This document shows, piece by piece, positions 1 to 52,423 of a stretch of 52,423 bases of DNA. The notes beneath the pieces were generated by a model, which worked only from the letters and a program-made list of their open reading frames with translations, was not told the DNA's origin and ran no database searches. Each line of letters begins with the position of its first letter. Position 1 is the stretch's first letter. The stretch is from Bacteroidales bacterium (lineage in GTDB: Bacteria > Bacteroidota > Bacteroidia > Bacteroidales > UBA7960). The translations under genes were made by a program, and so were the position numbers. Location: NCBI GenBank assembly GCA_012521995.1, contig JAAYLH010000054.1, positions 1-52,423 on the forward strand, written 5' to 3'.

Positions 1-180
1 CTCAATGACTTCGGGTTATTCAAAAACACAGACATACTTCTTTTTTATGAAAGTAATAACCCCATTGGAGCTGGCAGGTTTAGCGGGCTGAAATACTTGA
101 AGGATATATACTTCCAGGGGATTTTTCACTTAATCAAAAAGGAAAAAGGCAGACTGGCAGGGAATTCCTGCCTGCAATGA
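1..180 (+). CDS. C-terminal fragment of an unidentified protein (cut by window edge)
   Basis: The first frame is open from base 1 to a TGA at 178-180 and gives 59 residues. Their composition is protein-like, with aromatic and basic residues (for example FSGLKYLKDIYFQGIF), and codon use resembles the neighbours. The start lies outside the window. I do not recognise the family and no motif is visible. The last ten or so residues overlap a small GGCAGG/CCTGCC hairpin at about 154-170, so the true end could be slightly decayed or the hairpin could act as a weak terminator. No other open frame here looks better. Confidence 0.45.
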   Translation, partial: LNDFGLFKNTDILLFYESNNPIGAGRFSGLKYLKDIYFQGIFHLIKKEKGRLAGNSCLQ

Positions 181-243
181 CAAAAAAATACGCGCATTTA
201 GGGCAGGTGTTGCAGCCTTGTTTGACATCTGCCGGCAAGGGGG

Positions 244-275
244 TTTCCGGGGGCCTGAAATATTTAGTAGATTTG
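244..275 (+). promoter_or_regulatory. Predicted Bacteroidota-type promoter for namZ
   Basis: TAGATTTG at 268-275 matches the -7 consensus TAnnTTTG exactly. It lies 20 nt after TTTC at 244-247, one base off the -33 TTTG element. Transcription would begin near 282 and leave a leader of about 50 nt before the ATG at 331. Confidence 0.55.
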
Positions 276-330
276 TTACAGGAAAACGGCCGGGTTTGAG
301 CCATCGTTTGCCTATAAAAAAAATGACGCC

Positions 331-1560
331 ATGAAGAAAGCCATCCTTTCGCTGTTGATCCTGTTTTTCTTTTTTTTCGCCTCAGCACAGGTTAAAACCG
401 GCATAGAGGTATTGCGCGATCAGGGTTTTGAGCCCTTACGGGGAAAACGGGTCGGGCTGATCACCAACCCAACGGGCGTTGACAGCCAGTTGCGATCGAC
501 CATCGACATCCTGAACGAGGCCCCAGAAGTAAGGCTTGTGGCTCTTTACGGACCGGAACACGGCGTCAGGGGCGAATACCCGGCCGGCGAACTGATCGAC
601 AACAAACCCGATCCGGCCACGGGCATCCCCATGTTCAGCCTTTACGGTAGTACCCGCAAACCCACCCCTGAAATGCTCCGGGGGATCGACGTCCTGGTGT
701 ATGACATCCAGGACATTGGCTCACGATCCTATACCTTCATCAGCACCCTGGGGCTTGCCATGGAGGCTGCCGCCGAAAACGGCATTGAGCTGATGGTGCT
801 CGACCGCCCCAACCCTTTGGGCGGACTCAAGATGGAAGGTCCCCTGGTGGAGCCCGGCTTCATCTCCTTTGTCAGCCAGTTTCCCATTCCATATGTCCAC
901 GGGCTGACCGTGGGCGAACTGGCCCTCTTCCTCAACAACGAAGGCCTGCTGGCCAACGGGGTGCAATGCAAGCTTAGCGTCATTGCAATGGAAGGCTGGG
1001 ACCGCTCGCTCACCTTCGAAGAAACCGGTCTCCACTGGGTGCCCTCCTCCCCCCACATCCCCCACGCCCATTCGGCTAATTTTTACCCGGTATCCGGAAT
1101 CCTGGGCGAGCTCTATGTGATTAACATCGGGGTGGGCTATACCCTTCCCTTCCAAACCTTTGCCATCGACTGGATCAGCGATGCAGAGGAATTAACCAGA
1201 CAGTTAAACCTGCTTGAAATACCCGGTGTCATTTTCCGCCCCACCCATTACCGCGCCTATTATACCGACATGCAGGGCAAGATGCTTCATGGGGTGCAGG
1301 TACACCTGACCGACCTGCCACAGGCCCCGCTGTCGCTCATCCAGTTCTATTTCCTGCAGGAACTCCACAAGCTATATCCCGACAGGAATGTCTTTCAAAT
1401 GTGCCAGGAAAGCCGCCTGCCCATGCTTGACAAGGTAACGGGCACCGATAAGGTGAGGCTGGCCTTTGAAAAAAGATTCCTCGTGGAAGACATTCTGCCC
1501 ATATGGAACCAGGACATTCCTGCCTTCCGGCAAAAAGCCGAACCCTATTTCCTGTATTAA
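331..1560 (+). CDS. namZ: NamZ-type exo-beta-N-acetylmuramidase (DUF1343, GH171)
   Basis: This 409-residue protein matches the DUF1343 family throughout, now GH171. Its founding member, NamZ of Bacillus subtilis, releases MurNAc from non-reducing ends of peptidoglycan glycans. Visible blocks are GPEHGVRG (74-81), YDIQDIGSR (124-132), DRPNPLGG (158-165) and HGLTVGE (190-196). The first 20 residues (MKKAILSLLILFFFFFASAQ) form a Sec signal peptide, probably cut near ASA/Q, and there is no lipobox, so the enzyme should be periplasmic or secreted. Length is normal for the family. It faces the AmpG gene tail to tail and shares the locus with a MurNAc-type kinase and MurQ, which fits a role supplying free MurNAc for uptake. 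The family call is secure; exact substrate preference is inferred. Confidence 0.9.
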   Translation: MKKAILSLLILFFFFFASAQVKTGIEVLRDQGFEPLRGKRVGLITNPTGVDSQLRSTIDILNEAPEVRLVALYGPEHGVRGEYPAGELIDNKPDPATGIPMFSLYGSTRKPTPEMLRGIDVLVYDIQDIGSRSYTFISTLGLAMEAAAENGIELMVLDRPNPLGGLKMEGPLVEPGFISFVSQFPIPYVHGLTVGELALFLNNEGLLANGVQCKLSVIAMEGWDRSLTFEETGLHWVPSSPHIPHAHSANFYPVSGILGELYVINIGVGYTLPFQTFAIDWISDAEELTRQLNLLEIPGVIFRPTHYRAYYTDMQGKMLHGVQVHLTDLPQAPLSLIQFYFLQELHKLYPDRNVFQMCQESRLPMLDKVTGTDKVRLAFEKRFLVEDILPIWNQDIPAFRQKAEPYFLY

Positions 1561-1737
1561 GTTCGTGGAATCGCTGAAATTTGATTTTTTTAAATCAATT
1601 TATAGCTCATTCATCTTAAAAAAATATCCGAAAAATACACCATGCTCGTACCATGCTCTTGTAAAGGCCCTGCCAGCCTCCTGTTGGTTCTTCCAAACAC
1701 GAGCCTGGAAGGTCGATGACAGGTCTGATTCTCCTTA

Positions 1738-3594
1738 TTATTCCGTTTTCTTCTTGATCCCGAAAGAGGGGTCGATCTTCAGGAATCTTATCAGCAGAAA
1801 GCCCGGCAGGGTGCACAGCATGACCCAGATAAAGAAGTTCTGGTAGCCGATTATTTCCTGCAGCCAGCCGGAGATCATGCCCGGGAGCATCATGCCCAGG
1901 GCCATGAATCCTGTGCTGATGGCGAAATGTGCGGTCTTGTGCTTGCCCTCGGCAAAGTAGATCATAAACAGCATATATGCGGTGAAGCCGAAACCATAGC
2001 CGAACTGCTCAATGGCCACCGATCCTGCAATAAGCCAGAATTCACTAGGGGTTGCGTAGGAGAGGTAGACATACATCAGGTTGGGCAGGTTGATGGCCAG
2101 GGTCATGGGCAGGATCCAGTATTTCAGGCCTTTTTTTGAGGCCAGGATGCCCCCGAGGATTCCGCCCAGGGTAAGGGCCAGGATGCCGATTGTGCCATAG
2201 ACAAGGCCTACATCGCCGGTGGTCAGGCCCAGTCCGCCCACCTGACGGTCGTCGAGCAGGAAGGGGGAAGCCAGTTTCACCAATTGGGCTTCACCCAAGC
2301 GGAACAGCAGGAAGAAAAGCAGGGCAGGGCCAATGTTGTCTTTGCGGAAGAAGGAACCGAAGGTGCGGAAGAATTCGGTAAAGGCATTTTCGCCGGCCTC
2401 CTGAACCACTGCCTTGTCGGAAGCAGGGCGGGGAAGGATAAAGCGATGATAGACAAAGATGAGGATGAAAAAACCTGCAAGGATGAAGAAGGTGATGGAC
2501 CAAGCCAGGGGGATATTGCCCGAACGACCTTCAAAGAGGGCCTGGGCCGGGCGGTCGAGTTTGGGGTCGAGTTGCACGGCGATCCAGGCAGTCTGGTTCC
2601 AGTTGTCGCGGCCAAAGGCGAGGCGGTCGCCCTGGATCATGCGGATAGAGCCGTCGCCCCGACGGAACCTGGAATTAAGTATGATTTCTTTGCCCGCTTC
2701 GGGGGGAACCGAAAGGGTAATGCCAATGAGGCCAATGTTCCCCTGGAGGTTTTGGGGCGTCACTTCCTGTTCGGAGTCCCGGCGAAAATGAGTCCGCAGC
2801 CAGTTGGCCAGGGGATCGGAAACATTCCGGGCAAACCCTGAGGTTTCTTTCTGTTCTGTTGTTGCCTCAGGAATAACAAAGCCGTGCTCAAGGTTTTGGG
2901 CCGAGACCCATTCCTTTATGGAATCGGCCATTTCAGATGGAATATTTTCGGTGGAAAGGCTGAGCATCTCATTGGAAACCAAAAAGGTGAGTTCATCAAC
3001 TGACGAATTTTCATCAAGCGGGTTCAGTTCAGCGGATTGCATGGCTCCGTGACGGGCATCCACGGTAAACTGAACGGGTTCCTGGCCGGTGAAGACTTCA
3101 AAGAAGCCCGCCAGGATGATGAGGAGACCCTGGCCTGTGATCATCGCCACCCGGTAGAAGGTGCTCCGGATGCCCACGAAATAAGCCTGTTCGTGTTCGT
3201 CGAGGCCCAGCATATAAAAGCCGTCGGCAGCAATGTCGTGGGTGGCCGAACTGAAGGCCAGCAGCCAGAAGAAGGCCAGGGTGTATTGGAAAAATCCAGG
3301 CAGCGGTATGGTGAAGGCCACCCCCGCCAGGCCTGCGCCTATAAGCAATTGCATTATGACAATCCACCAGCGTTTGGTTTTGAATAGATCGACCACCGGG
3401 CTCCACAGGGGCTTAATCACCCAGGGCAAATAAAGCCAGCTGGTGTAAAGGGCAATATCGGTATTGGAGATACCGAGGCGTTTGTACATGATCACCGAAA
3501 CGGTCATCACCACCACATAGGGGATGCCTTCAGCAAAGTATAGGGTGGGTATCCAGGCCCAGGGCGAGCTTTTCTTCATCTTATCTTTTGCCAT
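1738..3594 (-). CDS. AmpG-type muropeptide/amino-sugar permease (MFS) with large insert
   Basis: This 618-residue inner-membrane transporter starts in the AmpG style (WIPTLYFAEGIPYVVVM, about 14-30) and has the conserved SSATHDIAADGFY stretch (115-127). AmpG proteins import peptidoglycan fragments by proton symport. Several hydrophobic helices precede residue 168, and more follow residue 360. Between them lies a hydrophilic insert of about 190 residues (168-360) absent from enterobacterial AmpG. Its second half (about 284-345) looks like a beta-sandwich and contains a short ITLSVPPEAGKEI stretch. The gene is last in the minus-strand operon, 31 bp after the SpoIID-like gene. It is the natural candidate for carrying NamZ and amidase products into the cytoplasm. 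Exact substrate (MurNAc, disaccharide or muropeptide) cannot be read from the sequence. Confidence 0.85.
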   Translation of the reverse strand: MAKDKMKKSSPWAWIPTLYFAEGIPYVVVMTVSVIMYKRLGISNTDIALYTSWLYLPWVIKPLWSPVVDLFKTKRWWIVIMQLLIGAGLAGVAFTIPLPGFFQYTLAFFWLLAFSSATHDIAADGFYMLGLDEHEQAYFVGIRSTFYRVAMITGQGLLIILAGFFEVFTGQEPVQFTVDARHGAMQSAELNPLDENSSVDELTFLVSNEMLSLSTENIPSEMADSIKEWVSAQNLEHGFVIPEATTEQKETSGFARNVSDPLANWLRTHFRRDSEQEVTPQNLQGNIGLIGITLSVPPEAGKEIILNSRFRRGDGSIRMIQGDRLAFGRDNWNQTAWIAVQLDPKLDRPAQALFEGRSGNIPLAWSITFFILAGFFILIFVYHRFILPRPASDKAVVQEAGENAFTEFFRTFGSFFRKDNIGPALLFFLLFRLGEAQLVKLASPFLLDDRQVGGLGLTTGDVGLVYGTIGILALTLGGILGGILASKKGLKYWILPMTLAINLPNLMYVYLSYATPSEFWLIAGSVAIEQFGYGFGFTAYMLFMIYFAEGKHKTAHFAISTGFMALGMMLPGMISGWLQEIIGYQNFFIWVMLCTLPGFLLIRFLKIDPSFGIKKKTE

Positions 3595-3625
3595 TGGCTG
3601 TTTTCTTTTGTTTTTCCTGAATCTG

Positions 3626-4960
3626 CTAATATAGTTTTTTTAGTTCAGCGCCTGTAAAATAATGGGCCAGGATGGCCTGATAAGAATACCCCCCGGCGCC
3701 CATCACGGCGGCGCCGATCTGGCAGAAGCCCACCCCATGGCCCCAGCCGGCCCCTTTCAGGGTAAACGATTGCGGAATGCCGTTCCGGTCCCTGCCCTTT
3801 TCGATCACGATGGCTGAACTGTAGAGGTGTGATGGCGACAAGGCCTTACGGATCTCGAGTTCCTTGCCGATGACGAAATTTCCCCGGGTTCCCCTGATCT
3901 CCATTTTTATCAGCCTTCCGGAGATGCCACGTTCAACGGGGACCAGATCGAGCACCTCCCCCACATCGACATTTACCCGGTCGCAAAGCAGCTCCTGCAA
4001 GCGCTGCTGGCTAAGGCTGGTTTCCCAGCGATAGAAATCCACGGTTTCCTGGTCGTAATCCTTTAGCACCTGCGAAAGGATCTCCTTGTCGCGGGTATTG
4101 CAAAAAGCAGGGGGTTGACCCAGGATCCACCGGCGGGCGGCCGGTTCCCGGGTCAGGTTCGTATCATAGCCTTCAGGGGGTTCAGGATTGTCTATCACCT
4201 TCTCCAGGTAAGGATGATGAACAGGTTCCCAAACATTTTCAAAACATTCGCTGATGCCGCCGCAGCTTTTTGAATAGCGCGCATCACAAATATCGTCCCC
4301 ATAGCTGAGCACCAGTCCCCGGGTGACGGCAATGGCTTCTTCAACCGCAAGGCTGGTCACATGGCTAATGCCCTGGTAGCGCTGGCAATGGTCGTCGGCA
4401 CACACATCAAAATGCTGGTGGTCTTCGCGGTCATACCAGCGGATGCGCTCTTGTGAGGTTTCAACGGAGGTTTGGTAAGATCCGGTATGTTTCAACTTTC
4501 TGCTTTTCTCCATCTGGGCCAGGAGCCAGGAACGGGACACCACGGCGTGGGACTTCAACAGTTCGGGCGAGGAAGTAGCGCTCATTTCGGAAGAGATCAC
4601 GCTGGTAAGATAGTCTTCCAGGTCAATGCTGTTGATGGCGGTCAGGTGACCAGCTTCGCGGATGATCTCCAGGCTTCCGCGAAAGCGCTGATCCTGTTTG
4701 CGTTCCCAATGGAAATTGATGCCGATGGTCACGTCAAGGAGGTCGAAGCTGGCAGTATCATAATCGAGGGGGTCGAAGCGCAGGGGCCATTCCGCCGGGA
4801 TACCTTTTCCTTCCACACTCAGCAATGGCTTATCGTCCAGGAGTTTCACGAAAGCCTCTCCCTCGAAAATTCTTCGTGAGTCCGTAAGGATGAATTTCCC
4901 ATTCAGACGAAATTTCACTTCGGGGGCAAAGAGAATGCCGACATTGATTACTGGCTCCAT
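3626..4960 (-). CDS. SpoIID/LytB-domain protein without signal peptide
   Basis: This 444-residue protein carries a SpoIID domain. SpoIID enzymes are lytic transglycosylases that cut glycan strands already stripped of stem peptides. The family acidic residue lies in SSEM (E125), followed by the usual LLKSHAVVSRSW helix. A His/Cys cluster (H182, H184, C188, H192, C193) resembles the zinc site of clostridial SpoIID, and the closing GWGHGVGFCQ is at 405-414. No signal peptide or membrane helix is present at the N-terminus. The ATG overlaps the end of the GNAT gene by 13 bp, and an in-frame TAA six codons upstream rules out a longer start. The protein is therefore predicted cytoplasmic, unlike typical exported SpoIID proteins. 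Its coupling with AmpG suggests work on imported glycan, which is inference. Confidence 0.85.
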   Translation of the reverse strand: MEPVINVGILFAPEVKFRLNGKFILTDSRRIFEGEAFVKLLDDKPLLSVEGKGIPAEWPLRFDPLDYDTASFDLLDVTIGINFHWERKQDQRFRGSLEIIREAGHLTAINSIDLEDYLTSVISSEMSATSSPELLKSHAVVSRSWLLAQMEKSRKLKHTGSYQTSVETSQERIRWYDREDHQHFDVCADDHCQRYQGISHVTSLAVEEAIAVTRGLVLSYGDDICDARYSKSCGGISECFENVWEPVHHPYLEKVIDNPEPPEGYDTNLTREPAARRWILGQPPAFCNTRDKEILSQVLKDYDQETVDFYRWETSLSQQRLQELLCDRVNVDVGEVLDLVPVERGISGRLIKMEIRGTRGNFVIGKELEIRKALSPSHLYSSAIVIEKGRDRNGIPQSFTLKGAGWGHGVGFCQIGAAVMGAGGYSYQAILAHYFTGAELKKLY

Positions 4961-5889
4961 TTTGTGATATTGGTTTTAAGTACTTTTTCCATTCTCCAGA
5001 ACACCCTGTCGATGCGGGCATTCACATGATGAGCATAAAAAGCGATGGGAGCCACCCAGGGAATGATGGCGCGTTGATGGCCCTGTTGGCGCATATCCTC
5101 CAGGCATCGTTTGAGCAGGATGCTCCCCACGCCTTTGCCGCGCAGCGCAGTGTGGGTGCCCATAGGCCCAAACCAGCCGGTTCCCTTGTTGTTGCCATTA
5201 TGGACTGAGAAAGCGCGGAGTATATTTCCTGTAAAGGCGATATGCACCGAGGGCGGGTCATCGCGGAAAGCCATTTCCACTTCATGGATCCAGAGCTGCC
5301 AATCGGCAGAAAGCAATTCAAGCAAGGCAGGCTTGTCCTCAGGGTCAGCCCTTCGGATGGTAATACGCTGTTTTTCAAGGTTTTTCTCCTCGGAGGAGGT
5401 GTCAAGATCAAGGGGGATCAGGTCTGAGACCATATTCACCGCTTCCCCAAACTGTAGAAATCCCATTTTCCAGGCAAAGCACAGGGCCGGGGTATAACGG
5501 GGGTCGATGCCGGGCATGAAATAATTAAGGGGCACGTCGTACAAGCGGATGACCCCGGCGCCTTTGGCGGCGAGTGCCTTTTCAGCCTGCTGATACAGGG
5601 CGGTTCCAATCCCTTTCCTGCGCCATCCGCGATGGACGCCCATCAGTTTCACGTATCCCAGGGCTTGTTCCCGGATATCGCGCCTGACGGCAAACAGCAG
5701 ACCCACCAGCTCGCCTTCATAGAATGCGCTGAAGCAAAGCTCAGGGTCAGCCATTGGATCGCCTTCCAGTTTTTCGTGGAGCAGGCCGGGAGAAATGTTG
5801 TCAAATTTCCACCACTGGTTGAGGCTGGCGGCCACTATGTTATAGTCTTTTGGCCAACCGGTTAATATGAACATTTTTTCAGGACCCAT
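4948..5889 (-). CDS. Tandem GNAT-family N-acetyltransferase
   Basis: This protein of 313 residues has two GNAT folds in series. The first (about 8-150) has the acetyl-CoA motif RGWRRKGIGTAL. The second (about 175-300) has LRGKGVGSILLKRC. It has no signal peptide, so it is cytoplasmic. The substrate is unknown; amino sugars, peptides or amines are all possible. The start overlaps the DUF4922 gene by 11 bp and the end overlaps the SpoIID-like gene by 13 bp, which indicates translational coupling. Given the operon, acetylation of a de-N-acetylated amino sugar or of a recycled peptide amine is a reasonable guess, but nothing in the sequence proves it. Confidence 0.8.
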   Translation of the reverse strand: MGPEKMFILTGWPKDYNIVAASLNQWWKFDNISPGLLHEKLEGDPMADPELCFSAFYEGELVGLLFAVRRDIREQALGYVKLMGVHRGWRRKGIGTALYQQAEKALAAKGAGVIRLYDVPLNYFMPGIDPRYTPALCFAWKMGFLQFGEAVNMVSDLIPLDLDTSSEEKNLEKQRITIRRADPEDKPALLELLSADWQLWIHEVEMAFRDDPPSVHIAFTGNILRAFSVHNGNNKGTGWFGPMGTHTALRGKGVGSILLKRCLEDMRQQGHQRAIIPWVAPIAFYAHHVNARIDRVFWRMEKVLKTNITKWSQ

Positions 5890-6865
5890 CGTAAAAGGAT
5901 TTTAATAGGGCGCTTTTGAGCTGTTCCCAATGTTCAGCCTCGAGGGTCACCTGGGAAAAAATGTCCTGGCTGCTTTGGAGGTTCAGTTTGTCAAAATCTT
6001 CCTGGCGGGGGATGATGAGCACCCCACCCATGTCGACGGCTGCAGGGCTGAGCAGGATCTGTTGGGGGCCTTCGGCAAAGAACTGCCAGGGTCGGTGTGC
6101 CTTGCGTGGGAACAGGAAAATCCGCCAGTGGTCATCGTTCCAGCTTGCCAGAACATTCATCATGGGCTCGTCATGGCCTTTGTCGAATTCCGAAAGGACC
6201 CGGACGGCATGTGACAGCTTTTCCTCCAGCCATTGGGGGTCAGGGCTTGAAAACACCAAGATGTGCCTGAGGTAGTTTTCAAGGCTCCATATTTTCGAGC
6301 CATTCTGTTCGCCCAGCAGAACTTTCAGGGGTTTTTCAAAGTCGTCATCGATGGGCATAAAGCCCTTGATGCCGGCCTGGAAATGAAAATGATCGGGCGC
6401 GGAGGCGCCGCAGCGGGGGCCATTGTAGAACACCACAAAATCATCGAGGGCACGGGCCAGGTCGAGCATATCGCTAAACCTGCCCGACAATTGCTGAGGG
6501 ATGTGATCTTTATATGGGATGGTCAGGTGCCTGGGAAAAATGGGAAAGGGGTTCACCAGCACCAGGTAATCGTGCTTGAAGGGAACGGCCTTTTGTTTCT
6601 GAGGCAAAAAAACGGGACACAGGAAACAAGGCCTTTCGCTGACCGACTTGGGATCGACTTTGGCGGAAGTGGAATAGATTCGCTCGGGGTTATACTGCAC
6701 GCGGATTTCGGCCTGACCAGAAAAGGGCAGGTGCTTTGTGACTACCTTCTGAAGGCTCCGGTAGTTGGCTTTAGCCAGGTCCCAGTTCTGCAACTGGTCG
6801 TCGAAAAGGGCCTCCGCCTGTTTCTTCAGGTTCAGTATTCCCGGGTGGTCTGCAAACATTTCCAT
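5879..6865 (-). CDS. DUF4922 protein, HIT/GalT-like nucleotidyltransferase or phosphorylase
   Basis: This 328-residue cytoplasmic protein fits the DUF4922 family. The key motif is DHFHFQAG (158-165), an H-x-H-x-Q signature as in GalT, ATP adenylyltransferase and GDP-hexose phosphorylases, where the second histidine (H161 here) forms a nucleotidyl intermediate. A CFLC pair (C80, C83) may bind metal as in GalT. It should therefore transfer or remove an NMP from a nucleotide or nucleotide sugar. The exact reaction is unknown. It is sandwiched between a glycosyltransferase (10 bp gap) and the tandem GNAT gene (overlap). Participation in making or recycling a sugar nucleotide used by that glycosyltransferase is inferred. 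Confidence 0.75.
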   Translation of the reverse strand: MEMFADHPGILNLKKQAEALFDDQLQNWDLAKANYRSLQKVVTKHLPFSGQAEIRVQYNPERIYSTSAKVDPKSVSERPCFLCPVFLPQKQKAVPFKHDYLVLVNPFPIFPRHLTIPYKDHIPQQLSGRFSDMLDLARALDDFVVFYNGPRCGASAPDHFHFQAGIKGFMPIDDDFEKPLKVLLGEQNGSKIWSLENYLRHILVFSSPDPQWLEEKLSHAVRVLSEFDKGHDEPMMNVLASWNDDHWRIFLFPRKAHRPWQFFAEGPQQILLSPAAVDMGGVLIIPRQEDFDKLNLQSSQDIFSQVTLEAEHWEQLKSALLKSFYDGS

Positions 6866-6875
6866 CCTTCAGCTC

Positions 6876-8339
6876 TTATTTACGGTTCATGGCCATTCTT
6901 GCCCATAGTTCAATGGTACGGATTCTGTCCTTGTAAGTGTTGTGGTCATTCATTTTGACAATGTCGAGCGAGGCATCGGTATTGTCGTCCCAGCGACGGC
7001 AGAAATACAAGGGTTCATAAATGCGACCGATCTGGTAGTGGCGCGAGATGGCCAGTCCCAGGGCATAGTCTTCGCCATAGCTCACATTGGGCACCCTGAC
7101 CTGACGGAGGACGGGTGTGTAGAAGGCGCGCGGGGCGCCCAGTCCGTTGATGCGCAGGGCGTTGTTCCGGCCATTCTCAGGGGTCCATTCCCGGTGGTCA
7201 ATGATCCCCGGCGGGATTTCCTGGAGGTCGAAATTAACCATTTGGTAAGCCCCCACCACCATCGCGCAAAATTGCTCATAGAAAGCCTCCACGATCCTTT
7301 GCACCACCTCCTCGTCCATATAGAGGTCATCGCTGTCAAGCTGAACGGCAAACTTCCCGCATTGGGGATGAAAGACCCCTTCGTTCCAGCAGCCGCCAAT
7401 GCCCAGGTCATTCCTTTCGGGGATCAGGTGGATCAAGCGGTCATCTTCAGCGGCAAGCTTTTTCAGAAGCTCTGTGGTGCCGTCCGTGGAATGGTTGTCT
7501 ATCACGATCAGGTTAAAAGGGAAGCTTGTTTTTTGAATAAAGACGGATCGTACTGCATCTTCGATGGTCTTGACCCGGTTCCTTACAGGGATGATCACCG
7601 AGGCTTCCACAGGAAAACTTCCTTGCTCAAATTTCACAGGCTTAAAGGAAGGTTTCAGAAATCCACCAATGGCCTTCAGGTGGGTGGTACAGGCCTTCTC
7701 CATCTCGATCTGCACGGCCCTGTTGCGTGGATCCACATAGTCGAACATCTTTTCGCCCGAGCGGCGCGTGTCGGTCTCCTCCTCGGTGTATAAAAATTCG
7801 GGGATGCGGAAAAGCAGGTGTTTTTGAGAAATCCTCAGCCTCAGATCGTACAGCCCGGCAAACTCAAAATGATCCTTCATCCCAGAGGATGCTTCCTTCA
7901 GGGCTTCTGTCTGGAAGAGCAAGAGGGATCCGAAGTTAAAATCGTCGCGCAGGCTGCCTTCCTGATAATCGATCACGGGCAGGGGGGCCAACTTCCCTTG
8001 CTTCACCTGGTAATGGTCGGAATATAGAATCCCTGCCCCGGTATCCGTGGCTACCTGGAGCAAACGTTCGAGGGCAAAGGGGCCCAGGCGCAGGGGCAAG
8101 GTCTTGGTATAGACGAGTGTGAAGGGAGTCTGGCTCAGGCCCGCAATGGCTCTGACTCCGCGGGTAGAATGCAGGGAGGGCACTTCCACAAGAGTAACCC
8201 CTCCGGGCAGGTGGCCTAAAGGCTTATCACCCAACACCATCACTGTCTCAATTAAAGGCTGGGCCATCAGTTCTTCAAGGGTTCGCTTCAGGTCGGCCAC
8301 TTCACCGGCGGGTACAAAACAACTAATTTTCTTTTCCAT
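6876..8339 (-). CDS. Family 2 glycosyltransferase with degenerate N-terminal GT-like domain
   Basis: The predicted protein has 487 residues. The C-terminal half (about 245-460) is a GT-A/GT2 domain with VIIPVRNR (248-255), DNHSTDGT (281-288) and LDSDD (334-338) for nucleotide-sugar and metal binding. The N-terminal half (1-225) looks like a second, weakened GT-A domain with a YSDHY stretch at 106-110. There is no signal peptide or membrane helix. The open frame extends upstream to 8498, but I chose the ATG at 8339 because MEKKISCFVPAG begins a normal GT-like beta strand and the upstream residues look like translated leader. It is first in the minus-strand operon that ends with ampG. The acceptor is unknown. 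Confidence 0.75.
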   Translation of the reverse strand: MEKKISCFVPAGEVADLKRTLEELMAQPLIETVMVLGDKPLGHLPGGVTLVEVPSLHSTRGVRAIAGLSQTPFTLVYTKTLPLRLGPFALERLLQVATDTGAGILYSDHYQVKQGKLAPLPVIDYQEGSLRDDFNFGSLLLFQTEALKEASSGMKDHFEFAGLYDLRLRISQKHLLFRIPEFLYTEEETDTRRSGEKMFDYVDPRNRAVQIEMEKACTTHLKAIGGFLKPSFKPVKFEQGSFPVEASVIIPVRNRVKTIEDAVRSVFIQKTSFPFNLIVIDNHSTDGTTELLKKLAAEDDRLIHLIPERNDLGIGGCWNEGVFHPQCGKFAVQLDSDDLYMDEEVVQRIVEAFYEQFCAMVVGAYQMVNFDLQEIPPGIIDHREWTPENGRNNALRINGLGAPRAFYTPVLRQVRVPNVSYGEDYALGLAISRHYQIGRIYEPLYFCRRWDDNTDASLDIVKMNDHNTYKDRIRTIELWARMAMNRK

Positions 8340-8562
8340 AGTCAAAAGGTTCATTTCAAAATTAATACCATTACCAATCCCCGGGGCATTTTCCAGAAGG
8401 GAATTGGAAAGCATTCTTTTCTGTGTGTTGTAGCAGAATATCCCTTGGAAGCAAGCCAATAAAGCCCACCGGTTTGTTATAATGATGCCAGGTTTCAACT
8501 AAGCCTTTCAGTCCTTGTGCAAGCCGGGATTTTTGATTAAATTGGTATTCTGTTTTCTCAAT

Positions 8563-8594
8563 CAAAAGTATTAACTCTTTTTGTAGGAAGCAAA
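8563..8594 (-). promoter_or_regulatory. Predicted promoter of the GT2-DUF4922-GNAT-SpoIID-AmpG operon
   Basis: Read on the minus strand, TTTG (8594-8591) is followed after exactly 20 nt by TACTTTTG (8570-8563). Both elements match the Bacteroidota consensus perfectly. Transcription would start near 8556, giving a leader of about 215 nt before the chosen start at 8339. Confidence 0.65.
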
Positions 8595-8643
8595 AACCGG
8601 GCTGGGTTTACAAATAATTTAATTAATCGTTCTGTTTTCTTTT

Positions 8644-8651
8644 TACATTTG
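8644..8651 (+). promoter_or_regulatory. Candidate -7 element for the kinase/murQ/susCD operon
   Basis: TACATTTG matches TAnnTTTG. The -33 position shows only TTTA near 8618-8621, so recognition may need an activator. The implied leader is about 125 nt. Confidence 0.45.
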
Positions 8652-8785
8652 CAAAGAAACGACATTCATTGATTTTGATTATCGGGGTTTGGGGTATTTT
8701 CAGGGGTTACCGAATTTAAAAAAGGCAGAATGTAAGGGGGACCCGTTTTTCAAAGCCCGGCTTCCGGGATACATGGAGGGAAGGC

Positions 8786-9637
8786 ATGATATTGATCGCC
8801 GACAGTGGATCAACCAAAACCAATTGGCACTTATCGGGTAAGGGCCGCCAGAAAAGCATTACCTGCCAGACCGCAGGCATAAACCCTTATTACCAGACCA
8901 AAGAAGAGATCCTGAATACCCTTTCGGAAGCTTCGGTGGTTCAGCAGGAGGGCATCCGTCAGATTCATTTTTATGGAGCAGGCTGTGCCAATCCTGAAAA
9001 GAATGCGGTTTTAGAGGGAGCCCTTCGTGCCTATTTTCAGGTGGATAAAATTGAGGTAACCAGCGATTTGCTGGCGGCAGCGCGTTCGCTGTGCAGGCGG
9101 GCAGAAGGGGTGGTTGCCATCCTTGGCACCGGCTCCAATTCAGGTTATTATGATGGCAGCATGATTCGCCAGCATGTTCCTCCCCTGGGTTTTATCCTGG
9201 GCGATGAGGGAAGCGGGGCGGTGATGGGCCGGCAGCTGGTATCCGACCTGCTGAAGAACCAGATGCCCGAATACCTGCAGGCACGGTTCCTTGAGATGTT
9301 TGGCCAAACCGCCGTTGACATCATGGAACAGGTATACCGCAAACCCTTTCCAAACCGATATCTTGCCTCTTTCACCCCTTTCCTGTCAAGGTATATTCAG
9401 GAAGAACCCGTGTATTCGCTGGTAAAAAACGCTTTCCTGTTTTTCTTCAAAAGAAATATTGATCAGTATCCACGTGCGCGTTATCTGCCCGTGCATTTTA
9501 CAGGCAGCATTGCATGGCATTTTTCGGCCGTTCTGAAAGAAGCGGCCAGGGAGTGTAGTTATACCCCGGGAGAAATTATCCAGGATCCCATGAAGGGGCT
9601 TATTGAATTTCACCGTAACTTTAACAGAAAGCTGTAA
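8786..9637 (+). CDS. BadF/BadG-type amino-sugar kinase (MurK/NagK-like)
   Basis: A 283-residue cytoplasmic ATPase of the BadF/BadG/BcrA/BcrD N-acetylglucosamine kinase family. The phosphate-1 loop is IADSGSTKTNW (4-14). GTGSNSG (114-120) and GDEGSGAVMGRQLV (139-152) follow, with a C-terminal FTGSIA adenosine-type motif. The ATG has a purine-rich GGAGGGAAGG 1 bp upstream. It lies 12 bp before murQ, the arrangement seen for murK-murQ in Tannerella forsythia, where MurK phosphorylates MurNAc and GlcNAc. It should convert imported MurNAc to MurNAc-6-P, the MurQ substrate. Family certain; MurNAc preference inferred from context. Confidence 0.85.
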   Translation: MILIADSGSTKTNWHLSGKGRQKSITCQTAGINPYYQTKEEILNTLSEASVVQQEGIRQIHFYGAGCANPEKNAVLEGALRAYFQVDKIEVTSDLLAAARSLCRRAEGVVAILGTGSNSGYYDGSMIRQHVPPLGFILGDEGSGAVMGRQLVSDLLKNQMPEYLQARFLEMFGQTAVDIMEQVYRKPFPNRYLASFTPFLSRYIQEEPVYSLVKNAFLFFFKRNIDQYPRARYLPVHFTGSIAWHFSAVLKEAARECSYTPGEIIQDPMKGLIEFHRNFNRKL

Positions 9638-9649
9638 TATTTCGTCTTC

Positions 9650-10495
9650 ATGGCCGAGATTGAAGGTAGTGGCAAATTCCAGTTAAGCATCACCGAGTCG
9701 CCATCCCAGTTTGAGAATCTGGAAAAGATGACGGTGAGTAAGTTGATCACCTCCATCAACAAGGAAGACGCCAAGGTGCACGTGGCGGTCAGGAAGGCCT
9801 TGCCCCAGATCGAAGCCTTGATTTGCAAGATCATTGAGCGGATGCAAGGCGGAGGTCGGATCTTTTATCTTGGTGCAGGCACCAGTGGACGTTTAGGGGT
9901 TTTGGATGCCTCTGAGCTGCCTCCCACCTTTGGGGCGCCCGAGGGGCTGGTGATCGGATTGATAGCAGGGGGCGATCAGGCTCTGCGTAAGGCTGTGGAG
10001 GCAGCTGAAGATGACCTGAACAAAGCCTGGGAAGAGCTGAAGGCAAGAGATATCAACAAGCTTGACACCGTTATTGGAATAGCTGCATCGGGCAGCACCC
10101 CCTATGTTGTGGGAGGGCTGCGCCAGGCCCGCGCTAACGGAATCCTGACGGGCTGCATCACCTGTAATCCCAACTCACTGGTTGCCAAGGAAGCCGAATA
10201 TCCCATTGAAGCCATTGTAGGTCCCGAGATCGTCACAGGCAGCACCCGCCTCAAAGCAGGCACCGCCCAGAAGATGATCCTGAATATGATCACCACCACC
10301 ATTATGATCAAGCTGGGCAGGGTAAAAGGCAACAAAATGGTGAACATGCAACTAACCAATCAGAAACTTGTACAGCGCGGGACACGGATGCTGATGGAAG
10401 AGCTGGGGTTGGAATATGAAGCAGCAAAAACCCTTTTACTGAAACACGGCTCGGTTAAAGATGCCTTGGAAGTAATCAGGCAAAAAAATGAGTAA
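9650..10495 (+). CDS. murQ: N-acetylmuramic acid 6-phosphate etherase
   Basis: MurQ cleaves the lactyl ether of MurNAc-6-P to give GlcNAc-6-P and D-lactate. The 281-residue protein has the SIS-domain sugar-phosphate loop GAGTSGRLG (75-83), DASELPPTFG (86-95) with the conserved glutamate E89, and VEAAEDD with E120; these match the two catalytic glutamates of E. coli MurQ. The C-terminal TLLLKHGSVKDAL helix is typical. An internal methionine at residue 27 (EKMTVSKL) is an alternative start, but the longer start is only 12 bp after the kinase stop and its N-terminus resembles other MurQ proteins. It forms the metabolic exit of the salvage pathway. Confidence 0.95.
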   Translation: MAEIEGSGKFQLSITESPSQFENLEKMTVSKLITSINKEDAKVHVAVRKALPQIEALICKIIERMQGGGRIFYLGAGTSGRLGVLDASELPPTFGAPEGLVIGLIAGGDQALRKAVEAAEDDLNKAWEELKARDINKLDTVIGIAASGSTPYVVGGLRQARANGILTGCITCNPNSLVAKEAEYPIEAIVGPEIVTGSTRLKAGTAQKMILNMITTTIMIKLGRVKGNKMVNMQLTNQKLVQRGTRMLMEELGLEYEAAKTLLLKHGSVKDALEVIRQKNE

Positions 10496-10563
10496 TATTG
10501 TTTTGAGGAAATAAAAAATAAACGCCGGATCATGCAAACCAAAAAACAACAAATGCTTTTATC

Positions 10564-13500
10564 ATGAAGAAGACTCTTGTTTTACTGGGCCTTATGCTCC
10601 TGATGACCGTCCAGTTGCTGGGCCAGGCGAGGCAGGTGACAGGGACGGTCACCGATGCTTTGGATGGCACCACCCTCATAGGGGTTACGGTTTTGATCAA
10701 GGGCACTACCACTGGGGCCACAACCGACATCAACGGCAGGTACCAGATCAACGCTTCGCCAGCGGATGTGCTGATCTTCCGTTTTGTGGGTATGGAATCC
10801 GTTGAGGAACAGGTAGGCGAACGCAGCGTCATTAATGTTGCGCTGGTTCCATCGGCCACCACCCTTCAACAGGTAGTGGTCACTGCCCTGGGAATTGAGC
10901 GAGAAGTACGGACCCTGACGTATAATGTGCAGAATATGAACTCGGAGGACATCCTTTCGTCGCGACAGGAGAACCTGGTTAATGCGCTTCAGGGAAGGGT
11001 TTCGGGGGTACAGATCACCTCTACAGGGGGTGCTCCCGGGGCAGCCTCAGAGATCATCCTGCGCGGAGCCACTTCCGTGGATGGGGAGAACCAGCCCTTA
11101 TTCGTCATCGACGGGATTCCCATTTCCAATGCCTCGGTCAGAGGGACCACAAACCGAGCGGCAGACATTAACCCCAGCGACATTGAGTCCATGTCGATTC
11201 TCAAGGGGGCGGCAGCCGCGGCCCTTTATGGGATTGACGCCGCCAACGGGGCCATTATCATCACAACAAAACGGGGTAAGGAAGGGGCCATCTCGGTTGG
11301 ATTATCCACCTCCACCACCCTTTCACAGGTGGGTCTTCTGCACCAGGTGCAAAATAACTATTCAACAGGATCAGCGGGGCTATTCAACCCCCGCACTTTC
11401 TCACACTGGGGCCCTCCCCTGCTCCGTAGCGACCACGCCTACGATAACCTGGGCAATTTTTTTGAAACAGGGATGGCCAATAAGGTAGATGCCAACGTCA
11501 GCGGGGGGACATCCAACATGACTTATTACCTGGCGCTTTCCAGTCTGGGGGATGACGGAATTGTGCCCAACACCTTTTACGGAAGAAACTCGGCCATGCT
11601 GACGGGGACCCTAAAAATTTCCCCAAAGATCTCATTGACGACTTCTTCCAGCATCATGAAAACCAATAACCAGACGGGGATTTTCAGCGCCAGCGGGGGC
11701 TGGTTGATGAATGTGTACCGCTGGCCACGCTGGGACAATATGGTGGATTACCTGAACACGGACGGCAGCGAACGCAATGTTTGGATCCCCTTGAGCGGCA
11801 ATCTGGCAGAAGCCCCTGACAACCCGATGTGGAGCGCTTATCACCAGGTGCGCAAAGACAATGTAAGCCGCAACATCAACTCCTTTAACCTTACTTACCA
11901 GCCTCTTGAATGGCTAACAGTAAACTATACTGCGGGGCGGGATTACTTCCAGCAGCACTACAAAGCCGTCAGCGAGCCAGGGTCGGCTGGATCGGCAGCC
12001 TATGAAGGTGCCATCAGCGAATTTGACAGGGAGAGCGAGAAGATCACCTCGACTCTGGTGGTGACAGCCGATTATGACTTCACGGATAAACTGCGGGTGA
12101 CAGCCCTTGCGGGACATAACCTGCAGTCGGACTTTGCACGCAACACCTTTGTGGAAGGAGAGCGTTTCCGCAACCCCACCCTGCATTCGATCAACAACTT
12201 ACGTGAGATACGAAACAGTCAGTCAACAGCAAACAGAAGGATCATCGGGGTGTTTGGAGACCTTACCATTGATTACGGCCGCTTCCTTGTCCTGGGAGTC
12301 ACAGGAAGGAATGACTGGTCTTCCACCCTTCCTTTTGCCAACCGTTCTTTCTTCTATCCTTCGTACAGTGCCGCCTTTATCTTCAGCGAACTGCTGGATG
12401 GGCAAATGGCAAGGGTCTTCTCCTTCGCCAAACTCAGGGCAAGCTTTGCCCAGGTAGGTAAGGATGCCCCGCCTCACCGCCTGACTCAAACCCTCGAGCA
12501 GTTTTACGGCATCGGGGGAGGCTGGAAAAACGGTGCTTTTGCAGGAAACCCCATCCTGAGGCCGGAAATCACAAAAGAAATAGAAATCGGGACCGATTTG
12601 CGTTTATGGAACGGGCTGTTTACCATTGACTTCACTTATTACCAGCGGGAATCGAATGACCAGATCATTCAGCCCAGGGTAACGCCTGTAACGGGGGCAA
12701 TTCTTCAAACCGTAAACTCAGGCTCGGTCGAGAACAAGGGTATAGAACTCCTTTTTGGCACCCGTATCTTAAAAACCGAGGATATTCACTGGGAAATTAC
12801 ACTAAACGGTTTTGGAAACCGCTCAAAACTCACCAAATTGTTCGGCGACCTGGTAGAATTTCCCGTAACCTATGGACAAGTTTCATCGCAGGCCATTGCC
12901 AGTTCGTGGCTGGGCGAGGCCTTGTTTGGCATTGTGGGAACCGATTACGAGCGGAATGATGAAGGACAGGTGATCGTTAATGAAGACGGCTACCCATTCA
13001 TTGACTCGGAGAAACGGTATATTGGCAACCGTGAGCCAAAGCTGTATTATGGCTTTTCAAATGATTTCCGTTACGGGAACCTTGAGTTTTCGTTCCTTGT
13101 CGACGGGGCTTATGGAGCGCAGTTGCTGAATGCCACGAGCCAGTTTCTGATCTCGAGCGGGAATCATGTCATGATGGAGGAATACCGTAATCAGGAATTT
13201 GTTTTTGAGGGGGTAGTGGAAATGCCTGACGGTTCTTATGCTGCCAACACCAAACCCATAGTGATGAATCAGACCTTTTTTAATAACTACTATATCCTTG
13301 CAGGTACCAATTTCGTGGAAGAGGTGGCTTGGGTTCGCCTCCGCAATGTGAGTCTGACGTATTATATTCCCAGGCAATGGCTCTCAAGGATAAGAATTCA
13401 GGATGCAAGCCTTAACGTGAACTTCCAGAACCTCTTGCTGCTGACCAATTATTCGGGCGGAGACCCTGAAGTGAACAATGCGGGGCCGGGCGGAGGAGCA

Positions 13501-13584
13501 AGTGGCGCAGGCACAATGGGGGTTGACTACTTCCAAGTGCCTCCGCGAAAAGCAGTAACCTTTGGTTTAAACCTTAAATTCTAA
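10564..13584 (+). CDS. SusC/RagA-family TonB-dependent outer-membrane transporter
   Basis: The protein is 1006 residues long, usual for SusC. A signal peptide (MKKTLVLLGLMLLMTVQLLGQA) is followed by a carboxypeptidase-regulatory-like domain (about 25-100: VTGTVTDALDGTTLIGVTV), a TonB-box-like QQVVVTALG, the plug domain (GRVSGVQI, ILRGATS, PLFVIDGIPI, LKGAAAAALYG) and a long beta barrel ending in AVTFGLNLKF with a terminal aromatic. It begins 68 bp after murQ on the same strand with no terminator between, and is followed 5 bp later by its SusD partner. This pairing forms a lidded importer for glycan fragments. Placement directly after murQ suggests the cargo is peptidoglycan-derived, which is inference. 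Confidence 0.93.
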   Translation: MKKTLVLLGLMLLMTVQLLGQARQVTGTVTDALDGTTLIGVTVLIKGTTTGATTDINGRYQINASPADVLIFRFVGMESVEEQVGERSVINVALVPSATTLQQVVVTALGIEREVRTLTYNVQNMNSEDILSSRQENLVNALQGRVSGVQITSTGGAPGAASEIILRGATSVDGENQPLFVIDGIPISNASVRGTTNRAADINPSDIESMSILKGAAAAALYGIDAANGAIIITTKRGKEGAISVGLSTSTTLSQVGLLHQVQNNYSTGSAGLFNPRTFSHWGPPLLRSDHAYDNLGNFFETGMANKVDANVSGGTSNMTYYLALSSLGDDGIVPNTFYGRNSAMLTGTLKISPKISLTTSSSIMKTNNQTGIFSASGGWLMNVYRWPRWDNMVDYLNTDGSERNVWIPLSGNLAEAPDNPMWSAYHQVRKDNVSRNINSFNLTYQPLEWLTVNYTAGRDYFQQHYKAVSEPGSAGSAAYEGAISEFDRESEKITSTLVVTADYDFTDKLRVTALAGHNLQSDFARNTFVEGERFRNPTLHSINNLREIRNSQSTANRRIIGVFGDLTIDYGRFLVLGVTGRNDWSSTLPFANRSFFYPSYSAAFIFSELLDGQMARVFSFAKLRASFAQVGKDAPPHRLTQTLEQFYGIGGGWKNGAFAGNPILRPEITKEIEIGTDLRLWNGLFTIDFTYYQRESNDQIIQPRVTPVTGAILQTVNSGSVENKGIELLFGTRILKTEDIHWEITLNGFGNRSKLTKLFGDLVEFPVTYGQVSSQAIASSWLGEALFGIVGTDYERNDEGQVIVNEDGYPFIDSEKRYIGNREPKLYYGFSNDFRYGNLEFSFLVDGAYGAQLLNATSQFLISSGNHVMMEEYRNQEFVFEGVVEMPDGSYAANTKPIVMNQTFFNNYYILAGTNFVEEVAWVRLRNVSLTYYIPRQWLSRIRIQDASLNVNFQNLLLLTNYSGGDPEVNNAGPGGGASGAGTMGVDYFQVPPRKAVTFGLNLKF

Positions 13585-13589
13585 CCGCC

Positions 13590-15071
13590 ATGAAGAAATA
13601 TTTCATTCTCTTTTTAAGTGCATTTATCTTCTGGGGTTGTGAAGACTTCCTGGATGTAAACACCTCGCTCGACAGCGATGAGACTACAACGCCAAATTAC
13701 ATGCTACCCGCCGTTTTGGGCAATATGGCTTACGCCCACTATGCCCATGGGGAAACCACTGCCTATATCACCCAGTATGTCACGACTGAATATGGCACCC
13801 ACGCTGTAAAAGACCGCTGGGACTACCGCAGCGTGCTTAGGATCAACGCCTGGCGCAGACATTATTTTGATGTGGCGGGCAATGCCAATAAAATGATCCT
13901 TTTTGCCCAGGAAGAAGGATCGAAAAACTATGCTGGTGTTGGTAAGATCATGATGGCCTTTTCTTTCCTGACGGCCACCGACCTCTTTGGTGACATGCCA
14001 GTGCTGGATGCTTTTTCAGGGGACTACAACCCCAGGTACAATGCTCAGGACACGGTTTACATGGAAGTGAACAAATGGCTGACCGAGGGGCTTGCTGACC
14101 TGGATCAAGCCTCGGCTGAAAATAGGGCCATGACCAGCAATGAAGACCATATCTTTGCAGGAAATCTTACCAACTGGAAATCTTTTGCCCATGCCATTCG
14201 GGCGCGCATGCTGCTTCACACAGCCAATTTTCAGGGTGGTTACCAGGCTGTGCTCGATGCCATTGACCAGGCCAGGCCAGGCTGGAGCGAGCCCTTGTAT
14301 GCCTTCCCCGACCAAGCCGCCAACGACTGGGAGATCAACCTCTGGGGCCCCGCCAGGGCAAATCCCCAATGGGACTTTGCCGACATCAGGAACATGCTCA
14401 CCAATTCGGTCCATACTAACTTCTTTATGAATGCCATGAACCTCTCGGGAGCACACGATCCACGCCTCTATAAACTGACCACCCCGGGAAAAAACGGGAA
14501 TTATTTCTCCATCCCTGCCAGTGCAGGCATTGGAGCCTTAAGCATGGATGATTTTGCGGTGCTGTACAATGGTTACTGGACCAGCGACAACTCACCCCTG
14601 ATCCTGATTACTGATGAAGAGCTTTACTTCATTGAAGCCGAGGCTGCCTTTTATGCAAATGACAGGGGCCGCGCCTGGCAGGCATACCTGAACGGGATTC
14701 AGCGGAACTTTAACCGACTGGGAGTCCCTGAAGCCTATATTCCTTACAGCAACTCCCCTGCAGTGGCTCAAAATGCTGATGAACTGGAGATATTCGACAT
14801 CATGATGCAAAAGTACATTGCCCTCTACTTCCAGCCCGAAGTTTGGGTGGACATGCGCCGCTACAAATACTCGACACAGGCTTATCCCGGCCTTCAGTAT
14901 CCTGAAAACGCACTGGAACTATACGACGGGCAGTGGATACAACGCTTGCCCTACGACCCCCAGACCGAATACATTTACAATCCCAATGAGATTGAACGCC
15001 TGGGCGCCAGGGAGGACACCTGGGTGGTGACTCCCTTATGGTGGGTTGTGAATTCAACATTGTCAAATTAA
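13590..15071 (+). CDS. SusD/RagB-like surface lipoprotein
   Basis: SusD-type proteins form the substrate-capturing lid of SusC channels. This 493-residue lipoprotein has a short signal peptide and lipobox with the acylated cysteine at residue 17 (FIFWGC), then EDFLDVNTSLDSDE typical of the family. The helical TPR-like core follows, and the end shows the family-type RLPYDPQTEYIYNPNEIERLG stretch. It resembles the SusD-like_2 subgroup. It starts 5 bp after the susC stop. No catalytic role is expected. Confidence 0.9.
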   Translation: MKKYFILFLSAFIFWGCEDFLDVNTSLDSDETTTPNYMLPAVLGNMAYAHYAHGETTAYITQYVTTEYGTHAVKDRWDYRSVLRINAWRRHYFDVAGNANKMILFAQEEGSKNYAGVGKIMMAFSFLTATDLFGDMPVLDAFSGDYNPRYNAQDTVYMEVNKWLTEGLADLDQASAENRAMTSNEDHIFAGNLTNWKSFAHAIRARMLLHTANFQGGYQAVLDAIDQARPGWSEPLYAFPDQAANDWEINLWGPARANPQWDFADIRNMLTNSVHTNFFMNAMNLSGAHDPRLYKLTTPGKNGNYFSIPASAGIGALSMDDFAVLYNGYWTSDNSPLILITDEELYFIEAEAAFYANDRGRAWQAYLNGIQRNFNRLGVPEAYIPYSNSPAVAQNADELEIFDIMMQKYIALYFQPEVWVDMRRYKYSTQAYPGLQYPENALELYDGQWIQRLPYDPQTEYIYNPNEIERLGAREDTWVVTPLWWVVNSTLSN

Positions 15072-15084
15072 AAAACGCGCTGCA

Positions 15085-15873
15085 ATGAAGACGTTAAGAA
15101 ATATAAGCCTGGTTTTTACGCTAGGCATCGGATTGATGGCCTGCGAAAAAAACGACCCCATTGCCAACCAAGGGTCGCTAACAGGCAATGTGACTCCCTT
15201 CAACCTGTTGGCGCAGATGCCTGATGCCAAGGTGAATGATACCCTTGCACTACGCAGTGTTTGCTGGGCCGTCAATGATGACATCAAGGAGATTTCCTTG
15301 TTTTACAGCGGAATAAAATTCAAGAAATATTCCCTGAAATTGGTCATGGTGGCAGATGGTGAGCCTGTGACTCTTAGCGCTGAACATAAGCCCGACACCA
15401 TAAAAATCGAAAGGACTTTGATCAAAAGCTTTCCCGAGGAAGGCACCTCACTGAACCTCTATTATCAAACCATTGAGAACGCTTATGTGATCGAGCATCC
15501 CTTTATTGTGCCTGCTGATTTCACGCTTTCCAACCTCAGCGGAAACGCGGTGGTGGATGAAATGTCAGACAAGACCTTCAGGTTCATGCTGGCCCAACTA
15601 AGCCTCCAAATGAATCGCTCAATGGTGCTGATGCTTTTCCCTTCAGCCCCAGCCAATTGTTTTGAGTTTGACGATCAGGGCTTCTATACAGGAAACCTGA
15701 CCCTAGCGGGGTTTACTTATGTACAGGAAAACATGACCCGTGAAATGCTGATCGAGTACTTGTCGGAAGCCAGTGTAGAGGATACCACAACAGGAACCAT
15801 TGAATCGGTTGCCACCCTTTCGGTTACCAATGCCGGTGCTACCTCCTTGCGCAATTTCAAGATCCTTGAGTAA
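15085..15873 (+). CDS. Uncharacterised lipoprotein of the SusCD operon
   Basis: A 262-residue lipoprotein with signal peptide and lipobox (LGIGLMAC, acylated Cys near residue 20). The rest is beta-rich, without a domain I can name. It sits 13 bp after susD, in the position of SusE/F-type accessory glycan-binding lipoproteins, and is likely surface exposed. The acidic residues right after the cysteine (CEKNDP) fit a lipoprotein export signal as seen in Bacteroidota. Binding of the SusCD cargo is a guess from position only. Confidence 0.6.
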   Translation: MKTLRNISLVFTLGIGLMACEKNDPIANQGSLTGNVTPFNLLAQMPDAKVNDTLALRSVCWAVNDDIKEISLFYSGIKFKKYSLKLVMVADGEPVTLSAEHKPDTIKIERTLIKSFPEEGTSLNLYYQTIENAYVIEHPFIVPADFTLSNLSGNAVVDEMSDKTFRFMLAQLSLQMNRSMVLMLFPSAPANCFEFDDQGFYTGNLTLAGFTYVQENMTREMLIEYLSEASVEDTTTGTIESVATLSVTNAGATSLRNFKILE

Positions 15874-15890
15874 TCAAAAAAGATGCAAAT

Positions 15891-17489
15891 ATGAACCCGA
15901 AAAATTTTGCAAAATTTATCCTCGCCCTTGGTTTCATGGCCTTGTTTGTGGTGGCCTGCGACGAAGAAGAGGAGAAAGTATGGGGCGAGGTGACTACTTA
16001 CTTCACCATACAAGATGCCGACAATCTATCCGCGCCAGCCACCGTAAGGTTTATCAACGGATCGAAGAATGCGGAAAGCTACTACTGGACCTTCCCTGGA
16101 GGGCGCATTGTGGTAAACGGGCAGGTTACAGAAGACAGCACGACTACCGCCATTCAGCCCGAGGGGGTTTTTTATGCTATTCCAGATGAATATTCGGCCA
16201 CCCTCAAAGTTATTGCTGACGGCAAGGAGTCGATTCATACCAAGCAATTTACGGTGGTTAAGCCCCAGCCAAGGATTCTTTATGAACCCACGGGAATCGT
16301 TTACGATGACATTGTTACCTTCTGGGTGGAGTATTTTCAGTACGCCGACCTTATGGAACAAGTAACTTACGCATGGGATTTCGGAAACGGGGAAACCTCA
16401 ACGGAAGCAATGCCCCAAACCAGTTTTAATCCTCCGGGGGAATACACTGTCACCCTGGAGTTGTTTGACGGGGTTGAGACCCTCACCGCAAGTGTAAACA
16501 TCAATGTACAGGCCGAAATAGCCAAGACCCTATATATCACCAATGCCCTTGACCAGCGGCTTTACAAAAAAATGCTTTATTCGGGTGCTATAGCTCCCGA
16601 GGAGGAACTCCCCATTGGCGTTGGACTGCACCCCCTCTCGGTTAGTGTCTTCCAGGATCGGCTGATAATCTCGGTGGCAGGCGACAACATTCGCTTCTCA
16701 CCCACAGACACTCCACCTGATGGTCAAATCTTCACCACCAATTTACAAGGAGGAAACCGCTACACCATTACTTCACCCAGTCTGCTGGAACAAACCTATA
16801 TCGACGACCCCTTTGTTTCCACAGTGGACGAAAATGGATTTGTTTACTGGCTTGACCGCTTCCAGGGTGTTCGACGCATTCACTATTCCGAAGTCAACGG
16901 CCAATACCCAACCCCCTATGTGTGGGCTGTAGCAGCAGAAATGGCCGAGCTTCTTGGTGTCTCCAGCACTTATGGCTGGACCGACGGAACGGTACGGATC
17001 GTAAACAATGAGATATGGTACAGCAAACACGGGACAGGCCAGGGATTGTATCGTTTTACACTCCTGGGTGCCTTTATCGGCAAGATCGACAACCTCTATC
17101 CCCTTAAGATCAGGACCTTTGAGGTTGACACACAAAACCAGAAGATCTACTTCGCGGTCAACAACGCCAGCGGAGGTTATAATCCAGGCCTGTATGTCAG
17201 CGAAATCGACGGCTCCAACATCCAGTTGATTGATGAGCTGGCCAACTTTTCCATGCAGGGTGGCGAATCTGAAAGAACCTATGTAACCAGCATCGTGGTG
17301 GACAGCGAAGGTGGGTATATCTACTATCCCTTCCGCCATCAGGATGATGTAAACACTTCAGGGGAAATTATTGGTGATGGCTCGCTGTCAGGGGTCAAGC
17401 GTTACAAGATGGACGGCAGCGAAGAACCCGGGTTTTTCATTACCGGAATGATTCCTTACGGCATTGGTATTGACCACGTAAAAAGGTAA
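15891..17489 (+). CDS. PKD-domain lipoprotein with beta-propeller-like C-terminus
   Basis: This 532-residue lipoprotein (VVACDEEEE, acidic residues after the cysteine, a typical surface export signal) has two PKD/Ig-like domains. The first covers about 35-125 (YYWTFPGG) and the second 130-208 (YAWDFGNGETS, PPGEYTVTLELFDG). Residues about 212-530 show repeated strands such as TLYITNALDQRLYK and GLYVSEIDGSNIQLI, resembling a YncE/LDL-receptor-type propeller. It follows the unknown lipoprotein by 17 bp and ends just before a strong terminator. Probably an accessory surface binding protein of the uptake system. Confidence 0.65.
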   Translation: MNPKNFAKFILALGFMALFVVACDEEEEKVWGEVTTYFTIQDADNLSAPATVRFINGSKNAESYYWTFPGGRIVVNGQVTEDSTTTAIQPEGVFYAIPDEYSATLKVIADGKESIHTKQFTVVKPQPRILYEPTGIVYDDIVTFWVEYFQYADLMEQVTYAWDFGNGETSTEAMPQTSFNPPGEYTVTLELFDGVETLTASVNINVQAEIAKTLYITNALDQRLYKKMLYSGAIAPEEELPIGVGLHPLSVSVFQDRLIISVAGDNIRFSPTDTPPDGQIFTTNLQGGNRYTITSPSLLEQTYIDDPFVSTVDENGFVYWLDRFQGVRRIHYSEVNGQYPTPYVWAVAAEMAELLGVSSTYGWTDGTVRIVNNEIWYSKHGTGQGLYRFTLLGAFIGKIDNLYPLKIRTFEVDTQNQKIYFAVNNASGGYNPGLYVSEIDGSNIQLIDELANFSMQGGESERTYVTSIVVDSEGGYIYYPFRHQDDVNTSGEIIGDGSLSGVKRYKMDGSEEPGFFITGMIPYGIGIDHVKR

Positions 17490-17501
17490 ACCGCACGTAT
17501 T

Positions 17502-17535
17502 GGGGAAGCGTCATCCCGAATGAAGACGCTTCCCC
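17502..17535 (+). terminator. Intrinsic terminator inside the locus
   Basis: An 11-bp perfect stem GGGGAAGCGTC / GACGCTTCCCC with a 12-nt loop begins 12 nt after the PKD gene stop and is followed by ATTTTATAA. The U-run is short, so it may be partial and set relative levels of the upstream SusCD block and the downstream hydrolase block. Confidence 0.7.
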
Positions 17536-17556
17536 ATTTTATAACCAAAACAACTT

Positions 17557-20013
17557 ATGAAGAAAGTTCTACTGTTATTTTTCATTTCACATTTCTCATT
17601 TCTCATTTCATTAGGCCAACCCGGACGAGAAATGCGCGGCACCTGGTTTACTACAGCCTACCGTATTGACTGGCCGCCTCTTGGATCGGTACAATCTCAG
17701 CAGAGCAAGATGGTAAGCATGTTCAACCAGTTGGAAGAGGCCAACATCAATGCGGTATTTTTCCAGGTGAGGCCTTTTGCCGATGCTTTTTATAATTCTG
17801 CTTTTGAGCCCTGGTCGCACTTGCTGGGGTCATCCACAGCCGATCGCGGGGTGTATCCTGGTTATGACCCCCTTGCCCTGGCCATCAAAGAGGCGCATAA
17901 AAGGGGTATGGAATTGCACGTATGGCTGAATCCTTATCGCTTTGAGAGCAATGCAGGTGAGTTTGCAGGTCGGCCAGGAGATTATTCACAAACCCACCCC
18001 CACCTGATCATTACCTATAGCGACCGCACTTATTTCGACCCGGGACATCCTGAAACCACAAAGTTGATCAAGAATATCATTGCCGATATCATCAGTAAAT
18101 ATGATATTGACGGGGTCATTTTCGACGACTACTTCTACCCCTCAAACCTGCCCAACAGCTATGATCAGTCAACTTATGACACCTATGGCACCGCGGAATT
18201 CATCAGCCAGTACTACAGCGGGCCCCTGTTCCAGACCTATACCCGCGGTGATTTTCGCCGAGCATCGGTCAACAATATGATTCGCGAGGTAAACGATACC
18301 ATTAAGGAAATGAATCCAAACCTAATGTTTGGGGTAAGTCCTGCTGGAATTTATACCACCAATGCCCTTGTGGCCCAATACTACGAAACCACGCTCCCCC
18401 CCGGCATTTCGGGCAACAACAACTGGGCCACAATCAATTGTGACCCCCTGGCCTGGCTTAAAGAAGGAAGCATTGACTATATCTCTCCGCAGTTGTACTG
18501 GCAGATTGGCGGGAGCCAGGATTTTGTCACCCTGACTGAATGGTGGGGGTGGCAGGCTCAGCGCTATGGCCGTCACCATTATCCAAGCCTTGCAGCTTAC
18601 AGGATATATCCCAACAAATTTGAAGAAGCCCCTACAAACACAAAGAGTTGGGTTGAATTTGGCATTGAAGTTTACAACGAAATCCCTTACACCGATAAGA
18701 ACGACTGGCCTGTTTCCGAAATTGGAAATCAAATCATTGCCAACCGCGAGAGCGAATTTAACGATGGCTTGGGGCTCATTTTTTATAACACCAACAGTTT
18801 GCTGCGACCCGACAAGGACCTGGCAGGTTTCCTGGCAGAAGATTTGTTTTCCGAAAAAACGGTATTCCCTATCCTGGCCTGGACAGACAGCCCTGAACCA
18901 CAAATCCCTGAGCTCATGAGTGTAGCATCATTGGCAGAAGACCCCACGGTGGCCGTTCTCAGTATGGATTCGGAGTCAGACCGCTTTATCGTTTATGGCT
19001 GGAATGAACTGCCACCTCCTACCAAGGACAATGGAGCTGACTTTGTCCAGGTAGCTTTCAAGAATAATTTCAGCAGCATCCTTCATCGAAACTATCCCTA
19101 TTTTGCCGTGGCAGAATATTCAGGGGACCATTCCATTGGACCTTCATCCGATTACCTGGAATACAATCCCTTTGATGCCCCATCCCTGAACCTGTTCAAC
19201 GGAGCTACCGTATGCCAGGACGATGAGATCTTCTGGCAGGAGATGCCAGGGATAGGAGCATACCAATTGTTGTTATTTACCAATTCCAATGATAACCTGG
19301 TGGTGTACCAGAGCCCTGTCTTCGGGGAGCACTACTTCTCCATTGACCGCAACACCTTCGAGGGGCAGCAAACCTATTACTATCGTGTGATGGCCAGGGA
19401 TGGAACGCAGGGCTCTTATTCGGTACCCGATAATTTTGTTACAGGTTTCCCTTCTACGCCTTCGGTGAACTCGCCCCAGCAGGAGGACGAAAACGTTCCA
19501 TTGCTAGCTGTGGCCCAGTGGAGTTACCTTCCAGAAGCCACCAGCTATGAGCTGCAGGTGGCTCTTGACCCCACATTCTCAGAGGGATCATTGGTGGTAA
19601 ATGAAACGGGAATCACCCAAAACATCTTCAACCTCAGCCTCAGCAATGCCAATACCGATCATTATTTAAGAGTTGCTGGGGCCAACGCCTGTGGCTCGGG
19701 AAGATGGTCGCCAGTGATAAAATTCACTTCTGCTTCAGGCGTTTTTGTTGAAGACCTGTCCCATAAGGTGCTCGGGGCTTATCCCAACCCTTCGCAAAAC
19801 CGCACATATCTGCCTTATCCACAGGAGCTGGGGCAGCGCAACATATCTCTGTACAACACAAGCGGCCAGCGTGTCATGATGCTGGAACGGAATGAGATGA
19901 ACAAACTTGATGAAATAGACATCCGTAGCCTGTTGCCGGGTTTCTACACAGGGGTGGTGACCGCTTCAGGCAACACCCGTTTTACTTTTAAACTGGTCAA
20001 AATCAACCCATAA
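17557..20013 (+). CDS. GHL10 (DUF187, DigH-like) glycoside hydrolase with T9SS sorting domain
   Basis: This 818-residue protein has a signal peptide (1-20, ending FLISLGQ) and a GHL10 TIM barrel from about 24 to 420. Conserved pieces are REMRGTWFTT (24-33), NAVFFQVRPFADAFY (65-79), HVWLNPYR (121-128) and DGVIFDDYFYP (185-195). E. coli DigH (YddW), of this family, cleaves peptidoglycan glycan strands that lack stem peptides. The region from 540 to 720 contains fibronectin/Ig-like folds. The last 75-80 residues (LGAYPNPSQNRTYLP onward, RFTFKLVKINP at the end) are a type A T9SS sorting domain, so it is exported across the outer membrane. It fits outer-surface cleavage of denuded glycan in concert with the amidase two genes downstream. 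Domain assignment is firm; substrate is inferred. Confidence 0.85.
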   Translation: MKKVLLLFFISHFSFLISLGQPGREMRGTWFTTAYRIDWPPLGSVQSQQSKMVSMFNQLEEANINAVFFQVRPFADAFYNSAFEPWSHLLGSSTADRGVYPGYDPLALAIKEAHKRGMELHVWLNPYRFESNAGEFAGRPGDYSQTHPHLIITYSDRTYFDPGHPETTKLIKNIIADIISKYDIDGVIFDDYFYPSNLPNSYDQSTYDTYGTAEFISQYYSGPLFQTYTRGDFRRASVNNMIREVNDTIKEMNPNLMFGVSPAGIYTTNALVAQYYETTLPPGISGNNNWATINCDPLAWLKEGSIDYISPQLYWQIGGSQDFVTLTEWWGWQAQRYGRHHYPSLAAYRIYPNKFEEAPTNTKSWVEFGIEVYNEIPYTDKNDWPVSEIGNQIIANRESEFNDGLGLIFYNTNSLLRPDKDLAGFLAEDLFSEKTVFPILAWTDSPEPQIPELMSVASLAEDPTVAVLSMDSESDRFIVYGWNELPPPTKDNGADFVQVAFKNNFSSILHRNYPYFAVAEYSGDHSIGPSSDYLEYNPFDAPSLNLFNGATVCQDDEIFWQEMPGIGAYQLLLFTNSNDNLVVYQSPVFGEHYFSIDRNTFEGQQTYYYRVMARDGTQGSYSVPDNFVTGFPSTPSVNSPQQEDENVPLLAVAQWSYLPEATSYELQVALDPTFSEGSLVVNETGITQNIFNLSLSNANTDHYLRVAGANACGSGRWSPVIKFTSASGVFVEDLSHKVLGAYPNPSQNRTYLPYPQELGQRNISLYNTSGQRVMMLERNEMNKLDEIDIRSLLPGFYTGVVTASGNTRFTFKLVKINP

Positions 20014-20024
20014 AAAAGCGCGTT

Positions 20025-20990
20025 ATGAGAACAGCCCGATTATACATTGCCATGGCAGCCCTTGTGGTTTTTTGCTGCCAGAACCTGGCAGCCCAGCCTG
20101 CAACCATAGGCCCTCCCCGCCTACTTATCCCCGCCGATGGAAATGCCTGGCTCAATCCGGTTTGGTCACCCGATGGACAATTTGTGGCGTTTACCTCAGC
20201 GAAGTACATGGGCTTGTGGATTGCCAGGGCCGACGGTTCAAATCTCTTGCAGATTTCTGATGCAGAAGGGGCAGGATTTGGCTTCTCATGGTCGTCTGAC
20301 TCCAGGACCATTTTAATGCGGCCCTCTGTTTTCAGGGATACGCGCAGGTTTCAGTCTGTTGAACTGGTCAACATTGAGACAGGGGAAAGAAGGGTTTTGG
20401 CGGAACCCAGCCGTGGGATAAACAGCCTGCCGCAATGGGCGCACCGCGACCTGCACGTGGCAGTAATACTAAACGAGGAGCTGCAATTGCTTGAAAGCGG
20501 CAAAGCTCCCCTGGGAGGCCCTGTGATACAGGCCGAAGAGCCCGTACTCTACCCCCTTAACGGGAAAATTTGCCGTTTTGTGGCAGGGCAAAAAGACCCC
20601 CAGATACTGGCTGACCTTGGTGACAAGACCATACTCAACATCAGGTTCTCAGCAGAGGGCAGCAGGATGGCATTCCAGGTCGCAGGTCAGGGTTTGTACG
20701 TTGTAAACCTCGATGGCAGTGGCCTGAAACACCTGGGAAGAAGCGAACGCCCCTCATGGGCCCCTGGCGGAAGATACCTGGTGGTTATGAAGACCACTGA
20801 CGATGGGCACAGGGTCATTGAAGGGGACCTGTATGCCCTTGATACAGAAAGCGGGGCCGAATACAACCTGACCGAACACATCCCCATGGTGACCCTAAGC
20901 CCCTCAGTATCACCCGATGGCAAGTACATTGCTTTTGAAAACCCCGAAGATGGCGGCATATATATCCTTGAACTCAGTCTGGGCTTTTAA
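20025..20990 (+). CDS. TolB/PD40-type beta-propeller secreted protein
   Basis: The 321-residue product has a signal peptide (to about AAQPA, residue 25) and repeated WSPDGQFVAFTS, WSSDSRTILM and VSPDGKYIAFEN units, the PD40/TolB propeller signature. Possible lipobox cysteines (VVFCCQN) are in the signal region but not in a clear lipobox, so it is more likely periplasmic or secreted. It lies 11 bp after the GHL10 gene and 20 bp before the amidase gene. PD40 propellers bind peptides or proteins; here it may scaffold the hydrolases, which is speculative. Confidence 0.7.
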   Translation: MRTARLYIAMAALVVFCCQNLAAQPATIGPPRLLIPADGNAWLNPVWSPDGQFVAFTSAKYMGLWIARADGSNLLQISDAEGAGFGFSWSSDSRTILMRPSVFRDTRRFQSVELVNIETGERRVLAEPSRGINSLPQWAHRDLHVAVILNEELQLLESGKAPLGGPVIQAEEPVLYPLNGKICRFVAGQKDPQILADLGDKTILNIRFSAEGSRMAFQVAGQGLYVVNLDGSGLKHLGRSERPSWAPGGRYLVVMKTTDDGHRVIEGDLYALDTESGAEYNLTEHIPMVTLSPSVSPDGKYIAFENPEDGGIYILELSLGF

Positions 20991-21010
20991 TAATCAAAAT
21001 TGGAAGTGTC

Positions 21011-24000
21011 ATGAAATCAACAATGAGTTTCCTTCGAGCGATGGTAAAAAGCCTTATGTGGGTGATGCTGGCAGGGCTGGCCGTTTTCAGTGGAAGTCCT
21101 GTCAAAGGCCAGGTCACTGGGCTCAGCGACTGGACTCTTTACATTGACCAGGGGCATGCCCAGACCGAAAACATGGGACTGTTTGGTTATTCTGAAGCAG
21201 AAAAGGTGCTGCGAGTGGGTCTGGCCCTGCGCCACTACCTGTTGGAGCATACCGATATTGAAGCCGTATTTGTGGCACGCGAAACCGACCAGGACAACAT
21301 TACCCTCACCGAACGGGTGGATGAAGCCAACACCCTGGGGGTTGACTTCTATTATTCCATCCACAGCGATGCAGGGGCCCCTGAGTCAAACCGTACGCTT
21401 ATGCTTTACGGGGGATGGCGTAGCAATGGAGTAACCGTTGAAAAGACCCCTCAGGGAGGAAAAGCCTACGGAGACATCCTGAACGTGAACCTCCCGGGGG
21501 CCATGCGAATTCCCACCAGCGGAAACTACGCCGACAGGGTGTTTTACCAGGGTGAAGTATATCACCACGACAACCAGTTTCCTTACCTGTATGTCAACAG
21601 GGTAAGCACAATGGCCTCACTGCTCAGCGAAGGGGGCTTCCACACCAATCCTACTCAGCAGCAGCGCAATATGAATGCCGAATGGAAAAAACTGGAAGCC
21701 CTCGCGGCTTTATGGACCATTCTGGATTTCCATGATGTTAACAAACCGCCTATTGGCGTGGCCACAGGCATTATCAGAGATATCGAAACCCAGAAACCCC
21801 TCAACGGCATTACCGTTACAATTGGCGAAGAGGTTTACGTCACCGACTCCTATGAGTCGCTGTTTAATCAGTACAGCAACAATCCTGACGAACTCAGCAA
21901 TGGCTTCTATTTTATCGAAGACCTGGAGCCCCTGAACACCGTGGAGGTGGTGTTTTCTTCTGAGGATTACAACACCCACCAGGCAAACCTCACTATTGCC
22001 TCAAACCTGGAGGGCAACATTGCCCAGAACCTCAGTTTTCTGGATGTTCAGCTAACCTCCTCAGTGCCTCCTGTGGTAACCTCTGTTGAGCCTGCGGGTT
22101 CTCTTTCCAACCTGGTACCAGGAACCATTCTTCAAATAAGCTTTAGCCGTAAGATGAATCAGGCCAGTGTGGAGGAAGCGATCAGCATGAATCCCCCTTC
22201 TGCCCTTTCCTTCTCCTGGCAAAACGAGTTTATACTGAGGGTGAATACCAGTCAACTCGAATATGTAACCCCCTATGTGCTTACTATCGACGGGACTATT
22301 GCGCAGAACCTGCTTACCGGGCAATACCTGGATGGAGATGGTGACGGAACGGAAGGCGGTGATTTCACCCTTGACCTTACTACTTCGGAAGCGGACAGTA
22401 CCCCGCCCCAATTAATCGCTTTTTCCCCTTCGGAAGATGAACCAGCCCGTGAGCTCAGACCTATCATCAGGCTGTTGTTTGATGAGCCTATTTTGGATTC
22501 CAGCATTGCTTCCAATGCCATCACCCTCGTTCCCGAATCAGGGGGAGATCCTGTGCCGGGCGTCATTCACCACAAAGTGATTAATGGGCAAAGCATCCTG
22601 CATTTTTTCCCCATCGCAGACCTGGATCCCGGCCTGGTTTACATTGCCCAGGTGGCTGCAGGGCTTTCTGATGACTTCAATAACCTTACCGAGGCCTTCA
22701 ATATACGGTTTTACCTCCTGGAACAACCCATTAGCCAGCTAACCGTGATCGACTCCTTCGATGCAGGCATTGTCAACTGGTGGCATCCACAGCAAGCAGG
22801 GCAAACCACAGGCATCATCACCGAGCTTACTGGCCGCTACCCCGATGTGGAGGTTGTGAACCACACCACAGCAAGCACAGGCAGCATGCGACTGGATTAT
22901 GCCTGGGACACGACCTTTGAAGGAACCCCTTTTATTCGCCTGTATCTCCCCGCCACAGCCTCGCAGAACAACAATCGTTTCAACATAGATGATGTATTGC
23001 AAATCTACCTCTTTGGCGATGGATCTGGTAACGAGTTTCGTTTTATGATCCGCGACGGGCTGAATCAACTGGAAGGAAGCTCCTGGATAACCGTTAACTG
23101 GGTGGGCTGGAAACTGTTGTCATGGGACCTGACCAACGATCCGGTGTTAGGATGGGTAAGTGGAAACGGGATACTGGAAGGTCAAAATTTCTATTTTGAC
23201 AGCTTCCATTTGCGCTATGCTGCGGATGCCGACACACAGGGTTCCCTGTACATTGACGATCTGCGCTTCGTAAAACAGGACCCGGTAGCTTTCCCCACAA
23301 CGCTGTTTGAAAGTTTTGAGGGTTATGAAGACTTTTCTACTGACCTTTTCCCGTGGATTACAATTGATGTCCAGGAGGTTCCAACCCACATTCCCGATGG
23401 GTTTACTTTCCCGGGTGCTGGCACTGCCTACGCCTTTAAAGTGCTAAACCCGGCGATGACAGAAGACCCCATCCTCGACAACCATCCCGCCTTTGATGGC
23501 GAAAAATACCTGATCGCCATGCAGTCGCAAATCATTGGCGATAACAAATGGCTGATCTCTCCCCAGATGCTGGCTACACAAAACAGTTTGCTCAAGTTTA
23601 ATGCCAAGTCCATTTCCGATCAATGGGGTCTGGAACGTTTCAGGGTGCTGGTCATGGTGGACGATAACCCTGTCTTCAACTTCAACCCCGGGGCATTTGA
23701 AACCGTTTCCCCTGGCGATTTCCTGGAAGCCCCAACCGGCTGGACTCCCTTCTCCTTCTTCCTGGGGGACTACGCAGGCCAGGTCATCCGTTTTGCCATA
23801 CAGTATGTCTCCAACGATAGCCATATGTTTATGCTTGACCAGGTGGAGGTAATTCAGGAGCCGGCAGTGATAGCCGGCATCAACCCTGTGGATGACATTT
23901 CGGTTTCTTTTGGCACCAGCCAGGCTGTAGCCCTGGGTGAATTGCAGCCCAGCACAACCATAATGGACTCCTTTGGTAATAACCACCTGGTTGGACTAAG

Positions 24001-24673
24001 CTGGAATATTGAAGGCTATGATGCCTTTTCCCCTTCCACTTACTTGGCGACAGCCACCTTTGCCCTTCCAACAGGGGTAGACCAATCTGATCCCGAAACA
24101 CCCCTTCAGGTCACCGCTAACGTAACGGTAAGAAAACCTTTTCTGCAGAGCATTCTGCCCGTGGATCCCCTGGAGGTGTCCTTCGGAAGCCCCGAAGAAG
24201 AGGTCCTTTCCATACTGCCTGAAACAACAATACTCGTCAGCAGTTATCCCGGCCTGAACTTTACCGTTAGCCTTGATTGGTCCATTGCCGGTTATGATGC
24301 ATTCGCGGCAGGAGATTATGCCGCCACAGGCCTTTTCGACCTCCCCGCTGAACTCGATCAGGCCAATCCGCCCCTGGAACTGAAAGTAACAACCCTGATT
24401 ACGGTGCATCAAGACGACACCTCAGTTCCCGAACTCAGCCTTAAGGATTTGCAAGTGTATCCTAATCCTGCCCGCGATGAACTGAATGTTGAATCCCTGT
24501 GGATAATACGCTCACTGCAGCTCATAGGGCTCGATGGCAGAATCATCATGAGCAGGGAGCCTTCTCAGAATCATTTCAAACTAAGCCTTTCAGGCTTGGA
24601 ACAGGGATTATACCTGTTAAGGATACATACTGAACAGGGCTTAAAACATACAATGATTCAGGTCATTCCGTAA
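21011..24673 (+). CDS. Giant T9SS-secreted N-acetylmuramoyl-L-alanine amidase (Amidase_3)
   Basis: The 1220-residue protein has a long signal peptide (to about residue 34) and then an Amidase_3 domain (40-240), which cuts the MurNAc to L-Ala bond. Candidate zinc ligands and catalytic residues are H49 (DQGHA), E62 or E64 (YSEAE), H118 (SIHSD) and E207 (LLSEGGFHTN). C-terminal modules follow: a carboxypeptidase-regulatory-like domain (about 246-350), two Big_5-like Ig domains (352-575), a carbohydrate-binding-like module (577-760) shared with the next gene product, a choice-of-anchor-J domain (764-946), two related Ig-like repeats (955-1133) and a T9SS type A sorting domain (1142-1220). It would act outside the cell, stripping stem peptides from foreign or shed peptidoglycan. 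The regular cell-division amidases are far shorter. Confidence 0.85.
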   Translation: MKSTMSFLRAMVKSLMWVMLAGLAVFSGSPVKGQVTGLSDWTLYIDQGHAQTENMGLFGYSEAEKVLRVGLALRHYLLEHTDIEAVFVARETDQDNITLTERVDEANTLGVDFYYSIHSDAGAPESNRTLMLYGGWRSNGVTVEKTPQGGKAYGDILNVNLPGAMRIPTSGNYADRVFYQGEVYHHDNQFPYLYVNRVSTMASLLSEGGFHTNPTQQQRNMNAEWKKLEALAALWTILDFHDVNKPPIGVATGIIRDIETQKPLNGITVTIGEEVYVTDSYESLFNQYSNNPDELSNGFYFIEDLEPLNTVEVVFSSEDYNTHQANLTIASNLEGNIAQNLSFLDVQLTSSVPPVVTSVEPAGSLSNLVPGTILQISFSRKMNQASVEEAISMNPPSALSFSWQNEFILRVNTSQLEYVTPYVLTIDGTIAQNLLTGQYLDGDGDGTEGGDFTLDLTTSEADSTPPQLIAFSPSEDEPARELRPIIRLLFDEPILDSSIASNAITLVPESGGDPVPGVIHHKVINGQSILHFFPIADLDPGLVYIAQVAAGLSDDFNNLTEAFNIRFYLLEQPISQLTVIDSFDAGIVNWWHPQQAGQTTGIITELTGRYPDVEVVNHTTASTGSMRLDYAWDTTFEGTPFIRLYLPATASQNNNRFNIDDVLQIYLFGDGSGNEFRFMIRDGLNQLEGSSWITVNWVGWKLLSWDLTNDPVLGWVSGNGILEGQNFYFDSFHLRYAADADTQGSLYIDDLRFVKQDPVAFPTTLFESFEGYEDFSTDLFPWITIDVQEVPTHIPDGFTFPGAGTAYAFKVLNPAMTEDPILDNHPAFDGEKYLIAMQSQIIGDNKWLISPQMLATQNSLLKFNAKSISDQWGLERFRVLVMVDDNPVFNFNPGAFETVSPGDFLEAPTGWTPFSFFLGDYAGQVIRFAIQYVSNDSHMFMLDQVEVIQEPAVIAGINPVDDISVSFGTSQAVALGELQPSTTIMDSFGNNHLVGLSWNIEGYDAFSPSTYLATATFALPTGVDQSDPETPLQVTANVTVRKPFLQSILPVDPLEVSFGSPEEEVLSILPETTILVSSYPGLNFTVSLDWSIAGYDAFAAGDYAATGLFDLPAELDQANPPLELKVTTLITVHQDDTSVPELSLKDLQVYPNPARDELNVESLWIIRSLQLIGLDGRIIMSREPSQNHFKLSLSGLEQGLYLLRIHTEQGLKHTMIQVIP

Positions 24674-24697
24674 ATTAAACGCAGACGTACGGGCATC

Positions 24698-24728
24698 TTG
24701 CCCATACACCATTTTTTCCATAACTTTA
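24698..24728 (+). promoter_or_regulatory. Candidate promoter for the 830-residue T9SS protein gene
   Basis: TTG (24698-24700) is followed after 20 nt by TAACTTTA (24721-24728), one base off TAnnTTTG. It lies in the only gap of note (94 bp) in this half of the locus, so the last gene may be transcribed separately. The implied leader is about 33 nt. Confidence 0.45.
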
Positions 24729-24767
24729 CAAATAACCGATATTGATTAATAACCAAAAACCAAGCGC

Positions 24768-27260
24768 ATGAAAACCAAATTTACCATTCTTACCTGGGTG
24801 CTGCTGGCCCTGTTGATGACAGGCTTTTCAAAGGCTTATGCAGAAACACCCAAAGAGGACAACCCAAACTTCCGCTACATTGATGACTTCGAGATGGGGG
24901 TTTCCCTATGGTGGCCAACGGATGGGAGCGGCAGTACCATTGGGATTATCCTGGAAGAAGGCGGGGTGCCCATGACTTACAGGGAACACGAAACCGAAAT
25001 CGTAAACCCCGCCACCAACAGCACAGGCTCAATGAAACTGGCCTATAAGTGGGATACCTCTATTGCCTATGAACCCGGGTTGATCCACCACCTGATCAGG
25101 CAACATATGCCTGCCGGAGATGCCAACGTTCCTGAACGGACTTTCCTGCCCGACCAAGCCATTGAGGCCTTTGTGTATGGGGATGGCTCAGGGAATAAAT
25201 TTCGCTTTATGACCCGCGAAAACGGCAATAACGAGCTGGAAGGATCTCAGTGGTTTGTAATTGACTGGGTGGGCTGGAAGCGCATCACCTGGCGCCTCTC
25301 CGAGGATCCCGTCATCGGATGGGTAAACGGAAATGGAGAATGGAGCGGAAACACCATTTACTTCGACAGCTTCCAGCTCACCTGGAGTGGTCAAATGGCA
25401 GGTGAATCCGGCGCCCTTTATTTCGACGACCTGCGCATTGTCGACCCCTTTAATGTGGACTTTGTAGTTGAGGATAGCAGCGAAAACCCCGTGACCGATG
25501 CCATCATCTCCCTCAACGGCAATGAATATGATTCAGGATTGTACAACTTCGAGCTCTTCCCCGGCGAATATCAGTATTTTGTAAAAAAAGAAGGCTACCT
25601 CACCTCCAGTGGCGCCTTCACCGTGGATGATACCGATCTTTCCATTGAAGTTTCTTTCAATACGGGCGCTGATCAGGAATACCTGGTCACCTTTACCGTT
25701 TTCGACACCATGGGTGAACTCATCACCGATGCCGTGGTAAGTATTGATGGGGAGGATATGCCTGTCGGCGAATACACCTTTGACGCCACCCCCGGCTTCT
25801 ATGATTACGTAGTCTCACGCTCAGGGTTCTACCCCTACGAAGGCTTGTTAACCGTGGTCGACGCCAACGTTTTTGTAAACGTTGAGCTGGTGCAAGACCC
25901 CGCCATCTTCAACAACATCCTGCTTTCCTGGGATGTGGCCGCCACCGCTGAAAACGCCCAGAACCGTGCGGAGCATTACAGTGTCTGGATTGCACCTATG
26001 CCTATTGAGGAAGAAGAATATGTCTTCGAACCTGAGAATTTTACAATGGTATTTGAAGAGACCCTGAATACGGAAACCCCGGCCTGGGAATACCAGAACC
26101 GTACGGTTGAAATTTCAGGGTACCAGAACACCAAAATCCGCGTGGCTTTCCGTCACCATAATGTTACAGGCATGGAGCGTCTGGTGATCGATAATGTTGA
26201 GATTACTGCCTTGCGCACGGGTGACGATCCCGCCTTGGTGCTTTCAGAAGACTTTTCTGAAGGAGTGGTCGACCCCATTGACCCGTCCTGGCTGCCCGAG
26301 GATTGGTTGGCCATTGACCTGGACGAAGATGGCAGAAACTGGTACTTCGCCGTCCTGGAAACAGATGGGTACCTGGCAAGCCGCTCAAGGCTGGCAAACA
26401 ACGACCCCCTGTCTCCCGACAACTGGTTGGTTTCCACCGAAATATCGCTGCCGGTAGTCATGTATTACGACATCAGTTTTGAGGTAAAGGATCAGGACGG
26501 CAATGACGTGACAGGTGCAACCATCACAATCAACGACGAAACCCTGGAAGCAGGCGTTTATACCTATTCAGCCCCCAATGGCACCTATGCCTACAGCGTG
26601 GCCAAAGAAGGTTACCAGGGCGTAACGGGTGAAGTCACTGTAGCTGGCGCCGACCAAACCGTCCAGGCTACCATCATCCAGGAACGCTTTGATGTGACCT
26701 TCAATCTCAATGCCCGTTATGCACCTGACTTTGAACCCGGTGCCGGAACCTATTACATTACAGGTTCATTCCCTGACATCAACTGGGCCGAGCCAGGCAC
26801 CCTGGAAGAAGCCCAGCTGCTCAATCCCACCGACAATGTGTACATCTTTACCCTCACTATGGAATTGCCCGCAGGAACCTATGAATACAAGTATTTCAAT
26901 GGACCTTCCTATAATGACGGTGAATGGGCAGGCGGCGATAACCGCACGCTGGAAGTCACAGGACCTATGGTGGTCGATGACTGGTTCGGTTATCTGACCG
27001 ACCCCACAACGGTGCCCCAGTATGAGGAGGTCACCCTTAATCTGTATCCAAACCCCGCCAGGGTCATGCTGAACATCGTGTCCAATGAAATGATCCGTGA
27101 GCTTCGTATCATCAACATGCTTGGACAGGTCGTTTTTTCCTCACCGGTCAATGGCCAGCGTCTGGAACTGAACGTGGCTGAATTCCGCAATGGTTTCTAC
27201 TTCGTTCATATCCTTACCTATAGCGGACTTCAGACCCGCAAGGTGCAGATCATGAAATAA
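24768..27260 (+). CDS. Multidomain T9SS-secreted glycan-binding protein
   Basis: A signal peptide (to about AYA, residue 25) starts this 830-residue protein. Residues 35-228 are a jelly-roll-like module clearly homologous to residues 577-760 of the upstream amidase (both have FGDGSGN- or YGDGSGN-type, VGWK and FDDLR or IDDLR pieces). PEGA-like beta repeats follow at about 228-305, 308-378 and 562-640 (YNFELFPGEYQYFVKKEGY, YTFDATPGFYDYVVSRSGF, YTYSAPNGTYAYSVAKEGY). Between them is a piece resembling a broken choice-of-anchor-J domain (379-560). Residues 644-745 look like a CBM20/CBM48-type starch-binding fold (YYITGSFPDINW, PAGTYEYKYFNG). The T9SS sorting domain occupies 755-830. No catalytic domain was seen. 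Likely an outer-surface glycan-binding or adhesin-like partner of the hydrolases. Confidence 0.7.
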   Translation: MKTKFTILTWVLLALLMTGFSKAYAETPKEDNPNFRYIDDFEMGVSLWWPTDGSGSTIGIILEEGGVPMTYREHETEIVNPATNSTGSMKLAYKWDTSIAYEPGLIHHLIRQHMPAGDANVPERTFLPDQAIEAFVYGDGSGNKFRFMTRENGNNELEGSQWFVIDWVGWKRITWRLSEDPVIGWVNGNGEWSGNTIYFDSFQLTWSGQMAGESGALYFDDLRIVDPFNVDFVVEDSSENPVTDAIISLNGNEYDSGLYNFELFPGEYQYFVKKEGYLTSSGAFTVDDTDLSIEVSFNTGADQEYLVTFTVFDTMGELITDAVVSIDGEDMPVGEYTFDATPGFYDYVVSRSGFYPYEGLLTVVDANVFVNVELVQDPAIFNNILLSWDVAATAENAQNRAEHYSVWIAPMPIEEEEYVFEPENFTMVFEETLNTETPAWEYQNRTVEISGYQNTKIRVAFRHHNVTGMERLVIDNVEITALRTGDDPALVLSEDFSEGVVDPIDPSWLPEDWLAIDLDEDGRNWYFAVLETDGYLASRSRLANNDPLSPDNWLVSTEISLPVVMYYDISFEVKDQDGNDVTGATITINDETLEAGVYTYSAPNGTYAYSVAKEGYQGVTGEVTVAGADQTVQATIIQERFDVTFNLNARYAPDFEPGAGTYYITGSFPDINWAEPGTLEEAQLLNPTDNVYIFTLTMELPAGTYEYKYFNGPSYNDGEWAGGDNRTLEVTGPMVVDDWFGYLTDPTTVPQYEEVTLNLYPNPARVMLNIVSNEMIRELRIINMLGQVVFSSPVNGQRLELNVAEFRNGFYFVHILTYSGLQTRKVQIMK

Positions 27261-27277
27261 TGACCTGAACCCAATAT

Positions 27278-27307
27278 AAAAAAAGCCCTCTCTGGAGGGC
27301 TTTTTTT
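27278..27307. terminator. Bidirectional intrinsic terminator between convergent genes
   Basis: A7-GCCCTC / GAGGGC-T7 with a TCTG loop forms a symmetric hairpin. Read on either strand it ends in a U-run, so it serves both the plus-strand T9SS gene (stop at 27260) and the minus-strand dioxygenase gene (stop at 27326). Confidence 0.92.
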
Positions 27308-27325
27308 ATAGGCAGAATATTTGGA

Positions 27326-28249
27326 TTAATCCAGTGAAGGAAGTCTGGCTTCAATGGTTTCCCGCTCGGCCTCCAGCCACGAGGGAAGCTTCAGGCTCTG
27401 ACCCAGGGTCTCGGGGGTTTCATCCACCAGAAAACCGGGGCCTTCCGTGGCTATTTCAAACAAGATCCCACCTGGCTCACGGAAATAAATCGACTGGAAA
27501 TACTGGCGGTCTTGCATGGGGCTAACCTGTATGCCCGCCTTGATGATCCGATCACGAAGGGTTTTTTGGGTCTCGGTGTCAGCGGTTGAAAAGGCCACAT
27601 GATGCACCGTGCCTATGCCGCCCTTATGCAGAGGCAGGGAAGGACGCGACACCAGGTCGACAAAATGACCCGGCAAGGCTTCACCTGAATATAGGCGGAT
27701 CCGCCCGTTCTCTTCCTTGAGGCGGTGGTGCTCCATGACATTTGTCATAAAAAATGCAGTCTTATCGGCAATACTGCAGGTAAGCTCTATGTGGCTGAAG
27801 CCTTTGATGGCATCTTCAGCCCGGATCCCGGGAGTCTCAAGGCCCTGGCGGAGATCGTTGGGGCTGGCCACAAGCTCCAGCTCCATGCCATCCAAATCGC
27901 TTAGTGAGTAATAATGCTCGTCGAAGCGATGGAAGGGCCCCCGAAAATCAACCTGGTACTCCTTGAGGCGCTTTTTCCAGAAATCCAGCGAGTCAAGGCC
28001 CACCGAAAAACCTGTGACGTTGGTCGAACCGACCCCAGACTGTCCACGGGGCATCCCCTGGAAAGGGAAAAAGGTTATGACTGACCCCGGTGAGCCCGTT
28101 GCATCGCCAAAATAGAAATGCCAGATGTCAGGACTGTCGTAGTTTACTGTTTTCTTCACAAACTGCAAGCCCAGGATTTCCGTATAGAACCTTATGTTCT
28201 TGCGGATGTTTCCCGTCATCGCCGTAACATGATGTAATCCTTTGATCAT
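27326..28249 (-). CDS. Ring-cleaving dioxygenase of the VOC family (MhqO-like)
   Basis: This 307-residue protein belongs to the vicinal-oxygen-chelate superfamily, with two tandem VOC units (1-145 and 148-300). Likely metal ligands are H7 (GLHHVTA), H216 or H217 (GTVHHVAF) and E265 (GGILFEIATEGPGF). MhqO-type enzymes open hydroquinone or catechol rings and protect against quinone stress. It is cytoplasmic and lies 10 bp after the hydrolase gene, the same partnership as mhqO and mhqD in Bacillus subtilis, where MhqR regulates them. No MarR-type regulator is in view here. The substrate is inferred. Confidence 0.82.
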   Translation of the reverse strand: MIKGLHHVTAMTGNIRKNIRFYTEILGLQFVKKTVNYDSPDIWHFYFGDATGSPGSVITFFPFQGMPRGQSGVGSTNVTGFSVGLDSLDFWKKRLKEYQVDFRGPFHRFDEHYYSLSDLDGMELELVASPNDLRQGLETPGIRAEDAIKGFSHIELTCSIADKTAFFMTNVMEHHRLKEENGRIRLYSGEALPGHFVDLVSRPSLPLHKGGIGTVHHVAFSTADTETQKTLRDRIIKAGIQVSPMQDRQYFQSIYFREPGGILFEIATEGPGFLVDETPETLGQSLKLPSWLEAERETIEARLPSLD

Positions 28250-28259
28250 AACTGAATAT

Positions 28260-28886
28260 TTAGTGAAGGTTATTTAAAAACAATTGTGCGCGCGAAAGCT
28301 CCTCTTCAATCAGGGTATGTCCTGCCTGGTGCCAGAAAAGCTCCACCTCGGCCCCTGCCTGTATCAGCAGGTCAGCAAGTGCGGAGGTGTTATCGGAAGA
28401 AACGATGGGGTCGTTTTCCCCTGCAGTAAGCAGCACCTGTGTATGCTGAATCTTTGGGAGGTCGCGGGGAATAAAGGGAACCATGGCATGCAATAAAATG
28501 GCATGCCTGAGCACCTGCTCGCCCGAGAGCAACAGGCTGGCAGCAATATTTGCTCCGTTGGAATAGCCCAGGGCAATGACTTTTCGGGGATTAAAGCCGT
28601 ATTTCACCGAAGCCTGCCTGATAAAGGCCGCCAGCTCGAGTGTGCGACGCTCCAGGTCCTCCTGGTCGAAGACCCCTTCTGACAGCCGCCTGAAGAAACG
28701 GGGCATGCCATTTTCGGTTACCTGCCCGCGCGGACTCAGGTAATGAAAACCCGTCCCAAAACGGTCTGCAAGGCCCAGCAGGTCATTTTCATCACCCCCC
28801 GTCCCATGGAGCAGCAAAAGGGTATAGGCTTCTTGGGCTGAATCACTTGCGGGAATAAACCGATGGATGTGCTCGGAGCTGTTCAT
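28260..28886 (-). CDS. Phospholipase/carboxylesterase-family alpha/beta hydrolase (MhqD-like)
   Basis: A 208-residue cytoplasmic alpha/beta hydrolase. The oxyanion motif is LLLHGTGGDEND (24-35). The nucleophile elbow is GYSNGAN (S109), the acid is D159 (GENDP) and the base is H190 (QAGHTL). This matches the carboxylesterase-like family that includes YfhM/MhqD. It precedes the dioxygenase gene in the same operon. The pair suggests detoxification of quinones or their ring-opened products. An imperfect palindrome CCATTAAATGG (28918-28928) lies upstream and could be an operator, but no clear -7/-33 pair was found. Confidence 0.82.
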   Translation of the reverse strand: MNSSEHIHRFIPASDSAQEAYTLLLLHGTGGDENDLLGLADRFGTGFHYLSPRGQVTENGMPRFFRRLSEGVFDQEDLERRTLELAAFIRQASVKYGFNPRKVIALGYSNGANIAASLLLSGEQVLRHAILLHAMVPFIPRDLPKIQHTQVLLTAGENDPIVSSDNTSALADLLIQAGAEVELFWHQAGHTLIEEELSRAQLFLNNLH

Positions 28887-28937
28887 CTTACAATGATTTG
28901 GAATTTATCATCATAAACCATTAAATGGCCTTAAAGT

Positions 28938-30122
28938 TCAACGTTTGCGCCGCATAAAGGGTAAACGTTTCCAGGCATCCCCATAGCCATACAGGAACGC
29001 TTTCACCGCCGAAAGCAGGATGATGGGCAGGAATGCGGGATGGAAACCCTGGGGCAGCAGGGGCCAAAACAACAATAAAAAAAGGTTCAGCAAAAACACA
29101 ACCTTAAAGTAATAGCGGGGAATGCCAATGGGATAGATCATATTGCCCTTGTAAATGAAATACAGGTGAGTTGGCAATGCCCACAACAGGTTCAGGTTGG
29201 CGTTGGTGGCGGTATGGTCAGAAAGGAACCAGAGAAACAAGATTACCAGCCCAACCCCCCCCAGCAAGGAGAAGAAGACCTTGTCGAACACCCTTGCAAT
29301 ACGTACCTTCAGCAATGACAAAATCCCCAGCAGAAAAAGAAGCCAAGCCGCCACCTGGGGGCTGAACAGGGTTTTCTTTTCAGGAACAAAGGTCTGTTCC
29401 AGCACCAAGGCATACTGGCCTACCAGGGCCCTGCCATTGGCATGCCTGGCCTGTGAAAAGGCCAAAAACATCTCATCGGGCAGAAACATATAATGCCAGG
29501 GGGTGGCCTCCTTATCGGAAGGCAGCCCCAGCACCAGGTCAACGCCAAAAAGCGCCCAGGGCTTGCTCTGCAGGTAAGGCTTCAGCATGTCGCGAAAAGA
29601 GCGGCTGTATTCAGGCACAGGATCCTCGCCCCAGTCGGGCCCAAGTTTGTCTTCCACAATGTCGCGGATACGCGTGGCGCAATTATCATAGAAAAAGTCA
29701 TACAAATAATATTCGTTTCCCGGTTGACGATTAACCTGCAGAAAATCGTAAATGGCAAAGGTTTCCTCAGGCGTAAGATTCAGGACCTGCTCGGAAATGC
29801 CCCTTCCTTCATAGCGGTACTCAAGCAGGAAATATTCATAGGGGCCCACCGAAAGTTTATAAAACAATTTTCCCTGTATGAACTTAAGATAAAAGTTGGG
29901 CGTATCGAAATCAAAGGTTCCGTAGTTATACACTTCATCGAGGCCCGTTTCAGGGTCGCGCACCCGCAGGGCACTGTGACCAAAGACTGAATACAACTCA
30001 TCGCCCGAAGTGGCTGTCAGCAAGGATATGCGGGCAGCGGGCGACAAGCCCTCATTGGCGGCGGGCAGCAATGGCGGCCAGAAAAACAAGCCGGCAAACA
30101 ACAGGAGCGATAATTTCTTCAT
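28938..30122 (-). CDS. DUF4105 membrane protein, Lnb-type lipoprotein N-acyltransferase candidate
   Basis: The 394-residue protein (start at 30122, with signal-like MKKLSLLLFAGLFF; the open frame extends 37 codons further but that part has no signal character) has a periplasmic DUF4105 domain at about 28-250. Conserved FGHSALRVRD (47-56, H49) and DNCATRIRD (146-154, C148) suggest a Cys/His catalytic pair as in papain-like folds. The C-terminal 130 residues contain about four membrane helices. Lnb, characterised in Bacteroides as the lipoprotein N-acyltransferase, has this DUF4105-plus-membrane layout. If correct it completes triacylation of lipoproteins such as those in the SusCD block. Family assignment is good; orthology to Lnb rather than a paralogue needs alignment. 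Confidence 0.72.
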   Translation of the reverse strand: MKKLSLLLFAGLFFWPPLLPAANEGLSPAARISLLTATSGDELYSVFGHSALRVRDPETGLDEVYNYGTFDFDTPNFYLKFIQGKLFYKLSVGPYEYFLLEYRYEGRGISEQVLNLTPEETFAIYDFLQVNRQPGNEYYLYDFFYDNCATRIRDIVEDKLGPDWGEDPVPEYSRSFRDMLKPYLQSKPWALFGVDLVLGLPSDKEATPWHYMFLPDEMFLAFSQARHANGRALVGQYALVLEQTFVPEKKTLFSPQVAAWLLFLLGILSLLKVRIARVFDKVFFSLLGGVGLVILFLWFLSDHTATNANLNLLWALPTHLYFIYKGNMIYPIGIPRYYFKVVFLLNLFLLLFWPLLPQGFHPAFLPIILLSAVKAFLYGYGDAWKRLPFMRRKR

Positions 30123-30501
30123 AGAAAAGAATTTATGCAAAATTACAGGTTTAACATTCACCCTGCCCCAATACCCTTGCAAAAAAATTCCAAAATCGCT
30201 CCACCCCTTCCTGAGAAAACAAGAATAAGGCATTGCTGAGGCAGTTTACCGGCACCTTCAGGGTTCAAAAAAAGGAGATTAAATTTTTTAAAAAAGCCGG
30301 GGCTGAATAACAACAATTATGTTTATCTTTGCACCCTGAATTTTAGCCCGTTGTATTATCCGATATATTTCCGAAAGAATTTATCAACAATAAATTGTTA
30401 ATAAATTTGCCGGAACCAAAAATTTAAATTAGTTTTGCACCCCCTTTTGAAGGGGATGTTTGTGTTTAAAAAAATCAGGTACAGCAAATTAAGCCACACA
30501 A
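30123..30501. other. Divergent intergenic region before the ribosomal operon (379 bp)
   Basis: This gap holds the rplM promoter (30406-30437), a second -7-like TATCTTTG (30324-30331) without a -33 partner, and a minus-strand -7-like element (CAAAATTA on the plus strand, 30138-30145) 16 nt upstream of the DUF4105 start. The region around 30361-30430 is AT-rich, as is common upstream of strong promoters. No tRNA, leader peptide or other gene was seen. The CCCCCTTTTGAAGGGG stretch near 30440-30456 could form a small leader hairpin. Confidence 0.55.
30406..30437 (+). promoter_or_regulatory. Promoter of the rplM-rpsI-rpsB-tsf operon
   Basis: TTTG (30406-30409), then exactly 20 nt, then TAGTTTTG (30430-30437): a perfect Bacteroidota -33/-7 pair. 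The start site would be near 30444, with a leader of about 58 nt. A CCCCTT/AAGGGG stem in the leader may relate to ribosomal-protein autoregulation, which is speculative. Confidence 0.8.
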
Positions 30502-30957
30502 ATGAACACTTTAAGCTACAAAACCATATCTGCCAACAAGGAGACCGCCAAAAAGGAATGGATTCTTGTTGATGCAGAAAACCAGATACTTGGCCGATTG
30601 GCCTCCAAGGTTGCAAAAATCATTAGGGGGAAAAACAAGGTCAACTTCACCCCGCATGCCGATTGTGGTGATCATGTAATCATCATCAACGCTGAAAAAA
30701 TTCAACTCAGCGGAGCAAAATGGGATCAGAAGGAATATGTAAGGCATACCGGCTATCCCGGCGGTCAGCGTTTTACCAGCGCCAAGCAAATGCTGGCAAA
30801 GAAACCTGAAGCCATCATCGAAAAAGCGGTAAGGGGCATGCTTCCAAAAAATCGTTTGGGACGGGCCATTATCGGGAACCTTTATGTTTATGCCGGCAGC
30901 GAACATCCGCACCAGGCGCAGCAACCCCAGCTAATCAACCTTAACACAATCAAGTAA
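30502..30957 (+). CDS. rplM: 50S ribosomal protein L13 (uL13)
   Basis: The 151-residue sequence matches L13 throughout: KEWILVDAENQILGRLASKVAKII near the N-terminus, NFTPHADCGDHVIIINAEKI, and the RAVRGMLPKN-type motif (KAVRGMLPKNRLGRAI). L13 is an early-assembling large-subunit protein that binds 23S rRNA. It is first in the operon and lies 2 bp before rpsI, the near-universal L13-S9 pair. Length is normal for Bacteroidota. Confidence 0.98.
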   Translation: MNTLSYKTISANKETAKKEWILVDAENQILGRLASKVAKIIRGKNKVNFTPHADCGDHVIIINAEKIQLSGAKWDQKEYVRHTGYPGGQRFTSAKQMLAKKPEAIIEKAVRGMLPKNRLGRAIIGNLYVYAGSEHPHQAQQPQLINLNTIK

Positions 30958-30959
30958 CA

Positions 30960-31346
30960 ATGGAAGTAATCAACACCTCTGGAAGAAGGAAAACCGCTGT
31001 TGCCCGCATATACTTGAAGCCCGGCAACGGCCAGATCACCGTCAACAAAAAGGACTACAAAGTATATTTTCCCACTGGTATCCTGCAGTACGTTGTAAAC
31101 CAGCCCTTCACAATCACCAGCAATGAAGGAAAATACGATGTACAGGTAAACCTTGATGGAGGAGGAATCAAAGGACAAGCTGAAGCCCTCCGGCTGGCTA
31201 TCTCAAAAGCCCTGGTGGAGATTAACCCTGAATACCGCCCCCCTCTGAAGGAAAAAGGCCTCCTTCGCCGCGACCCGCGTATGGTTGAGCGTAAAAAGCC
31301 CGGCCAGAAAAAAGCCAGGAAGAGATTCCAGTTCAGTAAACGTTAA
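30960..31346 (+). CDS. rpsI: 30S ribosomal protein S9 (uS9)
   Basis: A 128-residue protein with the expected N-terminal TSGRRKTAVARIYL and the basic C-terminal tail KKPGQKKARKRFQFSKR, which ends in the KR that reaches the P-site tRNA. GGGIKGQAEALRLAISKAL is the conserved mid-domain. It lies directly after rplM and 30 bp before rpsB. Confidence 0.98.
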   Translation: MEVINTSGRRKTAVARIYLKPGNGQITVNKKDYKVYFPTGILQYVVNQPFTITSNEGKYDVQVNLDGGGIKGQAEALRLAISKALVEINPEYRPPLKEKGLLRRDPRMVERKKPGQKKARKRFQFSKR

Positions 31347-31376
31347 TCATTTTTTTCCGACAATTTACCTTACATC

Positions 31377-32297
31377 ATGGCAAGAACCAATTATAATGAA
31401 CTTTTAGATGCCGGTGTACATTTCGGACACCTGAAAAGGAAGTGGAACCCCAACATGGCTCCCTATATCTTCATGGAACGCAATGGCATCCACATCATCG
31501 ACCTCAATAAAACCATTGCAAAAATCGATGAGGCTGCTGCCGCTATGAAGCAGATCGCCAAGTCGGGCAAGAAAATCCTCTTTGTAGCCACCAAGAAACA
31601 GGCCAAAGATGTGGTAGCCAACCTGGTAAAGCAAGTCAACATGCCTTACGTTACCGAACGCTGGCCCGGTGGAATGCTCACCAACTTCGCTACCATCCGC
31701 AAGGCGGTTAAGAAAATGGCCACCATCGACAGGATGGAAACCGACGGCACCTTCGAAAATATGTCGAAAAGGGAACGTCTTCAGGTTACCCGTGAAAGAG
31801 CCAAGCTCGAGAAACAACTGGGCAGCATTTCCGACCTGAACCGCCTGCCCGCAGCCGTTTTCGTGGTGGATATCTGCAAGGAACACATTGCCGTTGCCGA
31901 ATCACGCAAACTCAACATCCCCACTTTTGCTATTGTCGACACCAACGCCAACCCCAACGAGATCGACTTCCCGATCCCTGCCAACGACGACGCCTCCAAA
32001 TCCATCCATATCATCTTGAAGCTTATGATCGAAGCCATTCAGGAAGGCATGGAAGAGCGCAAGCTTGAAAAAGACAAAGCCGTTGAAGAAGAGGAAGACA
32101 CCGATATGGATCTCGAACTGGATAGCCAAGACAAAGATGCCGAGTCCTCAGAAGAAGACGAGGAAGAAGTAGCGCTGCGCAAAGCCAAAGCCGCCAAGAA
32201 AGCCAAGCACGGAGAAGAAGATGAGGAAGTTAAGTCTCCCAAGGCTCCTAAAGGCGCTCCCCAGAAGAAACCCCAGGGAAAAAGACCAAGACTGTAA
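31377..32297 (+). CDS. rpsB: 30S ribosomal protein S2 (uS2) with charged C-terminal extension
   Basis: Residues 1 to about 230 are a normal S2: LLDAGVHFGHLKRKWNPNMAPYIF, ATKKQAKDVV, ERWPGGMLTNFATI and PTFAIVDTNANPNEIDFPIPANDDA. Typical S2 is about 240 residues. Here 306 residues are predicted, with a C-terminal tail (about 232-306) of acidic runs (EEEEDTDMDLELD, SSEEDEEEV) followed by a Lys/Ala/Pro-rich basic end (KKPQGKRPRL). The tail looks disordered. The gene is followed 26 bp later by tsf, the usual partner. Confidence 0.97.
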   Translation: MARTNYNELLDAGVHFGHLKRKWNPNMAPYIFMERNGIHIIDLNKTIAKIDEAAAAMKQIAKSGKKILFVATKKQAKDVVANLVKQVNMPYVTERWPGGMLTNFATIRKAVKKMATIDRMETDGTFENMSKRERLQVTRERAKLEKQLGSISDLNRLPAAVFVVDICKEHIAVAESRKLNIPTFAIVDTNANPNEIDFPIPANDDASKSIHIILKLMIEAIQEGMEERKLEKDKAVEEEEDTDMDLELDSQDKDAESSEEDEEEVALRKAKAAKKAKHGEEDEEVKSPKAPKGAPQKKPQGKRPRL

Positions 32298-32323
32298 TCA
32301 TTCATTTTAAAGAATAGACCATT

Positions 32324-33160
32324 ATGGCAAATATAACAGCAGCAGAAGTTAACAAACTGCGCCAACAAACCGGAGCAGGCATGATGGACTGCAAAAAAGC
32401 CCTCGTAGAATCGGATGGTGATATGGAAAAAGCCATTGAGATCCTTCGCAAGAAGGGGCAAAAAGTGGCCAGCAGCCGTGCTGACCGCGAAGCCAACGAA
32501 GGGGTAGTCCTTGCAAAAGTAAATACCGGCGCCACCAAGGCCGCCATCATTATGCTCAACTGCGAAACCGACTTCGTTGCCAAGAACCAGGAAATTATTG
32601 ATTTCACAAGAAATATGCTTGACCTGGGCCTTGAGAAGAACTGCGCCAACCTCGCCGAACTCAAGGCTGCCGACATGAACGGCCGCAGCGTGGAAGCCAA
32701 CCTGACCGACCTCATTGGCAAAACCGGTGAGAAGCTGATACTTGCTCATTTCGACATGATCAGCGGAGCCAAGACCTTTGCCTACATCCATCCCGGCAAC
32801 CGCGTGGCTTCTATCGCCGCCCTGAACAAAGCCGAGGTGAACGACATCGACCAGGCCGGTAAGGACGTGGTAATGCAAATCGCCGCCATGGCCCCCGTTG
32901 CAATCTCCAAGGACGACGTTGCTCCCGCCATCATCGAGAAAGAAATCGAGATTGGTAAAGATCAGGCACGCCAGGAAGGCAAACCTGAAGAACTGGTTGA
33001 AAAAATCGCTTTGGGAAAACTCAACAAGTTCTATAAGGAAAGCACCCTGCTGAACCAGGAGTTCATCAAGGAAAGCAAAAAGACCGTTGCCCAGATGCTT
33101 GCCGATTACGACAAGGACCTGACCGTGGTTGCTTTCAAGCGCTTTGCCCTGGGTCAGTAA
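32324..33160 (+). CDS. tsf: Elongation factor Ts
   Basis: EF-Ts is the nucleotide exchange factor of EF-Tu. The 278-residue protein has the N-terminal UBA-like helix set LRQQTGAGMMDCKKALVESDGDMEKAIEILRKKG and the core TDFVAKNQEI, followed by LVEKIALGKLNKFYKE and TVAQMLADYDKDLTVVAFKRFALGQ at the end. The last gene of the L13-S9-S2-Ts operon, followed by a strong terminator. Confidence 0.98.
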   Translation: MANITAAEVNKLRQQTGAGMMDCKKALVESDGDMEKAIEILRKKGQKVASSRADREANEGVVLAKVNTGATKAAIIMLNCETDFVAKNQEIIDFTRNMLDLGLEKNCANLAELKAADMNGRSVEANLTDLIGKTGEKLILAHFDMISGAKTFAYIHPGNRVASIAALNKAEVNDIDQAGKDVVMQIAAMAPVAISKDDVAPAIIEKEIEIGKDQARQEGKPEELVEKIALGKLNKFYKESTLLNQEFIKESKKTVAQMLADYDKDLTVVAFKRFALGQ

Positions 33161-33181
33161 TCCCCTTCATACAAGCTTTAC

Positions 33182-33221
33182 AAAAGGCCGCCCGAAGACA
33201 ACCAGCTTCAGGCGGCCTTTT
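33182..33221 (+). terminator. Intrinsic terminator after tsf
   Basis: AAAAGGCCGCC (33182-33192) pairs perfectly with GGCGGCCTTTT (33211-33221) around an 18-nt loop, ending in a T-run followed by CCTTTTCC. It starts 21 nt after the tsf stop. Confidence 0.9.
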
Positions 33222-33378
33222 CCTTTTCCAACAATTCAAAACACCCTTCCCCTTTCCCCTTTCCCCAGCAGCCTCTGCCAGGGAACGTTAAGGCTAAGCT
33301 ATTGCCCGTGGTTTTTATGCCAAACAGCACACCGGAAGGTTTTTCCTTCGTTTCAGAAACGTACAGACTTTTTAGTTT

Positions 33379-33440
33379 AACCGTAGTTTAACCGTACTTT
33401 AACCAATTGCAATTGGTTAAAGTACGGTTAAACTACGGTT
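33379..33440. repeat. Perfect 62-bp palindrome built from 11-bp repeats
   Basis: Both arms are 31 bp and exactly complementary, with no loop; the centre is CAATTG-like, between 33409 and 33410. Each arm is itself periodic: AGTTTAACCGT occurs at 33374-33384 and 33385-33395, then the variant ACTTTAACCA at 33396-33405. The 11-bp spacing is about one helical turn, so the site presents repeated half-sites on one face of DNA. Neither side carries a clear U-run and it is far from both genes' ends, so a simple terminator is unlikely. It may be a cluster of operator half-sites or a structured DNA site. Confidence 0.95.
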
Positions 33441-33635
33441 TATCTCTGGATTTGGATCAGATAAAAAGCAGAGAGAAATCCTCCTTGAATGAAAAGACAG
33501 GCAAAAAGAGAAGGAAGGGTATCATAATTGCAGGGGGAGGCCGGGTGGGGAGCGAATCGATTTTTTGCGGGATTGATTTCTTTTTATTCCAATTGTATCA
33601 AGCGACATTCAAAAAAATCAATTAAACTTGCAAAA

Positions 33636-34370
33636 ATGGAAAACCAAGTCAAAGCCATGCCACAATACAAAAGGATATTGCTCAAGCTCAGCGGCGAGTC
33701 GCTGGCGGGGCCGGGAGGACAGGGTATTGATCCTGCCATGTTAAACACCTATGCAGAGGAGATCCGCAGCCTTACAAGGCATGGCATAGAGGTTGGGGTG
33801 GTGCTGGGGGGAGGCAACATCTTCCGGGGCTTGCAGGGTATGGGCAAAGGCGTTGACCGTGTTCAGGGCGATTATATGGGCATGCTGGCCACGGTAATCA
33901 ACAGCATGGCTTTGCAGTCGGCACTGGAGGCCCTTGAGGTGCAGGCCACGGTGCTTTCGGGCATGCCCATAGAGCCGGTAGCCAAAAAGATGAACCGCCG
34001 CGATGCCACAGCCCTGCTGGAGGCAGGGCAGGTGGTAATCATGGCCGGAGGAACGGGAAACCCCTTCTTTACCACTGATTCGGCGGCGGCCTTGCGGGGC
34101 GTGGAGATCAGGGCGGACGTCCTGCTCAAGGGAACACGGGTAGACGGGGTCTATACGGCCGACCCCGAGAAGGACCCCGGCGCCAGAAAATACGACACCC
34201 TGAGCTTTGACCAGGCATACCGCGAAAACCTGCGTATCATGGATCTTACGGCCTTTACCCTTTGCCGGGAAAACGACCTGCCCATCATTGTGTTTAACAT
34301 CAACAAAAAAGGCATCCTTTACGAAATGCTGGTGGAAGGAAAAGTTGCCGGGACGCTGGTTTCAAATTAA
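33636..34370 (+). CDS. pyrH: UMP kinase
   Basis: PyrH phosphorylates UMP to UDP in pyrimidine synthesis. The 244-residue protein has YKRILLKLSGESLAGPGGQGID at the N-terminus, VGVVLGGGNIFRG, AGGTGNPFFTTDSAAALR, and VDGVYTADPEKDP; all are classical for the bacterial hexameric enzyme. The open frame runs upstream to 33528, but the ATG at 33636 (MENQVKAMPQYKR) is chosen since earlier residues are not conserved-looking. A later ATG (MPQYKR) is possible. A TAAACTTG element ends 5 nt upstream, so the mRNA may be nearly leaderless. Confidence 0.96.
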   Translation: MENQVKAMPQYKRILLKLSGESLAGPGGQGIDPAMLNTYAEEIRSLTRHGIEVGVVLGGGNIFRGLQGMGKGVDRVQGDYMGMLATVINSMALQSALEALEVQATVLSGMPIEPVAKKMNRRDATALLEAGQVVIMAGGTGNPFFTTDSAAALRGVEIRADVLLKGTRVDGVYTADPEKDPGARKYDTLSFDQAYRENLRIMDLTAFTLCRENDLPIIVFNINKKGILYEMLVEGKVAGTLVSN

Positions 34371-34374
34371 TTCT

Positions 34375-34382
34375 TAATTTTG
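34375..34382 (+). promoter_or_regulatory. Candidate -7 element for frr
   Basis: TAATTTTG matches TAnnTTTG and lies 5 nt after the pyrH stop; no good -33 was found at the right spacing. It would give a leader of about 36 nt before the frr ATG. Confidence 0.45.
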
Positions 34383-34423
34383 CACGACACCAAAAGCAAG
34401 TTCCCCAAAAAAACAAAGGTGCT

Positions 34424-34987
34424 ATGAACGAAGAACTGGAATTTTTACAAGAGGCAGCCCAGGAGGGTATGGAAAAGGCCATAGGGCACCTGGAGCGTGA
34501 GCTGTCGAAGCTGCGTGCCGGCAAAGCCAACCCACAGATGCTTGACAGTGTCAAGGTGGATTATTACGGCACCCCGACTAAGCTCTCGCAGGTATCGAAC
34601 ATCAACACGCCCGACCCGCGCCAGATCGTGATCCAGCCCTGGGAAAAGAACATGCTGGGCCCCATAGAGAAAGCCATTATGGCTGCCAACCTGGGGTTTA
34701 ACCCCCAAAACGACGGGACCCTCATACGGGTGGTTGTTCCGCCCCTGACCGAGGAACGCCGCCGCGACCTGGTGAAGAAGTCGAAGGTAGAAGCCGAGAA
34801 CAGCAAGGTAGGAATTCGCAGCGCCCGCCGCGAAGCCATCGATGCTGCCAAGAAACTGGAAAAAGATGGAGTGCCTGAAGACTTGGTGAAGAAATTTGAA
34901 TCCGACATCCAGGAACTGACCAACCAATACATTGCGAAGGCTGATAAGATGGTGGAGGCCAAGGAAGCCGACATCATGACCATCTAA
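34424..34987 (+). CDS. frr: Ribosome recycling factor
   Basis: A 187-residue RRF, which with EF-G splits post-termination ribosomes. Conserved blocks are LSKLRAGKANPQMLDSVKVDYYGTPTKLSQVSNI, IVIQPWEKNMLGPIEKAIMAANLGFNPQNDGTLIRVVVPPLTEERRRDLVK and the C-terminal three-helix bundle. pyrH-frr adjacency is common. The stop lies 4 bp from the stop of the convergent radical SAM gene, with no room for a separate terminator. Confidence 0.98.
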   Translation: MNEELEFLQEAAQEGMEKAIGHLERELSKLRAGKANPQMLDSVKVDYYGTPTKLSQVSNINTPDPRQIVIQPWEKNMLGPIEKAIMAANLGFNPQNDGTLIRVVVPPLTEERRRDLVKKSKVEAENSKVGIRSARREAIDAAKKLEKDGVPEDLVKKFESDIQELTNQYIAKADKMVEAKEADIMTI

Positions 34988-34991
34988 GGAG

Positions 34992-36008
34992 TTACTGGCC
35001 GCAATTGCTGCAGATCCCCACTTCTGCACGCCGCTTCATCACTTGCTTCCTGAATGCATTCATAGAAGGCGAAGACCACGGGTCTCCGCTTTTTATTTTG
35101 CCCATAGGATATTCGGGAAGCTTGTCAAAACAGCAGGGCACCAGCACCCCATCAGCAGTATAGACAGCGTGGCTCCAGAGGCGGAAGCAGGGGCTTTTCC
35201 CATTCCCTTTCCTGCTCACCTTTGGTTTATTAAGGTTTTTATAACGGTTGTAGCGCTGGTTTTCGGGCAGGAATTTATGGGCCCCCGACTCGTCATAGAC
35301 CTGCATGGTCTTGAGCTCCACCACGTCGGCCCCTTGGCGGCGGGCAAAGGCAAGCAGTTGGGGAATCTGCCCTTCATTCTTCTTATTCACAAGGAACTGA
35401 ACGACAATAAGGGGGTTGCGTGCGCCCAGCTCCTTACGTGTTTTAGACAGGGTAGCTATCCCATCGACCACTTTTTGCCAATGACCGCCCACCCGGTAAA
35501 AGGCATAGGTGTCCTGGTCGAGGCCATCGAGTGAAATGATCAGGCGGTCGAGGCCTTTCATTATGACTTCCTTGCAGCGGTTTTCGGTAAGGAAATGGCC
35601 GTTGGTGGAAACGCTTGTGTAATAGCGCAAACGGGAGGCCATACCGATCATTTGAGGCAGTTCAGGGTTCAGGAAGGGTTCGCCCTGGAAATACAGGTTT
35701 GTGTAAAAGCTGTGTTTGCGGTGGTGGCCGAGGATCTGCTGAAACAGCAGCGGGTCCATGTGCTTGCGCTCTCTGGTGGTTTTTCCCTGACCTACCATAC
35801 ATTCGGGGCAGCGGAGGTTGCACACCGAAGCCGACTCTGCAGATACAGCAAAGGGCCTGCCCCACACCCATACTTTTCCTGTGAGCCTGCTCATCCAAAG
35901 GCCGCTGAAAATCTGGACGTAATTAAGGGCACGGAGCGGGTTTAACCTTACGGTTAAACGCAGGAGGTCGGCCAGGAACAGGGGATATCGCAACACCACA
36001 GGCCTCAA
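34992..36008 (-). CDS. Radical SAM protein with SPASM domain
   Basis: This 338-residue protein has the radical SAM cluster motif CNLRCPEC (C63, C67, C70) and a C-terminal SPASM-type cysteine set: C280 region (SPCFRLW), PCC near 294-295, and CSNC near 333-336, for auxiliary Fe-S clusters. SPASM enzymes modify peptides or small molecules, or activate sulfatases, but many chromosomal members act on lipid or sugar precursors. The substrate is unknown. It overlaps the AI-2E gene by 4 bp (ATG within its stop region), so they are co-translated. Convergent with frr. Confidence 0.85.
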   Translation of the reverse strand: MRPVVLRYPLFLADLLRLTVRLNPLRALNYVQIFSGLWMSRLTGKVWVWGRPFAVSAESASVCNLRCPECMVGQGKTTRERKHMDPLLFQQILGHHRKHSFYTNLYFQGEPFLNPELPQMIGMASRLRYYTSVSTNGHFLTENRCKEVIMKGLDRLIISLDGLDQDTYAFYRVGGHWQKVVDGIATLSKTRKELGARNPLIVVQFLVNKKNEGQIPQLLAFARRQGADVVELKTMQVYDESGAHKFLPENQRYNRYKNLNKPKVSRKGNGKSPCFRLWSHAVYTADGVLVPCCFDKLPEYPMGKIKSGDPWSSPSMNAFRKQVMKRRAEVGICSNCGQ

Positions 36009-37111
36009 AGCTTCATTTCCTCCATGATTCTTTTCACCAGCACCGATTTTTCAAGAAAGACCTTGATGAAGATGCGCAGAACACTGTAGGCGGGGATGGC
36101 GATGATCATCCCGAACACCCCGCCCAGGATTCCCGCAAGGATAAATACGATAAAGATCTCAAGGGGGTGGCTGCGCACGCTCTTACTGTAAATCATGGGC
36201 TGGAGTACGGTGACATCAATGGTATTGACAATAATGAATGAGGCGACGATCTTGATGATAAGGGGCAACATCTGGGTATAGAAATCGAGGTCGAGATTGA
36301 CGCTGATGCCCAGGAAGACCCCGATAAAGGTGGAGATGAAGGGACCTACGTAGGGAATTGTATTGAGGATGCCCGCGAAGAAACCGATTACCAGGGCATT
36401 TTCAAGGCCGAGGATCCACATGCAGAAGCTGATAAGCATGAATACCAGGGCAAGATCGGTAACCAGTCCTGATATATATCGCCTGACCAGGACTTTGCTT
36501 TCGGAAAGGATGCTTCGTGCTTCATCCCTGTAGGGTTTAGGGGTAAACAAAAGGACTCCCTTTGAAAACAGGTGTTCTTCCTTCATGAAGAAAAAAGTTA
36601 TAAAGGAGATGGCAAGGAAGCCAATGAAGATCTCGACAATAAGTCCGAGCACCGAGTTGAACACGGCCGAAAACCGCTCGAAGGTAACAATGGAAGAAAG
36701 CTCGTCGATCACTCTTTCGGAGATGGTTTCAGAAGGTGCAAGGATGCCCCAGTCGTGGAAATACCTTTCGAGATAAAGCAGGGGTTCCTGCAGGCTGTTG
36801 GTGACTCCCTGGACGCTGATTTCTGACAGCATGGCGGCCTGGCGTGTAAGCAGGGGCAGCATGAAAGAAAACAAGCCGGCTAGCAAGCCGATCATCAGGA
36901 GCAGGGTGATAAAGGCGCTCACCCCCGGGGGGATCCTGAAACGACCTATGCGCAGGCCTGTCAGTAAGTCCATGACGGGTTTTCCAAGCAGGGCCAGGAC
37001 TGCCGAAACCAACAGGTAGATGAGCACGCGCAGGAAGTACCACGACAAGAACACCATCACTGCGGCAAAGAGCAGCAACCAGAAAAAGCTCCTGAAGGTT
37101 GATCTGACCAT
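36005..37111 (-). CDS. AI-2E family (PerM/UPF0118) membrane transporter
   Basis: A 368-residue integral membrane protein with about eight helices in the AI-2E layout. N-terminal helices at about 10-35 and 65-90 are followed by a large extracytoplasmic loop. The C-terminal GFFAGILNTIPYVGPFISTFIGVFLG and LEIFIVFILAGILGGVFGMIIAIPAYSVLRIF are conserved in the family. Family members export autoinducer-2 or act in Na+/H+ exchange, so the substrate here is not assigned. It lies 5 bp after the riboflavin kinase gene. Confidence 0.85.
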   Translation of the reverse strand: MVRSTFRSFFWLLLFAAVMVFLSWYFLRVLIYLLVSAVLALLGKPVMDLLTGLRIGRFRIPPGVSAFITLLLMIGLLAGLFSFMLPLLTRQAAMLSEISVQGVTNSLQEPLLYLERYFHDWGILAPSETISERVIDELSSIVTFERFSAVFNSVLGLIVEIFIGFLAISFITFFFMKEEHLFSKGVLLFTPKPYRDEARSILSESKVLVRRYISGLVTDLALVFMLISFCMWILGLENALVIGFFAGILNTIPYVGPFISTFIGVFLGISVNLDLDFYTQMLPLIIKIVASFIIVNTIDVTVLQPMIYSKSVRSHPLEIFIVFILAGILGGVFGMIIAIPAYSVLRIFIKVFLEKSVLVKRIMEEMKL

Positions 37112-37116
37112 AGGCC

Positions 37117-37647
37117 TTATTTTGAATCAGAAGAGATCTTTTTAATGAGCACCTTGTCTTGATGGGGTTCGGGGCGGAATGCCAGTTCACCAAGAATTTT
37201 CAGGCTGGCAGCCCTGTCTTTCCTGAGCTGGTCCTTGAGATCGCCCAGGGATGGGAACCGCATCTCATCGCGAATTCGCTTAAGGAAATGGATGCTGATT
37301 TTCTGGCCATAGAGGTCGCCATCAAAATCAAAGATGTGGGCTTCGATGGTGACGTGATGCAAGTCAAGGGTTGGGCGGATGCCAATGTTGACCATACCCT
37401 CAAGCCATTGTCCGGCGGCTTTTACAAGGGCGACATACACCCCCTGTGCAGGGATGAGCTGCTCATCAGGCTGGGTACCCAGGTTTGCCGTAGGATAGCC
37501 CAGGGTGCGCCCGATGCGGTTGCCTTCAACCACGATTCCTTCAAGGGAGAAGGCATGCCCAAGCATTTGCCCTGCCTGAAGCACAGCGCCCTGTTCGACC
37601 CTTTTTCTAAGCGTGCTATTGTTGTTATTCCCGGCAATATTTTCCAT
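37117..37647 (-). CDS. Riboflavin kinase domain protein lacking the FAD synthetase half
   Basis: The 176 residues match the C-terminal kinase half of RibF: LEGIVVEGNRIGRTLGYPTANLG (35-57, PTAN at 52-55), VNIGIRPT (86-93), EAHIFDFDGDLYG (102-114) and RIRDEMRFPSLGDLKDQL. This half phosphorylates riboflavin to FMN. Typical RibF has about 310 residues with an N-terminal FMN adenylyltransferase. Here the ATG falls where the linker between the halves usually is (STLRKRVEQG resembles the ISSTRIR linker), and the 156 bp upstream hold no adenylyltransferase remnant. It may be a true monofunctional kinase or a truncated copy. The downstream gene is 5 bp away. Confidence 0.85.
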   Translation of the reverse strand: MENIAGNNNNSTLRKRVEQGAVLQAGQMLGHAFSLEGIVVEGNRIGRTLGYPTANLGTQPDEQLIPAQGVYVALVKAAGQWLEGMVNIGIRPTLDLHHVTIEAHIFDFDGDLYGQKISIHFLKRIRDEMRFPSLGDLKDQLRKDRAASLKILGELAFRPEPHQDKVLIKKISSDSK

Positions 37648-37761
37648 ACATTTGTGATCTGCCTGAGGCAGAGGCAGGGATAAAGGTAAAAAGAAATATT
37701 ATCGGCAGCAGGGCAAATCTTTTTAAAAATGCTTATTTTCGCTTGTACTAGCAAGCCTTGA

Positions 37762-39306
<1,545 letters not shown>

Positions 39307-39309
39307 ACC

Positions 39310-39558
39310 ATGACCCATTCCATGACACTGGAAGTGATTTCCCCCGAGAAAGTGCTCTACAAGGGATCGGTGGTGCTGGTGCAGTTGCCCGGGGCCATGG
39401 GGAGTTTTGAGATCATGTACAACCACGCACCCCTGATGGCCATCCTCGAAAAGGGGAGCTTGAAAGTCATTGACGAAGAGCGCAATAAGCTTAATATCGA
39501 TATTGAGGGCGGGGTGGTAGAGGTTCGCAACAACCTCATCAAAGTAATCACCCCCTGA
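39310..39558 (+). CDS. atpC: F1F0 ATP synthase subunit epsilon (short form)
   Basis: Only 82 residues: MTLEVISPEKVLYKGSVVLVQLPGAMGSFEI begins the N-terminal beta-sandwich and HAPLMAILEKGSLKV continues it. The C-terminal helical hairpin of longer epsilon subunits is missing, as is common in Bacteroidota, so helix-mediated ATPase inhibition is not expected. It starts 3 bp after atpD. An internal ATG at 39322 is an equally good start. Confidence 0.93.
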   Translation: MTHSMTLEVISPEKVLYKGSVVLVQLPGAMGSFEIMYNHAPLMAILEKGSLKVIDEERNKLNIDIEGGVVEVRNNLIKVITP

Positions 39559-39676
39559 CATTTTTCTCCTTTTAAGCTGTTGACCCTCAATTTTTTGTGG
39601 GTAAAAAGCCTTTCCCCCTAAAAAGGAGTACAAGCCTTCCGGCTGAATTTCGTTATCTTTACAAAAATGTTTTTTG

Positions 39677-41425
39677 ATGATGCATAAAAGATGGGTAGTC
39701 AGTGAGCCCTCCGGCCAGGAGTTGGTGGAAAAGCTGTCATCCTCGCTCAATATAGATCCTGTTCTGGCGCATTTGCTGATACAAAGGGGCATCACCAGCT
39801 TTCCCGAAGCGCGTGATTTCTTCAGGCCATCGCTTGACAATCTGCACGATCCGTTTCTGATCAAGGATATGGATGTTGCCATACGGCGCATAGAACAAGC
39901 CATAGAGGGCAACGAACGCATCCTTGTATACGGAGATTATGATGTGGATGGCACCACTGCTGTCGCCCTTGTGTATTCTTTCCTGCAGGACTTTTACGAC
40001 AACCTGGAGTTTTATATTCCCGACCGATACAAGGAAGGTTACGGGATATCGTATGAAAGCATCGACCACGCCAAGCGCCGCGGGGTAGGGCTGATCATTG
40101 CCCTTGACTGTGGCATCAAGGCCGTTGAGCAGGTACAGTATGCCCTCGACAGAGGCATTGAATTCATCGTTGTGGATCATCACAGGCCAGGAGATATACT
40201 CCCCCCTGCAACTGCACTGATCGACCCCAAGCAGAACGACTGCAATTATCCCTTTAAGGAACTTTCGGGATGCGGGCTGGGGTTTAAACTGGCTCAGGCT
40301 TTTTATCAGAAGCACCGCAAACCCTTTGAAGTGCTGGAAAAATTCCTTGACCTGGTGGTGGTAAGCATTGCCGCGGACATCGTACCCATAACCGGAGAGA
40401 ACCGAGTGCTGGCTCATTTTGGTTTGAAGCGCCTGAACATGGCCCCCCGTGCAGGGCTGGAGTCCATACTGTTTTACAACAATGTTTTCAAGAAAAGCCA
40501 GCCCGATCACAAGACCGCCTTTACGCGCGAGATCAACATTAACGACCTGATGTTTATGATCGGCCCCCGCATCAATGCGGCAGGACGTATTGAGAACGGC
40601 AAAACCGCGGTGGATCTGTTGCTGTGCGACCATATGGGTGACACCCATCAGCTTAGCCAAACCATCAACGAGAACAATGCCGAACGCCGCAATCTCGACA
40701 CCAGCATCACCGAGCAGGCCATACGCATGATCAAAAAAAACCCCAGGCTGAAAAATGCACGTGCAACCGTCCTGTTCGACCCTGAGTGGAGCAAGGGTGT
40801 CATTGGCATTGTAGCTTCGCGACTGATTGAGAATTATTACCGCCCCACCATAATCCTTACCGCCTCGAATGGTATGATCACGGGGTCGGCCCGTTCGATA
40901 AAAGACTTTGATATTTACGATGCCATTGATGCCTGCAGCCATTTTCTGGAACACTTTGGCGGCCACAAATATGCTGCGGGACTTAGCCTGAAACCCGAAA
41001 ACCTGGAGTCGTTCACAGAGGCCTTTAACCAGGTGGTTGAAGACACAATCACCGAGGCCATGCTGGTCCCCGAGATCGGGATTGATGCCCAGATTGACCT
41101 GCCCTCAATTGAAGGCAAGTTTTTCCGCATTCTGAAGCAATTTGCCCCTTTCGGGCCGGGCAACACCAACCCAGTCTTCCTTACCACCAATTGCATTGTC
41201 AAAGCTACACCAAGGATAGTAGGTAACAAGCATCTGAAATTCAGCCTGGTTCAGCCCGAGATGGGCGTGGCCGAACTGCCCGCCATAGCCTTCCAGCAAG
41301 GACATCAACTGGAAAACATGCTGTCAGGGAAGCCCTTCGACCTGGTATACCAGCTCGAGGAGAATGAATGGAACGGCAAAACCTACCTTCAGCTCAATGT
41401 GAAGGATATCCGTTTCCCTGAATAA
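39677..41425 (+). CDS. recJ: Single-stranded-DNA-specific exonuclease RecJ
   Basis: A DHH-family 5' to 3' ssDNA exonuclease of 582 residues used in recombination and mismatch repair. The catalytic motifs are VYGDYDVDGTTA (motif I), DCG (motif II, IALDCGIKA), DHH (VDHHRPGD) and GRIENGKTAVDLL with a preceding GPRINAAG. The C-terminal DHHA1 region has FGGHKYAAGLSL, and the tail carries the OB-like domain (FGPGNTNPVF). I start at the ATG at 39677; a TTG 3 bp upstream is open but unneeded. TATCTTTA (39654-39661) is a weak -7 candidate. Confidence 0.96.
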   Translation: MMHKRWVVSEPSGQELVEKLSSSLNIDPVLAHLLIQRGITSFPEARDFFRPSLDNLHDPFLIKDMDVAIRRIEQAIEGNERILVYGDYDVDGTTAVALVYSFLQDFYDNLEFYIPDRYKEGYGISYESIDHAKRRGVGLIIALDCGIKAVEQVQYALDRGIEFIVVDHHRPGDILPPATALIDPKQNDCNYPFKELSGCGLGFKLAQAFYQKHRKPFEVLEKFLDLVVVSIAADIVPITGENRVLAHFGLKRLNMAPRAGLESILFYNNVFKKSQPDHKTAFTREININDLMFMIGPRINAAGRIENGKTAVDLLLCDHMGDTHQLSQTINENNAERRNLDTSITEQAIRMIKKNPRLKNARATVLFDPEWSKGVIGIVASRLIENYYRPTIILTASNGMITGSARSIKDFDIYDAIDACSHFLEHFGGHKYAAGLSLKPENLESFTEAFNQVVEDTITEAMLVPEIGIDAQIDLPSIEGKFFRILKQFAPFGPGNTNPVFLTTNCIVKATPRIVGNKHLKFSLVQPEMGVAELPAIAFQQGHQLENMLSGKPFDLVYQLEENEWNGKTYLQLNVKDIRFPE

Positions 41426-41466
41426 TAAGAGGCGCTCTCCAACGAATGTACAGCATTTATTTTTTG

Positions 41467-41474
41467 TAATTTTG
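41467..41474 (+). promoter_or_regulatory. Candidate -7 element abutting the trpS start
   Basis: TAATTTTG matches TAnnTTTG and ends 4 nt before the ATG at 41479. Transcription would begin at or next to the start codon. No clear -33 was found. Confidence 0.45.
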
Positions 41475-41478
41475 CAGC

Positions 41479-42474
41479 ATGGAAACAGTATTAAGTGGAA
41501 TCCGTTCAACAGGCAATCTTCATCTGGGCAATTATTTTGGCGCCATGCGCAATTTTCTGAAGATGCAGCATGAGCACCATTGCTTTTTTTTTATTGCCGA
41601 CTATCACTCGCTTACGACCCACCCCACCCCTGAAGACCTTCACCGCAACGTGAAGCAGGTGCTGGTGGAATACCTGGCCGCCGGGATTGACCCGGAGGTG
41701 GCCACCCTGTACATTCAGAGCGATGTGCCGCAGGTGGCAGAGCTTTACCTGCTTTTAAACATGAACGCCTATATGGGTGAGCTGGAACGCTGCACCTCTT
41801 TCAAGGAGAAGATCCGCAAGCATCCCGATAACATCAACGCAGGCCTGCTGACCTACCCTGTGCTGATGGCTGCCGACATCATCATTCACCGCGCCACGAA
41901 GGTGCCCGTCGGAAAAGATCAGGAGCAGCATCTGGAGATGGCGCGAACCTTTGCCAACCGCTTCAACCGATTGTACAAGGTCGATTATTTCCCCGAGCCC
42001 TATGCCTATCACTTTGAAGGCGAGCTTGTGAAGATGCCCGGCCTTGACGGCAGCACCAAGATGGGCAAGTCGGAAGGGGCAGGCAATGCCATTTTCCTGG
42101 CTGATGAGCCCTCCGTTATCCGCAAGAAGGTGATGCGGGCAGTTACCGACAGCGGCCCTGGCGAACCGGGGGCACCCATGTCGCAGGGGGTAGAAAACCT
42201 CTTCAACCTGATGAAGGTACTTAGCGGAGGTGACACGCACACTTACTTCCTTGACCAATACAAAAACGGGAGCATCCGCTATGGCGACATGAAGAAGCAA
42301 CTGGCGGAAGACATAATAGCCTTCACTACACCTCTGCGCGAGCGCATCCTTGAGCTCTCGGCTGATGAGGCTTACCTGAGCAAGGTAGCAAAGATGGGCG
42401 CAGAAAAAGCCCGTGAAAGCGCAGGGAAGACAGTGAAAGAGGTTCGCAACATTATTGGATTTAAACCCTTCTGA
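41479..42474 (+). CDS. trpS: Tryptophanyl-tRNA synthetase
   Basis: This class Ic synthetase of 331 residues charges tRNA-Trp. The HIGH-type motif is HLGN in STGNLHLGNYFGA (about 10-22), ADYHSL and YPVLMAADI are conserved, and the KMSKS-type loop is KMGKSEGAGN (about 194-203). Length is typical. The downstream small membrane protein gene starts 2 bp after the stop. Confidence 0.97.
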   Translation: METVLSGIRSTGNLHLGNYFGAMRNFLKMQHEHHCFFFIADYHSLTTHPTPEDLHRNVKQVLVEYLAAGIDPEVATLYIQSDVPQVAELYLLLNMNAYMGELERCTSFKEKIRKHPDNINAGLLTYPVLMAADIIIHRATKVPVGKDQEQHLEMARTFANRFNRLYKVDYFPEPYAYHFEGELVKMPGLDGSTKMGKSEGAGNAIFLADEPSVIRKKVMRAVTDSGPGEPGAPMSQGVENLFNLMKVLSGGDTHTYFLDQYKNGSIRYGDMKKQLAEDIIAFTTPLRERILELSADEAYLSKVAKMGAEKARESAGKTVKEVRNIIGFKPF

Positions 42475-42476
42475 TT

Positions 42477-42812
42477 ATGCGCCCCATCAAAAGTTTGAGC
42501 CCCATGACAGCCTGGCTGCTTCGCCTGGGTCTGTTGCTGATGGTAGGATTGCTGGTATGGCCTGCCATTGAGTATTTCAGCTTCACCAGCCTCAACTCGG
42601 CCCTGAACCTGGCTTATGCCTTGTTTGCGGTCTTGTTGTTTTTCGGTGGTTTTACCAATAAGCACAGCCTGACCATGATCTCTGGCCTTGCTTTGTTCTT
42701 GCTCTCGGTATGGCATATCTACTGGCAGTACCGTGGCATTAGCCTTAACTTTGGCGCCTACGCCATCACAGGGATCCTGGGGCTTCATTTCTTCGTTAAC
42801 GGAAACAAATAG
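42477..42812 (+). CDS. Small integral membrane protein of unknown function
   Basis: The 111 residues form about four hydrophobic helices (near 14-32, 44-62, 66-84 and 90-106) with a KPIKSL-type basic start. No family was recognised. It lies 2 bp after trpS and 14 bp before hflX, so it is probably co-expressed with them. Membrane topology cannot be fixed from the sequence. Confidence 0.6.
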   Translation: MRPIKSLSPMTAWLLRLGLLLMVGLLVWPAIEYFSFTSLNSALNLAYALFAVLLFFGGFTNKHSLTMISGLALFLLSVWHIYWQYRGISLNFGAYAITGILGLHFFVNGNK

Positions 42813-42826
42813 AACCCTTTCGGCGC

Positions 42827-44023
42827 ATGCCCCAATACATAGAGACCAAACAAGTTAAAGAAAAAGTAGTCCTGGTGGGAGCCATCCTGGGGCGGCAAAC
42901 CGAGGCACTGGTTTCAGAGTATCTTGATGAGCTTGAATTCCTGGTGGATACTGCGGGGGGAGAGACCATGCGTCGCTTTACCCAAAAACTGGACCGCCCC
43001 GACCCTGCAACTTTCATCGGCAAGGGAAAGTTTGAGGAGATCACGGCTTACGTAAAGGAGCACGAGATCGACCTGGTTGTATTTGACGATGAGCTGAGCC
43101 CTTCGCAGCACCGCAATTTGGAGCGTACACTGAAATGCCGTGTCATTGACCGCAGTAACCTGATCCTCGACATCTTTGCACAGCGCGCGCGCACGGCCCA
43201 TGCCCGCACCCAGGTGGAGCTGGCACAATACCAATATCTGCTTCCACGCCTGGCGGGGATGTGGACCCACCTCGAACGCCAGAAAGGGGGGATTGGCCTG
43301 AAGGGACCCGGTGAAAAAGAAATCGAAACCGACCGCCGCATCGTCCGCGACAAGATTGCCCTGCTGAAAGAAAAGCTTCGGCAGATCGACAAGCAGAAAG
43401 CCACGCAACGTTCCAACCGCGGAAGCCTTGTAAGAGTAGCCCTGGTGGGCTATACCAATGTGGGCAAATCGACCATCATGAACCTGCTCAGCAAATCGGA
43501 GGTGTTTGCCGAGGACAAGCTCTTTGCTACCCTCGACACCACCGTGCGCAAGGTAGTGATCGGCAACCTGCCCTTCCTCTTGAGCGATACCGTTGGGTTC
43601 ATCCGTAAGTTGCCACATCACCTTATTGAGTCTTTTAAATCAACCCTTGATGAGGTGCGCGAATCGGATATCCTGGTGCACGTGGTCGACCTGTCTCATC
43701 CGGGATTTGAGGATCAGATCAACGTGGTAAAGGAGACTCTGGGCGAGATCACAGGGGGCGAGGAGAAAACCACCATCATGATATTCAATAAGATCGACAA
43801 ATATACCTTTGTTGAGAAGGAAGAAGACGACCTGCTGCCTCCCACCCGTGAGAACACCAGCCTTGCAGAAATGCAGCAGAGCTGGATGGGCAAAGTCAAT
43901 GCGCCCTGCCTGTTTATCTCGGCCAAAAAAAAGCAAAACCTGGAGCCTTTCAGACGGATGCTTTATGACCACGTACACGAAATACACAAAGAGCGATACC
44001 CCTATGACAACTTCCTGTATTAA
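42827..44023 (+). CDS. hflX: GTPase HflX
   Basis: HflX binds the 50S subunit and rescues or splits ribosomes under stress. The 398-residue protein has the N-terminal HflX domain (LVGAILG, FIGKGKFEEI, VVFDDELSPSQHRNLE), the linker RKLGGPGE-like GIGLKGPGEKEIETDRR, and the G domain: G1 GYTNVGKST (about 208-216), G3 DTVGFIRKLP and G4 NKID. Length is usual. A short AAAGC/GCTTT hairpin with a T-run overlaps and follows its stop. Confidence 0.96.
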   Translation: MPQYIETKQVKEKVVLVGAILGRQTEALVSEYLDELEFLVDTAGGETMRRFTQKLDRPDPATFIGKGKFEEITAYVKEHEIDLVVFDDELSPSQHRNLERTLKCRVIDRSNLILDIFAQRARTAHARTQVELAQYQYLLPRLAGMWTHLERQKGGIGLKGPGEKEIETDRRIVRDKIALLKEKLRQIDKQKATQRSNRGSLVRVALVGYTNVGKSTIMNLLSKSEVFAEDKLFATLDTTVRKVVIGNLPFLLSDTVGFIRKLPHHLIESFKSTLDEVRESDILVHVVDLSHPGFEDQINVVKETLGEITGGEEKTTIMIFNKIDKYTFVEKEEDDLLPPTRENTSLAEMQQSWMGKVNAPCLFISAKKKQNLEPFRRMLYDHVHEIHKERYPYDNFLY

Positions 44024-44039
44024 AGCTTGATGCTTTTTT
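44022..44039 (+). terminator. Weak terminator after hflX
   Basis: AAAGC-TTGAT-GCTTTTTT forms a 5-bp stem with a T-run and begins at the hflX stop. The stem is short, so efficiency is doubtful. Confidence 0.35.
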
Positions 44040-44155
44040 ACTTAATACTGCCCGGGAAAGGGCTGCCTGATCCTGGCCCGGTTTTGAATTTCTCCAAAAA
44101 AAATGGCTGTTTTTGCATTCTTTTCGTTTAATTTGTCTCTTGATAAGCATTGACG

Positions 44156-45289
44156 ATGAAGGAGCAAACCCCTCCCCGCATATTGCATGTTTCCACTTCG
44201 CGGAGCTGGCGGAGCAGTGAGCACCAGATTTCTTACCTTCTGGATTCCTTAAAAGGCAAGGAATGGCCATCTATGGTCATAAGCCGCAGCGGTTCGGCGC
44301 TCAGGCGCTATTGCAAGCGACACCACCTAGAATCGCAATCCTACAAGCGAAGGGGCTTATGGAATATATTGCTGGCAAGAGCTATTTTCCAACTTTGCCG
44401 CAAGCGCCCTTTTGACCTGATCCATGCCCATGACAGCAGGGCCCACGCGGCAGTGATCCTCGCCCGCCTGATGGGGGTTCGTCTGTCTGTGGTGGTGAGC
44501 CGCCTGAGTATTGCCACTGAAACAGCAGGATGGCTGAGCAGGCGTCTGTATAACCACCCTGCCAACACGGCCATCGTTTGTGTTTCGGAGGCCGTAAAAG
44601 ACAGCATTGCCCCATTCATCCGCAAAAAGGACTTGCTGCGGGTAATCCCAAGCGGAATAGACCCTGAAGCATTCCAGGCAGAAGTCCCTTATGGCAGGTT
44701 GAGGCGTGAGTACTTCATCCCCGACGACCATGCCCTGGTGGGCAATGTGGCTGCTCTGGTTCCTCACAAGGACTATTTTACCTTCCTGAAGGCTGCAAGG
44801 ATCTTGTTGAAACAAAACCCAAAACTGTTTTTCCTGGCCATAGGCGAAGGCCCCCAGCGTTCTGAGCTGGAGAAAGCCATTGAAAAGATGGAATTGAAGG
44901 ATCACATAAGGATCACGGGTTCGCGCAACGATATCGCGGAAGTGATGCCCCAGCTCGATGTGCTGATGTCCTCCTCGATAACGGAAGGAGCAGCCACCAC
45001 CGTACTGAATGGCTTTGCAGCAGGAATTCCCGTGGCAGCCACTGCTGCAGGAAGCGTTCCCGAGATGGTCGAACATGAAAGGAGTGGAATGCTTTCGCCC
45101 GTTGGCGATGCACAGCAATTGGCAGATAATGTGATGCAAATCCTGGGTGATGCAAATCTTCGGAGCACGCTGATAGCAGGCGGAAAAAAGAAGTTAGAAC
45201 TTTATCACCGTGGAATCACCGCCCGGAAGATGATGGACCTTTACCTTGAACTGACAGAAAAAGCCCCAAAAGAAGATGAAAAGGTTTAA
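44156..45289 (+). CDS. Family 4 (GT-B) glycosyltransferase
   Basis: The 377-residue protein has an N-terminal Rossmann half (RILHVSTSRSWRSSEHQISYLL; PFDLIHAHDSRAHAA) and a C-terminal GT4 half (VPHKDYFTFLKAA, FLAIGEGPQRSELE, the E-x7-E-type SSITEGAATTVLNGFAAGIPVAATAAGSVPEMV). A retaining transferase using a nucleotide sugar is expected. The acceptor is unknown, though the overlap (14 bp) with the lipid A-type acyltransferase gene suggests a role in lipopolysaccharide or glycolipid synthesis. I chose the ATG at 44156 rather than an open TTG 6 bp upstream. Confidence 0.85.
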   Translation: MKEQTPPRILHVSTSRSWRSSEHQISYLLDSLKGKEWPSMVISRSGSALRRYCKRHHLESQSYKRRGLWNILLARAIFQLCRKRPFDLIHAHDSRAHAAVILARLMGVRLSVVVSRLSIATETAGWLSRRLYNHPANTAIVCVSEAVKDSIAPFIRKKDLLRVIPSGIDPEAFQAEVPYGRLRREYFIPDDHALVGNVAALVPHKDYFTFLKAARILLKQNPKLFFLAIGEGPQRSELEKAIEKMELKDHIRITGSRNDIAEVMPQLDVLMSSSITEGAATTVLNGFAAGIPVAATAAGSVPEMVEHERSGMLSPVGDAQQLADNVMQILGDANLRSTLIAGGKKKLELYHRGITARKMMDLYLELTEKAPKEDEKV

Positions 45290-46181
45290 TCGTTTCCTGA
45301 ACAACATACTGAGCATTCCCCTTGCGCTGCTGGTGCTGCTGCTTGCCCTGCTGCCATTCAGGTTGCTATATCTGTTCTCTCATTTGCTTTATTTCCTCCT
45401 GTGGCATGTTACGGGCTACCGAAAAAAGGTGGTGCTGGACAATTTAAAAAAGGCCTTTCCTGATAAGGAGGAAGAAGAAAGGCTTCAGATAGCACGTGGC
45501 TTTTACCGTCATCTTTCAGAACTGATCATGGAGTCGGTAGGACTGATGACGGCCCCGGCCTCAAGTATGCGCCGGCGTATCAAGCTGGATGAAGAGAGCA
45601 GCGAGCTTATGCGCCGCTATTATAAGGAAGGGCGCAGCGCCATACTGACCCTGGGGCATTACGGCAATTGGGAATGGATGGGAGCCGGCATAAACCTGGA
45701 AAACCCCGGGCAGTTGATTGCAGGCTACCGTCATTTACGTAACAAGGTATTCGACCAGATCATATACAGGACCCGCATGCGGTTTTACAGGCAACTGATT
45801 GGCTCAAAACAACTGGCGCGCAAAATGGTGGGCATGGCTGCTGCAAAAGAACCTGCTGTCTTCGCCCTGCTTGCCGACCAGTGGCCCCGTCCTGACACCG
45901 CTTTTTGGGTAAACTTCCTGGACAGGGAAACCCCGTTTTTCACGGGCCCCGAAAAACTGGCCCGCAAGCTGGGGCATGCCGTGCTGTTTTGTTCGATCCG
46001 CAAACAAAAGCGGGGCAGTTACCGGATCAACATCCAGGTCCTCACTGAAGACCCCAAGTCGCTGCCTCAGCAGGAGATTACCCAAGGCTATGCCACCCTG
46101 CTTGAGCAGGAGATCCGGCGCGCACCGCAGTACTGGCTATGGTCACACAGAAGGTGGAAGAAAGAAAAACAAGAGGTTTGA
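45276..46181 (+). CDS. LpxL/HtrB-like lipid A biosynthesis acyltransferase
   Basis: A 301-residue LPLAT-family enzyme with an N-terminal membrane helix (about 11-40). The acyltransferase motif H-x4-E is HYGNWE (near 128-133), followed by FDQIIYRTR, VFALLADQWPR and FFTGPEKLARKLG. Such enzymes add secondary acyl chains to lipid A or related lipids. It overlaps the GT4 gene start-to-stop. The stop codon lies in the first unit of a heptamer tract (46174-46201). Confidence 0.88.
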   Translation: MKRFNRFLNNILSIPLALLVLLLALLPFRLLYLFSHLLYFLLWHVTGYRKKVVLDNLKKAFPDKEEEERLQIARGFYRHLSELIMESVGLMTAPASSMRRRIKLDEESSELMRRYYKEGRSAILTLGHYGNWEWMGAGINLENPGQLIAGYRHLRNKVFDQIIYRTRMRFYRQLIGSKQLARKMVGMAAAKEPAVFALLADQWPRPDTAFWVNFLDRETPFFTGPEKLARKLGHAVLFCSIRKQKRGSYRINIQVLTEDPKSLPQQEITQGYATLLEQEIRRAPQYWLWSHRRWKKEKQEV

Positions 46182-46201
46182 GGTTGGGGGTTTGGGGTTT
46201 G
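46174..46201 (+). repeat. Heptamer tract (four units) at the acyltransferase stop codon
   Basis: Units AGGTTTG, AGGTTGG, GGGTTTG, GGGTTTG run in series from 46174. The TGA stop of the acyltransferase gene (46179-46181) is formed at the boundary of the first two units. No S23-type gene accompanies this tract. Confidence 0.85.
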
Positions 46202-46227
46202 TCCATGCTTCATGCAACATTCAGATT

Positions 46228-47337
46228 TTATTCCCGTGTAACTTCAAAGCCGTCCCCAATGGCAATCTGACGGGTTCTGCCATTTTCATCCTTTTTGCTT
46301 TCGATGCTGAGGGGATTACCCAAGAGGTTGTTGATACCCGAAAGGGATACGGAGGCGAGTTCACGCAGGACGCCCCGGCGTTCGGTGCTCAGGAGTTCTT
46401 CCATCTGCCTGACATTTTCAGGCATATTACGCTGCAGGCCATTGTAGGCCAGTTGAACGATTTCACCGGCCGATCCAGGCCTGGGCGGGAGCGTGGGGTT
46501 TTCTTTTTCGCGCAGGTGCCAGTAGGCAAACTCTGAGCGTTGCTCCATGCTGTGTCCTTCGGCCAGGGAGGCTTCCACAGGGGTAGCGCCGCGGGCCATC
46601 AGGCGATTGGTCTCAATGGGTGGGGGGACGTCAGCAATACCACCCTGGGCGAGGCTGATGTTGGCCGAACTTAAGAATTCACGGCGTCTGGTGGTCGGCC
46701 GTACGACTTCCGCCTCTTCAGCAGGAGCCGGAGTCACTTCCGGGGCATCTGCAATCACAGGCTCGGGATGATCTTCAGGCACAGGGGTCAGGGGTGTTTC
46801 TCTGGGGGTGGGAGGCAGGTCAACCAATTGGGGTTCATTAAACCGTGGCACCTGTACAAAGAAGAGGGTGGCAAAAAACAGCACTACGGCAGCCACTGCC
46901 CCATAGCGCATCAGCTGGGTGTATAGGGGAATGATGCGCCCGCGTTTCAGCTCCTGCTTTTGTGAATATACAACAGAATAATCCGCATGCAGGCGGGTCT
47001 TGCGCATCAGCTCCAGTTCCCGTTGACGGGCAGGGGTGCTATAGGCAAAGTCTTCCACGGCAAGCCGTTCTTCCTGACTTAAATCATCTTCCACATAGGC
47101 TGCATAGTAACGCTCGTAATTGGCAGGGGTCACCTCTCCCCTTTTCAGGGAGGCCTTGTCTTCGAAAAGCGCGTCTTCTATATCCTGCAGACGCAGCAGT
47201 TCAAAGTCATGGAGCTCGGCTTTCAGGTCAGGTTCCTGGTCAAGAAAAGCCATAAGTTCCTCTACCTGTGCCGTTGACAGGTTTCCCTCGTGGTAGTCGA
47301 GGAAGAAGATCTCGTAATTGGTTCTGTTGATACGCAT
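46228..47337 (-). CDS. Probable anti-sigma factor, single-pass membrane protein
   Basis: I predict 369 residues from the ATG at 47337 (MRINRTNYE); the open frame begins seven codons earlier at 47358, overlapping the sigma factor stop. The N-terminal 110 residues are helical and acidic (YEIFFLDYHEGNLSTAQVEELMAFL), resembling anti-sigma domains of Bacteroidota that read DYLDGNLS-like. A single membrane helix is near residues 150-172 (YGAVAAVVLFFATLFFV), followed by a Pro/Glu-rich linker and a C-terminal extracytoplasmic part. The adjacent upstream ECF sigma gene supports the role. No zinc motif was seen, so the family is inferred. Confidence 0.6.
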   Translation of the reverse strand: MRINRTNYEIFFLDYHEGNLSTAQVEELMAFLDQEPDLKAELHDFELLRLQDIEDALFEDKASLKRGEVTPANYERYYAAYVEDDLSQEERLAVEDFAYSTPARQRELELMRKTRLHADYSVVYSQKQELKRGRIIPLYTQLMRYGAVAAVVLFFATLFFVQVPRFNEPQLVDLPPTPRETPLTPVPEDHPEPVIADAPEVTPAPAEEAEVVRPTTRRREFLSSANISLAQGGIADVPPPIETNRLMARGATPVEASLAEGHSMEQRSEFAYWHLREKENPTLPPRPGSAGEIVQLAYNGLQRNMPENVRQMEELLSTERRGVLRELASVSLSGINNLLGNPLSIESKKDENGRTRQIAIGDGFEVTRE

Positions 47338-47344
47338 GGCTTTA

Positions 47345-47830
47345 TTAAATGACGGCATCCAAACTCCCTATATAGTTCTTCAGGGCGGTACGCGCCCGGT
47401 AGATATACACTTTCACCTGAGACTCGTTCAGGCCAGTGATCTCACCTATCTCCTGGTAGGAGTACCCTTCATAATCGCGCAGCAGCACCACTGAACGTTG
47501 AATGTCGGGCAGGCGGGCCACCGCTTCATCCAGAATCTCCTTGAGGCCCGAATAGTCGTCGCGGTAGGCGTGTTCCCGGTGCACCCGTTCATCCATTTCC
47601 ACGCTGAAACGCGCGCGGCGGATGGCATCGATCATGGTGTGGTATGCAGTGGTGAAGAGGTAGGAACGGGCTTTATTCCCGTCGATTTCATCCACCTTCA
47701 GCCACATCTTCTCAAAGCTGTCCTGCACAATATCGCGGGCCTTGTCTTCATCGCGCATATTCTTCAGAACAAAGCGGTACACACCATCCGCATGCCTGTC
47801 AACACATTCATTATACTCGGCCGTAGTCAT
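47345..47830 (-). CDS. ECF-type RNA polymerase sigma factor
   Basis: A 161-residue sigma-70 family protein with region 2 (about 10-75: YRFVLKNMRDEDKARDIVQDSFEKMWLK, ARSYLFTTAYHTMID) and region 4 (about 105-155: LPDIQRSVVLLRDYEGYSYQEIGEITGLNESQVKVYIYRARTALKNYI) with its helix-turn-helix. There are no regions 1 or 3. It precedes the putative anti-sigma gene and shares the divergent region with the polysaccharide operon. Its own promoter has a palindrome over the -7, so feedback control is possible. Confidence 0.93.
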   Translation of the reverse strand: MTTAEYNECVDRHADGVYRFVLKNMRDEDKARDIVQDSFEKMWLKVDEIDGNKARSYLFTTAYHTMIDAIRRARFSVEMDERVHREHAYRDDYSGLKEILDEAVARLPDIQRSVVLLRDYEGYSYQEIGEITGLNESQVKVYIYRARTALKNYIGSLDAVI

Positions 47831-47920
47831 ACGATCATTCCCGGGGTTTATTGCCTTTTGAAGCTATGACGATGGCCCACACCAAAAAGTTACAGCCACC
47901 TGCTTCTTTTTTCTTTATTT

Positions 47921-47950
47921 CAAATTTACGGAATACCGTATCATTTTCAA
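47921..47950 (-). promoter_or_regulatory. Sigma gene promoter with overlapping palindrome
   Basis: On the minus strand, TTG (47950-47948), 19 nt, then TAAATTTG (47928-47921). The palindrome TACGGAATACCGTA (47927-47940; arms of 5 bp, 4-nt centre) covers the upstream edge of the -7 and the spacer, a good place for a repressor. Confidence 0.55.
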
Positions 47951-48026
47951 GGGATTACTCAAAAAAAACCCTTGGTTAAATCCCTGATATTAATAGTTTT
48001 TTTAAACATTCCTGAATCAAATAATT

Positions 48027-48034
48027 TATCTTTG
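48027..48034 (+). promoter_or_regulatory. -7 element of the exopolysaccharide operon
   Basis: TATCTTTG matches TAnnTTTG; the -33 position is T-rich with no TTTG. Transcription would begin near 48041, giving a structured leader of about 70 nt before the wza-like ATG. Confidence 0.55.
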
Positions 48035-48049
48035 CAGCCTGAATCTATA

Positions 48050-48082
48050 TTAGCCTGAGGTTCCGTAAGGGCAAAAGGCTAA
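48050..48082 (+). other. Leader hairpin before the polysaccharide operon
   Basis: TTAGCCT (48050-48056) pairs with AGGCTAA (48076-48082) around a 19-nt loop in the predicted leader. UpxY/RfaH-type antiterminators act on leader elements, and such a gene lies in this operon, so a regulatory role is plausible but untested. Confidence 0.5.
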
Positions 48083-48111
48083 GGACCTATCGAAATAACC
48101 AAACATACAGG

Positions 48112-48867
48112 ATGAAAAACCGAATATACTTATTGTTTTTTCTGTTTCTGGCGGCCTGTGCCCCGCACCGCGAGATGGTGTACCTGCAGGACAAGACCAA
48201 TGCCGGCGATCAAATGGAAGTAAACCCCGTGGATTACCGCATCAAGCCGGGCGACATTTTACATATTCGGGTGATGACCCTCGACAAGGAGTCGCGTGAG
48301 ATGTACAATGCCGATGACGCCCGCCTCACCACAGGGGGAACAGGCTCAAATGCCAACTTCTATATTTATGGATACAGTGTTGACTCCCAGGGTTTTGTCC
48401 ACTTACCTGTAGTTGGCGCTGTTCCCGTTTCCGAGAAATCACTTGAAGAGGCCCAGCTAGCCATACAGGAAAAAGTGGACCTTGACCTTGTTGGTGCCAC
48501 CGTGAACGTGAAAATGGTCAACTTCTCGGTAACGGTATTGGGTGAGGTTAAAAGCCCCGGCACCTATTACGTATACGACAATAAATTCACCATTCTCGAT
48601 GCACTGGGGGTGGCCGGTGACCTCACTGAATACGGCAACCGCAATGTGAACCTGGTCAGGAAAACAGAAAATGGGCTGGACTTCCATACCGTTGACATCA
48701 CCTCGCGGGCAATGGTAAGCTCTGAGTTTTATTACCTGCAGCCTGGCGACCTGGTGTATGTTGAACCACAGAAAGTGAAGAGACTGGGTTTTTCACAGTT
48801 CCCCTTTGCCCTGATATTTTCGACAATCTCTACCACCCTGCTGTTAATCAACTTCTTTAATAATTAA
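48112..48867 (+). CDS. Wza-like polysaccharide export lipoprotein
   Basis: A 251-residue lipoprotein (lipobox FLAAC, Cys at 16) with a polysaccharide export domain (about 40-130: YRIKPGDILHIRVMTLDKES, GFVHLPVVGAVPVSEKSLEEAQ) and an SLBB domain (about 140-215: TVLGEVKSPGTYYVYDNKFTILDAL). It should form the outer-membrane export channel for capsule or exopolysaccharide. A final hydrophobic stretch (FALIFSTISTTLLLINFF) resembles the C-terminal membrane helix of Wza. Shorter than E. coli Wza (about 380) but normal for Bacteroidota. The tyrosine kinase gene follows 19 bp later. Confidence 0.9.
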   Translation: MKNRIYLLFFLFLAACAPHREMVYLQDKTNAGDQMEVNPVDYRIKPGDILHIRVMTLDKESREMYNADDARLTTGGTGSNANFYIYGYSVDSQGFVHLPVVGAVPVSEKSLEEAQLAIQEKVDLDLVGATVNVKMVNFSVTVLGEVKSPGTYYVYDNKFTILDALGVAGDLTEYGNRNVNLVRKTENGLDFHTVDITSRAMVSSEFYYLQPGDLVYVEPQKVKRLGFSQFPFALIFSTISTTLLLINFFNN

Positions 48868-48886
48868 TTAAAGCGCTCCCACCGCA

Positions 48887-51322
48887 ATGAATCAAGACCC
48901 CTATCAGGAGGAAAACCTAGACCTTAAGAACATCATTTTCAGATACCTGCCCTACTGGTACTTCTTTGCCCTCAGCCTTATCCTGGCCCTGGGGCTGGCT
49001 TTTTTTTACAACCGCCTGGCAGAGCCTGTGTACCGGGTCAACTCCACTGTGCTCATCAGCGACCGCAGCAAAGGCCTGGGACAGGGCGCCCTGCTGAGCG
49101 AGATGGACATCTTCGCCACCCGCACAGGTTTCCACGACCAGATCATCATTCTTCAATCCAACAAATTGATTGATAGCGTACTGAAAAGGATGGACATCGG
49201 GGTGTATTACTTTTCAACACACAGCATCCTGGGGACATACCGGAAAAATGAGTTGTACCAGGATACACCTTTCCGGGTCATTACCGACAAGGAAACAAGT
49301 CAGCCTTACGAAAAACAGTTTATCGTTAAGATCATTGATAACACAAGCTTTGAGATCGAAGCGGGCGATGATGACATTGCCCTTCCAAAAACCGTTTACC
49401 AGTTTGGGGAAATCGTCTCTGGCCGGCAGACCGTTGAAAACGCCCCTGCAAAGGATTTCCGGTTTCTTGTTGAGCTGACTGAAAAATTCAGCACAGAAAA
49501 CCACCAGGGTTCCACTTTTCTTTTTGTGATCCGCAACCCCCAGGCTCTGGTGGGCGAATATACCGGCCGTCTCAACGTAGAGCCTTACAACAAGGATGCC
49601 TGGATCCTGAATGTCTCCTTCCAGGCTACCCATCTGCAGCGTGCCATCGATTTCATCAATACCCTGACCAACTACTTTGTAGAGCTGGGCCTCACCGAGA
49701 AAAACCAGATCGCCCAAAACACCATTGAGTTCATCGATGAGCAGATCGCTATCACCACCGACTCGCTCTACCTTGCCGAGAGCAGCCTGCAGCGTTTCCG
49801 CCAGGAGAGCCAGCTGATGGATGCAAGCTATATGGCCAACCAATTGATGGGTGAACTCCAGGCCCTCGACGGCCAGAAGGCCATAGAGCAGGTAAAGCGG
49901 CAATATTACGACTACCTACAGGAATACCTTTCCAACGATAAGGACTTTTCCCAAGTGTTCGGCCCTTCTGCCCTGGGCATTGAAGACCGCCTGCTTAATG
50001 AGCTCATCACTGAGCTCAGCAAGCTCTATTCTGAGCGGGCCACCCTGATGCTCAGCACCACCGAGCGCAGCCCAATGATTCAGGCCCTCGACTTGAAGAT
50101 AGAACAGGCCCGCCGCACCCTTGAAGAAAACATCCGGAGTATCAAAAGCGCTTCCGACATCCTGCTTGCCGACCTCAACCGCCGCATAGGGCAGACGGAG
50201 CGCAGGGTCAGCCAACTGCCCAAAACAGAACGGGAGCTCATCGGCATCCAGCGCCGCTTCAACCTGAACGACGCCACCTACAACTACCTCCTTGAGAAAC
50301 GTGCCGAGGCAGGCATCGCCATGGCCTCAAACATCGCCGACAATCAGGTGGTGGACCCTGCCCGTTTTACAGGAAGGGTTGCCCCAAAAACCAGCAGAAA
50401 CTATGCCATTGCCCTAATGCTGGGTTTTGTGCTTCCATTGGGCTTCCTCATCCTGCGCGACTTCTTCAACACCAAGATCCAGGACAAGAAGGAAATCACC
50501 GATGCCCTGCCCTTCCCCGTGCTGGGCATCGTGCCCCACGATGAGAGCGCCTCCAAGTCGGAGGAGATCGACCTGGTGGTATACGACAACCCGCGCTCGC
50601 ACCTGGTGGAAGCTTTCCGTACCATGCGCGCCAACCTGCAGTTCATCATCCCCGGCGACCACAGCAAGGTGATCGTGGTCACCTCCACCCGCTCGGTGGA
50701 AGGCAAGAGCTTCACCGCCCTCAACTTGGCTTCGGTATTTGCCCTTTCGGGGAAAAAGACTGTGCTGGTGGGCGCCGATATGCGTAAGCCCAAGCTCTTC
50801 CGCGAGTTTGAGCTCAAACGCGAACCCGGCCTCTCCAACTACCTCATCGGACGCGAGCCCCTCGACAAGATACTGCAGCCCACCACCCAGGACGAGAACC
50901 TCTTTGTGGTCACAGCGGGGCCCGTTCCTCCTAACCCCACTGAGCTGCTCGAAACCAAAGCCATGGAGACCCTGCTGGCAGAGCTGAAAACACGCTTCGA
51001 CTACATCATCATCGACACCCCGCCCGTTGGACTGGTCCCCGATGCCATGGCCCTGATGAAACAGGCCGACACCACCCTCTATGTTATCCGACAGCACTTT
51101 ACCGACCGCTCCGCCCTCGACTTCATCCGCGAATTCTCTGAAAAGACCGGCATCAAAAACATCTGCATCGAAATCAACGACATGGAAGCCACCAAACTCG
51201 GCGCCCGCTACGGCTATGGCTACGGCTACGGCTATGGCTACGGCTATGCCGAAGAAGAAGCCCAGGTCGACCAGGGCCTGCTGGGAAGATGGAAGGACAG
51301 GATGAAGAACGGGAAGGGTTAA
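48887..51322 (+). CDS. Wzc-like chain-length regulator and tyrosine autokinase
   Basis: This 811-residue inner-membrane protein has helix 1 (about 18-40), a periplasmic Wzz domain with coiled-coil region (about 240-480), helix 2 (about 505-527, NYAIALMLGFVLPLGFLILRDFF) and a cytoplasmic BY-kinase domain. The kinase has Walker A TSTRSVEGKSF (about 602-612), Walker A' VLVGADMRKPK (about 627-637) and Walker B IIIDTPPVG (about 707-715). The C-terminal tail (about 775-787) is a tyrosine cluster of seven Tyr alternating with Gly. It sets polysaccharide chain length and assembly with the Wza-like protein. The stop lies at the edge of the S23 inverted-repeat unit. Confidence 0.93.
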   Translation: MNQDPYQEENLDLKNIIFRYLPYWYFFALSLILALGLAFFYNRLAEPVYRVNSTVLISDRSKGLGQGALLSEMDIFATRTGFHDQIIILQSNKLIDSVLKRMDIGVYYFSTHSILGTYRKNELYQDTPFRVITDKETSQPYEKQFIVKIIDNTSFEIEAGDDDIALPKTVYQFGEIVSGRQTVENAPAKDFRFLVELTEKFSTENHQGSTFLFVIRNPQALVGEYTGRLNVEPYNKDAWILNVSFQATHLQRAIDFINTLTNYFVELGLTEKNQIAQNTIEFIDEQIAITTDSLYLAESSLQRFRQESQLMDASYMANQLMGELQALDGQKAIEQVKRQYYDYLQEYLSNDKDFSQVFGPSALGIEDRLLNELITELSKLYSERATLMLSTTERSPMIQALDLKIEQARRTLEENIRSIKSASDILLADLNRRIGQTERRVSQLPKTERELIGIQRRFNLNDATYNYLLEKRAEAGIAMASNIADNQVVDPARFTGRVAPKTSRNYAIALMLGFVLPLGFLILRDFFNTKIQDKKEITDALPFPVLGIVPHDESASKSEEIDLVVYDNPRSHLVEAFRTMRANLQFIIPGDHSKVIVVTSTRSVEGKSFTALNLASVFALSGKKTVLVGADMRKPKLFREFELKREPGLSNYLIGREPLDKILQPTTQDENLFVVTAGPVPPNPTELLETKAMETLLAELKTRFDYIIIDTPPVGLVPDAMALMKQADTTLYVIRQHFTDRSALDFIREFSEKTGIKNICIEINDMEATKLGARYGYGYGYGYGYGYAEEEAQVDQGLLGRWKDRMKNGKG
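51209..51247 (+). repeat. Hexanucleotide repeat coding the Wzc tyrosine tail
   Basis: TAY-GGC codons alternate seven times (TAC, TAT, TAC, TAC, TAT, TAC, TAT with GGC between). The 6-bp unit keeps the frame if its copy number changes, so tail length can vary without loss of function. The mixture of TAT and TAC shows it is not freshly expanded. Confidence 0.9.
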
Positions 51323-51323
51323 T

Positions 51324-51372
51324 GGTTTGGGGTTTGGAGTTTGGAGTTTGGGGTTCGGAGTTAAGGGCTTGG
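51324..51372 (+). repeat. Heptamer tract (seven units) left of the S23 gene
   Basis: Units GGTTTGG, GGTTTGG, AGTTTGG, AGTTTGG, GGTTCGG, AGTTAAG, GGCTTGG fill 51324-51372. The right end of the unit has three such units in the opposite orientation (51833-51853), so the inverted repeats are built from the heptamers. Confidence 0.9.
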
Positions 51373-51436
51373 AATTTGCATTGGTTGAGAAAATATCGTA
51401 AATTTCTGTCCCGTTGAAAAAACCGAAATTGCTCCA

Positions 51437-51829
51437 ATGAAAATCGAACGGTTTGAGGATCTGGAGATTTGGCAGCAGGCGAGGGTTATTGCAAGGCAGG
51501 TTTTTGAAATAAGCCAGAACTTGCCATTTTCTAAAGATAATAAGTTCAAAGATCAGATCAGGGATTCTTCTGGTTCAATTATGGACAATATTGCAGAAGG
51601 TTTTGGCAGAGGTGGCAACAAAGAATTCGTTCAATTTCTATCCATTGCCAAGGGATCGAACGATGAAACACGATCCCAGGTTTACCGAGCATTTGATTAC
51701 CAATACATTGACGAGGCGACAAAAAACGAGCTTGTGGAAAAATCCGTTCAGCTTTCAAAAAAAATCAGCAGTTTCATCCAATACCTTAAAAAATCAACCT
51801 ACCGGGGCCCTAAATTCCCAATTCAATAA
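51437..51829 (+). CDS. Four-helix-bundle protein of the S23/IVS family
   Basis: The 130 residues match S23-type proteins: FEDLEIWQQARVIARQVFEIS near the start, DQIRDSSGSIMDNIAEGFGRGGNKEFVQFLSIAKGSNDETRSQVYRAFDYQYI in the middle, and a helical end (about KISSFIQYLKKS). The family forms pentameric four-helix bundles and includes the Avd accessory protein of diversity-generating retroelements and proteins encoded in rRNA intervening sequences. The biochemical role is unknown. No reverse transcriptase or rRNA is nearby. Base use is more AT-rich than wzc, which is consistent with a separate origin. Confidence 0.88.
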   Translation: MKIERFEDLEIWQQARVIARQVFEISQNLPFSKDNKFKDQIRDSSGSIMDNIAEGFGRGGNKEFVQFLSIAKGSNDETRSQVYRAFDYQYIDEATKNELVEKSVQLSKKISSFIQYLKKSTYRGPKFPIQ

Positions 51830-51853
51830 ACACTTAACTCCTAACCCCAAACC

Positions 51854-52366
51854 ATGCCCCACAAATGGTATGCCATCTACACGCGTTCCCGTTATGAAAA
51901 ACGGGTGGAAAAATTCCTCAGGGAGAAGGAGGTGGAAGTGTACCTGCCGTTGATGCGGGTATTCCGGCGATGGAGCGACAGGATGAAACGTGTGGAGGTG
52001 CCCCTGTTCAACTCCTACCTTTTTGTCAGGACACACCCCTCCGACCAGCGACATTATTACAATATCTTGCAGACCCCCGGCGTTGTGCGTTTCATCACCT
52101 TCGAGGGGCAGCCCGTGCCCGTGCCCGACCACCAGATAGACGCCCTTCAGCGCCTCTCGGCCGAAGGCTACGACCTAGAGCCCGCTGATAAACCCCTCAC
52201 CCCCGGCACACCCGTAGAGATCAAACAAGGCCCGCTGAAAGGCATCCGCGGAGAAGTCCTTTCCGCAGGTACCAATAAATTTCTTATCATCCAGATCGAC
52301 TCACTGGACAAATCCATCCAGGTGAAGATCCCTCCAGCCTTAGTAGAGCCCACAAAAGAGGTTTAA
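51854..52366 (+). CDS. UpxY/RfaH-like NusG-family transcription antiterminator
   Basis: This 170-residue protein has an NGN domain (about 4-105: WYAIYTRSRYEKRVEKFLREKEVEVYLPLMRVFRRWSDRMKRVEVPLFNSYLFVR) and a C-terminal KOW domain (about 118-165: GTPVEIKQGPLKGIRGEVLSA). NGN proteins of this type bind RNA polymerase at the leader of capsule loci and allow passage through terminators, as UpxY proteins do in Bacteroides. It is the fourth gene of the polysaccharide operon rather than the first, as is usual in Bacteroides, and further polysaccharide genes probably follow past the window. Its start overlaps the inverted repeat and its stop lies in a heptamer tract. Confidence 0.9.
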   Translation: MPHKWYAIYTRSRYEKRVEKFLREKEVEVYLPLMRVFRRWSDRMKRVEVPLFNSYLFVRTHPSDQRHYYNILQTPGVVRFITFEGQPVPVPDHQIDALQRLSAEGYDLEPADKPLTPGTPVEIKQGPLKGIRGEVLSAGTNKFLIIQIDSLDKSIQVKIPPALVEPTKEV

Positions 52367-52423
52367 GGTTTAAGGTTCAAAGTTCAAGGACTTGTCCGCT
52401 AGCCAGCGGATTCAAGGTTTAAG
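52359..52423 (+). repeat. Heptamer tract at the upxY stop codon, with hairpin
   Basis: AGGTTTA, AGGTTTA, AGGTTCA, AAGTTCA, AGGACTT run from 52359 to 52393; the TAA of upxY (52364-52366) is at the first junction. TCCGCT-AGCC-AGCGGA (52395-52410) makes a perfect 6-bp stem and AAGGTTTAAG resumes at 52414. The tract continues past the window edge and may begin another unit like the S23 one. Confidence 0.85.

Follow-up and report, generated by a model that had tools for sequence, protein, structure and literature searches.

An S23 gene between inverted heptad arrays lies in a gap between two capsule genes, and a unit of the same kind appears to have moved alone between species of another genus

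S23 proteins have been seen in intervening sequences (IVS) of rRNA genes since the early 1990s, and their function was still referred to as unknown in 2016 (PMC4990558). The S23-encoding IVS of 23S rRNA genes, as in Coxiella and Leptospira, carry an S23 ORF in the sense orientation in about 0.43 kb, with complementary ends forming a stem (PMC4990558). In Coxiella, heptameric repeats (GACAGAT) lie next to the ORF and the IVS is cut by RNase III (PMC4990558). The distribution of these IVS is sporadic and their horizontal transfer has been inferred (PMC4990558). Avd of diversity-generating retroelements (DGRs) belongs to the same four-helix-bundle superfamily (PMC10053308). Short intergenic repeats, some in inverted pairs, are otherwise represented by REP and MITE repeats and by heptameric repeats such as GGGAATC in Xanthomonas (PMC4692102) and TAACTGA in Beggiatoaceae (PMC4679880), two papers whose main texts do not contain the term S23. 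Homing elements, i.e. group I introns, inteins and free-standing homing endonucleases, enter the same site in relatives without the flanks.

The S23 unit described here was found in a Bacteroidales bacterium (UBA7960; assembly GCA_012521995.1), on a stretch of 52,423 nucleotides of contig JAAYLH010000054.1 hereafter referred to as the window. An initial annotation, made from the sequence alone, proposed a 534-bp inverted-repeat unit holding an S23-type gene and fitted exactly between two genes that it named wzc and upxY. This observation was confirmed. The features of the region are the following:

48887..51322 (+): upstream host gene, wzc-type chain-length determinant/tyrosine kinase with a Gly-Tyr tail and Wzz, GNVR and AAA_31 domains; its TAA stop lies at 51320-51322
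51322..51378 (+): 5' arm, an array of imperfect heptads (GTTTGGG/GTTTGGA/GTTCGGA/GTTAAGG), G-rich and C-poor, beginning on the last base of the wzc stop
51437..51829 (+): S23/four helix bundle protein ORF, 130 aa
51828..51855 (+): 3' arm, reverse complement of the 5' heptads, overlapping the S23 stop and the first two bases of the upxY start codon
51854..52366 (+): downstream host gene upxY, encoding a NusG-like antiterminator (PF02357 NusG, E 2.7e-24), with its ATG at 51854
52359..52423 (+): start of the 5' array of a next element (TTCAAGG/TTTAAGG heptads), inside which the contig ends

The sequence of the last feature also opens another contig, C71 (locus L007), an overlap seen by eye, and C71 continues with a second S23 unit whose 57-nt arms are perfectly complementary. 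The 130-aa product matches PF05635 (23S_rRNA_IVP; E 1.1e-33, 116 bits against a cut-off of 33.8) and TIGR02436 (four helix bundle protein; 108.9 bits against 24), and is in consequence a member of the S23 family by both profiles. The arms match over 28 nt at 86% complementarity (51322-51349/51828-51855), and in a second register over 25 nt at 88% (51346-51370/51828-51852). The 19/20 and 18/19 matches of the initial annotation are exact. Tandem Repeats Finder placed the left array at 51324-51378 with a period of 7/14. The arm score of 35 was reached by none of 2000 dinucleotide-preserving shuffles (mean 16, maximum 30), which rules out a chance inverted repeat.

Its interpretation, by contrast, was only partly supported. 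The initial annotation compared the unit with rRNA IVS placed in a coding operon and suggested a small family of RNA-level or DNA-level elements, possibly processed or mobile. The likeness to IVS holds for the sense orientation of the S23 ORF, the size (about 0.53 kb here), the complementary ends flanking the ORF, the heptads next to it, the sporadic distribution and the inferred horizontal transfer. However, the host site is a junction between protein genes and not an rRNA helix, and no Rfam match was found in the window, nor in 20 loci of mainly other phyla, the other loci being left unsearched. Excision by RNase III was not assayed. The DNA-level mobility is supported by another genus, as detailed below, whereas the idea of a small family is not, since the unit is very widespread.

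A lack of flanking repeats in most S23 genes of relatives had been named in advance as an observation that would contradict the proposal. On the contrary, 56 of 69 usable loci in the GTDB family exceeded the 95% null; these derive from 89 S23 places, of which 73 were analyzed and four were dropped for cut flanks. In a phylum sample of 30 loci, one per genome, 19 exceeded its 95% null and 14 reached the fixed threshold. In a many-phyla sample, 59 of 90 loci reached that threshold, against 5 of 102 control genes (Fisher 1.6e-20) and 2.7% of mismatched pairs. For this sample 80 of at least 584 relatives were kept and 10 of 23 plasmid records were retrieved, and all 90 loci were scored. Its division into 49 and 41 loci follows record titles, the 49 including one Balneolaceae and the 41 including Balneolales, Ignavibacteria, one archaeal and one unassigned MAG. 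The controls are longer ORFs (130-900 aa) found mechanically. Pooled, 130 of 187 loci showed matching arms, two of the 90 being left out for a short frame, and 57 did not reach the threshold. The detector misses arms that overlap the S23 coding end, as at locus L005, which scored 16 although matching heptads are visible by eye. As for spread by phages, a search of 50,697 phage records at 1e-5 with a single S23 query returned no hit; the viral contig collection was not searched.

Repeat sequences differ between loci, yet the two arms of a locus match each other. Among the 130 loci, 121 5' arms contain more G than C, and the best period is 7 or 14 in 87 and 8 in 31. Arm similarity follows S23 protein similarity (Mantel 0/1000) although the correlation is modest (rho 0.16-0.21). 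The arms travel with S23 to unrelated sites: no flank protein match was found in 8 of 8 pairs tested, some of them with short flanks. Within orthologous lineages own arms match better than cross-species arms (1/5000), although in groups A, B and D they match no better. Of 43 loci whose two neighbours share a direction, 39 have S23 sense to both and 4 antisense; orientation was called by an ORF heuristic, and 16 of 73 loci lacked a call on one side. A comparable arrangement was found for GxxExxY (TIGR04256) units of the same genomes, where 23 of 28 loci have matching inverted arms at the threshold against 11% of mismatched pairs. Their repeats are by eye of another style, about 9-10 nt (CGCAAAG, CACGAAT, CACAGAG cores). 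DUF559 loci were examined as a third cargo with weak support, as 5 of 9 reached the threshold but so did 18% of mismatched pairs; the copy in the window's genome has a striking pair (93 nt, 88%). Partial or fused copies were left out, i.e. 28 of 30 GxxExxY and 9 of 14 DUF559 loci were used.

The case for mobility comes from another genus of eight species (designated G followed by a number), in which four junctions (S1 to S4) of one operon were compared. S2 is empty in G111 and G165, with 12 nt between the anchors, and occupied in the six others. S1, S3 and S4 are also polymorphic, although S4 gave no clean empty site because spacers differ between alleles and G115 was not resolved at S3. G084 at S2 and G146/G165 at S1 carry another S23 with other, self-matching arms. 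The S2 unit of G115 is the only S23 match in that genome and carries a nonsense codon in S23. As a whole it is 87.7-92.3% identical to those of four congeners, while the flanks are 68.8-70.5% identical upstream and 78.6-81.0% downstream, and the jump falls at the edges of the unit. Third-codon identity is 77-84% in S23, but 44-46% in the upstream gene and 46-54% in the downstream gene. This indicates transfer of the unit alone. It rests chiefly on this one species at this one junction; groups A and B give weaker support, and one of three group B comparisons goes the other way. S23 homologues of this genus gave dN/dS values of 0.03-0.15 in 7 of 8 pairs, the eighth not being computable and dS being near saturation in several, consistent with purifying selection.

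Empty sites with a precise junction had likewise been named as a criterion. Short empty junctions exist in the eight-species genus, but no clean one was found for the wzc-upxY site. Among 27 upxY loci examined, only L049, from the same genus as the window, shows wzc upstream, with a spacer of about 300 nt by eye, without an S23 match and near runs of N. Entry into the same site without flanks was seen for one unit elsewhere and not for the window's own copy, whose movement is inferred, so that its status as a homing element stays undecided. No nuclease or splicing domain was recognized in the unit by Pfam, nor any transposase or integrase. S23 is the only Pfam match, and two other ORFs of 60 aa or more overlapping it (51591-51953, + strand; 51361-51549, - strand) match nothing. 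The fixed terminal inverted repeats shared by copies of an insertion sequence are also lacking, as arm sequences differ between loci. Empty and filled junctions were compared for a target-site duplication, but the spacers were too diverged to read one, which settles nothing either way. In contrast with REP and MITE and with the heptameric intergenic repeats, each unit has its own repeat sequence and carries a gene.

The unit is best read as a compact mobile DNA element composed of an arm, an S23 gene and a second arm, and S23-bearing rRNA IVS look like its rRNA-resident relatives. In this view, it sits between a stop and a start codon in operons, mostly in the sense orientation, is probably co-transcribed and leaves the neighbouring genes open. 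It would spread horizontally as a unit, could enter the same junction in relatives in a homing-like manner or be replaced there by a different unit, and would decay by nonsense mutation, internal deletion or arm erosion. The architecture, its breadth, junction occupancy, the transfer of a unit alone at one junction of one other genus, the co-inheritance of arms and S23 and the purifying selection on S23 were established by the analysis, whereas no movement was observed and the mechanism is inferred. S23, by homology a pentameric ring related to Avd, would bind its own arm repeats as single-stranded nucleic acid and promote their annealing to a target junction or resident arm, host replication and recombination doing the cutting and copying. 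We give this reading as a whole a probability of about 0.6. The mobile unit is held with high confidence, while the active role of S23 on its arms is tentative and slightly less likely than not.

Alternatively, the unit could be mobile with S23 a mere passenger kept for another host function, moving by ordinary uptake and homologous or microhomology recombination with the arms as convenient short homologies. The absence of any recognized recombination enzyme, the nonsense codon of G115 and same-junction replacement, which fits allelic exchange, agree with this possibility. It is nevertheless considered unlikely given the divergence of the G115 flanks, the jump at the unit's edges and the agreement of arm and S23 sequences across phyla, although shared descent of the unit alone could give the latter. 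An RNA-level element, which does not exclude mobility, was also envisaged: the arms would pair in the mRNA, RNase III would cut the stem and S23 would be looped out as in rRNA IVS, pairing being what selection maintains. The window RNA folds with the arm stem (z -2.4, 0 of 100 shuffles as stable) and the sense orientation prevails. However, arm mismatches that would keep G-U pairs in the sense RNA are not in excess (73 vs 92) and sense RNA arms do not pair better than antisense (36 vs 34 of 70, p 0.88). Pairing as the force keeping the arms matched is not supported and this reading appears unlikely, even though arm-to-arm conversion could mask such selection and RNA processing itself is not excluded.

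Retro-mobility, with S23 acting like Avd and a reverse transcriptase supplied in trans, is very unlikely. The sense orientation and the Avd homology concur with it, and one paralogue (L007:8732-9103) hits the Avd model, with an E-value of 1.4e-07 but 31.8 bits against a cut-off of 80. Yet RVT_1 has no match in 8 of 11 S23-bearing genomes searched, including the window's own, a 97.8% complete draft, and an obligatory resident reverse transcriptase was rejected; template and variable repeats of a DGR were not looked for. An ordinary, non-mobile operon gene with slippage-born repeats is least likely. Heptameric repeats are common in some bacteria (PMC4692102) and S23 is under purifying selection, but own-arm matching far above controls, presence/absence and replacement at fixed junctions and the transfer of a unit alone speak against it.

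A broader reading is compatible with the data, though it is somewhat less likely than not: most S23 genes of bacteria, including those in rRNA IVS, would belong to one class of minimal homing elements of about 0.5 kb. These would spread between gene junctions without transposase, nuclease or reverse transcriptase, through a small ring protein recognizing its own heptad or octad arms, and parallel classes with the same architecture but another repeat code would carry GxxExxY proteins. If the rRNA units are special cases of a widespread element that lives between operon genes, their origin, heptad repeats, complementary ends and patchy distribution gain one explanation, and whether S23 recognizes its own arms and moves the unit becomes a testable question. 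It would also mean that genes annotated 'four helix bundle protein' inside operons, including three found between cas genes, may be mobile DNA rather than pathway parts.

The unit reported by the initial annotation is real and lies where it was placed. Its protein matches PF05635 (E 1.1e-33) and TIGR02436. The order of features is as follows:
51322, end of wzc
51437-51829, S23 ORF of 130 aa
51854, start of upxY
The ORF is bracketed by arms of 28 nt (86% complementary) and, one register on, of 25 nt (88%), the left arm being a heptad array. The arm match scores 35, a value reached by none of 2000 dinucleotide shuffles. The arms overlap the host stop by one base and the host start codon by two.

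The window is a whole contig of a 3.26-Mb draft genome with six S23 matches. Its last ~60 bases form a second heptad array that, by visual comparison, also opens contig C71 of the same genome (L007, positions 1-12915). L007 carries a chain of further capsule-type sugar genes (named by eye), and many of its gene gaps hold an insert with its own repeat type. They include three complete S23 units and one cut by the contig end, two broken GxxExxY copies, a DUF559 gene and small HicAB-like genes (named by eye):
L007 239-649, S23, arms of 57 nt, 100% complementary
L007 1910-2218, GxxExxY copy with one stop inside
L007 3718-3777, heptad array passing from the GTTTGGG type of the window's unit to the GTTCAAG type of the next unit, as if the two were related
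L007 3947-4363, DUF559 gene with 93-nt arms
L007 7390-7764, S23 with hexamers
L007 8732-9103, S23 with octamers
L007 10290-10631, GxxExxY copy with one stop inside
L007 12297-12695, HicAB-like gene without NCBIfam match
Repeats without a recognised cargo also occur in the window. Two abutting inverted arms (36 nt, 94%) of 11-mers (AGTTTAACCGT) at 33374-33445 have no gene between them and are possibly a cargo-free unit or a terminator. Solo heptad arrays lie at 46173-46201 (GAGGTTT) and 17577-17610 (CATTTCA), and the search of the genome for S23 found no match near them.

The breadth of this architecture was assessed by scoring the best inverted match between the two flanks of each S23 gene against mismatched pairs of loci. 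In the GTDB family, where S23 is found in 31 of 47 genomes, 56 of 69 usable loci exceed the 95% null quantile. In a phylum sample (S23 in 90 of 118 genomes), 19 of 30 loci exceed their own 95% null quantile and 14 of 30 reach the fixed threshold of 27 used elsewhere. A sample of 80 named loci (the best 80 of at least 584) plus 10 plasmid loci was scored at that threshold, which was reached by 29 of 49 loci titled as Bacteroidota (one Balneolaceae among them) and by 30 of 41 others, against 2.7% of mismatched pairs. Control genes reach it in 5 of 102 cases against 59 of 90 S23 loci (Fisher 1.6e-20). In three cyanobacterial plasmids (L307, L308 and L309), S23 genes with arms over the threshold sit between cas genes (cas6-S23-cas4 twice; cas10-S23-cmr3). 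Pooled, 130 of 187 loci have arms. Repeat sequences differ widely, but 121 of 130 5' arms have more G than C, and the best period is 7 or 14 in 87 and 8 in 31. The 3' arm starts a median 11 nt after the S23 stop. GxxExxY (TIGR04256) genes (among loci L195-L224) also have inverted arms, in 23 of 28 loci against 11% of mismatched pairs, with a different repeat style from S23 arms.

The history of individual junctions was followed in one Bacteroidota genus, of which eight species were examined (G072, G084, G100, G111, G115, G146, G164 and G165). It has a phenylacetate-type operon, whose genes were named from the sequence and not from a database search, with four S23 junctions, S1 to S4. S2, between a thiolase and a paaY-like gene, is empty in G111 and G165 (12 nt between anchors), holds related units in G146, G100, G072, G164 and G115, and a different S23 with different arms in G084. 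S1 is empty in G115, and its units fall into two lineages (G146 and G165 against G100, G072, G084, G164 and G111), each with its own arm sequence. S3 is empty in G146 and G165, internally deleted in G084 and unresolved in G115. S4 is empty in five of eight species, but with unlike spacers. At the S4 junction of G111 (L140), the 3' arm is expanded to many perfect CTCCTGAA octamers while the 5' arm is eroded: the two arms can drift apart. By eye, the genes on both sides stay open; at S3 the 3' arm even codes for the start of the next protein. In another group of the same species set (group E), a remnant resembling the 5' arm of the other species (as in G111 L141) lies beside the own arm of the G146 unit (L150), suggesting replacement next to an old arm.

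Transfer of the unit alone is indicated at S2. The whole unit of G115 is 90.4, 92.3, 91.8 and 87.7% identical to those of G146, G164, G100 and G072, respectively, while 600 nt upstream give 68.8-70.5% and 500 nt downstream 78.6-81.0%. In 50-nt windows, the median identity is 70% upstream (54-88), 92% in the unit (80-100) and 78% downstream (70-94). Third codon positions, which remove the effect of protein constraint, are 77-84% identical in S23 against 44-46% in the gene before and 46-54% in the gene after. G115 has no other S23 match, and its copy has a nonsense codon. Two further groups point the same way more weakly. In group A, S23 is 96.3-99.4% identical against flanks of 89.4-94.9% in all three comparisons. 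In group B, this holds for two of three comparisons (99.7 and 96.4% against 89.6-93.0%), while the third is reversed (87.9% against about 92%).

Arms and protein go together. Among 2393 pairs without DNA-level flank similarity, arm similarity rises with S23 identity (Mantel rho 0.206, 0/1000), and at 65% amino acid identity or more, 5 of 6 pairs have closely similar arms. The many-phyla sample alone gives rho 0.158 (0/1000). For eight related pairs, seven of them from the comparison of 2393 pairs and one found separately, no flanking protein matches, although some flanks are short, so they probably sit at different sites. Within orthologous lineages, the two arms of a species match each other better than arms of different species (1/5000; S2 alone p 0.017). 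The effect is positive in S1, S2, S3, S4 and group C, and nil in groups A, B and D. S23 is under purifying selection, with dN/dS of 0.03-0.15 in seven pairs, an eighth being not computable and dS being high in several.

The interpretation offered by the initial annotation, an RNA-level or DNA-level element akin to an rRNA intervening sequence (IVS), is partly supported. If pairing in the sense RNA kept the arms matched, mismatches should favour G-U. They do not (73 keep and 92 break the pair, p 0.16), and sense arms pair no better than antisense ones (36 against 34 of 70). Arm-to-arm conversion or descent from one source is therefore favoured over selection on RNA. Nevertheless, RNA processing remains possible, and the window RNA does fold with the stem (z -2.4). 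Of 57 loci with both neighbours called, 39 units are sense to both, 4 are antisense to both and 14 lie between divergent or convergent genes, as expected for a promoterless unit of operons or under selection against antisense copies.

The only sequence match of S23 in the PDB (E up to 0.01) is 2gsc, a homopentameric ring (PMC4990558). Avd of retroelements is a relative, and one S23 paralogue hits the Avd model below its cut-off. RVT_1 has no match in 8 of 11 S23-bearing genomes searched, including the present one. The mechanism is an inference drawn from these data and not an observation: S23 would bind its arm repeats and help anneal the unit into a junction. The main hint is that arm sequence follows the S23 lineage, which is not proof.

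Several of these features are already known. For the Coxiella IVS, the S23 ORF, complementary ends, RNase III excision, inferred horizontal transfer and GACAGAT heptads varying between strains were reported (PMC4990558). S23 in rRNA insertions of CPR bacteria and in cas loci is in print, as are heptameric intergenic repeats (PMC4692102; PMC4679880), the latter without the term S23. No description of arm-S23-arm units between protein genes, or of their transfer, was found in the open-access literature searched, which was judged from listings and passages and lacks most subscription journals. The unit is built like an IVS but fails the criterion of lying in an rRNA gene.
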